A stretch of 46,777 nt of DNA from a virus: positions 1-46,777 of the IMG/VR virus record IMGVR_UViG_3300023175_001746, one strand, 5' to 3'. Made by a program: the position numbers and the translations under genes. Shown in pieces: positions 1 to 46,777 of the stretch (position 1 is the first letter of the stretch; each line of letters starts with the position of its first letter). The notes under the pieces are model-generated. The model did no database searches and was not told the DNA's origin. It worked only from the letters and a program-made list of their open reading frames with translations.

Positions 1-2
1 GT

Positions 3-1559
3 GTTGGTGCAGGAATCGTTTCCACTGAGCCGGAGATAGATGGTGTCGTAAGACGTATGCCAACTGTCGCTGTCGTAGACGGTACACTATATCCTAGTTT
101 AGCATTAGAAACACTAAGAGTTATTGCAGGCGATCCTAACTTCCAAATCAAACTAAACGAGTTTGGTGTTGAAAAAATGCGTATTCCACAGTTTGGGCAA
201 ATACCAACTGACAGTGAAGGGCGTGTATGGATCGACTGGAGTCAACGTTCAAAACGTGTAAGTGTAGCAGACTTGCCAGATGACTTTGAAGGTGCAGTAG
301 TTATCGTAGATGTTACAGCAGCAGGTATTGCAAACCCTGTTCCTACAGCAACAGGCGCACAGTTTGCAGGCACTACGCAAGCCGCACTACTAGGTACAAT
401 GTTTGCAGGTACAAACATACAGCGTCCTGATTGGGCACCTACAGCAGAGCTTGTAGCACTAGCAGTAGGTGGATTGTTGCTAATACTATTAAGCCGTTGG
501 ATGTGGGTAGGACTTGCTACAACTGTCGTAATGATAGGTGGTGTTGTGCCTTATTCGATACATATGTATTCAACAGAAAAGGTTTTATTAGATGTTACAG
601 CACCTGTCATTACTTTGGTTATTATTGCGCTACAAGTTTATGGAATTAAGTTTGTACGTGAATTCCTTGAAAAACAAGCGATAAAGAAACAGTTTGCAGG
701 ATATGCTTCACCTACTGTTGTTAGACTACTACAAGAAAATCCTGCACTTATTAAAGATGGAATGAAGCGTAAGGTTAGTATTTGCTTTTCAGACTTGCGT
801 GGCTTTACTCCGCTAGGCGAATCGTTTGGTGATGATGTAAAAGGACTTACTAAAATAATGAATGGCTATATGGACAGCATTACACAGCCTATACTTGACA
901 GCGACGGAATGGTTATCAAGTATATTGGTGATGCAAGTATGCATGTTCATAATGCACCAACAGATGATCCTAATCACCCCGACACAGCAGTTCGTGTAGG
1001 ATTACAAATGTTAAAAGCAGTGGAGAAGTTTAATGAAGATTTTGTCATACCTCAAGGAAGACCTCCCGTTGGTATGGGAGCTGGCATCAATACTGGATGG
1101 GGCTATCTTGGAGAAATGGGTAGCACCAAACGACATTCGTACGATGTACTTGGGGACGCAGTCAGCACAGCCGCAAGAATCGAATCAAAGTGTAAAGAGT
1201 ACGGATGCTTGTTACTCGTTGGAGGAGACACTGTAGAGAAGTGTAAGGAAGATTGGTTCTTCCTAAAAGTAGACGACTTAGCAGTTAAAGGTAAAAGTGT
1301 CGGTATTCCTATCTACACAGTGTTAGACGTTAAGGGCACACCTGCACAATTAAAAAGTAAACAAATGCACGATCAGATGCACGAAGCATATAGAGCTCAA
1401 AAGTTTGATGAAGCAATTTATATTTGTGAAAGACTAAAAAGACACTTTGATGGTAAGATGGAACTATATTACAATATGTGGATTGAACGTTGTGAATTCC
1501 AAAAGACGCAAGACTTGCCTAAAGACTGGAACGGCGTATTTGTTGCTACAACTAAGTAG
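3..1559 (+). CDS. CHASE2-domain class III adenylate/guanylate cyclase (5' partial)
   Basis: The reading frame is open from base 3, so the gene starts upstream of the window; the ATG at 57 is internal. The first ~140 codons read as the C-terminal half of an extracytoplasmic CHASE2 sensor domain (GVVRR.P, YPSLALETLR). Three hydrophobic segments follow (about 450-510, 515-565 and 594-645), then a class III nucleotide cyclase domain (about 765-1330) and a short helical tail. Both metal-binding aspartates are visible (FSDLRGF near 786, YIGDASM near 923). The nucleotide-recognition block reads SYDVLGDAVSTAAR, where cyclases usually have DYTxxGDxVNxAxR: the transition-state Asn position is Ser and the purine-recognition Asp position appears to be Ser. 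It should be an inner-membrane protein making cAMP or cGMP, or a degenerate receptor. The 3' end overlaps the convergent minus-strand gene by 8 bp. The domain call is firm; activity is uncertain. Confidence 0.85.
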   Translation, partial: VGAGIVSTEPEIDGVVRRMPTVAVVDGTLYPSLALETLRVIAGDPNFQIKLNEFGVEKMRIPQFGQIPTDSEGRVWIDWSQRSKRVSVADLPDDFEGAVVIVDVTAAGIANPVPTATGAQFAGTTQAALLGTMFAGTNIQRPDWAPTAELVALAVGGLLLILLSRWMWVGLATTVVMIGGVVPYSIHMYSTEKVLLDVTAPVITLVIIALQVYGIKFVREFLEKQAIKKQFAGYASPTVVRLLQENPALIKDGMKRKVSICFSDLRGFTPLGESFGDDVKGLTKIMNGYMDSITQPILDSDGMVIKYIGDASMHVHNAPTDDPNHPDTAVRVGLQMLKAVEKFNEDFVIPQGRPPVGMGAGINTGWGYLGEMGSTKRHSYDVLGDAVSTAARIESKCKEYGCLLLVGGDTVEKCKEDWFFLKVDDLAVKGKSVGIPIYTVLDVKGTPAQLKSKQMHDQMHEAYRAQKFDEAIYICERLKRHFDGKMELYYNMWIERCEFQKTQDLPKDWNGVFVATTK

Positions 1560-1782
1560 ATTTAGACATTTCGTACTTGGCTAGTAATACACTTAGCTCA
1601 TCTGTCTTACGCAGCCAACCATTTTCATCTACAACAAACACATCGCCTGGTTTGTATAACCAATGATCTTTGGGAGAACCATCTTTTTGTTTGCCCATTA
1701 CTTCGCCATCCCATTCGCCTACAACTCGAAATGCTCTTCCGTGTAAATCAGCACTCTCAACTGTATAATCCATCCAAATCAT
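1552..1782 (-). CDS. Hypothetical protein (76 aa)
   Basis: I do not recognise this family. It is a small soluble protein rich in aromatic and acidic residues, without an obvious membrane segment or metal motif. Its start codon touches the stop of the upstream minus-strand gene ending at 1782, so the two are probably translated as a coupled pair. Its 3' end overlaps the convergent cyclase gene by 8 bp. Real-gene status rests on the tight packing and the absence of a competing frame. Confidence 0.6.
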   Translation of the reverse strand: MIWMDYTVESADLHGRAFRVVGEWDGEVMGKQKDGSPKDHWLYKPGDVFVVDENGWLRKTDELSVLLAKYEMSKST

Positions 1783-2051
1783 TATATTTTCTCCACTGCT
1801 ATTGCATTAGGATACGAAAGTGCAAATAGTGTACCTTGTTTAGTATTGGGAATCTCTACGTATATGTCACAACGACAATATATGTCACCTGGAAGTGTTT
1901 GACTATTACTACGTAATAGCTTCCATTCCCAATTATTGCTTTCTACTAATTTATATAATTCTGTACCAACTTCTCTCATAACCCACATAGGTTCTGTATG
2001 CGTGTCAACATGAGTCCATTTGTATTCGCATGATCCTAAAAAGTATCTCAT
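1782..2051 (-). CDS. Hypothetical protein (89 aa)
   Basis: Unrecognised small protein with several Trp and Cys residues and a CRCDIYVEI segment. It is the first gene of a two-gene minus-strand unit with the gene ending at 1552, overlapping it at the stop/start. On the minus strand a TATAAG hexamer (2063-2058) lies 6 nt before the ATG with no room for a ribosome binding site, which would make the mRNA leaderless if that is the -10 element; the -35 region is poor. No function is proposed. Confidence 0.6.
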   Translation of the reverse strand: MRYFLGSCEYKWTHVDTHTEPMWVMREVGTELYKLVESNNWEWKLLRSNSQTLPGDIYCRCDIYVEIPNTKQGTLFALSYPNAIAVEKI

Positions 2052-2080
2052 ATAGTACTTATAGGTAGAGGTGTAATAGT

Positions 2081-2167
2081 ATGAATGAAATGAACGTTCC
2101 GCCGTATGCTATTAGTAAGAGCAACCACGGCGGCCTGCCGTTACTCTTACGTATTACTTTTTTTTAG
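2081..2167 (+). CDS. Possible 28-codon ORF over a hairpin
   Basis: A short plus-strand frame of 28 codons starts at ATG 2081 behind a purine-rich GGTAGAGGTG and ends at TAG 2167, in a gap between two minus-strand genes. Its coding region contains the strong inverted repeat at 2115-2150. It ends in two Phe codons over a T-run. Nothing else supports translation; the hairpin may be the functional element instead. Confidence 0.2.
   Translation: MNEMNVPPYAISKSNHGGLPLLLRITFF
2115..2150. repeat. Two-part inverted repeat / hairpin
   Basis: An outer 7-bp perfect stem (GTAAGAG 2115-2121 with CTCTTAC 2144-2150) encloses an inner 5-bp GC-rich stem (ACGGC 2127-2131 with GCCGT 2137-2141) and a 5-nt loop. 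On the plus strand a T-run (about 2158-2165) follows after a 7-nt gap, so it could be a weak plus-strand terminator. On the minus strand, where the neighbouring genes are read, there is no U-run, so a structural or processing role after the stop at 2154 is also possible. Confidence 0.6.
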
Positions 2168-2522
2168 GAGGTTCTTCTTTTTTAGGAGCAGCACCTGTTG
2201 AATCAAACACTTGACTGCGACTTTGATATTTGCTTACAATAGCATCTAATTCATCTATTTGATCTTTATCAAGATTTTTTTCTAATAAGTGTCTATGCTC
2301 TAACACCATTGAAAGTTTCATGTTCATGCGAATCATATCGTTGTCTAACATACGTACACGATCAACAAGTTTGATAAGAGTGCCCATAGTAGCACCAATA
2401 ATAGGGTCGATAGTTTCTGTCACCCACTTCCAAATAAAGTAGATAAAATATCCCATGCCCAGTGCGGCTACTATAGGAAATCCTAAGTCTTTAATTGTTT
2501 GTGCTAGATTGACTTCTTCCAT
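2154..2522 (-). CDS. Small membrane protein, holin-like candidate (122 aa)
   Basis: One hydrophobic segment near residues 14-34 (GFPIVAALGMGYFIYFIW), then a long amphipathic helix (LDNDMIRMNMKLSMVLEH) and a Lys/Pro-rich charged tail ending in KKK. The first ~70 residues are visibly paralogous to the protein at 2674-2952: GFPI.AAL..GYF.Y, a second weakly hydrophobic stretch, then a short coiled segment with an L-D-N/R-D pattern. The gene is the last of a three-gene minus-strand unit running from the late promoter at 2977-2984, opposite a CHAP-domain lipoprotein. That context suggests a lysis role (holin or spanin-like), but sequence alone does not prove it. Confidence 0.6.
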   Translation of the reverse strand: MEEVNLAQTIKDLGFPIVAALGMGYFIYFIWKWVTETIDPIIGATMGTLIKLVDRVRMLDNDMIRMNMKLSMVLEHRHLLEKNLDKDQIDELDAIVSKYQSRSQVFDSTGAAPKKEEPPKKK

Positions 2523-2681
2523 TTAGATTCCTAACCCAATTAAAAATCCAAATAGCATACCTAAGAAAAATATAGGTGTGCCGATGCTTAGAATAAATTT
2601 GTTGTCCTCTTTGGCCTGTGCATCTAGCCAAGCCTTGGTAGAATCATTCTGATTCTCGTACCATTTTTCCCATTTAGTCAC
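2523..2681 (-). CDS. Small C-terminally anchored membrane protein (~52 aa)
   Basis: Short protein with a charged Trp-rich N-terminus and a single strongly hydrophobic C-terminal segment (IGTPIFFLGMLFGFLIGLGI). I chose the GTG at 2681 because a perfect AAGGAGG lies 9 nt upstream; the in-frame ATG at 2690 directly abuts that ribosome binding site and is less likely. The start overlaps the end of the upstream gene (stop at 2674), so translation is coupled. It sits between two paralogous membrane proteins in a probable lysis cluster. Confidence 0.6.
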   Translation of the reverse strand: MTKWEKWYENQNDSTKAWLDAQAKEDNKFILSIGTPIFFLGMLFGFLIGLGI

Positions 2682-2952
2682 GTCTTGCATCCTCCTTACC
2701 TTCATTCGCTGCAATACGATCTACATTAGGTTTAACACCTAAAGTGTAAGATAGCAGTGCATCGATCTTGACTAGATCGTTGTTCATGGTTTGAACACGG
2801 TTGTCTAGTTGTCCAATGATATTTTTGAGAGTAGTGACCGAACCAGTCACGCCTGCTAGTATAAATCTTAGTGTAAGGTAAACAAAATATCCTGCCGCTA
2901 ATGCCCCTGCGATAGGAAATCCTACCTCACTTATGAGTGTTAGAAAATCCAT
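2674..2952 (-). CDS. Small membrane protein, holin-like candidate (92 aa)
   Basis: First gene of the minus-strand membrane-protein trio. An N-terminal hydrophobic segment (GFPIAGALAAGYFVYLTLRF) is followed by a shorter apolar stretch and a predicted coiled segment (LDNRVQTMNNDLVKID). It is a clear paralogue of the protein at 2154-2522. A GAGGGAA ribosome binding site precedes the ATG. The late box on the minus strand (2984-2977) would give a transcript starting near 2971, about 19 nt before the ATG. Expression with the divergent CHAP lipoprotein suggests a late lysis or envelope function. Confidence 0.65.
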   Translation of the reverse strand: MDFLTLISEVGFPIAGALAAGYFVYLTLRFILAGVTGSVTTLKNIIGQLDNRVQTMNNDLVKIDALLSYTLGVKPNVDRIAANEGKEDARRD

Positions 2953-2976
2953 GAGTTCCCTCTTTTGCCCTACTAG

Positions 2977-2990
2977 TATTTATATAAATA
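2977..2990. promoter_or_regulatory. Overlapping divergent T4-type late promoters
   Basis: Two perfect TATAAATA boxes sit back to back: one on the plus strand (2983-2990) and one on the minus strand (2984-2977), sharing 2 bp. TATAAATA is the classical T4 late promoter element read by the gp55/gp33 clamp-coupled RNA polymerase. Predicted starts are about 2996 (plus, at the ribosome binding site of the gene at 3008) and about 2971 (minus). Confidence 0.8.
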
Positions 2991-3007
2991 TTGCTGAGGG
3001 GAAGTCT

Positions 3008-3538
3008 GTGAAATATTTTATAATAACACTATTAACATTTTTAATTTCTGCTTGTTCACCTAGTCTAGGTCTAGAACACAGTGACGAAAGTGTAACTCAA
3101 ATACGTTTATCAACAACAAATCCTGCTTTTAAAGCAGCGCAATATCTAAACTATACAGAACGTACACATAGAACAGAACTACGTGAATACACAGGAGTAG
3201 ATCCTGTGCGTACAGAATGGTGTGCAGCGTTTGTAAATGCTGTACTAGAAGAAAGCAAAATTGACAGCAACAATGATCATAGGTATCCATTAACTGCTAG
3301 AGCATTCTTAGATTGGGGGAGAAAAATAAACAAAGACAATATCCAACCAGGAGATGTTGTAGTGTTTCCTCGAGGCAATCAAGGCTGGCAAGGACATGTA
3401 GGATTTTATCTAAAAACCCAAACACTCAATGGTGTAGACTATTATCTTATACTAGGCGGAAATCAAAGCAATAAGGTAAGCATAGTTCCATATCGTGCTA
3501 GTCGTGCTTTAGGAATTCGTCGACAATCAACCATTTAA
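3008..3538 (+). CDS. CHAP/NlpC-like peptidoglycan hydrolase lipoprotein
   Basis: GTG at 3008 is chosen as start because GAGGGGA lies just upstream (2996-3002) and the translation then opens with a lipoprotein signal: a short hydrophobic run and the lipobox LISAC. The mature part contains a CHAP-type (TIGR02594-like) domain: catalytic Cys in TEWCAAFVN, His in GHVGFYL, and the expected PGDVVVFPRG strand between them. It would be anchored in an envelope membrane and cleave peptidoglycan peptide bonds, making it a lysis or tail-associated enzyme. It is transcribed from the late box at 2983-2990, divergently from three small membrane proteins. A lipidated phage endolysin is unusual. Confidence 0.75.
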   Translation: MKYFIITLLTFLISACSPSLGLEHSDESVTQIRLSTTNPAFKAAQYLNYTERTHRTELREYTGVDPVRTEWCAAFVNAVLEESKIDSNNDHRYPLTARAFLDWGRKINKDNIQPGDVVVFPRGNQGWQGHVGFYLKTQTLNGVDYYLILGGNQSNKVSIVPYRASRALGIRRQSTI

Positions 3539-3588
3539 AAATCCTATTAGAATAATAGAAAAAAATAACTAAAAAACGCAGAAAATGC

Positions 3589-3616
3589 TTGACTTTTTTG
3601 TAAAAATCTGTATAAT
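3589..3616 (+). promoter_or_regulatory. sigma70-type promoter (peroxiredoxin)
   Basis: TTGACT (3589-3594), 16-bp spacer, TATAAT (3611-3616). Predicted transcription start about 3623, immediately before the hairpin at 3624-3648. Confidence 0.8.
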
Positions 3617-3623
3617 TAATAAT

Positions 3624-3656
3624 GTGCAGAGTTAACCAACTCTAGCACCTTTTTTT
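3624..3656 (+). terminator. Promoter-proximal terminator-like hairpin
   Basis: GTGC-AGAGTT (3624-3633) pairs with AACTCT-A-GCAC (3638-3648), a 10-bp stem with one bulged A and an AACC loop, followed after one C by seven T (3650-3656). It has every mark of an intrinsic terminator, yet it begins one base after the predicted start of the peroxiredoxin promoter. It could stop read-through from the upstream gene, attenuate the peroxiredoxin mRNA, or protect its 5' end. Confidence 0.7.
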
Positions 3657-3682
3657 GTCAAGTAACCTAGGAGACACACACT

Positions 3683-4234
3683 ATGACTATCGAAGTAGGA
3701 ATGAAAGTTCCAAATATCACCTTTATGTATCGCGAAGGCGATGAAGCACCAGAAGCAGGCGGTTGTCCTATCGATGGTGAATTTGTAGCAAAGACTACAC
3801 AAGACTTGTTTGGCGGAAAGCGAGTAATTGTATTCTCCCTACCAGGAGCATATACACCTACTTGTTCAACTTACCAACTACCAGGTTTTGAAGAAGGTTA
3901 TGAAGAGTTTAAATCACAGGGCATTGATGAAATTTATGTTTCATCAGTTAACGACGGTTTTGTGATGAATGCTTGGGCAGGAGTACTAGGTATTAAGAAT
4001 GTTAAAGTTATTCCAGACGGTAACGGCGAGCTTGCTGAATCGTTTGGTCGTTTAGCAGACTTTAGTGCTGTTGGCTTTGGCAAGCGTTCAAAGCGTTTTG
4101 CTGTTATCCTAAATGACGGTGTTGTTGAGAAAGCATTTGTAGAACCAGATGCAACTGAAATGAACACTGATCCATATGGAGAGAGTGCGCCAGAAACTGT
4201 TATGGCATATCTAAAAGAAACAGTAGCAGCCTAA
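3683..4234 (+). CDS. Peroxiredoxin (Prx5/AhpC-TSA type)
   Basis: Thiol peroxidase of the peroxiredoxin-5 class, 183 residues, about the usual length. The active-site motif PGAYTPTCS is present with the peroxidatic Cys at residue 61, and the conserved Arg lies in KRSKRFAVIL. Such enzymes reduce H2O2 and alkyl peroxides in the cytoplasm using glutaredoxin, glutathione or thioredoxin. An AGGAGA ribosome binding site precedes the ATG. The gene has its own sigma70-type promoter and a terminator-like leader hairpin, suggesting separate control from the late lysis gene before it. The likely role is protecting the infected cell or phage enzymes from oxidative damage. Confidence 0.92.
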   Translation: MTIEVGMKVPNITFMYREGDEAPEAGGCPIDGEFVAKTTQDLFGGKRVIVFSLPGAYTPTCSTYQLPGFEEGYEEFKSQGIDEIYVSSVNDGFVMNAWAGVLGIKNVKVIPDGNGELAESFGRLADFSAVGFGKRSKRFAVILNDGVVEKAFVEPDATEMNTDPYGESAPETVMAYLKETVAA

Positions 4235-4241
4235 TTAGAGG

Positions 4242-4270
4242 TTGACAAATGAAGTCCAGTCTGTTAATAT
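4242..4270 (+). promoter_or_regulatory. sigma70-type promoter, apparently leaderless
   Basis: TTGACA (4242-4247), 17-bp spacer, TAATAT (4265-4270). With standard geometry the +1 is 4277, which is the A of the downstream ATG. Confidence 0.7.
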
Positions 4271-4276
4271 AGTATT

Positions 4277-4813
4277 ATGATTGAATACGAATATTACGAC
4301 TGGACTTCTCTTATCGACGCTAATGCACGATCTAGAATGTGCAACGATATTGATTTAATAATTTCTCAGGGAAAGTTTTGGCACAACAGTCCTCCTTATC
4401 AAACAAACGTAAATATTTTTGGTACTGGTTATGATTACTGGAATAATCTAAAAATGAGTTTTATTTGGAGTTGTTTTGCTTTTATGAAACAAGATAAACA
4501 AATAAAGTCTATCAAAAGTTGGGGTTATAAAACTAATATCGATACACAAGAAGATCGTGACAACTATTGGCATCAACATCTTAGAGACAATAGCATTGTA
4601 CTAAGCGGAGTTTACTATGTCAAAATGCCCGAAGGTTCTAACTTAGACACAAGTGGTACAGAGCTTGCTCACACTACACCAGAAGGCACTACAGAATATG
4701 TCCCAGCCAAGGAGGGACATTGGTTAATTTTTCCGGGAAAAACTTGGCATCGTCCGGGCATATTAGAAAGTAGCAATTGGCGCTACATTGTTGCAGCCGA
4801 CATGGAGATATAA
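4277..4813 (+). CDS. 2OG-Fe(II) oxygenase-like protein
   Basis: 178 residues with a double-stranded beta-helix oxygenase pattern: the H-x-H-like metal motif in NYWHQHLRDNS, the strand LSGVYYVKMP, then WLIFPGKTWHRPG carrying the distal His, and a following Arg (NWRYIVAADM) that would bind 2-oxoglutarate. The substrate is unknown; phage members of this fold may hydroxylate proteins or modified bases. The ATG coincides with the predicted +1 of the promoter at 4242-4270 and has no ribosome binding site, so the mRNA is probably leaderless. It is one of two oxygenase-like genes in the window (other at 14045). Confidence 0.7.
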   Translation: MIEYEYYDWTSLIDANARSRMCNDIDLIISQGKFWHNSPPYQTNVNIFGTGYDYWNNLKMSFIWSCFAFMKQDKQIKSIKSWGYKTNIDTQEDRDNYWHQHLRDNSIVLSGVYYVKMPEGSNLDTSGTELAHTTPEGTTEYVPAKEGHWLIFPGKTWHRPGILESSNWRYIVAADMEI

Positions 4814-5572
4814 ATGGCAACTTCAGAAGAAAAAACAGAACTAGTAGAAACACTCAAAGGCCCACGTTTCTATCGTATCCAACTTTGGGGATACGGCGGT
4901 GAAGCAGAGTACATGGATCTTACCAAAGAACAATATAATTTTTGGCAAAAACATATTGAAGAACACGGCGACGGTGACGCTGTACACTACTGCACTAGTG
5001 CAGAAGATGGAGAATTTGATTTTGATAACATTGATGAACTGCCAGAAGAAATGCAGTTTCTAAAAGTCAAAGGTGAAGACTACAGTTCGAGTTGGTATGA
5101 ATCACCTACAGGCTTTACACATCAATGGGGCGTTGATTATAACAATGCTAACGTTACTATTGAAGAAGTTGACTCTGATGAGTATAGCGCAGGTGTAGTT
5201 GAAACTATTGTAGATGGTGAAGATCTAAATGGATGGGTAGAAGCCATCCAAGATGAAATGTATGAAAATCAAAGCGACAAACTTGGCACAGATGAATGGC
5301 ATGATATCTGGGAAGCAGGAGTTGACGAAGGCGAAGACTCCCAAGGCGACTATGTAGCTCAAATGTGGAGTGCAGAGAAAGGTACATTCTTTGAAGGCAT
5401 TATAGAAACTATAGGAGACTTTGATCCTAAGAAGTTAAAAATCTATACCAGTGAATATCTAAACGGTGATGATACTATTACAAGCATTGAGTATGACGGT
5501 AAAGATATTGATAATCAAGGCGGCGATACTAACGGAAAAGGTTATTCGTTTGCAGTTTGGAAGAATGTGTAG
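4814..5572 (+). CDS. Acidic hypothetical protein (252 aa)
   Basis: Strongly acidic soluble protein with many Asp, Glu, Gly and Trp residues and no catalytic motif I recognise. The N-terminal part (RFYRIQLWGYGGEAEYMDL) reads like a small beta domain; repeated WE/DE-rich blocks follow. It starts one base after the stop of the oxygenase gene, so it is translated from the same message. Its 3' end overlaps the convergent minus-strand gene by 44 bp. An acidic DNA-mimic protein is one speculation but there is no specific support. Confidence 0.6.
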   Translation: MATSEEKTELVETLKGPRFYRIQLWGYGGEAEYMDLTKEQYNFWQKHIEEHGDGDAVHYCTSAEDGEFDFDNIDELPEEMQFLKVKGEDYSSSWYESPTGFTHQWGVDYNNANVTIEEVDSDEYSAGVVETIVDGEDLNGWVEAIQDEMYENQSDKLGTDEWHDIWEAGVDEGEDSQGDYVAQMWSAEKGTFFEGIIETIGDFDPKKLKIYTSEYLNGDDTITSIEYDGKDIDNQGGDTNGKGYSFAVWKNV

Positions 5573-5963
5573 ATATTTCTATAAAGTCAGACAAGAAATC
5601 AAAATGGTCAGCAAGTTGTGCAAATAAATCAGTATGCATAACTTCTGCCACCATTTCGTAAGAACCAATTCCTATTTTTTGAAAGTAACGACGATTCAAA
5701 CCATGTTTCTTTCCATAGGTAGGAAACACACCTGTAACAAACAAACAAGTGTCGCCAAGTTCTTTAGCACTATAATCGGCAGGACGGCTAAGTTTTAGAT
5801 ATGCTTGTGCAAATGTTTCTTCAGGAAGAAAATCCGGGCGGTCAACATGATGCGCCAACAACATTACAACGTAAGCCTCAAGGTGTTCCGGTAATTCGTA
5901 ACCCGTTTTGGCTTGCGTTTCTTTTACAACATTGTAAAATGCTAAACGATACGCATCATTCAT
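5529..5963 (-). CDS. Hypothetical protein (144 aa)
   Basis: Mostly helical soluble protein; I do not recognise the family. It is the only minus-strand gene here and overlaps the 3' end of the plus-strand gene at 4814-5572 by 44 bp. On the minus strand ACTAAATA (5976-5969) lies exactly 5 nt before the ATG, matching the spacing of a late box that would place +1 at the start codon; the box is imperfect. The divergent AbrB-like gene begins 25 bp away. Confidence 0.6.
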   Translation of the reverse strand: MNDAYRLAFYNVVKETQAKTGYELPEHLEAYVVMLLAHHVDRPDFLPEETFAQAYLKLSRPADYSAKELGDTCLFVTGVFPTYGKKHGLNRRYFQKIGIGSYEMVAEVMHTDLFAQLADHFDFLSDFIEISTHSSKLQTNNLFR

Positions 5964-5988
5964 ATAAGTATTTAGTTAGGAGAAAAAG

Positions 5989-6192
5989 ATGACTGAAAAC
6001 AACAAAAATCTAGTTTATAAAGTAGAAGAAATTTTCCATGACATTCCAGGTGACCCTGATAATGTAAATATGACTATACCACCTGAAATTATGGAATCTC
6101 AGGGCTGGAAAGAAGGCGACACTATTAAAGTAGAAGTCGGCGACCAAGGTACAATTATCATCACAAAAGTTGACAAAGAAGAAAAGGAGTAA
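5989..6192 (+). CDS. AbrB/MazE-like swapped-hairpin DNA-binding protein
   Basis: 67 residues, of which the centre matches the SpoVT/AbrB swapped-hairpin fold: [23 protein letters not shown] followed by a short strand ending IIITKV. Proteins of this fold are dimeric DNA-binding transition regulators or antitoxins. No toxin partner is adjacent. It lies 2 bp before the IF-1 gene, whose ribosome binding site is inside the end of this gene, so the two are co-expressed. TAGGAG precedes its own ATG. It may be a small transcription regulator. Confidence 0.7.
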
Positions 6193-6194
6193 CG

Positions 6195-6413
6195 TTGGCT
6201 AAAGACAAAGACCTCATAGAAGTGGAAGGAGAGGTGATCGATGTCCTTCCAAATCAAATGTTCAAAGTAAAGTTAGATAATAATCACGTTATCATAGCAT
6301 ATACAGGTGGCAAAATGCGCCAATTCAAAATACGCATGATCACCGGAGATCGAGTAAAAGTAGAGATGAGTCCTTATGATATCTCAAAAGGACGTATTAC
6401 TTTCAGATTGTAA
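6195..6413 (+). CDS. infA: Translation initiation factor IF-1
   Basis: 72 residues from a TTG start, the same length as bacterial IF-1, and colinear with it: [40 protein letters not shown], then [14 protein letters not shown]. This is the single S1-like OB domain that sits in the 30S A site and controls initiation with IF-2 and IF-3. The start is fixed by AAAAGGAG (6182-6189) 5 nt upstream. Host infA genes normally start with ATG; a TTG with a strong ribosome binding site suggests tuned expression. It is coupled to the AbrB-like gene and followed by a separate promoter. A phage copy of an essential initiation factor is unusual. Confidence 0.93.
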
Positions 6414-6426
6414 TTCACCAAATTAG

Positions 6427-6455
6427 TTGACAATCCGTGGTTTTGACTGTATTAT
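6427..6455 (+). promoter_or_regulatory. sigma70-type promoter (SprT-like gene)
   Basis: TTGACA (6427-6432), 17-bp spacer, TATTAT (6450-6455). Predicted start about 6462, leaving a 19-nt leader containing AAGGAG. Confidence 0.8.
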
Positions 6456-6480
6456 ATATAGATACAGTAAGGAGATTCTT

Positions 6481-6957
6481 ATGATTGTAACAGTTAAAGG
6501 CGGCACAGCACGGCAAAAACAGTATATCACAAGTGTGGTTCTTTTTTGCGCCAAAAAATTAATGCCACGGATGAAAGATCTAAACATCACTGTTAAATTA
6601 AAAGATCTTACAAAACAAAATGCATACGGATTTTGTATGTCAGACCCCGAAGGCGATGCAACACGTTCAGATCGTCCTCGAGAATTTGAATTAGAAATCC
6701 ATTCTAAAATGAAACTTCGCAGAATACTTGAAACAGTGTGTCATGAAATGGTACATGCAAAACAGTACGCTCGCGGAGAACTTTATCAAGGTAGTCGTGT
6801 CGACAAACATCGTTGGCAAGGTAAGTGGTTAGCAAAGGATCCTGACTATTGGGATCAACCTTGGGAAATCGAAGCACACGGTAAAGAAATTGGTTTGTTT
6901 GTTCGCTGGGCAGAAAAAGAAGGCCTAGGCAATAAGAAGTGGACGCACGACGATTAA
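6481..6957 (+). CDS. SprT-like zinc metallopeptidase
   Basis: Start at ATG 6481, placed by AAGGAG (6469-6474) 6 nt upstream; the frame is open further up but that part contains the promoter. The protein carries the zinc protease motif HEMVHAKQY and a downstream Glu/His segment (WEIEAHGKEIG) as in SprT/Spartan-like proteins, within about 158 residues. Such domains cut DNA-bound proteins or work as DNA-associated metalloproteases. It is monocistronic, between its own promoter and the inverted repeat at 6959-6992. Confidence 0.75.
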   Translation: MIVTVKGGTARQKQYITSVVLFCAKKLMPRMKDLNITVKLKDLTKQNAYGFCMSDPEGDATRSDRPREFELEIHSKMKLRRILETVCHEMVHAKQYARGELYQGSRVDKHRWQGKWLAKDPDYWDQPWEIEAHGKEIGLFVRWAEKEGLGNKKWTHDD

Positions 6958-6958
6958 G

Positions 6959-6992
6959 TGTTAACAACGATTAAAAAAGTTGGTTGTTAACA
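6959..6992. promoter_or_regulatory. 10-bp inverted repeat next to a -10 box (operator or terminator)
   Basis: TGTTAACAAC (6959-6968) and GTTGTTAACA (6983-6992) are perfect inverted copies separated by 14 bp, ending 1 bp before a TATAAT (6994-6999). A third half-site, GTTGTTAA, lies at 7031-7038 in the leader. The -35 region (6971-6976) is weak and lies between the arms. This reads best as an operator over the promoter of the gene at 7057. A terminator is less likely because no T-run follows. Confidence 0.55.
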
Positions 6993-7056
6993 GTATAATT
7001 AGATGCTACAGTGTGTTAGTATAAAACATAGTTGTTAAGCAAGAGGAGAAAACAAC

Positions 7057-7623
7057 ATGGCTAATAAACTAGAAAACCTAGATATTGAAATTGCACACTT
7101 TAATGCATTTAAAGAATATCTGCCTAAGTTTGACGCATTAGATCAATACACTGTTGAACTAATGTTAGATATGGGGATTGTTGAAGTTAGTTCTGCATTT
7201 GAACAAGCAATCGCAGAATACTCAGGAACCGAAGTTATCAGTAAAGACAACGCAGATCTTAGTTGCGGTTCAGACGCTAAACTTTCAACCGTACGAACAA
7301 GCGGCTACGGAAAAGTATATTCTGCTCCAGTATCAGGCATCCATAACAAAGATGGCGATTTACTAATTCAAATTTACGAACGCAAAAAGAATGTGTTCTA
7401 TTGGCTCAGAATGCCTTACGAATCATACAAGCATATTCCAAAGACATCTAATATTGAGATTCCGTTCGAAATGGACGGTACTCCGCGACGTAGAAATAAC
7501 TGTCGAATTAATCCATGGAACTATGAGTGCAAGTCATTTGAAGATATGTGCTTTAACAGTGCTGTTGCAGTACAACAGATTGAAATATTTAATAACCTAT
7601 TCGAGGAACGTGCTAATGGATAG
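7057..7623 (+). CDS. Hypothetical protein in helicase/methylase cluster (188 aa)
   Basis: Unrecognised soluble protein. It is the first gene of a four-gene overlapping unit with the split helicase and the methyltransferase-like protein, and its stop overlaps the helicase start (7616). A GAGGAG ribosome binding site precedes the ATG. A mixed alpha/beta middle section (VYSAPVSGIHNKDGDLLIQI, KNVFYWLRMPYESY) looks like a small nucleic-acid or nucleotide domain, but this is not diagnostic. Its promoter region contains three copies of GTTGTTAA. By position it may be a partner subunit of the helicase and methylase. Confidence 0.65.
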   Translation: MANKLENLDIEIAHFNAFKEYLPKFDALDQYTVELMLDMGIVEVSSAFEQAIAEYSGTEVISKDNADLSCGSDAKLSTVRTSGYGKVYSAPVSGIHNKDGDLLIQIYERKKNVFYWLRMPYESYKHIPKTSNIEIPFEMDGTPRRRNNCRINPWNYECKSFEDMCFNSAVAVQQIEIFNNLFEERANG

Positions 7624-8578
7624 AATGTATTGCTATCTTTGGTCAGAAGCTGGACATAAAAAAGAATGTAAGTTTGGCGAGCGTTGGGTGTTTGACGGAC
7701 AAGATCCAGAAGTAGAATGTCGTAAACGTATACGTGAATCAATGGGTGTGCGTAAGGACTTGTTTGATTCAGGAAATGTTATTATACACAAGATTTGGGA
7801 CGTTAGTGACATTGCTAAAAAAGTAGATCGTTACTATCAGCGTTCACGCATGGACGATTACTTGCGTGAATTTATAGGACATCGCAAAGGTGTTACAGGC
7901 GAGATTCACTTGCTTGAAGGTGACGACATGATGGTACGTGTAAACAAGTTGTTACACAAAATGGGTCAGCCGTTAATTGAAGCAGGACTTAGCACAAAGC
8001 AATATCAAGTTGCTGAAGAAATTCTTACAGCAATTAAAAACGGTAGTCGTTGTATGCTTGCAGAATTATGCGCTCGCTTTGGTAAAACTATTTGGAGCGG
8101 AGCAGTATTTGCAGAAAGCGATGCACAAGTTGCAATCGTTGCAAGTTATGTTAAAACAGTGTTTACAAGTTTTGAAAAAGACTTGACGAGCTTTGAACAA
8201 TTTGCAGATATTGTACATGTTGATACAGCAGATCCAAACTATCAATCTAAAATTGATGCGGCACTAAAAGACGGCAAACGTGTCATTGTCTATCTAAGTC
8301 TAGTAAACGGAGGCAAGCGACAAGAGCGTATTGATTATTTGTTTGGACTAGCACAACAAAAAATGTTAATCATTGATGAAGCTGATTTTGGCGCACATAC
8401 TTTAAATCAAGTACAACCTTTGCTTGACATTGTAGACGAAACAACGTATACTATTATTATGACGGGTACAAATTCCGAGAGGGCTGCAAGCATTTGGCCT
8501 ATTGATTATGTAACTAGTGTTACATATCCGGAGTTGTTAATGCAAAAGGCTATGACTAAAGATGCTGAAAAACTTTAA
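7616..8578 (+). CDS. SF2 helicase/translocase, N-terminal half
   Basis: ATG 7616 overlaps the end of the preceding gene; the open frame further upstream is a shadow of that gene. An accessory N-terminal domain of ~130 residues is followed by the first RecA-like domain of an SF2 (DEAD/type III-restriction-like) ATPase: Q-motif region KQYQVAEEIL, Walker A CARFGKT, Walker B LIIDEADF, and motif III MTGTNS. The frame then stops at TAA 8576. The second RecA domain lies in the overlapping gene at 8562, in the +1 frame. The stop is preceded by CTT, giving a CTT-TAA sequence that resembles the prfB-type +1 frameshift site. It may be a true two-subunit helicase, a programmed frameshift, or a sequence error. 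Confidence 0.8.
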   Translation: MDRMYCYLWSEAGHKKECKFGERWVFDGQDPEVECRKRIRESMGVRKDLFDSGNVIIHKIWDVSDIAKKVDRYYQRSRMDDYLREFIGHRKGVTGEIHLLEGDDMMVRVNKLLHKMGQPLIEAGLSTKQYQVAEEILTAIKNGSRCMLAELCARFGKTIWSGAVFAESDAQVAIVASYVKTVFTSFEKDLTSFEQFADIVHVDTADPNYQSKIDAALKDGKRVIVYLSLVNGGKRQERIDYLFGLAQQKMLIIDEADFGAHTLNQVQPLLDIVDETTYTIIMTGTNSERAASIWPIDYVTSVTYPELLMQKAMTKDAEKL

Positions 8579-9821
8579 AATAGATACTACCAGGGACTTA
8601 CTAGTCCCTGACTTTCAGTGTTATCAAATGGACATTCGTGGTCCTGTAAACGATGCACTAGAAGCAGGCGAACTTGAAGACTTACTTCCTAGTTGGTCAA
8701 AGTACGGTGAGAATCCTGCTAAAGCAAAAGGGTTCTTCACACGTATGCTTGAAGCAGTATTTTTAGGACAAGGCAGTTATGACGAACTAAACGTAGATTA
8801 TCAAATTGGTGATATTCCTAGTCGTCGTGTAGCAATGATGTTTATTAGTGCAAAAGATAATAAGTCATTAAACATGAGTGCTAAGATTGCAGAACAAACA
8901 TTGCCTGGTTATGATGTTATTGCACTAAACGGTCATGTGTTTCATAATGGTAAACGTATTAGCAATCGTAACGCAGAAAAAACTGTAAAAGAAATACTAG
9001 AGCGTGGCAACAACGTTCTTATCCTTTCACGTGATATGGCAGCACGTTCATTTAGTATTCCTGAAATTACAGAATTATATCTTGCATACGATAAAGGACA
9101 AAACGGTACCACAATTCAAAAGATGTCACGTACACTTACACCTGGCGAGTTAACTAAGATTGGACGTATTTTTAGTTTGAGCTTTGACCCTAATCGTGAT
9201 GATAAGTTTGATGCAATGCTAGTTGAAACTGCACTAAACTATAAAAAGCGTAACAACACAAAGAGCCTGAGCGAAGCACTTAGAGATGTATTGCGTACTA
9301 TTGATATTTTCAAATGTAGTTCTAATGGTGCTATTAAACTAGACATTGACACATACTTAGAAGTGGCACTTGCACGTAAAGGTATTAGTCGTGTGTTTGG
9401 CAAGATTGCAGATACTTCTCTAATGGATCGAGATGCATTAGAAGCACTTGCAAATGGCAATGCAGATTACTTTAGAAATCAAAAGCAGGATGAAACTGCA
9501 AAAGGCAAAACAAAAGAAAGCGGTGACGGAAAAGGAACTAGCGGTTCTTCAGATAATAAAGCAGATAAGAAGTTAGAGCAGAAGGTACGTGAAGTACTTA
9601 CTGCTATTATCGAAAATTTGGATATTGTTATTCTTGGCACTAATAACAAGATCCTAGCAGACGCTATGCAGACTATTATTGAAGATGAAGAAATGCGTGA
9701 GTGTGTTGAAGATCAGTTTGGTCTTGACGCAGATATTATTAACTACTTGTTTGAAAATGATATCATCAAACAAGAATGGGCGGAGTTAATGTACGACGAT
9801 GTTACCACTACTGAAGATTAA
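8562..9821 (+). CDS. SF2 helicase/translocase, C-terminal half
   Basis: Carries the second RecA-like domain missing from the gene at 7616: VAMMFISAKDNKS (motif IV region), NVLILSRDMAARSFSIPEI (motif V region) and QKMSRTLTPG (motif VI, Arg finger). A low-complexity linker rich in Lys, Gly and Ser (about residues 315-345) and a helical C-terminal domain follow. ATG 8562 lies 17 nt inside the end of the N-terminal half. AAAAGG ends 12 nt before it, so independent coupled initiation is possible. Frame continuity across CTT-TAA would give a single ~730-residue helicase. The 3' end overlaps the methyltransferase-like gene by 23 bp. Confidence 0.8.
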   Translation: MLKNFKIDTTRDLLVPDFQCYQMDIRGPVNDALEAGELEDLLPSWSKYGENPAKAKGFFTRMLEAVFLGQGSYDELNVDYQIGDIPSRRVAMMFISAKDNKSLNMSAKIAEQTLPGYDVIALNGHVFHNGKRISNRNAEKTVKEILERGNNVLILSRDMAARSFSIPEITELYLAYDKGQNGTTIQKMSRTLTPGELTKIGRIFSLSFDPNRDDKFDAMLVETALNYKKRNNTKSLSEALRDVLRTIDIFKCSSNGAIKLDIDTYLEVALARKGISRVFGKIADTSLMDRDALEALANGNADYFRNQKQDETAKGKTKESGDGKGTSGSSDNKADKKLEQKVREVLTAIIENLDIVILGTNNKILADAMQTIIEDEEMRECVEDQFGLDADIINYLFENDIIKQEWAELMYDDVTTTED

Positions 9822-11010
9822 TACGTTTCCTCTTATTGAAGAGATTTTAAATCGTATACCAGAACACGTATGGACTAGCGATAGCACAACTTTCTTTGAT
9901 CCCTCTATTACGGGTGGCCAAGTTGTAAGTAGTATTGAAAAGAAACTTCGAGCATACGGTCACAGTGATGAAAACATTTCTAAACGTGTGTTTGGAATCG
10001 AAAAGAATAAGATGTTTGTTAACTACGCAGTTAATAAATTTAATTTAGTAGGCACATACTACAAAGATGAGTTCGAACAACAAGATACACAGTATGATGT
10101 AATTGTAAGTAATCCGGCTCATAACCACCAAGGCAAATCTAAAGGTAATAAACTATATCCTAAGTATGTTTACTATTGTAGTAAAATGCTAAAACCAAAC
10201 GGATACCTTTCAATTATTATTCCTCCGGGTTGGACACTTGGCGGCAATAACATGCCAGGCAACAAAGGTATTCTTCGTGATGTGTTTAAACCTAACAACC
10301 TTATTGTTGCAGATCTTAGTTCAAAGTATAAGAAAATGTTTGATGCTGATGTGTCGTGGTTCTTACTGCAAAATACATTAAACTACACAACCACAGAACT
10401 TATTACAGATCACGGAACTACACAGTTCGACATTAGAAGTGTAGATTTCTTTTCTCCTGAAGCTACAGAAGTTTCGCTATCTACTTGGAAAAAGTTGTTT
10501 AGCAAGAAACCTTTTGAAGTAGTAGGCTTTGATATGGGTAAGGATCCCGAAAAGAGTTTAGAAGAAACAGAAACACACAACGTCAAGCATTGGTTGTTAG
10601 GCACTGGCGATTATGCGCAATATGCATATTTGCCATACGTAAAACCAAACAGTAAAAATCCTGCTATTAACAAAATTAAAAAAGTAATCTGGCCAATACG
10701 TAGATTTAGCAAAGTGCCTATGGTGCATGTAGATAGAGTAGGCATGCCTGTGCTACAGCAAGGTTCGTATATTAATGTAGAAGGCGAAGATCTAGACAGT
10801 GTAGAAAGTGTGTTTAGAACTAGCATATACAAGTTTTTAACATTTAGTGTTTCTACTACTGACTTTTTAAAATCAAATATTAATGAAAGTATTCCAAGCG
10901 TTCCGTTTGATCGTATTTGGTCAGACGAAGAAATGTTTGATTATTTTGAATTAAACGAAGAAGAAAAACAATATATTCTTGCCAAAACAGTTGACATTGT
11001 GTCTGTTTGA
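9799..11010 (+). CDS. Adenine-DNA-methyltransferase-like protein with altered NPPY motif
   Basis: Rossmann-type methyltransferase architecture: motif I region FFDPSITGGQV, acidic end of strand 2 in VFGIEKN, strand 4 YDVIVSNPAH, then YCSKMLKPNGYLSIIIPPGW as in Eco57I/type I HsdM-like N6-adenine methylases. The catalytic tetrapeptide usually NPPY/F is NPAH (residues 105-108), losing both the second Pro and the aromatic residue that stacks on the flipped base. The ~200-residue C-terminal region could recognise DNA. It overlaps the helicase gene by 23 bp, so it belongs to the same unit. It may be an inactive methylase, one with different chemistry, or an anti-restriction component. Confidence 0.7.
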   Translation: MLPLLKINTFPLIEEILNRIPEHVWTSDSTTFFDPSITGGQVVSSIEKKLRAYGHSDENISKRVFGIEKNKMFVNYAVNKFNLVGTYYKDEFEQQDTQYDVIVSNPAHNHQGKSKGNKLYPKYVYYCSKMLKPNGYLSIIIPPGWTLGGNNMPGNKGILRDVFKPNNLIVADLSSKYKKMFDADVSWFLLQNTLNYTTTELITDHGTTQFDIRSVDFFSPEATEVSLSTWKKLFSKKPFEVVGFDMGKDPEKSLEETETHNVKHWLLGTGDYAQYAYLPYVKPNSKNPAINKIKKVIWPIRRFSKVPMVHVDRVGMPVLQQGSYINVEGEDLDSVESVFRTSIYKFLTFSVSTTDFLKSNINESIPSVPFDRIWSDEEMFDYFELNEEEKQYILAKTVDIVSV

Positions 11011-11019
11011 GCTTATACT
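10991..11019 (+). promoter_or_regulatory. sigma70-type promoter
   Basis: TTGACA (10991-10996), 17-bp spacer, TATACT (11014-11019). The -35 element lies inside the last codons of the methyltransferase-like gene. Predicted start about 11026, upstream of the gene at 11053. Confidence 0.8.
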
Positions 11020-11052
11020 ATATAAGATAGTTAGGCAAATGAGAGGCACACA

Positions 11053-11886
11053 ATGATGGCAAAGACACTTCCAGATCCAAGCACACTAGATTGGGGTAGC
11101 ATGAGCAAAGCAGAGTTCAAACGCAATGAGCTCGCTTATGAACTTGCAGACGAAACTAATACTAAAGTGCGTTACGACAAGCCACTTCCTCCCAAGACTG
11201 TAAAACTTACAGACGCACTTGCTGTAGCATATGCGGCATACCGTATTAACAAAGAAACCTACATCAAAGATACTCGTCGTTACAGCGAAGATACTCCTAC
11301 TCAATTTGACAACAAGAGTCTTGTGCGTTTCTACTGGGAGAAGAAGCATGATACTCGTGATGCACAATATCTTCCTACAGACTTTAAAATGTTTGAGCCC
11401 ACTGAAGATGACTATGCTAGTGTAACAGAAGCACTCAAGTGGATGAAGCGTTATGTAATGCTCGGCTTAGGTGAGCTAGACGGCTTCAAAGCAGATATGG
11501 TTAAAGAACTATCTCAAGACGAAGTACCTGTTAAAAGTATGGGTCGTATTGCATTTGCTCCAGAGTTTATTAAACGTGACCAGCACGAAAACGGACTGAA
11601 GAAAGAGATCCGTGTAGAGTATCGAGACAGCCAGTATTTAGGCAAAGAGAAAGATACTGTAGAAGCTGTTATTAAAATCCTTGACAAGCGTTATAGTTCA
11701 CAGTGGGAGTCATATAACTTTACTGCTGTTACTACAGACGGCAACCTTGTTTCTTATATGAACAAGTTTGATCAAGAGATTGGCAGCATGAAACGTATTA
11801 AAGCCAAAGTAAAAGCACAAACAAAAAACAAACTGTTTAGTGCAAATGAAACTCGATTAAATTATGTAAAACTATACAAGGTGTAA
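11053..11886 (+). CDS. Hypothetical protein (277 aa)
   Basis: Unrecognised, mixed-charge, mostly helical soluble protein. It is the first gene behind the promoter at 10991-11019 and is followed 1 bp later by tilS. GAGAGG precedes the start; ATG 11053 and ATG 11056 are both possible. Its composition (many Lys, Asp and Glu, few hydrophobic stretches) suggests a cytoplasmic or nucleic-acid-associated protein. No motif supports a function. Confidence 0.65.
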   Translation: MMAKTLPDPSTLDWGSMSKAEFKRNELAYELADETNTKVRYDKPLPPKTVKLTDALAVAYAAYRINKETYIKDTRRYSEDTPTQFDNKSLVRFYWEKKHDTRDAQYLPTDFKMFEPTEDDYASVTEALKWMKRYVMLGLGELDGFKADMVKELSQDEVPVKSMGRIAFAPEFIKRDQHENGLKKEIRVEYRDSQYLGKEKDTVEAVIKILDKRYSSQWESYNFTAVTTDGNLVSYMNKFDQEIGSMKRIKAKVKAQTKNKLFSANETRLNYVKLYKV

Positions 11887-11887
11887 C

Positions 11888-12493
11888 ATGCTCAAGTTAC
11901 AAGGTAAGTTACCTCGTGAAGTTTATGTTGCTTGTTCAGGCGGCATAGACAGCATGGCGGCACTAGACTTTTTATGTAACAATCATACAGTTACATTGAC
12001 ATTTTTTGATCATGGTACTGAAACTAGCAAACAAGCATTAGAGTTTGTTTCTCAGCAAGCAGTAAATTATAACATTGGCTTTATATACGGTAGTATTCCT
12101 AAACAAGATATAAAAGTATCTGACGAAAGTTGGGAAGAATATTGGCGCATCAAAAGATATGAATACTTTCATTCTATTAATGCACCTATTGTAACGGCAC
12201 ATCACTTGGATGATTGTGTAGAAACTTGGGTGTGGAGCAGTATGCACGGAACAGGAAAAATTATTCCGTATGCAAATAAAAATGTAATTCGTCCTTTTCG
12301 AATGACTCGTAAACGTGACTTTGAACTTTGGGCTAATTTAAAAAATGTACCTCACATAGAGGATGACACAAACAAAGATACGTGTTATACTAGAAACTAT
12401 ATTAGACATGAGATGATGCCTCATGTATTGCGAGTAAACCCTGGCATCCATAAAACTATTTCAAAGAAGGTAAGAGATGAATATACAGCATGA
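11888..12493 (+). CDS. tilS: tRNA(Ile)-lysidine synthase, catalytic domain only
   Basis: 201 residues containing the whole PP-loop ATPase domain of TilS: CSGGIDS near residue 17, TAHHLDDCVETW, RPF.MTRKRD, and the family-specific tail EDDTN.D..Y.RN.IRHE..P. TilS attaches lysine to C34 of tRNA-Ile(CAU), switching it from AUG to AUA decoding. Bacterial enzymes carry extra C-terminal domains (E. coli about 430 residues); this one stops after the catalytic domain. No tRNA-Ile(CAU) is in the window, so it would act on a host tRNA or a phage tRNA elsewhere. It starts 1 bp after the previous stop and overlaps the next gene by 17 bp. Confidence 0.88.
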   Translation: MLKLQGKLPREVYVACSGGIDSMAALDFLCNNHTVTLTFFDHGTETSKQALEFVSQQAVNYNIGFIYGSIPKQDIKVSDESWEEYWRIKRYEYFHSINAPIVTAHHLDDCVETWVWSSMHGTGKIIPYANKNVIRPFRMTRKRDFELWANLKNVPHIEDDTNKDTCYTRNYIRHEMMPHVLRVNPGIHKTISKKVRDEYTA

Positions 12494-12929
12494 GCCGCTA
12501 TTTGACACAGCAAAAGTAGAAGCTCACTACACAGAGAAAGACGGAGTAGAAGTACGATATGTTTGCACTACAGATCTTACTGCTAGTGATTGCCCTGTTG
12601 ACGTGTATTATAGAGAAACGCCGCATCCTGAGTTTGGTAATCGTTATTTTGGCTTGTATTACGATACTATTAGAGATCATACGATGATTACTAATGCAGA
12701 CAAAGTGGAGTCACTTGAGTTTGGTATGATCGAAGTGGACGGTAAATATTATTATAGCCAATCACACCATGACTATAAAAGAATAGGCAACAAGATGATT
12801 GATGGCGGTAGGGTTTATATTAGAAGTAGTGGGTGTGATGTTGTTTTACGAATTATTGACGGCAAGTTCTTTGCTAAAGATGTTGAAGACTTAGTTGAAT
12901 TATATTATCCAGGAAAGTGTGTACAATGA
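12477..12929 (+). CDS. Hypothetical protein (150 aa)
   Basis: Unrecognised protein with beta-rich character (alternating hydrophobic residues, many Tyr, Val and Ile). AAGG lies in the end of tilS just before the ATG, and the genes overlap by 17 bp. The TGA stop overlaps the next start in an ATGA arrangement at 12926. It is part of a co-transcribed train of small genes from about 11053 to 16057. Confidence 0.65.
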   Translation: MNIQHEPLFDTAKVEAHYTEKDGVEVRYVCTTDLTASDCPVDVYYRETPHPEFGNRYFGLYYDTIRDHTMITNADKVESLEFGMIEVDGKYYYSQSHHDYKRIGNKMIDGGRVYIRSSGCDVVLRIIDGKFFAKDVEDLVELYYPGKCVQ

Positions 12930-13153
12930 ATGAAAATGAACCAAAGACACTAGAAGCCCAACTCGGTGAAGATGATTGGGCTATTATTATAGGAAAAGAC
13001 GGAAATTTAAAAGGACTGTTCATTCCAGAAGGATCGGACGAAGAAGAAGTTCCTGAAAGTATTGTTCATATTATGATGGACTATTACGGTGTAAATTTTG
13101 ATGAAGAAATGCTTGATGGAGAGGAAACCAGTGATGGACAAACTCTTCACTGA
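12926..13153 (+). CDS. Hypothetical acidic protein (75 aa)
   Basis: Small acidic protein, unrecognised. ATG 12926 is preferred over the in-frame GTG at 12917 because AGGAAAG (12911-12917) gives an 8-nt spacing to the ATG. The gene overlaps its upstream neighbour by 4 bp (ATGA) and its downstream neighbour by 20 bp. Confidence 0.6.
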   Translation: MNENEPKTLEAQLGEDDWAIIIGKDGNLKGLFIPEGSDEEEVPESIVHIMMDYYGVNFDEEMLDGEETSDGQTLH

Positions 13154-13403
13154 CAAAATGAAGATGACTCCTCAGGAGATTTTTGAGTACAAAAATGCTT
13201 GGAAGCCTGGACATGTGGTTGACGTACATAGTGATCTTCATATACAATGTAAAGACTGGTGTAGAAAAAATCTAAACCGTTGGGAGTGGAGTATGGACAC
13301 ATACACATATGTTTATGCTCACACATTTTATTTCGAACTTGATGAACATGCCTATCAGTTTCGAATGAAATTTAAAGACTGGGTTAATAAAGGTAAAGTA
13401 TGA
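13134..13403 (+). CDS. Hypothetical protein (89 aa)
   Basis: Start set at ATG 13134 by GGAGAGG (13118-13124); the frame is open upstream but without a ribosome binding site. The product is small and rich in aromatic residues (Trp, Tyr, Phe, His) with no known motif. The sequence shape (YEFELDEHAYQFRMKF-like end) suggests a small alpha/beta fold. It overlaps the next start by 4 bp (ATGA). Confidence 0.6.
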   Translation: MDKLFTDKMKMTPQEIFEYKNAWKPGHVVDVHSDLHIQCKDWCRKNLNRWEWSMDTYTYVYAHTFYFELDEHAYQFRMKFKDWVNKGKV

Positions 13404-13597
13404 AAAGCGTGTACGCAGTAATGGTGTGTCTTGACGGCAAAGACGACTGGATTTATGTTACGAAACAAACAGAACACTGTTGGGACTTGCAACCTGAACT
13501 GTTTGAAGATGCACACGAAGCAATGGAGTTTGCAAAAACGTTTCAACATCCTGATAGACCAGAAATGGTAATGGTGGTAGATTATTATGAAGATTAA
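13400..13597 (+). CDS. Hypothetical protein (65 aa)
   Basis: Very small protein that reads as strand-strand-helix-strand (YAVMVCLDG, DWIYVTKQ, DAHEAMEFAKTFQ, EMVMVVDYYED), the pattern of a compact ferredoxin-like or SPOR-like domain. The family is not recognised. It is coupled upstream by ATGA overlap and overlaps the next gene by 11 bp. Confidence 0.6.
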   Translation: MKSVYAVMVCLDGKDDWIYVTKQTEHCWDLQPELFEDAHEAMEFAKTFQHPDRPEMVMVVDYYED

Positions 13598-14045
13598 AAT
13601 TGGAAAATTTCCAAACCATTGGCCGTGGAGCAACTGGCTGTATGACAAGTTTGGATACAGTCCAAAGCAAAAAGTAAAGGTACACATTGACAAGTGGGAT
13701 ACTTGGAGTATGGATCATACACTTGCTCCTATCATTTTGCCTATGCTGATCCAACTAAAGGAAACTACACACGGCGCTCCTTATGTAGATGAAAAAGATG
13801 TTCCGGAAGAACTGTGGCCACCGAAAGAACAGATTAGTGCAATGTATCAAGGCCAAACAGATGACAATCATTTTAAGCGTTGGGATTGGGTGTTGGATGA
13901 AATGATCTATGCGTTTGATTGTAAAGCAAACAAGGATGAAGTGTATATGCGTTTTGATGATAGAGATGAGATACAAAAAGAACAAGAAAGGATTTCGAAC
14001 GGCTTTCGCCTATTTGGAAAGTACTACGAAAATTTATGGGACTAA
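13587..14045 (+). CDS. Conserved T4-like marine phage protein (152 aa)
   Basis: Function unknown. The pattern (WSMDHTLAPIILPMLIQLKETTHG... FKRWDWVLDEMIYAF) is one I associate, from memory only, with marine T4-like phage genomes, where it is annotated as hypothetical. It is Trp-rich and acidic, with a mainly helical C-terminus, and could be a small structural or assembly protein. It overlaps the neighbouring genes on both sides (11 bp and a TAATG junction). Confidence 0.7.
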   Translation: MKIKIGKFPNHWPWSNWLYDKFGYSPKQKVKVHIDKWDTWSMDHTLAPIILPMLIQLKETTHGAPYVDEKDVPEELWPPKEQISAMYQGQTDDNHFKRWDWVLDEMIYAFDCKANKDEVYMRFDDRDEIQKEQERISNGFRLFGKYYENLWD

Positions 14046-14638
14046 TGAATAACGATTATTTTATAACTGAACTATTTCCTGTTCCTTTGTATCAAGCGTA
14101 TATTGAAGTGCCTGGTATAAATGAACAAGAATGGGAATGGCAAAAAAATTTAAATAATCAGATCTCAGTTGATCAAAACGTTTTAAATCACGAACAGTTT
14201 TCAAAGTTACGAAATGATATTAACAGCAACTTGCAAACATACTGGAGAGATGTAATGAGTGCAGGGTGTGACGCAGAACCTCACATAACACACTCTTGGT
14301 TTAATGTTACATATAGTGGACAAAGCCATCATAAACATAGACATCCTAATAGTTATATAAGTGGAGTTTTATTTTGGCAGCATCACAATTCTGGTATTGT
14401 ATTTGATAATGATAGATATCATCAAATTGAGTTTGAATCGTCATGTGAAACTAGAATTAATTCAAATACTTGGGAAATTAAACCTGAACCGGGCTTACTT
14501 TTATTATTTCCAAGTTATCAAAGTCATTCAGTAAAAAATGTTGATAAAGATCATCCACCTAGATTAAGTCTTAGTTTTGATACTTGGCTTAGAGGAGATC
14601 TAAACTCGATTCCAAACCAAAAATTAACAATAGGATAA
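14045..14638 (+). CDS. 2OG-Fe(II) oxygenase-like protein (TIGR02466-like)
   Basis: Start taken as ATG 14045, which shares TAATG with the previous stop; an in-frame ATG at 14036 is the alternative. About 197 residues. The N-terminal ELFPVPLYQ and the central SWFNVTYSGQSHHKHRHPNS match the phage/bacterial putative 2OG-Fe(II) oxygenase group. H-x-H-type ligands lie in HHKHRH, the distal His in LFPSYQSHSV, and the downstream Arg in PPRLSLSF. The substrate is unknown. It is distinct from the oxygenase at 4277, so the window encodes two. Confidence 0.75.
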   Translation: MNNDYFITELFPVPLYQAYIEVPGINEQEWEWQKNLNNQISVDQNVLNHEQFSKLRNDINSNLQTYWRDVMSAGCDAEPHITHSWFNVTYSGQSHHKHRHPNSYISGVLFWQHHNSGIVFDNDRYHQIEFESSCETRINSNTWEIKPEPGLLLLFPSYQSHSVKNVDKDHPPRLSLSFDTWLRGDLNSIPNQKLTIG

Positions 14639-14641
14639 ATT

Positions 14642-14884
14642 ATGACAGACATGTTTGAAGTAGATGACGAAGCAATTCGTAATCTTGTAATATTAGCAAA
14701 AGAAGGCGAAGTAATGGATCCTATTGATTGGGGTGAATTAAACATTACAGAAGATCAAGCCTATATAATGATGGCTACACATGTGCTAGAAATGGAAAGA
14801 AACCACTTGACAGACGGCGCAATAATTGTTAAACTACTAGTAGAAAACTTTGTATTGAATTTAAAACTGTTAGGAAAACAATGA
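14642..14884 (+). CDS. Hypothetical small helical protein (80 aa)
   Basis: Acidic, mainly helical protein; the C-terminal ITEDQAYIMMATHVLE...AIIVKLLVENFVLNLKLLG looks like a compact helical bundle. I recall similar proteins in T4-like cyanophages but cannot assign a function. It begins 3 bp after the oxygenase stop and overlaps the next start by 4 bp (ATGA). Confidence 0.65.
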   Translation: MTDMFEVDDEAIRNLVILAKEGEVMDPIDWGELNITEDQAYIMMATHVLEMERNHLTDGAIIVKLLVENFVLNLKLLGKQ

Positions 14885-15108
14885 GAACTATAGTAGATAA
14901 TAAAGCAATGCTTACAAACACAAGAAATGAAGTAAGTGTTGAAGCGGAAGTAGATAACTTCCAAGAAGGCAAAAGTTTTGATGCCTTTTTAGCAACTAAT
15001 AAGATACCTATGCGTTGGAACGGTAAGATTTTCGTTGGCAATGCACATGGAATGGAATTTACATCAACAGGACCAAACGTCCGTTACATTAAAGAAGGAG
15101 GACGATAA
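14881..15108 (+). CDS. Hypothetical protein (75 aa)
   Basis: Small unrecognised protein. The second half ([22 protein letters not shown]) looks like a beta hairpin domain. It is joined by overlapping stop/start codons to the gene before (ATGA) and to clpP after (TAATG), and the GAAGGAGG at its end is the ribosome binding site of clpP, so it is translated with the protease. Confidence 0.6.
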
Positions 15109-15725
15109 TGCCACTAATCCCAATGGTAGTTGAACAAGAATCACGCGGCGAACGTTCGTGGGATATCTATTCACGTTTGATGAAGGATCGCATCATTATG
15201 CTAAACGGTCCAGTAGAAGATAACATGGCAAATGTTATTGTTGCACAGATGCTTTATTTAGAAAGTGAAAATCCAGATAAAGATATTAATCTGTATATTA
15301 ACTCACCAGGTGGTGCAGTTACATCAGGACTTGCTATCTATGACACAATGCAATATATCAAGTGCGATGTAAAAACTATTGTAATGGGTCAGGCAGCGTC
15401 AATGGGTTCATTTTTAGCACAAGCAGGTGCACCAGGTAAGCGTATTGTACTACCAGAAAGCCGTACAATGATCCATCGTGTAAGCTCAGGTACAAGAGGA
15501 ACAAGCGGTAGTGTACACGTACAGAACTTAGAGTTTGAAGATATGAAACGTTCGCTTGAAGAATCAAATCGTATTAATGAACGTCTAACAGAGTTATATG
15601 TCAAGCATAACACAGCAGGTAAGACCTATGAAGAATTGTTTGATACCATGAAGTTTGATACATTCCTTTCAGCACAGGAAGCAGTTGATAACGGATTTGC
15701 TGATAAAGTAGTGGAGAAACGTTAA
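15108..15725 (+). CDS. clpP: ATP-dependent Clp protease proteolytic subunit
   Basis: 205 residues, typical ClpP length. Catalytic Ser98 lies in GQAASMGSF, His123 in TMIHRVSSG, and the acidic member is probably Asp179 (ELFDTM), followed by the conserved [14 protein letters not shown]. The N-terminus keeps the [15 protein letters not shown] and YINSPGG blocks. The handle region between His and Asp is a few residues longer than in E. coli ClpP. It should assemble into the tetradecameric peptidase, with a host Clp ATPase or as mixed rings with host ClpP. No ATPase gene is in the window. It could process virion proteins or redirect host proteolysis. Confidence 0.95.
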
Positions 15726-16057
15726 TGGTAGATTTAAACGAAGCGGCAGAAACACTTGCTAATCTAAAAGGAATTCCTACACGAGAAGCTCTTGTTGAAA
15801 TGCTAAAAGAAAACATTGTTGAAATAACATTTACAAAGTTAAATGGTGATGAAAGAACAATGCCTTGTACACTAATGAAGGAGCATCTTCCACCTGCTAA
15901 AAAAGATGATCCATTAACACAGAAAAAGGTTCGAGAAATTTCTGATGCAGTTCTTCCTGTTTGGGTTATGGATGCAAAAGGATTTCGTAGTTTTCGATAC
16001 GATAGAGTAAAGAAAGTTACTATTTTAGATAACTTTTCGGTTGACAATGTGGACTAA
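15725..16057 (+). CDS. WYL_2 (DUF2693)-like small protein
   Basis: 110 residues. The central part (EITFTKLNGDERTMPCTLM) and the C-terminal VWVMDAKGFRSFRYDRVKK match the small SH3/Sm-like barrel found in many T4-like phages and listed as WYL_2/DUF2693. Such barrels are suspected to bind nucleic acid or regulate transcription; no direct role is known. It overlaps the clpP stop by 1 bp (TAATG). The promoter for the next gene starts inside its last codons. Confidence 0.7.
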   Translation: MVDLNEAAETLANLKGIPTREALVEMLKENIVEITFTKLNGDERTMPCTLMKEHLPPAKKDDPLTQKKVREISDAVLPVWVMDAKGFRSFRYDRVKKVTILDNFSVDNVD

Positions 16058-16069
16058 ATAAAGTACTAT
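16041..16069 (+). promoter_or_regulatory. sigma70-type promoter, apparently leaderless
   Basis: TTGACA (16041-16046), 17-bp spacer, TACTAT (16064-16069). Predicted +1 is 16076, one base before the ATG at 16077. Confidence 0.65.
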
Positions 16070-16076
16070 GTTAACT

Positions 16077-16523
16077 ATGAAGTATTTATTAGCAACCATA
16101 AGTCTTGTAGCAGTGACGGCGGCACCCGCTCTTGCTGAAGCAAGCAAAGCGTACACTAAGGATCACTATAAAACTGTTATCAAACAGTCACCGTATACAG
16201 TTGAAGTTTGTAAATATGTACAAGTTCCATACGGACAAAACAAAGAGTTTGATAAAGAGAGTGCAATCATTGGTGGTATTATCGGCGGTATTGTAGGCAA
16301 TCAGTTTGGTAAGGGTTCTGGTAAAGAAGCCGCAACTGGTGTTGGTGCTCTAACAGGAGCAATTATCGGCGGTAACAAAAATAAAGGTCCAGAAGGCTAT
16401 CGTACTGAAGAACAGTGTACTATGCAGACTCGATACAAAGAAGTAGAGCAAGAAGTGTATAGTCACAGTACAGTTACATTTTGGCACGATGGCGAAAAGC
16501 ATTCGCTTACATTTCAAAGGTAG
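16077..16523 (+). CDS. Secreted glycine-zipper (2TM / 17-kDa antigen-like) protein
   Basis: ATG 16077 gives a clean Sec signal peptide (MKYLLATISLVAVTAAPALA, cleavage after ALA). The mature protein has a Cys-containing N-terminal domain, a glycine-zipper stretch with repeated IIGGIIGGIVGN and GALTGAIIGG (about residues 65-100), then a short beta-rich tail. This is the layout of the Rickettsia 17-kDa antigen/SlyB family of outer-membrane-associated proteins. A phage copy could alter the host envelope or block superinfection. The upstream in-frame ATG at 16068 lies inside the -10 box, so 16077 is preferred and the mRNA appears leaderless. Confidence 0.75.
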   Translation: MKYLLATISLVAVTAAPALAEASKAYTKDHYKTVIKQSPYTVEVCKYVQVPYGQNKEFDKESAIIGGIIGGIVGNQFGKGSGKEAATGVGALTGAIIGGNKNKGPEGYRTEEQCTMQTRYKEVEQEVYSHSTVTFWHDGEKHSLTFQR

Positions 16524-16537
16524 GAGTTTTAATATAT

Positions 16538-16614
16538 TCCCCCGTAGCTCAGCTGGATAGAGCGTAGGTTTGCGGAACCTAAGGCCAGGAGTTCGAATCT
16601 CTTCGGGGGAGCCA
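16538..16614 (+). tRNA. tRNA-Arg (GCG)
   Basis: Acceptor TCCCCCG pairs with CGGGGGA; the anticodon loop TTGCGGA gives GCG (reads CGC/CGU); T-loop TTCGAAT; CCA encoded. G34 is unusual: most bacteria read CGN with an A34-to-inosine tRNA-Arg (ACG). Confidence 0.9.
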
Positions 16615-16623
16615 AAAGAGATT

Positions 16624-16713
16624 AGAGAGGTGGCTGAGTGGTCGAAAGCGGCACCCTGCTAAGGTGTTGAACGTGTAAGCGTTCCGAGGGTTCGAATCCC
16701 TTCCTCTCTGCCA
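16624..16713 (+). tRNA. tRNA-Ser (GCT)
   Basis: Long variable arm as expected for Ser; acceptor AGAGAGG/CCTCTCT; anticodon loop CTGCTAA giving GCT (AGC/AGU); CCA encoded. Confidence 0.93.
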
Positions 16714-16721
16714 TAAACAAA

Positions 16722-16795
16722 GCGGGTATCGTATAATGGTATTACCCCAGCCTTCCAAGCTGATGACAGGAGTTCGATTCTCCTTACCCGCTCCA
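16722..16795 (+). tRNA. tRNA-Gly (TCC)
   Basis: Acceptor GCGGGTA/TACCCGC; anticodon loop CTTCCAA giving TCC (GGA); T-loop TTCGATT; CCA encoded. Confidence 0.93.
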
Positions 16796-16800
16796 AACAA

Positions 16801-16819
16801 TCTGATAAGTATTATCAGA
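16801..16819. repeat. Perfect 8-bp inverted repeat between tRNAs
   Basis: TCTGATAA, 3-nt loop, TTATCAGA. It ends at the base before tRNA-Thr. There is no T-run, so it is more likely an RNA-processing hairpin of the tRNA precursor than a terminator. Confidence 0.6.
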
Positions 16820-16895
<76 letters not shown>

Positions 16896-16910
16896 TTAAA
16901 CCAAAATAGG

Positions 16911-16939
16911 TTGACAACGATAAATAAAGATAGTATAGT
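16911..16939 (+). promoter_or_regulatory. sigma70-type promoter inside tRNA cluster
   Basis: TTGACA (16911-16916), 17-bp spacer, TATAGT (16934-16939). Predicted start about 16946. It drives the short ORF at 16971 and the terminator at 17061-17091, and any read-through into tRNA-Trp, tRNA-Pro and the deaminase gene. Confidence 0.8.
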
Positions 16940-16970
16940 ATAAACATACTAAGGAAATAAGGATTTTTAC

Positions 16971-17033
16971 ATGTTCAAGAAAATACAACAACTATTATGT
17001 TGGTGCCCAACAACAGGGTGGGGTATGTCTTGA
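16971..17033 (+). CDS. Possible 20-codon peptide (leader-type ORF)
   Basis: ATG to TGA, 20 codons, with AAGGA about 8 nt upstream. The peptide contains two Cys and two Trp (LLCWCPTTGW) after a basic start. It is too short for a family. It sits alone between a consensus promoter (16911) and an intrinsic terminator (17061), directly before tRNA-Trp, so a leader-peptide or small-RNA role should be considered. Confidence 0.4.
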   Translation: MFKKIQQLLCWCPTTGWGMS

Positions 17034-17060
17034 CGTGACTTTTAACAAGTTATTTTAGAC

Positions 17061-17091
17061 AAGCCCCAAGCGAAAGCAAGGGGCTTTTTTT
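17061..17091 (+). terminator. Intrinsic terminator (short-ORF cassette)
   Basis: AAGCCCC (17061-17067) pairs with GGGGCTT (17080-17086), a 7-bp stem with a 12-nt loop that can add an inner GC-GAAA-GC pairing, followed by a T-run to 17091. tRNA-Trp starts at the next base. Confidence 0.85.
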
Positions 17092-17165
17092 ATGGGTGTG
17101 GTGTAACGGCAACACGTCAGTCTCCAAAACTGAAAATGGCAGTTCAACTCTGTCCACCTATGCCA
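17092..17165 (+). tRNA. tRNA-Trp (CCA)
   Basis: Acceptor ATGGGTG/CACCTAT with one G-T pair; anticodon loop CTCCAAA giving CCA (UGG); T-loop TTCAACT; terminal CCA encoded. It directly abuts the terminator before it and tRNA-Pro after it. Confidence 0.85.
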
Positions 17166-17242
17166 CGGGGATTAGCACAGCCTGGTAGTGCGCTCGCTTT
17201 GGGAGCGAGAGGTCGTAGGTTCGAATCCTACATCCCCGACCA
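17166..17242 (+). tRNA. tRNA-Pro (TGG)
   Basis: Acceptor CGGGGAT/ATCCCCG; anticodon stem CTCGC/GCGAG; loop TTTGGGA giving TGG (CCA); terminal CCA encoded. Confidence 0.93.
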
Positions 17243-17262
17243 AATTAGAAGGAAACTATGAA

Positions 17263-17580
17263 TTGCAAAACCGAGGTGAGTTTAATCTTACTGCTACGTT
17301 ATATGATAAGCGAGGTCGCAAGTTAGCAGTCGGTACAAACAGTTATACAAAGAGTCATCCTCTACAAGGTAAGTTTGCTGTAGAAGCAGGCAAACCCGAT
17401 GCAATTTTCCTACACGCAGAAATTGATGCTCTGCGCAAATGCAAGGATTGGACAGCGATTCGAAAGATTGTGGTCGAACGCTACGACACAAAAGGTAATC
17501 CAAGACTTGCAAAGCCGTGTAAGGTATGCCAACACGCTATTGAACAGATAGGCATACCAGAGGTTGAATATACAGAATAG
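17263..17580 (+). CDS. Cytidine/deoxycytidylate deaminase-like protein
   Basis: About 105 residues from TTG 17263, chosen because AGAAGGAAA (17247-17255) lies 8 nt upstream; the longer open frame runs through tRNA-Pro and is not coding. The zinc-deaminase signature is complete: HAE (His51, catalytic Glu53) and PCKVC (Cys86, Cys89), plus a conserved RIVVERYD strand. It is shorter than typical dCMP deaminase and matches small phage deaminase-like proteins. The substrate is unknown: a nucleotide, a base in nucleic acid, or a tRNA base (its place between tRNA-Pro and tRNA-Cys is suggestive). It ends one base before tRNA-Cys. Confidence 0.75.
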   Translation: MQNRGEFNLTATLYDKRGRKLAVGTNSYTKSHPLQGKFAVEAGKPDAIFLHAEIDALRKCKDWTAIRKIVVERYDTKGNPRLAKPCKVCQHAIEQIGIPEVEYTE

Positions 17581-17655
17581 GTGGGTGTGGCGGAATGGTT
17601 ACGCAACGGATTGCAAATCCGTATCATGCAGGTTCAAGTCCTGTCATCCACTCCA
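17581..17655 (+). tRNA. tRNA-Cys (GCA)
   Basis: Acceptor GTGGGTG/CATCCAC with one G-T pair; anticodon loop TTGCAAA giving GCA (UGC/UGU); T-loop TTCAAGT; CCA encoded. It starts directly after the deaminase stop codon. Confidence 0.92.
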
Positions 17656-17676
17656 ATTTAATCGTTAAATAGATAC

Positions 17677-18870
17677 ATGAGTAGAAAGTGCATTGTCCCC
17701 TGGACACAAATGGAAATATGTGCAACTGGATCTATACGTCCGTGTGCTGAATATCATTGGGATATGAAAAATGACGACGGCTCTATGCTTGACTTTAATG
17801 ATCCTAACATTACTATACAAGATATATGGAATAGGCACGAATACATAAAACTACGTGAACAGTTTATTAATGGCGAAGAACCAGAAGGTTGTAAAAAATG
17901 TTGGCAACTTGAAGAACAAGGCAGCAAAAGTAGACGTCAGTATGAATTAGAAATGCACAGCAAGTATCTTGAAAGAACAGATACTATACACGCAGAAAAT
18001 CCTATCCTACTAGATTTAAAATTAGGAAATCTTTGTAACTTTAAATGTAGAATCTGCAACAGTGAATATAGTCATAATTGGAACGAAGATGAACTAGAAC
18101 TGTTTGGCAGACATATGAACAAAAACTTTGGAAAGGATTGGACTACTGATCCTAACAACTGGGAAGATATTAAAAATTTTGTTGACAAAGTAGAAACAAT
18201 ATATCTAAGCGGCGGTGAACCGTTTTTGATTGAAAAACACTTCGAGTTACTAGAACATATGATTGCAACTGATGTAGCAAAAAACATTCGCATAAAATTT
18301 GCTACAAACGGTTCTATAAAACTTAGTGATAGAATATTAAACTTACTTAGACAGTTTAGAGAAATTACTGTAATGTACAGTATAGATGATATTGGTAAAA
18401 ATTACGAGTATCAAAGACCGCCAGCACATTGGGAAGTTATAGAACGTAACTTTCGACATGCAATAGAGCAAGACTTTTTAGATATAAAAATTACTACAAC
18501 AGTTAGTATACTCAATTCGTTGAGTGGACAGCGTATAGAAGACTTTTGTGCAGAAGTAGGATTTTCGTTAGATGATGTATTTTTAAATTATCTAAGATCT
18601 CCACCGCATTATGATATTAGCATGTTAACACAACATCAGAAAGATTACCTATTGAGCAAACTAGGTAACGGTTACATAGACAGTGAAATTAAAAAATACA
18701 TTAGAACACAACATCACGATAAACTATCTGATAGTGGATGGGGCGTAGATAACAACGAACAATTAGATAAACTAAGACTATATATTATATCAAGTCTTGA
18801 CAAAAAGAGTAAACTTACACTTGAAGAAGTTAACAAAGACATTGCAGATTTAGTATATGGAAGAATTTAA
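17677..18870 (+). CDS. Radical SAM protein with twitch/SPASM-like N-terminus
   Basis: 397 residues. The radical SAM cluster motif CNFKCRIC (Cys120, 124, 127) and the SAM-binding YLSGGEPF motif are intact. Ahead of it is a Cys-bearing module (KCIVPW.QMEI, RPCAEY, GCKKCW) as in 'twitch' radical SAM proteins, which may hold an auxiliary cluster. The reaction is unknown; related proteins modify peptides or sugars. The ATG has no ribosome binding site, and GTTAAATA (17664-17671) ends 5 nt before it, so a leaderless late-type start is possible. The stop overlaps the glycosyltransferase-like gene start (TAATG), so the two work together. Confidence 0.82.
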   Translation: MSRKCIVPWTQMEICATGSIRPCAEYHWDMKNDDGSMLDFNDPNITIQDIWNRHEYIKLREQFINGEEPEGCKKCWQLEEQGSKSRRQYELEMHSKYLERTDTIHAENPILLDLKLGNLCNFKCRICNSEYSHNWNEDELELFGRHMNKNFGKDWTTDPNNWEDIKNFVDKVETIYLSGGEPFLIEKHFELLEHMIATDVAKNIRIKFATNGSIKLSDRILNLLRQFREITVMYSIDDIGKNYEYQRPPAHWEVIERNFRHAIEQDFLDIKITTTVSILNSLSGQRIEDFCAEVGFSLDDVFLNYLRSPPHYDISMLTQHQKDYLLSKLGNGYIDSEIKKYIRTQHHDKLSDSGWGVDNNEQLDKLRLYIISSLDKKSKLTLEEVNKDIADLVYGRI

Positions 18871-19661
18871 TGCAAATTGTTACAATCACTTGCAAGGACG
18901 ATTTCGATCTATGCCTATGGCAACTAAAAAGCATAGAAAAATTTTTAGAACCTTGTAAGATTAATGTTGTTGTTAATGAAGATGACAATTATACAAATGA
19001 TTGTAAGCGAGCTATTGCAGATCTCAATTTAAAATTAGATATTAGAGTTTGGTCTCAACAAGAAATATTACAACAAGAAGCACCGCACTTTAATGGTTGG
19101 GTAACACAACAACTTTTAAAACTTTTGATTCCGATTGATAGTGATTACATATGTCTTGACTGTAAAGATATTTTTGTAAAATCTACTTTGTTAGAAGACC
19201 TGGAGAAAAACCCAAGCGAACGTCAGCCAGATCCTAGGACAGGTCAGCCATGGTGTAGATTTTTTGATCCAATGGTGCAAATATTGTGGCGCCATTACAA
19301 AATAAGATTTAACAGTAAAAAACTAAATGGTATACAAACTCCAAGACATATACAAAAACAAGTAGTTGACGAAATACCAAAGATTTGGAAGGATAAATCT
19401 AAATTTATAAAATGGTGGGGCAGATTTGGTATGCCTAGTGAATTTATATTGTACGATAGTATAGAATTAATTTTAGATTTACAAAAGAAAAAAGGAAATT
19501 GTTTTAACAAAAAAGAAATCATTTCGTATTGGTATCCAGAAGAATTAGACTTTGACCTAATAGACGATAATACTAGGATTATAAAAATACATAGAAGAAT
19601 TTTTAACGACAAATATTGTTATCCTAAAGTTAAAAATTGGCTCAAAAAGATCTTGCATTAG
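18870..19661 (+). CDS. Glycosyltransferase-like protein (DUF6492-type)
   Basis: 263 residues with a GT-A-like layout: an N-terminal VTITCKDDFDLCLWQLKSIEKF that resembles nucleotide-sugar transferases, a central IDSDYICLDCKDIFV in the place of the DxD region, and PHFNGWVTQQLLKL as in DUF6492 proteins. Its TAATG overlap with the radical SAM gene implies joint expression, perhaps building or modifying a surface sugar. Very AT-rich coding with many Lys and Ile. The donor and acceptor are unknown. Confidence 0.6.
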   Translation: MQIVTITCKDDFDLCLWQLKSIEKFLEPCKINVVVNEDDNYTNDCKRAIADLNLKLDIRVWSQQEILQQEAPHFNGWVTQQLLKLLIPIDSDYICLDCKDIFVKSTLLEDLEKNPSERQPDPRTGQPWCRFFDPMVQILWRHYKIRFNSKKLNGIQTPRHIQKQVVDEIPKIWKDKSKFIKWWGRFGMPSEFILYDSIELILDLQKKKGNCFNKKEIISYWYPEELDFDLIDDNTRIIKIHRRIFNDKYCYPKVKNWLKKILH

Positions 19662-19681
19662 TATTTGTTTGATTGTATAAT
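19653..19681 (+). promoter_or_regulatory. sigma70-type promoter
   Basis: TTGCAT (19653-19658), 17-bp spacer, TATAAT (19676-19681). Predicted start about 19688, before the metallophosphoesterase gene. Confidence 0.75.
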
Positions 19682-19709
19682 AAAGTATAAATTAACAAGA
19701 GGTATTCAC

Positions 19710-20231
19710 ATGGCAGATATTTGGGTAATAAGTGACACACACTTTAACCACAGTGGCATCTTGACTTTTTCAGGTTATGATGGGAAGCCTGTGAGACCGT
19801 TTGATTCAGTTGAGCAAATGAACCAGTGTATGCTCGACAACTGGAATGACACAGTCAAGGATGGCGACACTGTTATTCACTGTGGCGATGTGTTGTTTGG
19901 TATGGACAAGGTTGCATGGATGGAAGCAAACTTTGCTAAACTGCCTGGCAAGAAAAAACTTGCATTAGGTAACCACGACAACATCAAGCATGTTGCACAG
20001 TTCTTCAAGGATGTACAATACTGGTACAACATTGATAATCTTGTGTTTACTCACATGCCTATGCACCCGCAGACTATGGCTGAGAACAAAAGATGGGGAC
20101 AGGACATTGTCAACGTGCATGGACACATTCACAGCAATCCTAGTCCAGACGGACCATACAAGTGTGTTTGTGTAGAGCAGATTAACTACACTCCGGTGAA
20201 CTTAGATGCTTTACGAACACAGATTGTATGA
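19710..20231 (+). CDS. Calcineurin-like metallophosphoesterase
   Basis: 173 residues from ATG 19710 with AAGAGG upstream; the longer open frame includes the promoter. All metal-binding blocks are present in order: SDTHFNH, HCGDVLFG, LGNHDN, FTHMP and VHGHIH. It is a compact cytoplasmic phosphoesterase that could hydrolyse nucleic-acid phosphodiesters, cyclic nucleotides or phosphoproteins. With a nucleotide cyclase in the same genome a cyclic-nucleotide substrate is conceivable, but this is inference. It overlaps the next small gene by 26 bp. Confidence 0.85.
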   Translation: MADIWVISDTHFNHSGILTFSGYDGKPVRPFDSVEQMNQCMLDNWNDTVKDGDTVIHCGDVLFGMDKVAWMEANFAKLPGKKKLALGNHDNIKHVAQFFKDVQYWYNIDNLVFTHMPMHPQTMAENKRWGQDIVNVHGHIHSNPSPDGPYKCVCVEQINYTPVNLDALRTQIV

Positions 20232-20403
20232 ATTTGAAAAGTGGCAGGGCGGTAGTATTACCGACAGACTTACCGCCCTTGCTACACCTAGACACGCAAC
20301 TTGGTATGCACTAAATGGTTGGACAGTGTTTGACTTTACTGCATCATTAGATATGGAGCCAGAATATTATGAAACTGAAGGATTTTCAACTCTTGGAAAC
20401 TAA
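20206..20403 (+). CDS. Hypothetical protein (65 aa)
   Basis: Small Trp-rich protein (WQGGSITDRLTALATP, WYALNGWTVFDF), unrecognised. ATG 20206 lies within the end of the metallophosphoesterase gene; TTG 20224 is an alternative start. It overlaps the next gene by 35 bp. Confidence 0.55.
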   Translation: MLYEHRLYEFEKWQGGSITDRLTALATPRHATWYALNGWTVFDFTASLDMEPEYYETEGFSTLGN

Positions 20404-20653
20404 AGTACCAAAAGGTGTACAAGCCGTACTTCAGTTTGACAACTACGAACTTAGCATTATCAACAATGAAGCATCTTATGGTAATAAGCAAGGCTTATAC
20501 GAAATTGCTGTATTTAAAGATGGTGAGCAGATCGAACTTCCGGGTGTTACCAATCCTGGAGATACGGTAAAAGGATGGTTGACAAACTCAGATGTTGATG
20601 CTATTATAAGTAAAATGTATTTTTTAACAGGCACAACCCCGAGGCAAATATGA
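20369..20653 (+). CDS. Hypothetical protein (94 aa)
   Basis: Beta-rich small protein (AVLQFDNYELSIINNEAS, YEIAVFKDGEQIELPG), then a helical tail. The family is unknown. GGAG lies about 9 nt before the ATG, and the gene overlaps the ligase start by 4 bp (ATGA), so it is translated with the ligase. Confidence 0.6.
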   Translation: MKLKDFQLLETKVPKGVQAVLQFDNYELSIINNEASYGNKQGLYEIAVFKDGEQIELPGVTNPGDTVKGWLTNSDVDAIISKMYFLTGTTPRQI

Positions 20654-21957
20654 GAACACAACCGCAAACTATTATTCGTAATCTAGAAGAAAACAACAGT
20701 CGTCTAGAAAAAGAAAAGATTCTACAAGTAGCAGCCGACGAAAGATTGCCAGAGTTTTTTGCAGGTTTGCGTATGGCATTAGATCCGCTTGTAACATTTG
20801 GTGTAAAACAGGTTCCTGTACGCTCTGATGTATTGACTGGACAAGGTCTTGCTTGGAATGTGTTTGAAGAACTTGCAAGACAATTACAAGAACGAGAGTT
20901 AACTGGACACGCGGCCCGCGATGCTATTGAACTAGCAATGGGTGTTGCTACAACTGAACAATGGAATGGCTGGTATCGTAGAATCCTTATCAAAGACCTA
21001 CGTTGTGGTGTAAGTGAAAAGACTGTAAACAAAGTAGTACCAGGCACTGTTCCTGTGTTTACTTGCGCTCTTGCTCACGACAGTGCCAAGCACGAAAAAA
21101 AGATGACAGGCAAGAAGCAGATAGAAATCAAACTTGACGGTGTTCGTGTACTAGCAGTATGTCGTGAAGGTAAAGTAGAATTGTTTAGTCGTAATGGCAA
21201 ACAGTTTCATAACTTTCCGCATATTATTGCAGAGATTGAACAAGTACTTGCAGAGAAACCTGCACCATATGACTGTGTGCTAGACGGTGAAGTAATGAGT
21301 GCTAACTTCCAAGACCTTATGAAGCAAGTACATCGTAAAGATAATGTACAAAGTGAAGATGCTGTTCTACACTTGTTTGACTTTATTCCATTAGCAGACT
21401 TTCAAAAAGGTATATGGGATAAACCACAAACTTATCGCAGTAACCTAGTCAAGTATTGGGTATTAGAAAATGAAAGCGTTTTAAAGCACGTACAAGCGTT
21501 GGACTGGGAAGATGTAGACCTAAGTACTCCCGAAGGTGAAAAACGCTTTGTAGCGTTAAATAAAGCGGCTGTAGACGGTGGATATGAAGGTGTTATGATT
21601 AAGGACGTTGATGCTCCTTATGAATGCAAACGTACTCATGCATGGCTAAAAGCAAAGCCATTTATTGAAGTAACATTGGAGGTTAAGGATGTCGAAGAAG
21701 GAACAGGACGAAACGAAGGACGCCTTGGCGCATTGGTATGCGCTGGAGAAGATGACGGACGAATGGTCCAAGTCAATTGCGGTAGCGGGTTTAGCGACAG
21801 CGATCGTGATAGTTTTTGGAGTAGTCGTAGCTCACTTGTTGGGCAGTTGGTAGAAGTTCGAGCAGACGCAATTACACAAAACCAAGATGGAACATACAGT
21901 TTGCGTTTCCCAAGGTTTAAAACATTTAGAGGTTTTGAGGTTGGAGAAAAAATTTAA
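20650..21957 (+). CDS. ATP-dependent DNA ligase
   Basis: 435 residues. Adenylation motif I is KLDG with the nucleotidyl Lys161, followed by FSRNGK (Ia), LDGEV (III), EGVMIKD (IV) and WLKAKP (V), then an OB-fold domain. An N-terminal helical DNA-binding region of ~150 residues contains the NGWYRRILIKDLRCGVSEKT block typical of T4-type ligases. It seals nicks using ATP, unlike the NAD-dependent host enzyme. It overlaps the small gene before it (ATGA) and the one after it by 17 bp. Confidence 0.95.
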   Translation: MRTQPQTIIRNLEENNSRLEKEKILQVAADERLPEFFAGLRMALDPLVTFGVKQVPVRSDVLTGQGLAWNVFEELARQLQERELTGHAARDAIELAMGVATTEQWNGWYRRILIKDLRCGVSEKTVNKVVPGTVPVFTCALAHDSAKHEKKMTGKKQIEIKLDGVRVLAVCREGKVELFSRNGKQFHNFPHIIAEIEQVLAEKPAPYDCVLDGEVMSANFQDLMKQVHRKDNVQSEDAVLHLFDFIPLADFQKGIWDKPQTYRSNLVKYWVLENESVLKHVQALDWEDVDLSTPEGEKRFVALNKAAVDGGYEGVMIKDVDAPYECKRTHAWLKAKPFIEVTLEVKDVEEGTGRNEGRLGALVCAGEDDGRMVQVNCGSGFSDSDRDSFWSSRSSLVGQLVEVRADAITQNQDGTYSLRFPRFKTFRGFEVGEKI

Positions 21958-22186
21958 GTATGTTCTTCACGAATTTAAAATGGGCGATGTAGAGGACGTA
22001 GAAGTCTACATCGCAGAACCAATTTATCAATGGCAACAAACAGAACACGGCAAATGGTGTAGTGAAAAAGCAACAAATATGCAATACCATATTAACCAAG
22101 ATTTTAACTCTTGGGGATACCATATTACTATCACAGGCGAGCTAAGTGGCAAACACGCAACCTTCTACGCACTCAAAAGAGCTTGA
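21941..22186 (+). CDS. Hypothetical protein (81 aa)
   Basis: Start placed at TTG 21941, which yields the coherent N-terminus MEKKFKYVLHEFKMGDVED; ATG 21992 would remove conserved-looking sequence. The pattern YVLHEFKMGDVEDVEVY.AEPIYQWQQTEHGKW is one I remember from small phage proteins of unknown role. It overlaps the ligase 3' end by 17 bp. The next promoter begins inside its last codons. Confidence 0.55.
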   Translation: MEKKFKYVLHEFKMGDVEDVEVYIAEPIYQWQQTEHGKWCSEKATNMQYHINQDFNSWGYHITITGELSGKHATFYALKRA

Positions 22187-22211
22187 CTTTTTGAGAAAGA
22201 ACATATATACT
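22183..22211 (+). promoter_or_regulatory. sigma70-type promoter
   Basis: TTGACT (22183-22188), 17-bp spacer, TATACT (22206-22211). Predicted start about 22218, with AGGAG in the leader of the gene at 22243. Confidence 0.78.
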
Positions 22212-22242
22212 AATAAAAATTAAACGTTAGGAGATTTATGAC

Positions 22243-23535
22243 ATGGCACTTCCCAGAGCAAAGAAAAAAGCACCAAGAGCCGCACCTCGTATCAAACGTG
22301 GCGCAAAACTTGCAGCACCTAGTTGGGACGGTTGGGAAACTTGGACTGGAGAGCAAGTCCATCGTCATAGAGAATATTGTAGATCATTTTATTACGAACA
22401 TTTTAAACCTGCAGATTTATATCCTGCAATTTATAAATGGATGGAAAAGAGTGGCAAATATTCTAAAGAACAAATAAAAAATGCTAAACTTGCTCCTAAT
22501 CATTCTGTAAGTATTACAAGTGCAATCGTTGCACAATGTTTCTTAGATGGTGCTCCGGACTATGTAAAAGTAGAAGATGATTATTGGCAAAGTCTTGCTG
22601 GTACAATGGGCGCAAAGAAAGGCCCAAGCGAATTCCTAACTTCAAAGATTGAACTATACATCGAAGCAGGTTCTAAAGTAGTAATTGAAAAGAAAGCAGA
22701 AGAAAAAGAAAAAGCAAATGTGTATGTTCCTACTATTCAAGAGCGTATTAGAGATCAAGCATTCGATATGTCCGAACCAATTGACGAGTGGCTAGAAGGC
22801 TGGGTAAATGATAAACAATCATTTGATCCTAAAGGTTTTGACTTTAAAGCATACTTTAAAAAGATTCAACCTAGTCAAGCACATGCTCGTAAAATGAAAC
22901 AGTTCTGGGCAATGGAACTAGTTGATTTTGATGAACTAGAGCGTATGCCTACAGCAGGACAACTCAAAAAAATGAGCGAACATGAGGCTGATATGTGGGC
23001 ACAACTCAAAGAAGGATACAGTCATTTAAAGAAAGCAGACATTGCAAAGTATCGCAAAGCAATTGAAACTGTAAATGCAGAGCTCGAGTTTATTATTGAT
23101 CAAGCAAAGGCAACACGTAAACCACGTAAGCCTAAAGCACGTTCAGCAAGTAAAATTGTTGAAAAGCTCAAGTTTAACAAAGCAGATGACAAATATTCTA
23201 TTGCATCAATAGATCCTACTACAATCGTTGGTGCAAGCGAACTTTGGGTGTTTAACACAAAAACACGTAAATTAGGCAAGTATGTAGCAAGTAATATTGA
23301 CCCTAGAGGTACTATGCGAGAAGGTAGTGGTTTGAGTGTAAAAGGCACAACTATTATCGGTTTTGATGAAAATCTAAGTATACAAAAGACTCTGCGTAAG
23401 CCTGCAGATCAGCTCAAAGAGTTTAAATCTGCAGGGAAAGTTGCATTACGTAAGTTTTTAGATGAAATTAATACTACAGACATTAAATTAAACGGAAGGT
23501 GTAATCCTGATACGGTACTTCTCAAGGTTAGCTGA
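22243..23535 (+). CDS. Hypothetical phage protein (430 aa)
   Basis: Starts with a very basic, Ala/Pro/Lys-rich tail (ALPRAKKKAPRAAPRIKRG), followed by a helical body with many Lys and Glu, and a C-terminal domain after a second basic linker (KATRKPRKPKARSASKIVEKLKFN, about residues 287-308). AGGAG lies 9 nt before ATG 22243; a second ATG at 22238 belongs to an unrelated frame. I cannot name the family; nucleic-acid binding or a virion-associated DNA-packing role would suit the basic segments. It has its own early-type promoter and precedes a fibre-like gene with a late box. Confidence 0.65.
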   Translation: MALPRAKKKAPRAAPRIKRGAKLAAPSWDGWETWTGEQVHRHREYCRSFYYEHFKPADLYPAIYKWMEKSGKYSKEQIKNAKLAPNHSVSITSAIVAQCFLDGAPDYVKVEDDYWQSLAGTMGAKKGPSEFLTSKIELYIEAGSKVVIEKKAEEKEKANVYVPTIQERIRDQAFDMSEPIDEWLEGWVNDKQSFDPKGFDFKAYFKKIQPSQAHARKMKQFWAMELVDFDELERMPTAGQLKKMSEHEADMWAQLKEGYSHLKKADIAKYRKAIETVNAELEFIIDQAKATRKPRKPKARSASKIVEKLKFNKADDKYSIASIDPTTIVGASELWVFNTKTRKLGKYVASNIDPRGTMREGSGLSVKGTTIIGFDENLSIQKTLRKPADQLKEFKSAGKVALRKFLDEINTTDIKLNGRCNPDTVLLKVS

Positions 23536-23541
23536 TAAATA
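23534..23541 (+). promoter_or_regulatory. Late promoter box GATAAATA
   Basis: T4-like late element overlapping the stop codon of the previous gene and 24 bp before the fibre-like gene at 23566. Confidence 0.7.
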
Positions 23542-23565
23542 CTGTATAATGAACAGGAACCTCAG

Positions 23566-24651
23566 ATGACTGATATACGCAATAGTTTAGAAACGCTGGC
23601 AACAGCGATAGAAGATTTACAAAATCAACCTGCACCAGAGCCTAAAATTAATGATAGGCAACTGTCAGGCAATAAGATACATGGTGGTAGAATTACTGAA
23701 TTCTCAAGCAAGGGAATTAAAGATAAAGCAACAGACTATGTTCTTACAGTAAATGATGACGGAATACACGTTGATGTAGCACAAATTAAAACTATTGCAA
23801 ACGACTTAGCAGTCAACGGTGACCTAACTGTTCAAGGTACTGTACATGCACAGCGTATGCACGTAGAAGAAGTTACAGCAGACATTAGAAACGAACGAAC
23901 TGATCCTCTACAGTTTATTGGCAAATCTAATAAAACAGCATACGGAAAAGGCCTTATATGGCCAGGCGGTGAGTACACTAAACAATTTATTTTGCAAGAG
24001 CGTCCGGATAGATTTTTTGCTACAGAAAGCATAGAGCTACGTGGCAATAAGATCTATATGATCAATGGACAAAATGTTCTAAGTCAAGAAGCATTAGGTA
24101 CTACAGTTACAAAAAGTAACCTAAAAAGTCTAGGAACATTAGAAAGCCTAACTGTTGACGGTCATGTTACTATTGATAACTTTATTAACTATGATGCAAA
24201 TACACAACGTATAGGCATTGGCACCGATGCTCCTAACGGCACAGTATCTGTTGTAAGTTGGGATCATGAGTTTGTAATTGATCATACAGAAGAACGTAAG
24301 TTTAAAATTGGTACATATACAACTGGCGCTATAGACATTATTACTGATGATACTGCACGTATTAGTGTAGAAGCAAATGGCAACATCACTGTACATAATA
24401 AAACTGTCTTTAAAAATACCGTAGGTATAGGTGTTAAAAACTATGCAAATGATGCTGATTTAACTGTTGCTGGTCCTGTGCGTTTTCAAGATAAAAAGTT
24501 TGAAGTTGGCAGCGAAGTACCCGAAGATGGAACTTATAAAGTTGGTGATGTAATTTGGAATTCCAAGCCTAAGTCGGGTGGACACGTTGGTTGGATATGT
24601 GTTAGAGCAGGTACTCCTGGCACATGGAAAACTTTTGGTCCTATCTCATAA
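23566..24651 (+). CDS. Fibre-like virion protein (361 aa)
   Basis: Elongated structural protein: an N-terminal coiled segment (IRNSLETLATAIEDLQ), then repeated short beta elements typical of trimeric phage fibres (LAVNGDLTVQGTVHAQ, LTVDGHVTIDN, RISVEANGNITVHNKTVF, DLTVAGPVRFQDKKFEV), and a compact C-terminal domain (TYKVGDVIWNSKPKSGGHVGWICVRAG). It follows a late box, consistent with a virion role such as a side fibre or fibre tip. Confidence 0.7.
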   Translation: MTDIRNSLETLATAIEDLQNQPAPEPKINDRQLSGNKIHGGRITEFSSKGIKDKATDYVLTVNDDGIHVDVAQIKTIANDLAVNGDLTVQGTVHAQRMHVEEVTADIRNERTDPLQFIGKSNKTAYGKGLIWPGGEYTKQFILQERPDRFFATESIELRGNKIYMINGQNVLSQEALGTTVTKSNLKSLGTLESLTVDGHVTIDNFINYDANTQRIGIGTDAPNGTVSVVSWDHEFVIDHTEERKFKIGTYTTGAIDIITDDTARISVEANGNITVHNKTVFKNTVGIGVKNYANDADLTVAGPVRFQDKKFEVGSEVPEDGTYKVGDVIWNSKPKSGGHVGWICVRAGTPGTWKTFGPIS

Positions 24652-24680
24652 TACATATACTAAATTCTCTAATATCTCAT

Positions 24681-24688
24681 CATAAATA
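24681..24688 (+). promoter_or_regulatory. Late promoter box CATAAATA
   Basis: Ends 6 bp before ATG 24695; with T4 geometry the transcript starts at about 24694, leaving almost no leader. Confidence 0.55.
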
Positions 24689-24694
24689 ATTGTG

Positions 24695-25015
24695 ATGAAA
24701 AGGTTTAAAAAGATTATCAATCAATCCCGTTTATGGGCTTACGCGGCGTGGACAACGCCGTTTATTGCCTTAGCAATTCTGTTGACAGAAGAATTCTTTT
24801 ACCAAGAATTAATAGGTATTACTTCAAGTGTCATTGTAATAATTTTTATAGCCGTTAGTGTGTTCTGGTGGTGGTGGGCTTTGGATAAAATAGTATATAT
24901 GATAAAATGTGCTAAGAAAAACGAAGAAAGTTTTGAACACATTTTAGAAGAGCTAAAACATTCTAAAAAGATGATACGAGAGATGATACAAGATGATAGT
25001 GATAGGCAACGGTGA
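24695..25015 (+). CDS. Two-TM small membrane protein (106 aa)
   Basis: A basic N-terminus, two hydrophobic segments (about residues 15-32 and 40-62, the second ending VFWWWWALDKIVYMI), and a charged helical tail. The topology suggests both ends in the cytoplasm. ATG 24695 is preferred to GTG 24692. A late box lies directly upstream. A holin or superinfection-exclusion protein is possible, but no motif decides. Its 3' end overlaps the next gene by 23 bp. Confidence 0.6.
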   Translation: MKRFKKIINQSRLWAYAAWTTPFIALAILLTEEFFYQELIGITSSVIVIIFIAVSVFWWWWALDKIVYMIKCAKKNEESFEHILEELKHSKKMIREMIQDDSDRQR

Positions 25016-25589
25016 GAGTCGCAAAGACATTGACATCAAAAATCTTCCTGATCCAAAAGTAGGATGCAATGCATTATATAGAGATTACTATACAGATTAT
25101 CTAGTGTGTGTAGATAAACGTATGGTAAAAGAATGTATCAATGCAGGAGTTAATACAAAAGGTACATTAATATATACTCGTCCTGATTGGTTCCAACAAT
25201 TTAAAACCCTTAGAATAAGAAAAGTTCCAGAATTACCATATGTAGGCAGTGACAGATGGGACGAACCTTTTCAATGGGGTAGCGGACCATACGCTGTTCT
25301 TATTGGTGCAATGTACACTAAACTAAAAGAAGTTAAACTAATAGGATTTGATTTATATAGCAAAACAAATAATATTAATAACGTATACAAAAGCACACCA
25401 AACTATGACAACGAAACAAAAAGACCAATAGATCCACGCTACTGGATACATCAAATAGGAATGGTGTTTTGTTGTTTTCCAAAAGTTAAATTCATAATAT
25501 ATCAAGATAAAGATTGGGAATTGCCAAAAGCCTGGAATTATCCCAACGTAAAGGTTGACAACATAAGTAACATATACTATAATACATAG
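24993..25589 (+). CDS. MptE/DUF115-like nucleotide- or sugar-binding protein
   Basis: 198 residues. It opens with a Rossmann-like glycine loop (VIGNGESRKDIDI) followed by VGCNALYRDYYTDYLVCVDKRM and a second loop near LIGFDLY. This resembles the 6-hydroxymethylpterin pyrophosphokinase MptE-like/DUF115 group, also seen in motility-associated and capsule glycan transfer proteins. The nearby pterin-type (QueD-like) and glycosyltransferase genes would suit either reading. It overlaps the membrane protein gene by 23 bp. The promoter of the next gene lies inside its last codons. Confidence 0.5.
   Translation: MIVIGNGESRKDIDIKNLPDPKVGCNALYRDYYTDYLVCVDKRMVKECINAGVNTKGTLIYTRPDWFQQFKTLRIRKVPELPYVGSDRWDEPFQWGSGPYAVLIGAMYTKLKEVKLIGFDLYSKTNNINNVYKSTPNYDNETKRPIDPRYWIHQIGMVFCCFPKVKFIIYQDKDWELPKAWNYPNVKVDNISNIYYNT
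25555..25583 (+). promoter_or_regulatory. Perfect sigma70-type promoter (queD-like gene)
   Basis: TTGACA (25555-25560), 17-bp spacer, TATAAT (25578-25583). Predicted start about 25590, giving an ~84-nt leader. The leader can form two short stems (AGTGG/CCACT near 25599-25623, TGCG/CGCA near 25636-25659) before AAGGAGG. Not a recognisable riboswitch. Confidence 0.85.
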
Positions 25590-25673
25590 TATGTTATACA
25601 GTGGTCTCAAATGCTCATCCCACTTTAAATATTCTGCGCATCAAACTTACTCGACGCAATAAGGAGGCAAGAG

Positions 25674-26123
25674 ATGGGAAAACATTATAGTACAAAACAT
25701 TACGGACACAACATTGGCTTATCAGCAGTGTTCCGTCAACCTAACGCAGATCATTCACACTGTCATTTACTACACGGTTACAGTCTAGCATTTACATTTA
25801 CATTTGGATGTGATGAACTAGATAATAAAAACTGGGCAGTAGACTTTGGAGGACTAAAACCTTTGAAGGCTTGGCTTGAAGATAGTTTTGATCACAAGGT
25901 AGCAGTAGATCGAGCAGATCCGTTTTTAGAAGAATTACAAAAACTAGAAGCACTAGGTCTAGCAGAACTACGCATCTTTGATGGTGTTGGTGCAGAAAAG
26001 TTTGCACAACACGCATTTAACTTTGCAGACAAACTTATACGTGAAGCAACAGACAATCGTTGTTATTGTGTTAAAGTAGAGTGTGCAGAACACGGAGCAA
26101 ACTCAGCAATATACGAGGCATAA
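25674..26123 (+). CDS. QueD/6-pyruvoyl-tetrahydropterin synthase-like protein
   Basis: 149 residues with the T-fold layout of 6-carboxytetrahydropterin synthase: a first block around LSAVFRQP, CHLLHGYSLAF with the catalytic Cys30, AVDFGGLKPLKAWLEDSFDHKVAVD, and a C-terminal VKVECAEHG glutamate that binds the pterin. QueD makes the first 7-deazaguanine precursor of queuosine. Two of the three zinc His positions appear changed: AAH is AVF (Phe20) and the second His of HGH is Tyr36; several nearby His (27, 29, 31) could substitute. No queE, queC or queF is in the window. It has a perfect promoter and a strong ribosome binding site. Confidence 0.75.
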   Translation: MGKHYSTKHYGHNIGLSAVFRQPNADHSHCHLLHGYSLAFTFTFGCDELDNKNWAVDFGGLKPLKAWLEDSFDHKVAVDRADPFLEELQKLEALGLAELRIFDGVGAEKFAQHAFNFADKLIREATDNRCYCVKVECAEHGANSAIYEA

Positions 26124-26124
26124 C

Positions 26125-26952
26125 TTGGCAAAGTTAGACAAGACCGGACTTTCTAAAGAGGAAGTAAAACAATTAATGGAAGAACGGCGCATGCAAAAAG
26201 AGTTGGATGCGTTACCTCAGCAAGAACTAGGCACAGTTGATGCTAACAAGTATTACATACTTTGTTTAAAGCATGGACAAAAGTACAGTGCAGAATATGT
26301 AAACCGTTTGTATAATATGGTTAAACGTAACTGCACACTTCCATTTACATTTGCTTGTCTAACAGAAGATCCTGCAGGACTACATGAAGATATAGAAATT
26401 ATTCCGTTACCGTCTTTCTTATCAGGATGGTGGTGCAAGCCTTATATGTTTTCAAAAGATCTTCCTATAAAAGGAACAATCTTATATATGGATCTTGATG
26501 TAGTTATTGCAAGAAATATAGATAAACTGTTAACATACCAACCTAACCATTGGTGTACTATACGAGATTTTACTCGTGCAATGCGAGCTAACTGGCCAAA
26601 GTATAATTCTAGCATTGTTAGATTCCAAACAGGACAATTAGACTTTGTTTGGGAAAAATTTAAAAAAGAACACAAGGTTATTGTTAGAAAGTATTACGGA
26701 GATCAAGATTACTTGTATGAAGCTACACGACTACGACAAGCAATGTTATATCCTGATAGCTGGATACAGAGCTGGAAATGGGAAGTTCGAAAAAGTAGAG
26801 AGTTCGAACCAGGTGGTCGAAGAGGAAGTAGAACATTTAAATTCGAAGAGCATGATGCTAAACCTAGAATAGAATGTTGTGTTTGTGTTTTCCACGGAGA
26901 TCCTAATCCAGAGCATTGCACAGATAAGTGGGTGGTTGACAATTGGAAATAA
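26125..26952 (+). CDS. Glycosyltransferase-like protein (GT8-like DxD)
   Basis: TTG 26125 is taken as start, just after the queD-like stop and behind GAGG; the longer frame upstream is a shadow of that gene. 275 residues. After a Lys/Glu-rich helix come YYILCLKHGQKYSAEYVNRLYNMVKRN, FACLTEDPAGL, then TILYMDLDVVIARNID with the metal-binding DLD, PKYNSSIVRF and GDQDYLYE. This is the order of motifs in GT8-type transferases. It probably transfers a sugar from a nucleotide-sugar to a phage or host surface structure, or to modified DNA. Co-expressed with the QueD-like protein. Confidence 0.75.
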   Translation: MAKLDKTGLSKEEVKQLMEERRMQKELDALPQQELGTVDANKYYILCLKHGQKYSAEYVNRLYNMVKRNCTLPFTFACLTEDPAGLHEDIEIIPLPSFLSGWWCKPYMFSKDLPIKGTILYMDLDVVIARNIDKLLTYQPNHWCTIRDFTRAMRANWPKYNSSIVRFQTGQLDFVWEKFKKEHKVIVRKYYGDQDYLYEATRLRQAMLYPDSWIQSWKWEVRKSREFEPGGRRGSRTFKFEEHDAKPRIECCVCVFHGDPNPEHCTDKWVVDNWK

Positions 26953-26964
26953 AGGTAGTATAAT
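26936..26964 (+). promoter_or_regulatory. Perfect sigma70-type promoter (UV endonuclease)
   Basis: TTGACA (26936-26941), 17-bp spacer, TATAAT (26959-26964). Predicted start about 26971. The -35 lies inside the last codons of the glycosyltransferase gene. Confidence 0.85.
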
Positions 26965-27002
26965 ACATTATGGATTTGAAATTTACAACATGTGGAGACT
27001 TT

Positions 27003-28091
27003 ATGTCACAAACACAAAAGCGTATTGGTTTTGCTTGCAAGTATATGCATCCTGATCAGACACAAAAGAAAAAATTATTAGAAGAAATCCAACGACCACT
27101 AAATACTCGCAGTACAACAGTACAGTGGTTGAATAGGCAAACCCGTGATGTTGCAGAACAACGACTATGGGACATCATGGTTCATAACATTCAGTCGTAT
27201 TACAACCTTATAAAATACGTAGGAGAATTACCCGATGCTTTACGAATGGTACGATTGGGGAGCGATGTACTTCCTGTATTCACTGAGCCTACTTGGTGCT
27301 ATTTTTGGAAACGTCCTGATGTGGTCCGATATTGTGAAGAGCATTTCGCAAGGGTCGGCGCCCTCGCCAGGTCGCTTGATGTTAGGCTCTCTATGCATCC
27401 TGGTCAGTTTACTGTGCTGGCAAGTGATAATGATGACATTGTAGATAGGAGCATAGAAGAATTTGAATATCACACCAATGTCTTGCGCTGGATGGGATAC
27501 GGTAAGACCTTCCAAGACTTTAAATGCAATGTACACATATCGGGTCGAAGAGGTCCACAAGGCATCAAAGACGCCCTCAAGAGACTCTCGCCCGAAGCAC
27601 GAAACACCATCACAATCGAGAACGATGAAAACAAGTGGGGACTCGAACACAGCCTCGAACTTGTTGACGATGTCGCACTCGTACTTGACATACACCATCA
27701 CTGGTGCCGTGAAGGAGAATACATTTACCCTACCGACGATAGATTTGCTCGCGTGATTGACAGCTGGCGTGGTGTACGTCCTGTGATTCATTATTCAGTA
27801 TCGCGTGAAGATCTAATAGGAAATCATCCTACTAACATACGTCCTAACATGGATACACTATTAGAAGCAGGTTACAAGAAAGCAAAACTGCGAGCGCACA
27901 GTGATTATATGTGGAACAATGCTGTTAACGATTGGGCATTAGAATTCTTAGATTATGCTGATATTATGGTAGAGTCTAAGTGTAAAAATTTGGCTAGTAT
28001 TGCACTACATAAATACAGTATGGAGAAGAACAATGAGCTATTTGAACAAAATGTACGGTCGTCAATCCAAGAACACACTTCCGTCTACTGA
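27003..28091 (+). CDS. UV damage endonuclease (UvdE/Uve1-type)
   Basis: 362 residues from ATG 27003, supported by GGAG 9 nt upstream; ATG 26970, in frame and at the predicted transcription start, is an alternative adding 11 residues. TIM-barrel UvdE motifs are clear: RIGFACKYM at the start, MRLGSDVLP, RLSMHPGQF, CNVHISGRRG, ITIENDENKWG, LVLDIHHHWC and RPVIHYSVSRE, including the metal ligands His, Glu and Asp. The enzyme nicks 5' of cyclobutane dimers and 6-4 photoproducts, giving light-independent repair useful in surface waters. The middle (about 27230-27780) has higher GC and more C-ending codons than both ends. Its 3' end overlaps the next gene by 59 bp. Confidence 0.93.
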   Translation: MSQTQKRIGFACKYMHPDQTQKKKLLEEIQRPLNTRSTTVQWLNRQTRDVAEQRLWDIMVHNIQSYYNLIKYVGELPDALRMVRLGSDVLPVFTEPTWCYFWKRPDVVRYCEEHFARVGALARSLDVRLSMHPGQFTVLASDNDDIVDRSIEEFEYHTNVLRWMGYGKTFQDFKCNVHISGRRGPQGIKDALKRLSPEARNTITIENDENKWGLEHSLELVDDVALVLDIHHHWCREGEYIYPTDDRFARVIDSWRGVRPVIHYSVSREDLIGNHPTNIRPNMDTLLEAGYKKAKLRAHSDYMWNNAVNDWALEFLDYADIMVESKCKNLASIALHKYSMEKNNELFEQNVRSSIQEHTSVY

Positions 28092-28317
28092 TAAAAATCC
28101 AAACCGTGTAACAGGCGGACTAAAAGCACAAGGTGTTGATCGTTTTACTATGGTTAGTGAAGATGGATCAAAGCAGGAAATACCTACTGTTGAATATGTT
28201 CAAAGTTTAGAAGATCAATCAAGAAAACAGCGAGCGGCTATAAACGTCCTAGAACGCAAGCTCGCTCGCCAAGAAACTGCAATAGAGCAGTTACGTGCTA
28301 CAATTAGCCGTTTTTAA
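28033..28317 (+). CDS. Coiled-coil phage protein (94 aa)
   Basis: ATG 28033 has GGAGAAG upstream; the frame continues back into uvdE but without a ribosome binding site. An N-terminal basic region (NKMYGRQSKNTLPSTDKNPNRVTGGLKAQGVD) is followed by a C-terminal coiled coil (EYVQSLEDQSRKQRAAINVLERKLARQETAIEQLRATI). It could be a small virion or assembly protein. It overlaps the convergent gene by 14 bp. Confidence 0.65.
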   Translation: MSYLNKMYGRQSKNTLPSTDKNPNRVTGGLKAQGVDRFTMVSEDGSKQEIPTVEYVQSLEDQSRKQRAAINVLERKLARQETAIEQLRATISRF

Positions 28318-28549
28318 CTCTTTTTAGAATTTCTGCTTTTGATAAACTAGCATTGGCTTTAATACCTCTATGCTTGGCTTCTTTTAGCAGTTGAGTTTTT
28401 GTTAACTTATCAAAATCACATGTTTTTGCTGACTTTGATTTTGTAGATTTTTTAGGTTTCGGTTTCTCTTCTGGTGCTGGTGTAACAGCTTCTACAGCCG
28501 CTGGCAAAGAAGGTCCAATTCCTAAAATGTTTTTTAACCATGTAAACAT
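28304..28549 (-). CDS. HeH/SAP-like small protein (81 aa)
   Basis: Start set at the minus-strand ATG 28549 behind TAGGAGAC. The N-terminal ~15 residues are hydrophobic/aromatic (MFTWLKNILGIG), then comes a Pro/Lys/Glu-rich linker (about residues 20-42), then a C-terminal helix-extension-helix (DKLTKTQLLKEAKHRGIKANASLSKAEILKRV) as in HeH, SAP or Rho-N domains, which bind nucleic acid. Transcribed from the minus-strand half of the divergent late promoter at 28573-28586. Confidence 0.7.
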   Translation of the reverse strand: MFTWLKNILGIGPSLPAAVEAVTPAPEEKPKPKKSTKSKSAKTCDFDKLTKTQLLKEAKHRGIKANASLSKAEILKRVKNG

Positions 28550-28572
28550 ATTTTGTCTCCTATAGGAATACA

Positions 28573-28586
28573 TATTTACATAAATA
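28573..28586. promoter_or_regulatory. Overlapping divergent late promoters
   Basis: Plus-strand CATAAATA (28579-28586) and minus-strand TGTAAATA (28580-28573) share 2 bp, the same geometry as the pair at 2977-2990. They serve the genes at 28607 (plus) and 28549 (minus). Confidence 0.65.
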
Positions 28587-28606
28587 TATAGAGCAGGAGA
28601 CAATTT

Positions 28607-28831
28607 ATGAGCAATAATAATAATGTTCTAAGAACTAACAGACAGTTATTTAGAGGTCCTATTACAAGTTATCAAATTGATTTAAAACTTGATAAAATTG
28701 TAGGTTCAAGAGCCGACAAAGGTCGTTATACTAAAATTAACACACTTTTAAAGCCTTCAACTAAATTACCAAAGGACTTAGGTGCTCGTAAAACTGCTGG
28801 AACTACTTTTAGAGGAGCGAAATACAAATGA
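28607..28831 (+). CDS. Small basic phage protein (74 aa)
   Basis: Basic, Asn/Lys/Arg-rich protein with no hydrophobic segment; unrecognised. The run NRQLFRGPITSYQIDLKLDKIV is the only compact-looking part. A late box at 28579-28586 and AGGAGA before the ATG mark it as a late, probably virion-related gene. It is the first of three genes joined by overlapping stop/start codons (ATGA at 28828, TAATG at 28990). Confidence 0.6.
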   Translation: MSNNNNVLRTNRQLFRGPITSYQIDLKLDKIVGSRADKGRYTKINTLLKPSTKLPKDLGARKTAGTTFRGAKYK

Positions 28832-28992
28832 TTAGAAAATGGATTAATGCTCGTTTATCAGAGCGTACAACGCTTGATGGCGCAATTTTAATTGGCGCTG
28901 GTATCGCATTCCTAATTTTCAAGCCAATCGCAGCACTAGTAGCTTATGGTGCTATTGCATACGGTGCTTGGACTATTTGGAAGTCTGAATAA
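28828..28992 (+). CDS. Small membrane protein (54 aa)
   Basis: A basic amphipathic N-terminus (MIRKWINARLSERTTLD) is followed by two short hydrophobic stretches (GAILIGAGIAFLIF, IAALVAYGAIAYGAWTIW). The ATG overlaps the previous stop (ATGA); AGAGGAG lies about 11 nt upstream. It resembles a small phage membrane peptide; a holin or pinholin role is possible given the late promoter. Confidence 0.6.
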   Translation: MIRKWINARLSERTTLDGAILIGAGIAFLIFKPIAALVAYGAIAYGAWTIWKSE

Positions 28993-29114
28993 TGGAAATT
29001 ACAGCAGATCTAATTCATGCAATGAATGAAACATCGTGGGTCGATGGTATTGGCACTATTGTTGTTTTATTGCTTGGATATGCTGCCTATCGTTATATCA
29101 AGAAAAAACTTTAA
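28992..29114 (+). CDS. Small single-TM membrane protein (40 aa)
   Basis: Starts at the TAATG junction with the preceding membrane gene. A short polar N-terminus precedes one hydrophobic helix (IGTIVVLLLGYAAYRYI) and a KKKL tail. The layout (polar outside end, positively charged inside end) is that of a small phage membrane protein. It overlaps the convergent zinc protein by 4 bp. Confidence 0.55.
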   Translation: MEITADLIHAMNETSWVDGIGTIVVLLLGYAAYRYIKKKL

Positions 29115-29398
29115 AGTTTACTAATAGGGAGATCAGAACTAGCAGACAGATTCCATTTCTGTTTCTGTTCTACTCCCTTTTTTTGTGCAAATTTTTTCGC
29201 ATCACAATTACTACAAACATGAAAATAAGAGTTTGATAATCTTTTAGGATCCATACTTCCTCTTGGGCGTTCAAATTCTATATCACAGTTGTCGCATCTA
29301 AACACACACATAGTTAATTCACGCTTGTAGGGGTGTTCCTTGCCGGTTTTGCTCTTACGAACGTGTCGTGTTTGCTTCTTATATTCTTTTGTAAACAT
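29111..29398 (-). CDS. Zinc-ribbon-type small protein (95 aa)
   Basis: Two CxxC pairs (CDNC and CSNC, ~30 residues apart) form a likely zinc ribbon, preceded by a very basic N-terminus (KEYKKQTRHVRKSKTGKEHPYKR). It could be a nucleic-acid-binding protein or a recombination/HNH-type accessory protein lacking the HNH core. The minus-strand late-type box TGTAAATA (29411-29404) ends exactly 5 nt before the ATG, so the transcript would begin at the start codon; no ribosome binding site is visible. Confidence 0.6.
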   Translation of the reverse strand: MFTKEYKKQTRHVRKSKTGKEHPYKRELTMCVFRCDNCDIEFERPRGSMDPKRLSNSYFHVCSNCDAKKFAQKKGVEQKQKWNLSASSDLPISKL

Positions 29399-29403
29399 AA
29401 CTA

Positions 29404-29411
29404 TATTTACA
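29404..29411 (-). promoter_or_regulatory. Late-type box TGTAAATA (minus strand)
   Basis: Same octamer as the minus-strand box at 28580-28573. With T4 geometry the +1 is 29398, the A of the ATG of the zinc-ribbon gene. Confidence 0.5.
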
Positions 29412-29431
29412 TTAAGATTATAAAATCATAC

Positions 29432-29439
29432 GATAAATA
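29432..29439 (+). promoter_or_regulatory. Late promoter box GATAAATA
   Basis: T4-like late element 52 bp before the 3471-residue fibre-like gene; the transcript would have a ~47-nt leader. Confidence 0.75.
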
Positions 29440-29491
29440 CTTGCAATAAGAGCTAAAAGATAGTTCGAAATTAAAATCTGGAGCATACATA

Positions 29492-32400
29492 ATGGCAAAA
29501 CAAGACATTGATATTGGTGTTGAGGGTAATGACGGAACCGGCGATAGTATTCGCGAATCCTTCCGTAAAGTCAATGAAAACTTTCAAGAACTTTATGCTG
29601 TATTTGGCGCAGGCGGCCAAATTAGTTTTACTAACTTAGGTGATACACCTACTAACTTAGATCCAAGAAAAATACTTCTTGTAAACGATAGCGGTACTGC
29701 ACTTGAATATCAAGAACTTGCTAGTGATAGTGCAAAAGGAACAGGCGATCCAGATAGTATTACTATTAGTTATGATATTGCCGGAAAGATTATTCTTTCA
29801 ACAGCATTTAGAGCCGTATCACAAGACTTGTCACCTACACTAGGTGCTCCATTAGATGCTGATGGTAGAGGTATTGCAAAAGTAGCAATTAACCAGGCAG
29901 CAGTTAACGAATTTAACGCAACACACCCAGGTGATGATATTACAATCGATGACTTAGTTATTACAAAGGGGTTTGCAGACAACCGATATATTGCAGGCGA
30001 ATTACCAATACGTGTTGACGACGAACCAGCAGATGCTTCAGAATACACACTGGTTGTTGAAAGTTATACAGACGGTAATATTACCGTTACAGATCACGGA
30101 TTTGATAATACTATTAACGGCACACCATATGTGTTTAACGCAGAAGATACAGATCCGTCAAATCTTGTTACAGGCACAACGTATTATCTAAGATATGCAA
30201 GCCCGAGCCAACTTAGTGTTCATAGAACAGAGGCAGGCGCTCTTGATGATACAGATCAGGCATTTATTACATTTAATATTGCAGCAGACGATACTCATAC
30301 GTTCGTTGATGCTGGATTTGATTCTAATCTAAAAGGCTTTTTCCTATCAAACGAGGCAATGCCTCGTAAGAGCATTGTAAGACGTCAGGGCGATGTAATG
30401 ACAGGTCCTCTTGTATTACATGATAGCCCAGGAGAATTGTCAGGATTAACAACTAGTCCAGAAGATTTACAAGCAGCAACTAAATTCTATGTAGACAACA
30501 CTAGTTATTCTAGTCCACAAAACTTATATGTTAGCACAACAGGCGACGATAAGATGCGTGGTGTACCAAGTGGTAAAGAAGGTACTTCCTGGAGCTATGC
30601 ATTTAGATCAATCAATGCTGCGGCACGCCGTGCAGAAGAAATGATCAAAGCATCTGAAGCTGAACCAGGTCCTTACTTCCAAACTATTACAAGAGACAAT
30701 GGTGCTGCTAATGCTGAAGTTGTTTCAGTTGGTATTAACAATCCTTTATTTGGACAAGCAAGAAATCTAATTGAAGAAAACAGAGAATTTATCATTAGAG
30801 AAATTACTGCTTATTTAAATTTTGAATATCCAGAATTCGAATATAACATCAAACTTTGTGAAAGAGATTTAGGACTTATTTTAGATGCGATTGCATTTGA
30901 CATTAACCGTTCACCCAGTTTAACAGAAGCTACAGCAAATAGTTTAACAAGACGTGCCGCAGAAAGATATTATAATAGTGCAAGTGGTAGAATTGCAATT
31001 GGTAGACAGTTAACTGAAACTGTTGATGCTATCGAAACTGCAAGAGATATTGTAGAACAAATTTTACAAAACAGACGTTTCCAGCAAGGGTCTGTATCTA
31101 GTATTTCACAGAGTGCTATTTGTACAGTAACAACTGTTGTTAATCACGGATTTGTAGATAAAAATATTGTTTATATAGAAAACGTATCAGGAATGACACA
31201 GATTAACGATGCGTTTTATTATATTAAAGTTACAGGTCCTAGAACCTTTGAATTGTTTACTGACGAAGATTTAGAAATACCAGTAAACAGTGTAGGCTTT
31301 GATCAGTATTCGGGTCAAGGTAGTTTTGGTCTAGTTTATCAAACAGACAATAAGCAATTTATTGATGCAGGCGATGATGCAGAAGCAGTAGCACGTCAAG
31401 CAGTAGTTGACAAATTTAATCTTGTTGTTAATATTATTACAAATGGTATTGATGCTGGTGCATCTACAGCATTTGGTAAAACATATCGTGTTATTGTAAA
31501 CAACGGTGGACTTGTTGCTACTGACCAAGGTAATATTGATAATAGAGATGTATTGCCAGGTAAAGTACTTGTTGGTAAAATTTCAGGTGCGCAAGGTCGT
31601 GTTGTAACATACAATCAAAACGATGCAAACTTTAACGGTAATGACAATGTTGAAGTACATCTATTAAAGCCAATTGACTTTATCGAAGGTGAAGATCTTG
31701 AATACGGTAACTTTGTTAACACAGAACAAGTAACAATCTTTATTGAGTCAGGTCAGTATACTGAAGATTATCCAATTAAAGTTGCTGCCAACGTTTCACT
31801 AAAAGGTGATGAATTTAGACGAGTAATTGTACGTCCTAAGAGACGTGTTTCACAATCACCATGGGCAGGAACTTACACTTATCGTGACAAAGAATTTGAT
31901 GGATTAGAAACATCAACAGGCGGCGCCAGATTTTATAATCAAACAGGTGAGTGGCAAGGTTACTTTGGATATCATTATCTAACTAATCCTGAGAAGGTTG
32001 TTAATACTGGTGTACCTGTAAATAACGTAGGTGAATTTACAACAGCCGCAAATATAATTACAGAAAACAGAGAGTTTATCCAGAACGAAGTAATCGAATA
32101 TATCAATCAAAATACACAAGATTTGTTATACGATAAAAACCAGTTCGGCGAAGACATGTTAGCTATACTATCAGGTATAGGATATGACATTGTCTTAGAT
32201 AGTACATTTAACGCTAGACGACTAGGCCTAAAGTTTCAAAGAGAAAAAAGCATTTATCGAGATCAACAGTTAAAAGATATATGGGTAGTAGCACTAACAG
32301 AAGCTAAAAGACTAGTAGCAGGACTTCCGGCAGTATCTAGTTCAAGTGATGCAACCTCAAGAGCAAACGCTGCATTTGATACTATTATTACTATTATCGA

Positions 32401-35400
32401 AGATGGAACTCTTGACACTGATAATGCAACACTAATACCAGTATATAATACTGTAAACACTACAGATCCAAATGAAGAAGCAGCTAAAAATAAAATTCTA
32501 GACAACATAGAATTTATTGCTGCTGAAGCATTAACATATCTAACAACTAACTATCCAAGAAAGTTCTTTAACGAAGACATTCGTTTACGTGATGCACGTA
32601 ACATGTCATACGCTCTTGCATATGACATTATGTACGGTGGTAATAGTGCAACAGTAGATTTTGTAAAAGATTACTTTATTGGTGACGAACTTCGTTTAGA
32701 AATTGTTTCTAGAGAACCAACACTAGAAATGATTACTCATATTAAAACTGTTATAACTTCTGTTGTTAGAAATATTGCTGTTATTCCTACTACAGGAAAT
32801 GCTATTGCACAAGACATTTCAGGCACACCTGCAACAGCAACAGAAGCAACTACAATAGGATTGTATATTGATATTATATTTGATCAAATTAATAACAATA
32901 ACTTGTTGAACATTCCAAGTACAACATTCCCTAGTTTGATCGGTTTGAACAGTGCTTTAATAGATGCTAAAACAGGAATCGATGGCGGAGCAACTTCAAT
33001 TAGAGATGCTTCGATAACAGTAGTTGATGCAAGTCCTGAAGCAGTATTCACATACAACCAACTCAAATGTAAAAGAGATGTTGGATTAATTGTAGATGCT
33101 CTAGCAAAAGACTTAGAAATAGGTGGCGACGAATACTCATTAGAAGTACAAGGCGAATACTTTGATAGTTATATTTTAAAATATAACAACGGAGGCTTTG
33201 GCGGACAAGAAAACGTTACTAAAAATGCTATAGAATTTACAGGAATTGTAATTGCAAGATTATTCCAAGGTAACTACAATCCAAATGACATTTGGCAGAA
33301 TCCAAATGATAGTTCTTATGTTGAACCTGACTTTAAATTTGGTACAGCAGAACTTGGCACAAATATTATTGTTAATAATTTAATTGATAGAATGGTATTT
33401 GCGTTTGATAGACGTTACAATCCACCAAAACGCAACGACGAGATGGATGTGTTCTTGATGAACGATGCAAGTATCTTGCGTAACATGACTGTACAAGGAC
33501 ACGGCGGATTCCTTTGTGTTCTTGACCCAGCAGGACAAATCCTAACTAAATCACCTTATGTACAAACAGGTTCATCATTTAGTAAAAGTATTAACGAAAA
33601 AATATTTGCTGGTGGTATGTTTGTTGACGCTTATGTTGGTAACTTACCTGCAACTATTCCTACAACAATCGATGTTGGTAATGGGGTTGAAAGCGGCAAG
33701 ATTAATAACTTTACATTGTGGATTCGTTCTGAAGAAGGTCAAGGCCTGTTTATTAGACCACCAGAACTACCATGTCCATTCTACTTAGAAGGTAGACGTT
33801 TCCAAGTTAACGCTATATCAGATTATGACCAAGGCAACGGTTGGTGTAAGATTTATCTAGATACTACATCAAATGACGGAAATGGTTTCGACGAAACATT
33901 GTTCGAAGAACGCCCAGGAGATATTTATAGAGACATCTTCCTACAAACAGCTGGTAACCGTTCAATGCTTGGTAACGACTTTACACAGATCAACGACTTA
34001 GGTTATGCTCTTGTTACTACAAACGGTGCGTTCTCTGAGATGGTATCTATGTTTACATACTACTGTCATGCAGCATACTATGCAGCAAACGGTTCAGAAA
34101 TTAGATCACTAAACGGTTCTAACGGTTATGGTAACTTCGGTCTTGTTGCTGAAGGCGCTGACCCTAACGAGATTCCTGATCAAGTTACATACGCAGGCGA
34201 CATGACATTTGCTGCAAGAACTGTTAGATGGTTTGAAGAAGGTGACTTTTTAAACATAACAAACTCTAACAGTATACATGTAACTGATTTAAAACGCTTA
34301 CCAGAGCCCAATTCAGTACTTACAATCAACCATCCTGGTGCAGCAGGCACATTACAGTATGGTATTAGTGTAATCTCTGACTACGGTGACGGTACTAATG
34401 CTGGTGATAAAGTTGTAACAGGTGTTCATACTGTAACTGGCATCGGAGCAGCTGATGCAAGCAGAGCACAAGGAACTTACACAGCAGTATCAGCCGACGG
34501 CGATTTAAAAGGTGCAACATTTACTGTTACAGTTGACGGCTCAGGTGCTGCAACAATTACTGTAGTTGCATGTGGTGAAGGATATACAGACGGTGATTCA
34601 TTAACCATTCTTGATTCAGATCTAGGAGGCGGCGGCGCTGCTGACTTAGTGTTTACTGTAGATAAAGTATATGGTTCAGATGGAACTAGTGTAATACCAA
34701 CTGGTAGATATTCTAACAAAATTTATAAACTACAAATTACAGGAACTCCAGAAGGTACAAACGGAGACTTCTTTAGCCAAGTACAAGAAGATATTGCAAA
34801 CGGCTTAGTAGCAGAATATAGACATAGCGAAACACACAGATTTGATAATATTAGAAGTCAAAATAGACTTGTAACTCGTCCAAGTACTGCTATTAACTTT
34901 GACGAAAGTGATGAAATTACATATCGTTCTATTGCGTTTAGTGCATTTGACAGTGCAGGCGAAGGCTTAGCAGATGATCAAATTACTGTTACATTTGAAG
35001 TAGAATACGATCATGTAGAATTAGCTGTTGATTCAAACAACATTGGTGGCGGCAAAGGTGGAGCAGAAGGTGATTTAACGATTGCTGTTAATCCGGCTGC
35101 AGAAGGCTTTGTATTAGATGACAACGAAATTACTCGTTTACAAACAGATATCAACGGTAATCTTCCACCTGCAACACTTCAAAATTTAAATGCAAGTTCT
35201 TTAGTACAACGCAACATTAACTATGTACAAGAAGAGACACTAGCATTTGTTGACGCAAATACTCCTCCAGCAGGAATGGATAGAGACAAGTGCTTTAGAG
35301 ATGTTGGTTATATTGTAAGTGCAATTGATCACGATATTCGTCATGGTGGTAATGCTAAGACTGTTGAAGCAGCATTATCATACTGGGATGGTGCAACAAG

Positions 35401-38400
35401 CCAAGTAGCAGGTCAAGAAACTGAAACTATTGCAGCAATTAATAAAGCGAAAGAAATTGTTACACTATTCATTTTAACGCAAACAGCATGGCCTACAATT
35501 AATACTAACGGAGCAACACAAGATCTAACAGGAGATGCAGCCGAAGGCGGTGCAGCTACACTAGTTGGTTCGTTAATGGACATTGTAACTGATGTTATTG
35601 CAAATGGTCCTAGTGCAGCACCAGATAAAAATGGTTATGAAGGCGGTATGCTATTCACCTGGGCAGGAAGAACACACCAGATTACTAGATTTACTCAAAG
35701 TCCAGCAGTTGAAAGATCAAATGCTGGTTTTGCAGAGATACTAGATATTTTAGAAAATGGTCAAGCAAGTACAGATCTAGCAGCAGATGATTTAGTGTTC
35801 CCAGCACCAACAGGTGGAGCAGCAGGACCAGTTAATGCTAAAGATCAATTGATTGCTAACAAAGCATTTTTACAAGCTGAAGTATTAGAGTTTATTAAAA
35901 TTAATCACATAGATGTGTTCAACTCAATGAACAAAGGTTATTGTTCACGTGATGTTGGATATATTACAGATGCACTTTGCTATGACGTACTATACGGAGG
36001 CAATAGTGCTACAATAACAAACGCACGAGCATACTATGTAGGTACAACAGGACAATTAGGCACAGGTCAAGATGCAGCAACTATTGCAGCATATAACTAC
36101 CTAGCAAATATTGCATCAGATGTTGTACAAGGTATTTCAGTAAGTGCATTACAAACTGCGGTAACTCAAGATACTACAGGTCCAGGATCAACTGCTACTG
36201 AAGGAACAGTAGTAGATGGATTAGTACAAATTATTGAAGATGTTATTACAGCTGGTGACTTAGATAATATTCCGGCAACAATACTTCCAAGTACTGCTTG
36301 GGTTGAATCTAAGTTTGAGACAGCTAGAGCTACATTACTTTCTCAAAGAGGTAACATTCAAAGTGCTACTATTGGATTCATCAATACTGAATTCCCAGAA
36401 CTTGTATATGATGATGACAAATGTGAACGTGATGTTGGATTAATGGTTGATGCCGTTGCATATGATGTTGCAATAGGAACAAATTATAATTCAGTAACAG
36501 CAGGTCTTTCATACCAGAGAGGTAATGCGTATGTAGTTAGAAGTAACCAACAACGTCAGACTATTAGAGCTATTCAATTTGTTAAAGATCAAGCAGCTCA
36601 GGCTATTGCATCTACATCAACAGATCCTGCAACACTTACAATTTATGGAACACCAAGAACTGATCTTACAGATGGTGCTTCACAAGGTCTTGCAGCTGGA
36701 TTCACTAATGATAAAATATTACGTGCAGGTCTTCCAGATCAACAAACAGCAGAAATTACAATTAGTATTTCACTATGTCGTGCAACTGGTCATGACTTTA
36801 CACAAATTGGTACAGGATCGTTTAACGATTCAAACTATCCAAATGTTATTTTAGGTGATCCAGAAAATACACTTGCACCGTTCTATACAGATTCACCAAA
36901 TGCTACAAGCGCACAAGTTTGGGAAAAACGTAAAGGGCGTGTGTTCTGGATGTCAACTGACCAATACGGCTTCTTCCGTGTAGGTAAGTTCTTTGAAGTT
37001 GACCAAGGTCAAGGTAGTATTAAATTCTCAGGTGAGATTGGTATTACAGGTGCTAATGCATTAGGCTTCAAAAAAGGTGTTACAATTGATGAGTTTTCAA
37101 TTGATGACACAATGGCTGACGAATCAGATACTGCGGTACCAGTTGAAAAGGCGATTGTATCTTATGTAAACAAACGTTTAGGTAGAGATAAAAACGACAA
37201 TGGCGTTTCTGGACAAATTGGTCCAGGCTTCCTTCCACTTAGTGGTACACCTGAAATGACAGGTGATCTACAGATGGGTGCAAACAAGATAACAAATGTT
37301 CAAAACCCACAAAGCGGATCAGATGCAGCAACTAAAGAGTATGTTGATACTAAAATTACTGAATTCGATAGTTTTGAATCTGTAAGAAACACAGAAACAA
37401 ACAGAGTTGAAGGTGCAGATTTAGTTGTATTCACTGGATTAAGCAAAGTGTTTACTACTGTTCCTTCAGACAGTAGTGGTAGTGATACTTTTGAAGTTGG
37501 CGATAATATTGAAGATGTTTCAGGCAACAAGACTGCAACAGTCGTAGACGTATTTACAACAACTGATTTGATTATCGGTGAAAACGAACCCGGAAATAAC
37601 ATTGCAGTAATTACATATGAACTTACAAATGGAAGTGCTGACTTTAACCAAGCAGAGGATATACAAGGCACAACTACTAAGAGTACTGTTAGTGCAAACA
37701 TTATCCGTGGACCGTTTGATGAAGTTGGTCATGCAAGAGAAGCTACTGGAAGTGTAATTAATGTTTCACTTACACGTACTCCAGGTGTGAGAGCTGATTC
37801 ACTTACAGATCCAATTGCTGAAATTAATTTCCAAATTGAAAATGATTCAATTATTGATGCAGATATTAATTCAGCTGCAAGTATTGCACAGAGCAAATTG
37901 TTAATGGAGAGAGCAAAACCTCTAAACAACAGCGCAGGATTGTATGGAACGGGCGATGATGTTGGACAAGGATCAAGAGGTCTTGCAGTATTTGACTCTG
38001 ATCAGTTTGCACACGAAGTACAACTTACTTTAACTAATCCGTTAACTGCTAATGCAGGCGATGTACTTTATCAAAATACAAATAAAGGTACTGTTGTTAA
38101 TACTATTGTAAACAACACACTGGTTGTTATTAGAACATCTGATAACTTTGTTGTTGATTCTACAGAGATTGGCATAGCAGAAATTATTGGCGGTGTTGAA
38201 CGTGTTGCACAAACACAGACAGGTGTTACAATTTCAGATGTTGATGCAAGTGGATACATTGCAATTAAAGATAGAGCAATAACACTAGATAAGATTGAAA
38301 CTGTTCCAACAGATCATGTATTAGGACGCTCAACAGACGGTACAGGTATTGTAGAAGAAGTTTCATTTGAAACTGTAGTTGACCAAGGCTTTGGATTATT

Positions 38401-39907
38401 AGATGCAGACTTTGAAGATGCAGAAATAACAGAACTTACCGGTACTATACTAACATTTGCAAGTCCTATAAGTGTAGCAAACGGCGAAACAATAAGCCAA
38501 GCTGCAACAGGCGCAAGTGGTACTGTACAAGGAAGAATTGAGAGTGAAGATAGTGTAAGACTTGTAAACATTACAGGAACTTTCAATGCATCAGCAGTAA
38601 TAGCAAGTTTAAGTGGATCACTAGGTGCTCCGGTAGCAGTTTCCGCAGGTAACAACTTAGTTGGTGCGGCTCTAATTAAACAAGCTGAAGGCGTATATGG
38701 TACTACAGCAGTAAGTATTGGTTCTGCTAACAATAGTATGGCTAGAAGAACAAGTAACGGTAGTTTACAAGCAACTAGTTACATTATTGGCGGTACTTCA
38801 ACTAACGTAGTTCTTGCAGAAGCAGGTGGTACAATAACAATGACTACACCAGCTGGCGGGAAAATTCTTGAATCAAACGGCGGTAATGCTTCTAGTGCTC
38901 CAAGAGTTGATATGCCAGGCGCAGTTAATATTGGTGCTGCTGGTGCAACAGATGAAGGTAATGCACAAGGGAACGTATCTGCACTAACAGGTGATGGATA
39001 TGTTGCTGCTCCTTGGACATACACAAACTTTATCGAAGCATTAGACACTAAAGAAACTAACAATACCACAGGTTTCTCCCTAGGTGCTCCAAGTGCTTAT
39101 ACTAGTTCAGCATTAGGTACTATTGTTGCAGTAAGTAACAATACTGAAGCATTAACAATTAATAATGCCGTAGTTAATTCTAAAGTTAGCTTTACTGTAG
39201 CACAATCAAAATTTACTGTAGATGCTACAACTGGTAATTCAACAGTAGCTGGTGACTTATCAGTAGGTGGTACACTTGCTACACAAGGTGGTGGTTTACA
39301 AGTTGATGCATTAGGTAATACAACTATTGCAGGAACATTAAATGTAACACAAGCAACTTCACTAAATGGCAATGTCAATTTAGGTAATGCCGCAGCAGAT
39401 GCTATTAGTGTTAACGGTGTAGTTGATACTAACATTGTTCCAACAGGAACAAGAAACCTTGGTAGTGCTGCAAGTCCATGGAGCACAGTATATGGTACAA
39501 CATTCTCAGGTACTGCAACTACTGCAAAATACGCTGACTTAGCAGAAAACTACTTAGGTGATGCACCATACGATCCAGGTACAGTAGTTGTACTAGGTGG
39601 CGAAGCTGAAGTTACACTAACAAGTGCAAAAGGCGATCGTCGAGTAGCAGGAATTGTTTCAACAGAACCTGCACACTTGATGAATAGTGCGTTAGAAGGT
39701 GAACATGTTATTGCAGTAGCACTAACAGGTCGCGTTCCATGTAAAGTACTAGGTAGAGTAAACAAAGGTGACATACTTGTTACTAGTGCAATTCCAGGTT
39801 ATGCATGTGTAGATAACAACCCTGCATACGGAACTATTATTGGTAAAGCAGTTGAAGCTAAAACTGATGATAGCAAAGGAATTATTGAAGTATTAGTTGG
39901 TAAGTAA
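29492..39907 (+). CDS. Giant fibre/structural protein (3471 aa)
   Basis: A 10.4-kb uninterrupted gene. The N-terminus (GNDGTGDSIRESFRKVNENFQEL) is shared with the protein at 41500 and is probably the virion-attachment module. Then come a TSWSYAFRSINAAARRAEEM block and a pectin-lyase-like beta-helix region (VTIFIESGQYTEDYPIKVAANVSLKG; RNMTVQGHGG). About seven copies of a ~60-residue module follow between ~30757 and ~36530, each with FI..E...Y....P and a (C/L)-RDVG-x3-DA-x3-D core. The C-terminal third has fibre strands (LTVDATTGNSTVAGDLSVGG) and ends with YADLAENYLGD and a compact domain (about residues 3340-3471) as in T4-like fibres and baseplate wedges. Probably trimeric, extending from the baseplate; it may bind or process surface glycans. 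Confidence 0.88.
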   Translation: MAKQDIDIGVEGNDGTGDSIRESFRKVNENFQELYAVFGAGGQISFTNLGDTPTNLDPRKILLVNDSGTALEYQELASDSAKGTGDPDSITISYDIAGKIILSTAFRAVSQDLSPTLGAPLDADGRGIAKVAINQAAVNEFNATHPGDDITIDDLVITKGFADNRYIAGELPIRVDDEPADASEYTLVVESYTDGNITVTDHGFDNTINGTPYVFNAEDTDPSNLVTGTTYYLRYASPSQLSVHRTEAGALDDTDQAFITFNIAADDTHTFVDAGFDSNLKGFFLSNEAMPRKSIVRRQGDVMTGPLVLHDSPGELSGLTTSPEDLQAATKFYVDNTSYSSPQNLYVSTTGDDKMRGVPSGKEGTSWSYAFRSINAAARRAEEMIKASEAEPGPYFQTITRDNGAANAEVVSVGINNPLFGQARNLIEENREFIIREITAYLNFEYPEFEYNIKLCERDLGLILDAIAFDINRSPSLTEATANSLTRRAAERYYNSASGRIAIGRQLTETVDAIETARDIVEQILQNRRFQQGSVSSISQSAICTVTTVVNHGFVDKNIVYIENVSGMTQINDAFYYIKVTGPRTFELFTDEDLEIPVNSVGFDQYSGQGSFGLVYQTDNKQFIDAGDDAEAVARQAVVDKFNLVVNIITNGIDAGASTAFGKTYRVIVNNGGLVATDQGNIDNRDVLPGKVLVGKISGAQGRVVTYNQNDANFNGNDNVEVHLLKPIDFIEGEDLEYGNFVNTEQVTIFIESGQYTEDYPIKVAANVSLKGDEFRRVIVRPKRRVSQSPWAGTYTYRDKEFDGLETSTGGARFYNQTGEWQGYFGYHYLTNPEKVVNTGVPVNNVGEFTTAANIITENREFIQNEVIEYINQNTQDLLYDKNQFGEDMLAILSGIGYDIVLDSTFNARRLGLKFQREKSIYRDQQLKDIWVVALTEAKRLVAGLPAVSSSSDATSRANAAFDTIITIIEDGTLDTDNATLIPVYNTVNTTDPNEEAAKNKILDNIEFIAAEALTYLTTNYPRKFFNEDIRLRDARNMSYALAYDIMYGGNSATVDFVKDYFIGDELRLEIVSREPTLEMITHIKTVITSVVRNIAVIPTTGNAIAQDISGTPATATEATTIGLYIDIIFDQINNNNLLNIPSTTFPSLIGLNSALIDAKTGIDGGATSIRDASITVVDASPEAVFTYNQLKCKRDVGLIVDALAKDLEIGGDEYSLEVQGEYFDSYILKYNNGGFGGQENVTKNAIEFTGIVIARLFQGNYNPNDIWQNPNDSSYVEPDFKFGTAELGTNIIVNNLIDRMVFAFDRRYNPPKRNDEMDVFLMNDASILRNMTVQGHGGFLCVLDPAGQILTKSPYVQTGSSFSKSINEKIFAGGMFVDAYVGNLPATIPTTIDVGNGVESGKINNFTLWIRSEEGQGLFIRPPELPCPFYLEGRRFQVNAISDYDQGNGWCKIYLDTTSNDGNGFDETLFEERPGDIYRDIFLQTAGNRSMLGNDFTQINDLGYALVTTNGAFSEMVSMFTYYCHAAYYAANGSEIRSLNGSNGYGNFGLVAEGADPNEIPDQVTYAGDMTFAARTVRWFEEGDFLNITNSNSIHVTDLKRLPEPNSVLTINHPGAAGTLQYGISVISDYGDGTNAGDKVVTGVHTVTGIGAADASRAQGTYTAVSADGDLKGATFTVTVDGSGAATITVVACGEGYTDGDSLTILDSDLGGGGAADLVFTVDKVYGSDGTSVIPTGRYSNKIYKLQITGTPEGTNGDFFSQVQEDIANGLVAEYRHSETHRFDNIRSQNRLVTRPSTAINFDESDEITYRSIAFSAFDSAGEGLADDQITVTFEVEYDHVELAVDSNNIGGGKGGAEGDLTIAVNPAAEGFVLDDNEITRLQTDINGNLPPATLQNLNASSLVQRNINYVQEETLAFVDANTPPAGMDRDKCFRDVGYIVSAIDHDIRHGGNAKTVEAALSYWDGATSQVAGQETETIAAINKAKEIVTLFILTQTAWPTINTNGATQDLTGDAAEGGAATLVGSLMDIVTDVIANGPSAAPDKNGYEGGMLFTWAGRTHQITRFTQSPAVERSNAGFAEILDILENGQASTDLAADDLVFPAPTGGAAGPVNAKDQLIANKAFLQAEVLEFIKINHIDVFNSMNKGYCSRDVGYITDALCYDVLYGGNSATITNARAYYVGTTGQLGTGQDAATIAAYNYLANIASDVVQGISVSALQTAVTQDTTGPGSTATEGTVVDGLVQIIEDVITAGDLDNIPATILPSTAWVESKFETARATLLSQRGNIQSATIGFINTEFPELVYDDDKCERDVGLMVDAVAYDVAIGTNYNSVTAGLSYQRGNAYVVRSNQQRQTIRAIQFVKDQAAQAIASTSTDPATLTIYGTPRTDLTDGASQGLAAGFTNDKILRAGLPDQQTAEITISISLCRATGHDFTQIGTGSFNDSNYPNVILGDPENTLAPFYTDSPNATSAQVWEKRKGRVFWMSTDQYGFFRVGKFFEVDQGQGSIKFSGEIGITGANALGFKKGVTIDEFSIDDTMADESDTAVPVEKAIVSYVNKRLGRDKNDNGVSGQIGPGFLPLSGTPEMTGDLQMGANKITNVQNPQSGSDAATKEYVDTKITEFDSFESVRNTETNRVEGADLVVFTGLSKVFTTVPSDSSGSDTFEVGDNIEDVSGNKTATVVDVFTTTDLIIGENEPGNNIAVITYELTNGSADFNQAEDIQGTTTKSTVSANIIRGPFDEVGHAREATGSVINVSLTRTPGVRADSLTDPIAEINFQIENDSIIDADINSAASIAQSKLLMERAKPLNNSAGLYGTGDDVGQGSRGLAVFDSDQFAHEVQLTLTNPLTANAGDVLYQNTNKGTVVNTIVNNTLVVIRTSDNFVVDSTEIGIAEIIGGVERVAQTQTGVTISDVDASGYIAIKDRAITLDKIETVPTDHVLGRSTDGTGIVEEVSFETVVDQGFGLLDADFEDAEITELTGTILTFASPISVANGETISQAATGASGTVQGRIESEDSVRLVNITGTFNASAVIASLSGSLGAPVAVSAGNNLVGAALIKQAEGVYGTTAVSIGSANNSMARRTSNGSLQATSYIIGGTSTNVVLAEAGGTITMTTPAGGKILESNGGNASSAPRVDMPGAVNIGAAGATDEGNAQGNVSALTGDGYVAAPWTYTNFIEALDTKETNNTTGFSLGAPSAYTSSALGTIVAVSNNTEALTINNAVVNSKVSFTVAQSKFTVDATTGNSTVAGDLSVGGTLATQGGGLQVDALGNTTIAGTLNVTQATSLNGNVNLGNAAADAISVNGVVDTNIVPTGTRNLGSAASPWSTVYGTTFSGTATTAKYADLAENYLGDAPYDPGTVVVLGGEAEVTLTSAKGDRRVAGIVSTEPAHLMNSALEGEHVIAVALTGRVPCKVLGRVNKGDILVTSAIPGYACVDNNPAYGTIIGKAVEAKTDDSKGIIEVLVGK

Positions 39908-39914
39908 GAAACAC

Positions 39915-39922
39915 GATAAATA
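39915..39922 (+). promoter_or_regulatory. Late promoter box GATAAATA
   Basis: Lies 8-15 bp after the giant fibre stop and 22 bp before the next fibre gene (39944). Confidence 0.72.
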
Positions 39923-39943
39923 TATAAAACAGGAACATAGATA

Positions 39944-41488
39944 ATGGCAAACAGATTTCCACTAGTATTTGACGCAGCTGGCGACAAGCAAATTAAAGAA
40001 CTACCAACAGGTGATAATTTAAACTTGTTAGGAAGTAGTATTGTTGACGTTGTTAATGTTAACGCATCCGGAACAATAGTTGCAGATACACTAACAGTTA
40101 ATAACATAAACGCTAGTGGAGGATCTATTGCAGCGGTTGCAATTAGTAATGACTATAACGACTTAGATAATAAGCCCATTTTGTTTAGTGGAGATTATAA
40201 TGATCTAACTAACAAGCCATCGAACATATCAAGTGATTGGGCAGATATTACTAATAAACCTATTATTCCTACTAGACTAAGTCAGCTAGTAAACGACACT
40301 GACTTTGCTAGTGAAAACGATTTTGTTGTAAATGTATCAAATATTGCAGGTTTAGCAGATGTTGCAACTAGTGCTTCATTTACTGACTTAGTTGATGTTC
40401 CAGATTTTGTAACACAAGCAGAAATTGTAGACGGCACACTTACTATTGATGTAAACAATACAGGTGATTTAAACGGACGCTTGATTGCAGATGATGGCGA
40501 TCGTGTTGTATATGATAATGTAACTGATAGATTTAATAGTCCTAAGATTGATGGCGAAATACAGTGGCTCGGACAAGGCAACGATGCTCTTACAAAAATC
40601 TTCGCAGAAGACAGTCGCGTAATAATAAACAGTGCATCAACTAGAAGTTTAATGTTGCAAAATTATCAACAGTATTCCGGAGAATTTCAAAACAGAGGCA
40701 TAACACTAAAATGTCATGTAGATGAAGAAATCTTTGGCACTACTATGCAATTACAAATTGGAGATGCCAGCGGTGCAGCAGATAGGGCTGTAAAAGTAAT
40801 GGGCGAGTTTTACACAGATGGCTTCGGTGATTTTCAAATAACTGACATTACTTTAGGCGGAATATATGACTTTCCAGAAATTCTAGCACCTATACAGCCA
40901 ACAGGCAAAGGACAAATATGGAGATTAAAAGGCGGCTACTTTGAAACGCTCGATACAGACAATCTAATTGTTAATAACGACCTTGAACTAAAAGGTCACA
41001 TTACATCAGATGATAGTACAATACTAATTGATACAGAACAGGGCAAATTCTTTGGCGTTGTTGAAGGTGACCTAAACGGTAGCGTATTTGCAGATGACTC
41101 TAGTGTAATGGTTGACGCTATTAATAACAAAGTAATTGCTACAACACTTGTAGGTAACTTAGATAAAAAAGGCAGTGCGTTAGGTATTAGCAGTAATAGC
41201 GGAATAAACTTGCAACCAGGTGGCTTCCTAAGTATACCAAATGCAACTACAATATCAGCAGCCGCATCAAGCACTATTGAAGTATTAGCAACAGGAAATC
41301 TAACACTTTCTTCTAACACAGGAAAAGTAAAAATTACAAGCACAGTACCAACTACGTCTATTGGTATAAGTGGCGATCAAGAGGGCATGGTTGCATTTGA
41401 TGCAACATACATGTACTATTGCACAACAGACTATGACGGTGTTGCAAACGTTTGGAAACGAGTAGCATGGTCAGCAGATACATGGTAA
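39944..41488 (+). CDS. Fibre-like virion protein (514 aa)
   Basis: Starts FPLVFDAAGDKQIKELPTGDNLNLLGSSI, a common opening for marine T4-like fibre proteins. A repeated ~14-residue beta motif follows (YNDLDNKPILFSGDYNDLTNKPSN..DWADITNKP), the classical tail-fibre repeat, then a globular middle and C-terminal strands (GNLTLSSNTGKVKITS). It ends with a small domain (GMVAFDATYMYYCTTDYDGVANVWKRVAW) often found at fibre tips. Late box upstream. Probably a trimeric fibre used in host recognition. Confidence 0.78.
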   Translation: MANRFPLVFDAAGDKQIKELPTGDNLNLLGSSIVDVVNVNASGTIVADTLTVNNINASGGSIAAVAISNDYNDLDNKPILFSGDYNDLTNKPSNISSDWADITNKPIIPTRLSQLVNDTDFASENDFVVNVSNIAGLADVATSASFTDLVDVPDFVTQAEIVDGTLTIDVNNTGDLNGRLIADDGDRVVYDNVTDRFNSPKIDGEIQWLGQGNDALTKIFAEDSRVIINSASTRSLMLQNYQQYSGEFQNRGITLKCHVDEEIFGTTMQLQIGDASGAADRAVKVMGEFYTDGFGDFQITDITLGGIYDFPEILAPIQPTGKGQIWRLKGGYFETLDTDNLIVNNDLELKGHITSDDSTILIDTEQGKFFGVVEGDLNGSVFADDSSVMVDAINNKVIATTLVGNLDKKGSALGISSNSGINLQPGGFLSIPNATTISAAASSTIEVLATGNLTLSSNTGKVKITSTVPTTSIGISGDQEGMVAFDATYMYYCTTDYDGVANVWKRVAWSADTW

Positions 41489-41499
41489 CGGAGATATAA

Positions 41500-42216
41500 A
41501 TGGCAATACAATATATTAATACGGGTACAATCGCAAACGACGGAACTGGTGATGATCTCCGCGAATCATTTACTAAGATCAATAATAACTTTGAAGAATT
41601 AGATCTAAGAATTGTTGAAGAATTTAATGTTGAAAATTTAGGAAGTTTAGGCGATGGTATCTACGGAGGTAAAGTAGACGGTATACACGGCTTTAAAAGA
41701 ATAATCGGCGGAAGTAACATTACGCTATCTTCAACAGCAAATGGCATTACAATTAACGGTGCAGATAGTTTAGATCAATTAGTAGTATTATCGGATAGCG
41801 GATCTCTTACAGTAGCAAGAGGGCAGACACTTACTGTTAGAGGCGGAGAAGGAACTAACACAAGAGTAGATGGACAGACAGTTTATGTAGATCTAGATAG
41901 CACAGGTGTTGTTGCCCATGATACTGCTCCACAATTAACTGCTACTTTAAATGCAGATAACAACAACATAATAGGTGTTAATACACTCCAAGCAAACACT
42001 ATCCAAGGTCAAGGCGGCATTGCTGCAAATATCGAAGGTTTAATATACGGATACGATATTAGAGAATTTGGAGATTATTTAACAGGTTTTGATTTTGGCG
42101 GATTTAGAGAAACATATGCTAATGCAATAGAGTTCATTATGCAAAATGTAGACATGGACTTTGCAACTATCGACCCGGATGTAGGCAATACTGTTGATCT
42201 AGGATTTATAACTTAG
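41500..42216 (+). CDS. Fibre-associated structural protein (238 aa)
   Basis: The N-terminus (TGTIANDGTGDDLRESFTKINNNFEEL) is the same module as in the giant fibre at 29492, suggesting a shared docking site on the baseplate or another fibre. The rest is glycine-rich beta structure (GGSNITLSSTANGITINGA, LTVRGGEGTNTRVDGQTVYVDL) typical of fibre shafts, with a short helical C-terminus. It starts 11 bp after the previous stop with GGAG upstream and has no late box of its own, so it is probably co-transcribed from 39915. Confidence 0.72.
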   Translation: MAIQYINTGTIANDGTGDDLRESFTKINNNFEELDLRIVEEFNVENLGSLGDGIYGGKVDGIHGFKRIIGGSNITLSSTANGITINGADSLDQLVVLSDSGSLTVARGQTLTVRGGEGTNTRVDGQTVYVDLDSTGVVAHDTAPQLTATLNADNNNIIGVNTLQANTIQGQGGIAANIEGLIYGYDIREFGDYLTGFDFGGFRETYANAIEFIMQNVDMDFATIDPDVGNTVDLGFIT

Positions 42217-42220
42217 ATCC

Positions 42221-42228
42221 GATAAATA
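42221..42228 (+). promoter_or_regulatory. Late promoter box GATAAATA
   Basis: Five bp after the stop at 42216 and 20 bp before ATG 42248. Confidence 0.72.
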
Positions 42229-42247
42229 TGCTATATAGGATGAAAAT

Positions 42248-44923
42248 ATGGCAGAACTTTGGACAGCAAAATCAGATACAATACTAGCAGACCTTGAAGA
42301 AAATATAACTACACAGGTTGCATTACCTGTTCTTTCACGTGCAACTGTTTCACTAATAAGTGGGAAGTTACCACCTGGCATGCGTTTGCAAGATAATAAG
42401 ATTGCTGGAACACCATACGAGGTAGCTCGTAAACTAGAATATAGATTTGTATTACGTGCGTCACTTGATAATGCCGTAAGAGATAGAACATTTAAAATGA
42501 CAGTGTCTGGTCCAGACGCACCTAATTGGGTTACGGATCCAGGATTGTTGCCAGTTGGTAATAATGATACACTGTATATACTAGATAGCAGTCCGATAGA
42601 ATTCCAACTACAAGCAACAGATGATGATCTTATCGCAGGCGATGAATTAGAATTTTTTATTGCAGAAGGTGATGGAGAATTACCTCCAGGAACAGAATTA
42701 ACCAGTGACGGAAGAATAATAGGAATCGTAGATCCACTTTTAGCCATCGAAAAAGGACTACAGTATAGTGACGGAACTTACGATACTGTTCCTTATGATT
42801 TAATTAGCGGAGGTTATGATTTTGGTCTTCGAAGCACCAACGGCTTCGATAGCTTCTTTTATGACACTGCTACATGGGACTTTAGTTTTTCAGAACGCCC
42901 GCCAAAAAAATTAAATAGATTTTATCAATTTACAGTTAGTGTTACAGACGGAGACACTGTTGCAAGAAGAACATTTAGAATCTTTGTTGTAGGTGATGAC
43001 TTCTTCCGTGTAGATAACACTGTACTACAAGTAGGTACAGGAACATTTACAGCTGATAACACAAACTTGCGTACTCCTATTTGGATTACTCCAGGTGACT
43101 TAGGTATTAAACGTGCTAATAACTATGTTACAATTCCTCTAGATGTTATTGATACAAACAGTCAAGTAGGTTTTGTTAGTTATAGTTTAGAATCTTTAAA
43201 TGATGATAATACAGCAAGTATACTTCCTCCAGGTCTAGTACTAGATACATCAAATGGTGAAATAGCAGGCCGTGTTCCTTATCAAGCAGAAGTTACTAAA
43301 TGGTATAAATTTACAATTAAAGCAACACGCTTTACTCCAGACCAAGTTGATGAAAATGTAAGTGCTTCTAAAACATTTAAATTGCGTTTACTTGGAGAAA
43401 TTGATAGTAAAACAACTTGGATCACAGACGGAGATTTAGGAACTATCAATACTAATATTATTAGTGTATTACGTGTAGAAGCTACAACAAGTGTGCCTAA
43501 CAGCAGAGTACTTTATAGTTTAGCAAGTGGGCGTTTGCCACCAGGATTGCAATTATCTTTTGATGGTGAAATAGTTGGTAAAGTTAATGCGTTTGGACAA
43601 AATGTTTACCGTAGTATTTGGAGAGGTAGTAGAAACTATAAATCAGGTGATGTTATAAAATATAACGGACAGTTATACACTACTGCAAGTGATCACCTAA
43701 GTACAAGTTCTAATATATTTGATAATGATAGTGGACTATGGGTTGAGTTTGACTATGATAAATTTGGCCTAGTAGTTTTTGACAACGATACACTATTGTT
43801 AGATGGAGGAACTACTACACTAGACAGAGAATATAAATTTGTAGTAAACGCAGAAGATCAATTCAAATATAGTATCGAACAAAGAGAATTTACTATTAAA
43901 GTAAACGATCCAGATACAGTAAAATATAATAACTTATTCCTAAAACCTTTCCTAAAACAAGAAATTAGAAAAGAGTATGCTGATTTTGTTTCAGACCCGG
44001 AAATTTTTATTCCTGAATATATTTACAGGCCACAAGATCCAAACTTTGGTGTCCAACGTGAAATTAAGATGTTAGCATATGCTGGCATTGAATCAGTTGA
44101 TGTTGAAAAATTTGTAGCAGCAACTTCAAAAAATCACAAACGTAAACAATACAGAGTTGGAGATTTAAAAACTGCTACTGCAAATGTTCCAGGAACGAAT
44201 GACAATGTATACGAAGTAATATATTTAGAAGTTAATGATCCTAATGATACAGAAATAGGAAGAACTAAAAAAGTATTTAATATAGAAACTGGAAATAAAA
44301 TTACAGCTGATATTGCAAGTACATCTGTAGACAACTATTACTACGAGTACGATGTTCCACCACAATTTATAATACAAACTAGAAATAGAAATTACACAGT
44401 AACATTTGGTAACGAGTTTAACATCTTTACTCGCGATGATGGAACTCAAGGAATTAGATGGACCGAAGGGTTCAATGTAGATCAAAGAACAGAATCAAAC
44501 ATAATAAAAATTCTACAAGGGTTAGGTCCTGTATACACTAGAAGACCTCAAAACGAAAACACAGTTAAAACAGACAATACCCAAATAGATGCATCGCAAA
44601 GTTTAGATAACAAACGATATATAAGTAATCTAAATAACATGCGTGATCACATAAGAGAGTTAGGAACAACTAATAGAGAATTTGTTCCTTTATGGATGAG
44701 GTCTTCACAGGCAGGTAGTGTCAACGAATTAGGTTATACACCTGCAATAGTGTTGTGTTACTGTAAACCGGGAACTAGTCAAATCATTCTAAGTGCTATT
44801 AAAGCAAGTGGTTTTGATTTTAGCAAGTTTAATTTAGATTTTGATAGATATTTAATGGATAGTACCAAAGAATCTAGTAATTCTAAATACCTGTTGTTCG
44901 CAAATTACAGATACAATGTATAA
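42248..44923 (+). CDS. Virion protein with repeated He_PIG/Ig-like domains (891 aa)
   Basis: The sequence shows at least three copies of the putative-Ig (He_PIG/cadherin-like) pattern 'LPPG...L....G.I.G.': SGKLPPGMRLQDNKIAGTP, DGELPPGTELTSDGRIIG and SGRLPPGLQLSFDGEIVG, with a related copy in SILPPGLVLDTSNGEIAG. A carbohydrate-binding-type insert (GSRNYKSGDVIKYNGQLYTTASDH) lies near residue 460. The C-terminal ~330 residues form a different, helical region. Ig-like domains on virions bind cell-surface carbohydrate. Late box upstream; a fibre or baseplate spike role is likely. Confidence 0.78.
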   Translation: MAELWTAKSDTILADLEENITTQVALPVLSRATVSLISGKLPPGMRLQDNKIAGTPYEVARKLEYRFVLRASLDNAVRDRTFKMTVSGPDAPNWVTDPGLLPVGNNDTLYILDSSPIEFQLQATDDDLIAGDELEFFIAEGDGELPPGTELTSDGRIIGIVDPLLAIEKGLQYSDGTYDTVPYDLISGGYDFGLRSTNGFDSFFYDTATWDFSFSERPPKKLNRFYQFTVSVTDGDTVARRTFRIFVVGDDFFRVDNTVLQVGTGTFTADNTNLRTPIWITPGDLGIKRANNYVTIPLDVIDTNSQVGFVSYSLESLNDDNTASILPPGLVLDTSNGEIAGRVPYQAEVTKWYKFTIKATRFTPDQVDENVSASKTFKLRLLGEIDSKTTWITDGDLGTINTNIISVLRVEATTSVPNSRVLYSLASGRLPPGLQLSFDGEIVGKVNAFGQNVYRSIWRGSRNYKSGDVIKYNGQLYTTASDHLSTSSNIFDNDSGLWVEFDYDKFGLVVFDNDTLLLDGGTTTLDREYKFVVNAEDQFKYSIEQREFTIKVNDPDTVKYNNLFLKPFLKQEIRKEYADFVSDPEIFIPEYIYRPQDPNFGVQREIKMLAYAGIESVDVEKFVAATSKNHKRKQYRVGDLKTATANVPGTNDNVYEVIYLEVNDPNDTEIGRTKKVFNIETGNKITADIASTSVDNYYYEYDVPPQFIIQTRNRNYTVTFGNEFNIFTRDDGTQGIRWTEGFNVDQRTESNIIKILQGLGPVYTRRPQNENTVKTDNTQIDASQSLDNKRYISNLNNMRDHIRELGTTNREFVPLWMRSSQAGSVNELGYTPAIVLCYCKPGTSQIILSAIKASGFDFSKFNLDFDRYLMDSTKESSNSKYLLFANYRYNV

Positions 44924-44927
44924 GTAC

Positions 44928-44935
44928 GATAAATA
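44928..44935 (+). promoter_or_regulatory. Late promoter box GATAAATA
   Basis: Just after the stop at 44923 and 18 bp before ATG 44954. Confidence 0.72.
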
Positions 44936-44953
44936 ATTTTAGGAGATATTATA

Positions 44954-45547
44954 ATGGCCGAGAGTACAGTAACTTTTACAAATATAGACGAAGAATATCC
45001 AGTCGCAGGACAGGATAATGACACCCAAGGTTTTAGAGATAACTTTAGGGAAATTAAAACATCATTACAAGCAGCAAATACTGAACTAGCACAACTGCTA
45101 ACAAATGCAGCTCGTTTAGATGGATCAAATGACTTTAATGGTAATGATATTACCAATGCATCAACTAGAGCAGTTTCAGAACTAGTTTATAATACAGGAA
45201 ATATCAATCAAGATACAACTCTTGAATGGACAGATGGGCTGTATCAAAACGTTACGGTTACTGACGATGTTACATTAATTTTAGGCGGATGGGACGAAAC
45301 AGGTCATATGTCTAAAATAACAATGGCAATTAGAAGCGACACAGTTGGTCGACAAATTACATGGGAAGCAGCTAACGGTGGTGCTATTCGTGTAAGTAGT
45401 ATTACATGGCCTGTAGACGGCAACGGTAATAAAGTGACAGTAACAGAAACATTTGGCACAGATCCATTAATGATCGATGCTTGGACTACTGACGGTGGTC
45501 AAACTGTACACTTAGATTACAGAGGAACATTTGAAGTACTAGCATAA
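44954..45547 (+). CDS. Fibre/structural protein (197 aa)
   Basis: The opening (YPVAGQDNDTQGFRDNFREIKTSLQAANTELAQL) is a divergent version of the docking module seen at 29492 and 41500. A beta-rich domain follows (DTTLEWTDGLYQNVTVTDDVTLILGGWDETG ... VTVTETFGTDPLMIDAWTTDGG) which resembles small phage tail proteins with a jelly-roll-like end. Late box and AGGAG upstream. The TAATG junction with the next gene implies coupled translation. Confidence 0.72.
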   Translation: MAESTVTFTNIDEEYPVAGQDNDTQGFRDNFREIKTSLQAANTELAQLLTNAARLDGSNDFNGNDITNASTRAVSELVYNTGNINQDTTLEWTDGLYQNVTVTDDVTLILGGWDETGHMSKITMAIRSDTVGRQITWEAANGGAIRVSSITWPVDGNGNKVTVTETFGTDPLMIDAWTTDGGQTVHLDYRGTFEVLA

Positions 45548-45783
45548 TGTTTAATCCTTTAGTAGATAGTTTTAGTGTTTTAACAGATTCTGAGGTTGAA
45601 GATAAGATCTCAGAATTAGGCCGTAAATATTTTCAATCTCGCAACCCTCAAGTCCAAGCACAAATCGCTACTATATTAGAAATGTATAAAGAAGAGGCTC
45701 GTGCAAGACGAGCTTCTGCTTTATTAAAACAATCTGAACAAAATGGCGATAATGGACTTGACAATCTGATCAATATCAGTTAA
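45547..45783 (+). CDS. Small helical phage protein (78 aa)
   Basis: Almost entirely helical and charged (VEDKISELGRKYFQSRNPQVQAQIATILEMYKEEARARRA), with an acidic Asn/Gly-rich tail. Similar proteins are common beside structural genes in T4-like marine phages, from memory; no function is known. It starts at the TAATG junction with the gene before it. The promoter for the next gene lies within its last codons. Confidence 0.65.
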   Translation: MFNPLVDSFSVLTDSEVEDKISELGRKYFQSRNPQVQAQIATILEMYKEEARARRASALLKQSEQNGDNGLDNLINIS

Positions 45784-45786
45784 AAT
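45758..45786 (+). promoter_or_regulatory. sigma70-type promoter, apparently leaderless
   Basis: TTGACA (45758-45763), 17-bp spacer, TAAAAT (45781-45786). Predicted +1 is 45793, the A of the next gene's ATG. Confidence 0.68.
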
Positions 45787-45792
45787 ACATGT

Positions 45793-46323
45793 ATGCTTAT
45801 GAAAACTGACGAACTAGGTATTCCACGATTCTCTAACCGCGATCTTATCGATATGATTTATAGTGGTCATGCGGATAAGATGCATGTTGTACTATGTGAT
45901 CCAAGTGATGACATAGACCGTTTTAATGCGGCTATGGAAGAACAAGGCTTTAACAAGCTACAGAAGTATATCCCATTAGATGTAGATCAAAAGACTTTTG
46001 ACGGTGTATGCCAAAGTGAATGGTTTATGCCTGATGAATACAAAGACATTAATGTATATGAATATGTCCTAGGCAAAGCAAAAACACCTTGTCCGCAACA
46101 TGTACAAGATCGCATATGGGAAGAATTAGATGCTTTCAAAGAACGTGATATGCACAACTTATTACGTTACATGATTTATCTCGTAGACTTTATGCGTGAG
46201 AATAACATTGTGTGGGGTGTAGGACGTGGATCAAGTGTAGCAAGTTATGTGCTGTATTTGATAGGTGTACATCGTATTAATTCAATCCAGTTTGACCTGG
46301 ATTGGAGAGAGTTCTTGAGATAA
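45793..46323 (+). CDS. DnaE-like fragment (bacterial DNA polymerase III alpha segment)
   Basis: 176 residues. The C-terminal third (YLVDFMRENNIVWGVGRGSSVASYVLYLIGVHRINSIQF) matches the segment of DNA polymerase III alpha around the conserved GRGS motif that begins the palm, including the following 'F.L.FEREFL'-like end (LDWREFLR). The catalytic aspartates that lie downstream in DnaE are absent, and so are PHP, fingers and tail, so it cannot be a polymerase by itself. It may be a stand-alone nucleotide-binding or decoy domain acting on the host replisome. It appears leaderless from its own promoter. Confidence 0.75.
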   Translation: MLMKTDELGIPRFSNRDLIDMIYSGHADKMHVVLCDPSDDIDRFNAAMEEQGFNKLQKYIPLDVDQKTFDGVCQSEWFMPDEYKDINVYEYVLGKAKTPCPQHVQDRIWEELDAFKERDMHNLLRYMIYLVDFMRENNIVWGVGRGSSVASYVLYLIGVHRINSIQFDLDWREFLR

Positions 46324-46356
46324 GTAAGCATATAACTATATTTAGGAGGTACTACT

Positions 46357-46680
46357 ATGGTACAAAAAGCAAAAGGTCAAAAAGTATATAAAACTATGCA
46401 GGGTAAGCAAATTGACATGGATCTTCTTAGAAAGAGAAATGAAATGACACCTGCTGTAGGTAATGCTAAAATTAATGCACGTGGTGACGAATTAGGTCCT
46501 GGTGGTAAAGTTATTAGAAGTCGTGAAGATGTTTTAAAAGAGTATTATGAAAATGCCAATCCAAATACACCTGATCAGCATCCTGTAAGAAGAAAAGAGT
46601 TTGAACCGCCAGTAGAAGCGGTAGAAGAAGACGATTGGATTGAGGATGACGAAGGCAACTTTGTAAAAAAGGGTGAATGA
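46357..46680 (+). CDS. Conserved T4-like phage protein (107 aa)
   Basis: Opens KAKGQKVYKTMQGKQIDMDLLRKRNEMTPAVGNAKINARGDELGPGGKVI, a pattern I associate with a widely conserved protein of T4-like marine phages, and ends in an acidic tail (VEAVEEDDWIEDDEGNF). No catalytic motif; a structural or assembly role is plausible. TAGGAGG lies 7 nt before the ATG. Confidence 0.7.
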   Translation: MVQKAKGQKVYKTMQGKQIDMDLLRKRNEMTPAVGNAKINARGDELGPGGKVIRSREDVLKEYYENANPNTPDQHPVRRKEFEPPVEAVEEDDWIEDDEGNFVKKGE

Positions 46681-46683
46681 TTA

Positions 46684-46777
46684 ATGGCTATTAACATTAA
46701 TTCTATTAAAACAAAAAATGTTCGTGCAATCGGTAATCGTGTATTAGTCACAGAAATGGATTTTGGAGAACAGAAAA
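46684..46777 (+). CDS. GroES-like co-chaperonin (3' partial)
   Basis: The frame opens at ATG 46684 and runs off the window after 31 codons. The visible residues (IKTKNVRAIGNRVLVTEMDFGEQK) match the N-terminal beta-strand of GroES/Cpn10 (IRPLxDRVLV..., then E.....GGI). T4-like phages use a GroES analogue (gp31) to fold the capsid protein with host GroEL. Only a third of the protein is visible, so the mobile-loop sequence that would separate host-like GroES from gp31-like cannot be checked. Confidence 0.6.
   Translation, partial: MAININSIKTKNVRAIGNRVLVTEMDFGEQK

Follow-up and report, generated by a model that had tools for sequence, protein, structure and literature searches.

A phage-encoded CHASE2 receptor cyclase with a remodeled active site

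The DNA analyzed here (a linear viral record of IMG/VR with 46,777 bases, henceforth the window) starts with a gene for a CHASE2 receptor cyclase. Genes of this kind are known in phages; the variant of the active site that it encodes was detected, in our sample, in viruses only. We favor, with slightly better than even confidence, the view that the remodeled protein is a catalytically competent receptor cyclase that most likely makes cAMP from ATP, with a FecR-domain protein as its partner and a receiver of the signal in the host.

A membrane receptor cyclase truncated by the window edge

The reading frame at 3-1559 encodes 518 amino acids and is open at its 5′ end. Its product matches CHASE2 (PF05226, E 1.5e-15) and the class III cyclase domain (PF00211, E 3.7e-16, over the cut-off), and neither match is due to chance. 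An earlier note on this DNA, which had described a CHASE2 receptor cyclase, is borne out in this respect. Because the Pfam search aligned profile positions 106-254 of PF05226 only, the N terminus must be missing. Full-length relatives have about 684 amino acids; one of them (L002), 85% identical to the product, has 166 additional residues made of an N-terminal helix and the remainder of CHASE2. The arrangement of a CHASE2 receptor, with membrane helices on both sides of the sensor domain, is therefore found, the N-terminal helix being visible only in L002. A C-terminal tail follows the cyclase domain. The coordinates of the gene and of relevant residues and neighbors are given in Table 1.

Table 1. 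Coordinates of the receptor cyclase, its domains and catalytic positions, and the adjacent companion genes.
Feature	Position	Strand	Basis
CHASE2 and class III cyclase receptor, 5′ part missing (518 of ~684 residues)	3..1559	+	Pfam PF05226 and PF00211; phrog_35576, E 2.7e-131
Periplasmic CHASE2 sensor domain, C-terminal part, residues 3-159	9..479	+	PF05226 profile 106-254
Membrane-spanning helices from CHASE2 to the catalytic domain, residues 145-212	435..638	+	hydropathy; helices in the model
Catalytic domain, residues 254-441	762..1325	+	PF00211; Foldseek 3r5g, TM 0.88 by target length
D264, first metal Asp, intact	792..794	+	alignment, invariant
K306, base-recognition Lys, intact	918..920	+	alignment
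D310, second metal Asp, intact	930..932	+	alignment
D381, base-recognition Asp, present (Ser or Thr in bacterial relatives)	1143..1145	+	alignment
S388, replaces transition-state Asn	1164..1166	+	alignment
R392, transition-state Arg, intact	1176..1178	+	alignment
Small single-pass protein, phrog_18771, module companion	2154..2522	-	phrog match
Small single-pass protein, phrog_18771, paralogue of 2154-2522	2674..2952	-	phrog match

An AlphaFold2 model of the cyclase (mean pLDDT 81) has class III cyclases as its PDB matches: CyaB (3r5g, TM 0.88) and CyaC (1wc3, TM 0.84), both by target length. Besides PF00211 and the fold, the product has the two metal Asp residues and a base-recognition pair (Lys and Asp) characteristic of class III, while only Arg392 remains of the transition-state pair, as Asn is replaced by Ser388. 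Assignment to the family rests on the fold and the other residues, since Ma1120, discussed below, shows that the Asn is not obligatory. The protein should work as a homodimer, with its catalytic domain in the cytoplasm. Models of PycC in PADLOC matched the cyclase at 1.5e-14 or weaker, which is within the shared cyclase fold, and an effector gene was not seen in the window annotation. For a Pycsar identity, this amounts to similarity at the fold level only.

An Asp is gained and an Asn is lost in the active site

The block SYDVLGDAVSTAAR, found in the product of the frame, had been read as a replacement of both the purine-recognition Asp and the transition-state Asn by Ser. The alignment of the Asp, Asn and Arg positions that the earlier note proposed, made with the 29 closest alphaproteobacterial and 9 planctomycete homologues, corrects one half of this reading and upholds the other. 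The base-recognition column contains D381 (in SYDVLG) of the phage product, Ser in 29/29 alphaproteobacterial and Thr in 9/9 planctomycete homologues. By this alignment, the phage cyclase has gained an Asp where its bacterial relatives have Ser or Thr. Ser379, located two residues before D381, lies on a column that is usually Asp and is not among the catalytic positions. In turn, S388 (in VSTAAR) does align to the column of the transition-state Asn, and Arg392 is intact.

Among the matches listed, at least 143 viral sequences carry Lys306, Asp381, Ser388 and Arg392. Ser and Asn at the two variable positions are found in at least 82, including Pelagibacter phage HTVC008M, and Thr and Asn in at least 7; one sequence is cut before the site. 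Readable alphaproteobacterial homologues (n = 66) comprise 61 with Ser and Asn, 3 with Thr and Asn and 2 of other types; Asp381 or Ser388 occurs in 0/66, and the D381/S388 type is absent from the 75 readable bacterial homologues. The window and Methylophilales phage Melnitz share the Asp and Ser site, whereas HTVC008M has the Ser and Asn of bacteria.

The variant has a single origin and is strictly conserved

A cyclase tree was built without columns 381 and 388; branch support comes from a quick search, and finer branches are less sure. Viral cyclases form one clade (SH-aLRT 99) that adjoins alphaproteobacteria. Sequences of the Asp381/Ser388 type likewise make up one clade (SH-aLRT 100, branch 0.47), whose nearest neighbors are viral sequences with Thr and Asn. 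On this tree, the variant arose once, inside viral cyclases of the Ser/Thr and Asn type, and in the sample examined it is confined to viruses.

Residues D264, K306, D310, D381, S388 and R392 never vary in the clade (143/143 sequences among the matches listed), which spans, among the same matches, 47 lineages under 80% identity and 15.1 substitutions per site. The dN/dS ratio between the window cyclase and its nearest relatives is 0.10-0.16. In the catalytic domain, 26 positions are specific to the clade among the matches listed, for example D305I, A314H, W316H, N371E, L/F378H, D379S and L389T; three of these changes (A314H, W316H, L/F378H) have gained a His. A site that has been rewritten and then held unchanged suggests a working rather than a dead enzyme.

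The cyclase gene belongs to phages

The search of marine phage contigs proposed in the earlier note found the gene beside phage markers on many records. A scan of viral contigs yielded at least 180 relatives of the cyclase on viral stretches. Among the matches listed, contigs that carry relatives with the same flanking genes reach 364 kb, and many cyclase records also have a T4-type capsid gene or a fragment of a jumbo-phage polymerase. Two cultured phages encode related cyclases: Melnitz (QZI94387.1, 57% identity to the window product) and HTVC008M (AGE60353.1, 36%). Hence, the claim that the gene is phage-encoded stands on viral contigs with the same flanks, on cultured phages and on capsid and polymerase markers. 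Two matches in genome_contigs, from Rhodobacteraceae and Pirellulales assemblies, have neighbors of the phage locus including phrog_18771 and are most likely binned phage contigs. Among matches labeled Acinetobacter phage MD-2021a, the one record opened (CAKLQH020000011.1, L084) is flanked by bacterial housekeeping genes and looks like mislabeled bacterial DNA.

The window also carries tail-fibre and baseplate-type proteins, an ATP-dependent DNA ligase and seven tRNAs. One reading frame on the + strand (29492-39907) has 3,471 residues, with matches to families of tail fibres and baseplates in the first third. At 45793-46323 (+), a protein of 176 amino acids matches DNA polymerase III alpha only over the start of the NTPase domain. 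The best named matches of this fragment are phages of about 285-490 kb, and similar short proteins occur on 18/26 records with the cyclase or a companion protein; such phages may commonly have their polymerase gene split or reduced. A distant nucleotide search with window positions 17677-25000 against named phages gave no match. The matches of the polymerase fragment, the size of cyclase contigs and the capsid genes make it probable that the window stems from a very large marine phage.

Curli operon and neighboring genes

In relatives, the cyclase gene ends an operon with the order csgF-csgG-curlin-FecR-curlin-cyclase. Among 91 loci of the window type with at least 6 kb upstream, the exact order is found in 66/91 and FecR in 89/91. 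The window lacks the curli genes, presumably because the contig end cuts before them. A Fis-type HTH protein is encoded divergently upstream of csgF in 20/89 loci of the window type (for example, L002:1392-1652 and L007:2466-2693, both on the - strand) and is a possible regulator of the curli operon; as it occurs at 20/89 loci only, it was dropped as a general part of the module.

Companions of the phrog_18771 family are present in 75/78 loci of the window type and in 16/17 loci with Ser and Asn. A reverse search with the protein encoded at 2674-2952 found the cyclase in 21/21 loci with full 10-kb flanks, a sample biased to close relatives. This protein is more conserved than the cyclase (81% versus 57% identity to Melnitz). 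A peroxiredoxin-like protein (PF08534), encoded at 3683-4234 (+), is conserved beside the cyclase in several relatives. Of the adjoining genes in the earlier note, the membrane genes were confirmed as encoding small membrane proteins, and lysis is represented by a cell-wall hydrolase (NlpC/P60-CHAP) that matches phage lysin families.

A metallophosphoesterase (19665-20231) had been suggested as an enzyme that degrades the cyclic nucleotide. This link is not supported: the gene is 18 kb off, not adjacent, and present on 13/23 records only, and its sole NCBIfam match, below the cut-off, is PdeM, a DNA-repair phosphoesterase. Occurrence, distance and weak resemblance to a DNA-repair enzyme speak against it as a partner phosphodiesterase. 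The gene lies shortly before that of the ATP-dependent DNA ligase (both within 19665-21957, +), an arrangement that recalls ligase-associated repair pairs.

Phage FecR proteins carry a FecR domain. In L002 and Melnitz, the only hydrophobic segment is N-terminal and signal-like, so that both look periplasmic; the FecR of HTVC008M is below the hydropathy threshold. In 20 alphaproteobacterial genomes, a FecR domain lies within 3 kb upstream of CHASE2 and on the same strand in 7/55 cases, versus 0.09 expected, and in 4 more pairs the gap is longer, consistent with FecR reading frames that are themselves long. Phage FecR queries gave no match beside bacterial cyclases, while the Pfam FecR model did recover pairs. 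It is plausible that FecR is the periplasmic partner of CHASE2, a contact that gene order alone suggests. Passages of PMC9599517 give a different reading, in which FecR is an iron-dependent regulator.

Proposed activity and product

From the architecture, the residues, the single origin, the conservation and the operon described above, we infer an activity, a product, a partner and a receiver as follows. The frame at 3-1559 would be the truncated last gene of a phage curli (T8SS) module, and its product a membrane receptor in which helices connect a periplasmic CHASE2 domain to a class III catalytic domain in the cytoplasm. One change from Ser/Thr and Asn to Asp381 and Ser388 yielded an adenine-recognizing Lys-Asp pair and dropped the transition-state Asn. 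During infection, and controlled by a signal from the envelope, the presumably competent enzyme would most likely convert ATP to cAMP; its periplasmic partner would probably be the secreted FecR-domain protein that the operon also encodes, and the signal would pass through a cAMP receptor of the host. A host receptor would be needed because the phage records lack a cNMP receptor of the usual family: a search of 23 records, some of which are fragments, gave no match to the cNMP-binding domain (PF00027).

Loss of the Asn need not kill the enzyme, as Ma1120 of Mycobacterium avium, with Lys, Asp, Ala instead of Asn, and Arg, is an active adenylyl cyclase (PMC4215837). Restoration of Asn (A164N) drastically decreased its AC activity and gave no GC activity (PMC4215837). 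This precedent and the invariance of all other catalytic residues argue for an active enzyme, and the Lys306-Asp381 pair argues for the use of ATP. Conservation, on the other hand, demonstrates function and not which reaction takes place, and the many further changes in the active-site region (D305I, A314H, W316H, L/F378H) make a different product possible.

An active cyclase whose remodeled pocket takes another base, with cGMP, cCMP or cUMP as product, is in our opinion rather unlikely. The clade-specific block around the active site (the three gained His, D305I and D379S) fits this explanation, and pyrimidine cyclases occur within class III, the PADLOC PycC models matching weakly and by shared fold. 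However, Lys306 and Asp381 make the adenine-reading pair of known adenylyl cyclases, and guanylyl cyclases carry Glu at the Lys position (PMC4215837). A related, doubtful speculation takes the D381/S388 clade for a cyclase of viruses only, which has altered catalytic chemistry or makes another cyclic nucleotide and is coupled through periplasmic FecR to the phage curli pore or fibre; if true, infecting phages would read the envelope of the host with a sensor-to-second-messenger circuit of their own. Given the loss of the transition-state Asn in every clade member, the protein might also be catalytically dead, a receptor or decoy that turns nothing over and only binds nucleotide, partner or signal. 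The earlier note had contemplated this explanation, which we consider quite unlikely: the metal Asps, Lys and Arg are invariant in 143/143 listed sequences over the whole depth of the clade, when a dead enzyme should lose some, dN/dS is about 0.1, and Ma1120 is active without the Asn.

The cyclase might time lysis or host takeover instead of serving curli, its position in the operon being secondary. Lysis timing has been proposed for the phage curli pore (PMC9004378), the NlpC/P60-CHAP hydrolase lies downstream of the cyclase in the window, and at a few loci the curli genes have the opposite orientation to the cyclase. Curli genes are, however, nearly universal beside the cyclase, and the hydrolase is found at some loci only, which makes this role very improbable. 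As for a chimera of host DNA fused to a phage contig, against which the earlier note had cautioned, the contig end does cut the gene and its nearest cellular relatives are alphaproteobacterial. Its likelihood is nevertheless negligible: the same gene and neighbors lie inside many independent viral contigs, viral sequences are a clade of their own, and the genomes of the two isolates that carry the cyclase already refute it.

If the cyclase is active, as we favor, phages would answer an envelope signal with a second messenger of their own making. In the ocean, the curli module of phages is widespread, and the functions proposed for it in the literature include aggregation, import and the timing of lysis. 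Its cyclase lends itself to assays of the purified protein, and the fixed Asp/Ser site leads to a sharp prediction about its chemistry. The HTVC008M and Melnitz types offer a natural pair for comparison.

Comparison with known systems

That a phage carries such a gene is not new: passages of PMC9599517 report, in 2022, a curli module with an adenylate cyclase in pelagiphages. The presence of csgF and csgG in phages had been reported in 2020 (in parts of PMC7029224), and Melnitz was described in 2022 together with a lysis-timing proposal (in parts of PMC9004378). Passages of PMC9599517 also mention a histidine kinase before csgF in podoviruses and do not discuss the Asp/Ser variant. In a term search of main texts, CHASE2 did not appear in that of PMC9599517, nor 'cyclase' in those of PMC9004378 and PMC7029224, as far as these texts were covered. 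A literature search of incomplete coverage found no paper on curli in jumbo phages.

The T8SS cyclases of HTVC008M and Melnitz are of the same family and occupy the same place, after csgF-csgG-curlin-FecR-curlin (passages of PMC9599517); the window differs in that it probably comes from a much larger phage. Alphaproteobacterial CHASE2 adenylate/guanylate cyclases such as CyaD1, CyaD2 and CyaK of S. meliloti have the same architecture, and perception by these three involves the outer-membrane protein NsrA (PMC13001267). Those sampled here are at most 38% identical to the phage cyclase, have Ser or Thr with Asn, and lack detectable curli genes beside them. Burkholderia has an operon with a FecR protein and a CHASE2 kinase (PMC5192318); its CHASE2 protein is a histidine kinase and its FecR protein also has LysM, but an exported FecR-domain protein is likewise found beside a CHASE2 sensor, in a system linked to biofilm. 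Ma1120 (PMC4215837), studied as a soluble construct, has Ala and not Ser in place of Asn; like the phage cyclase, it reads the base with Lys and Asp, keeps the Arg and has replaced the transition-state Asn.
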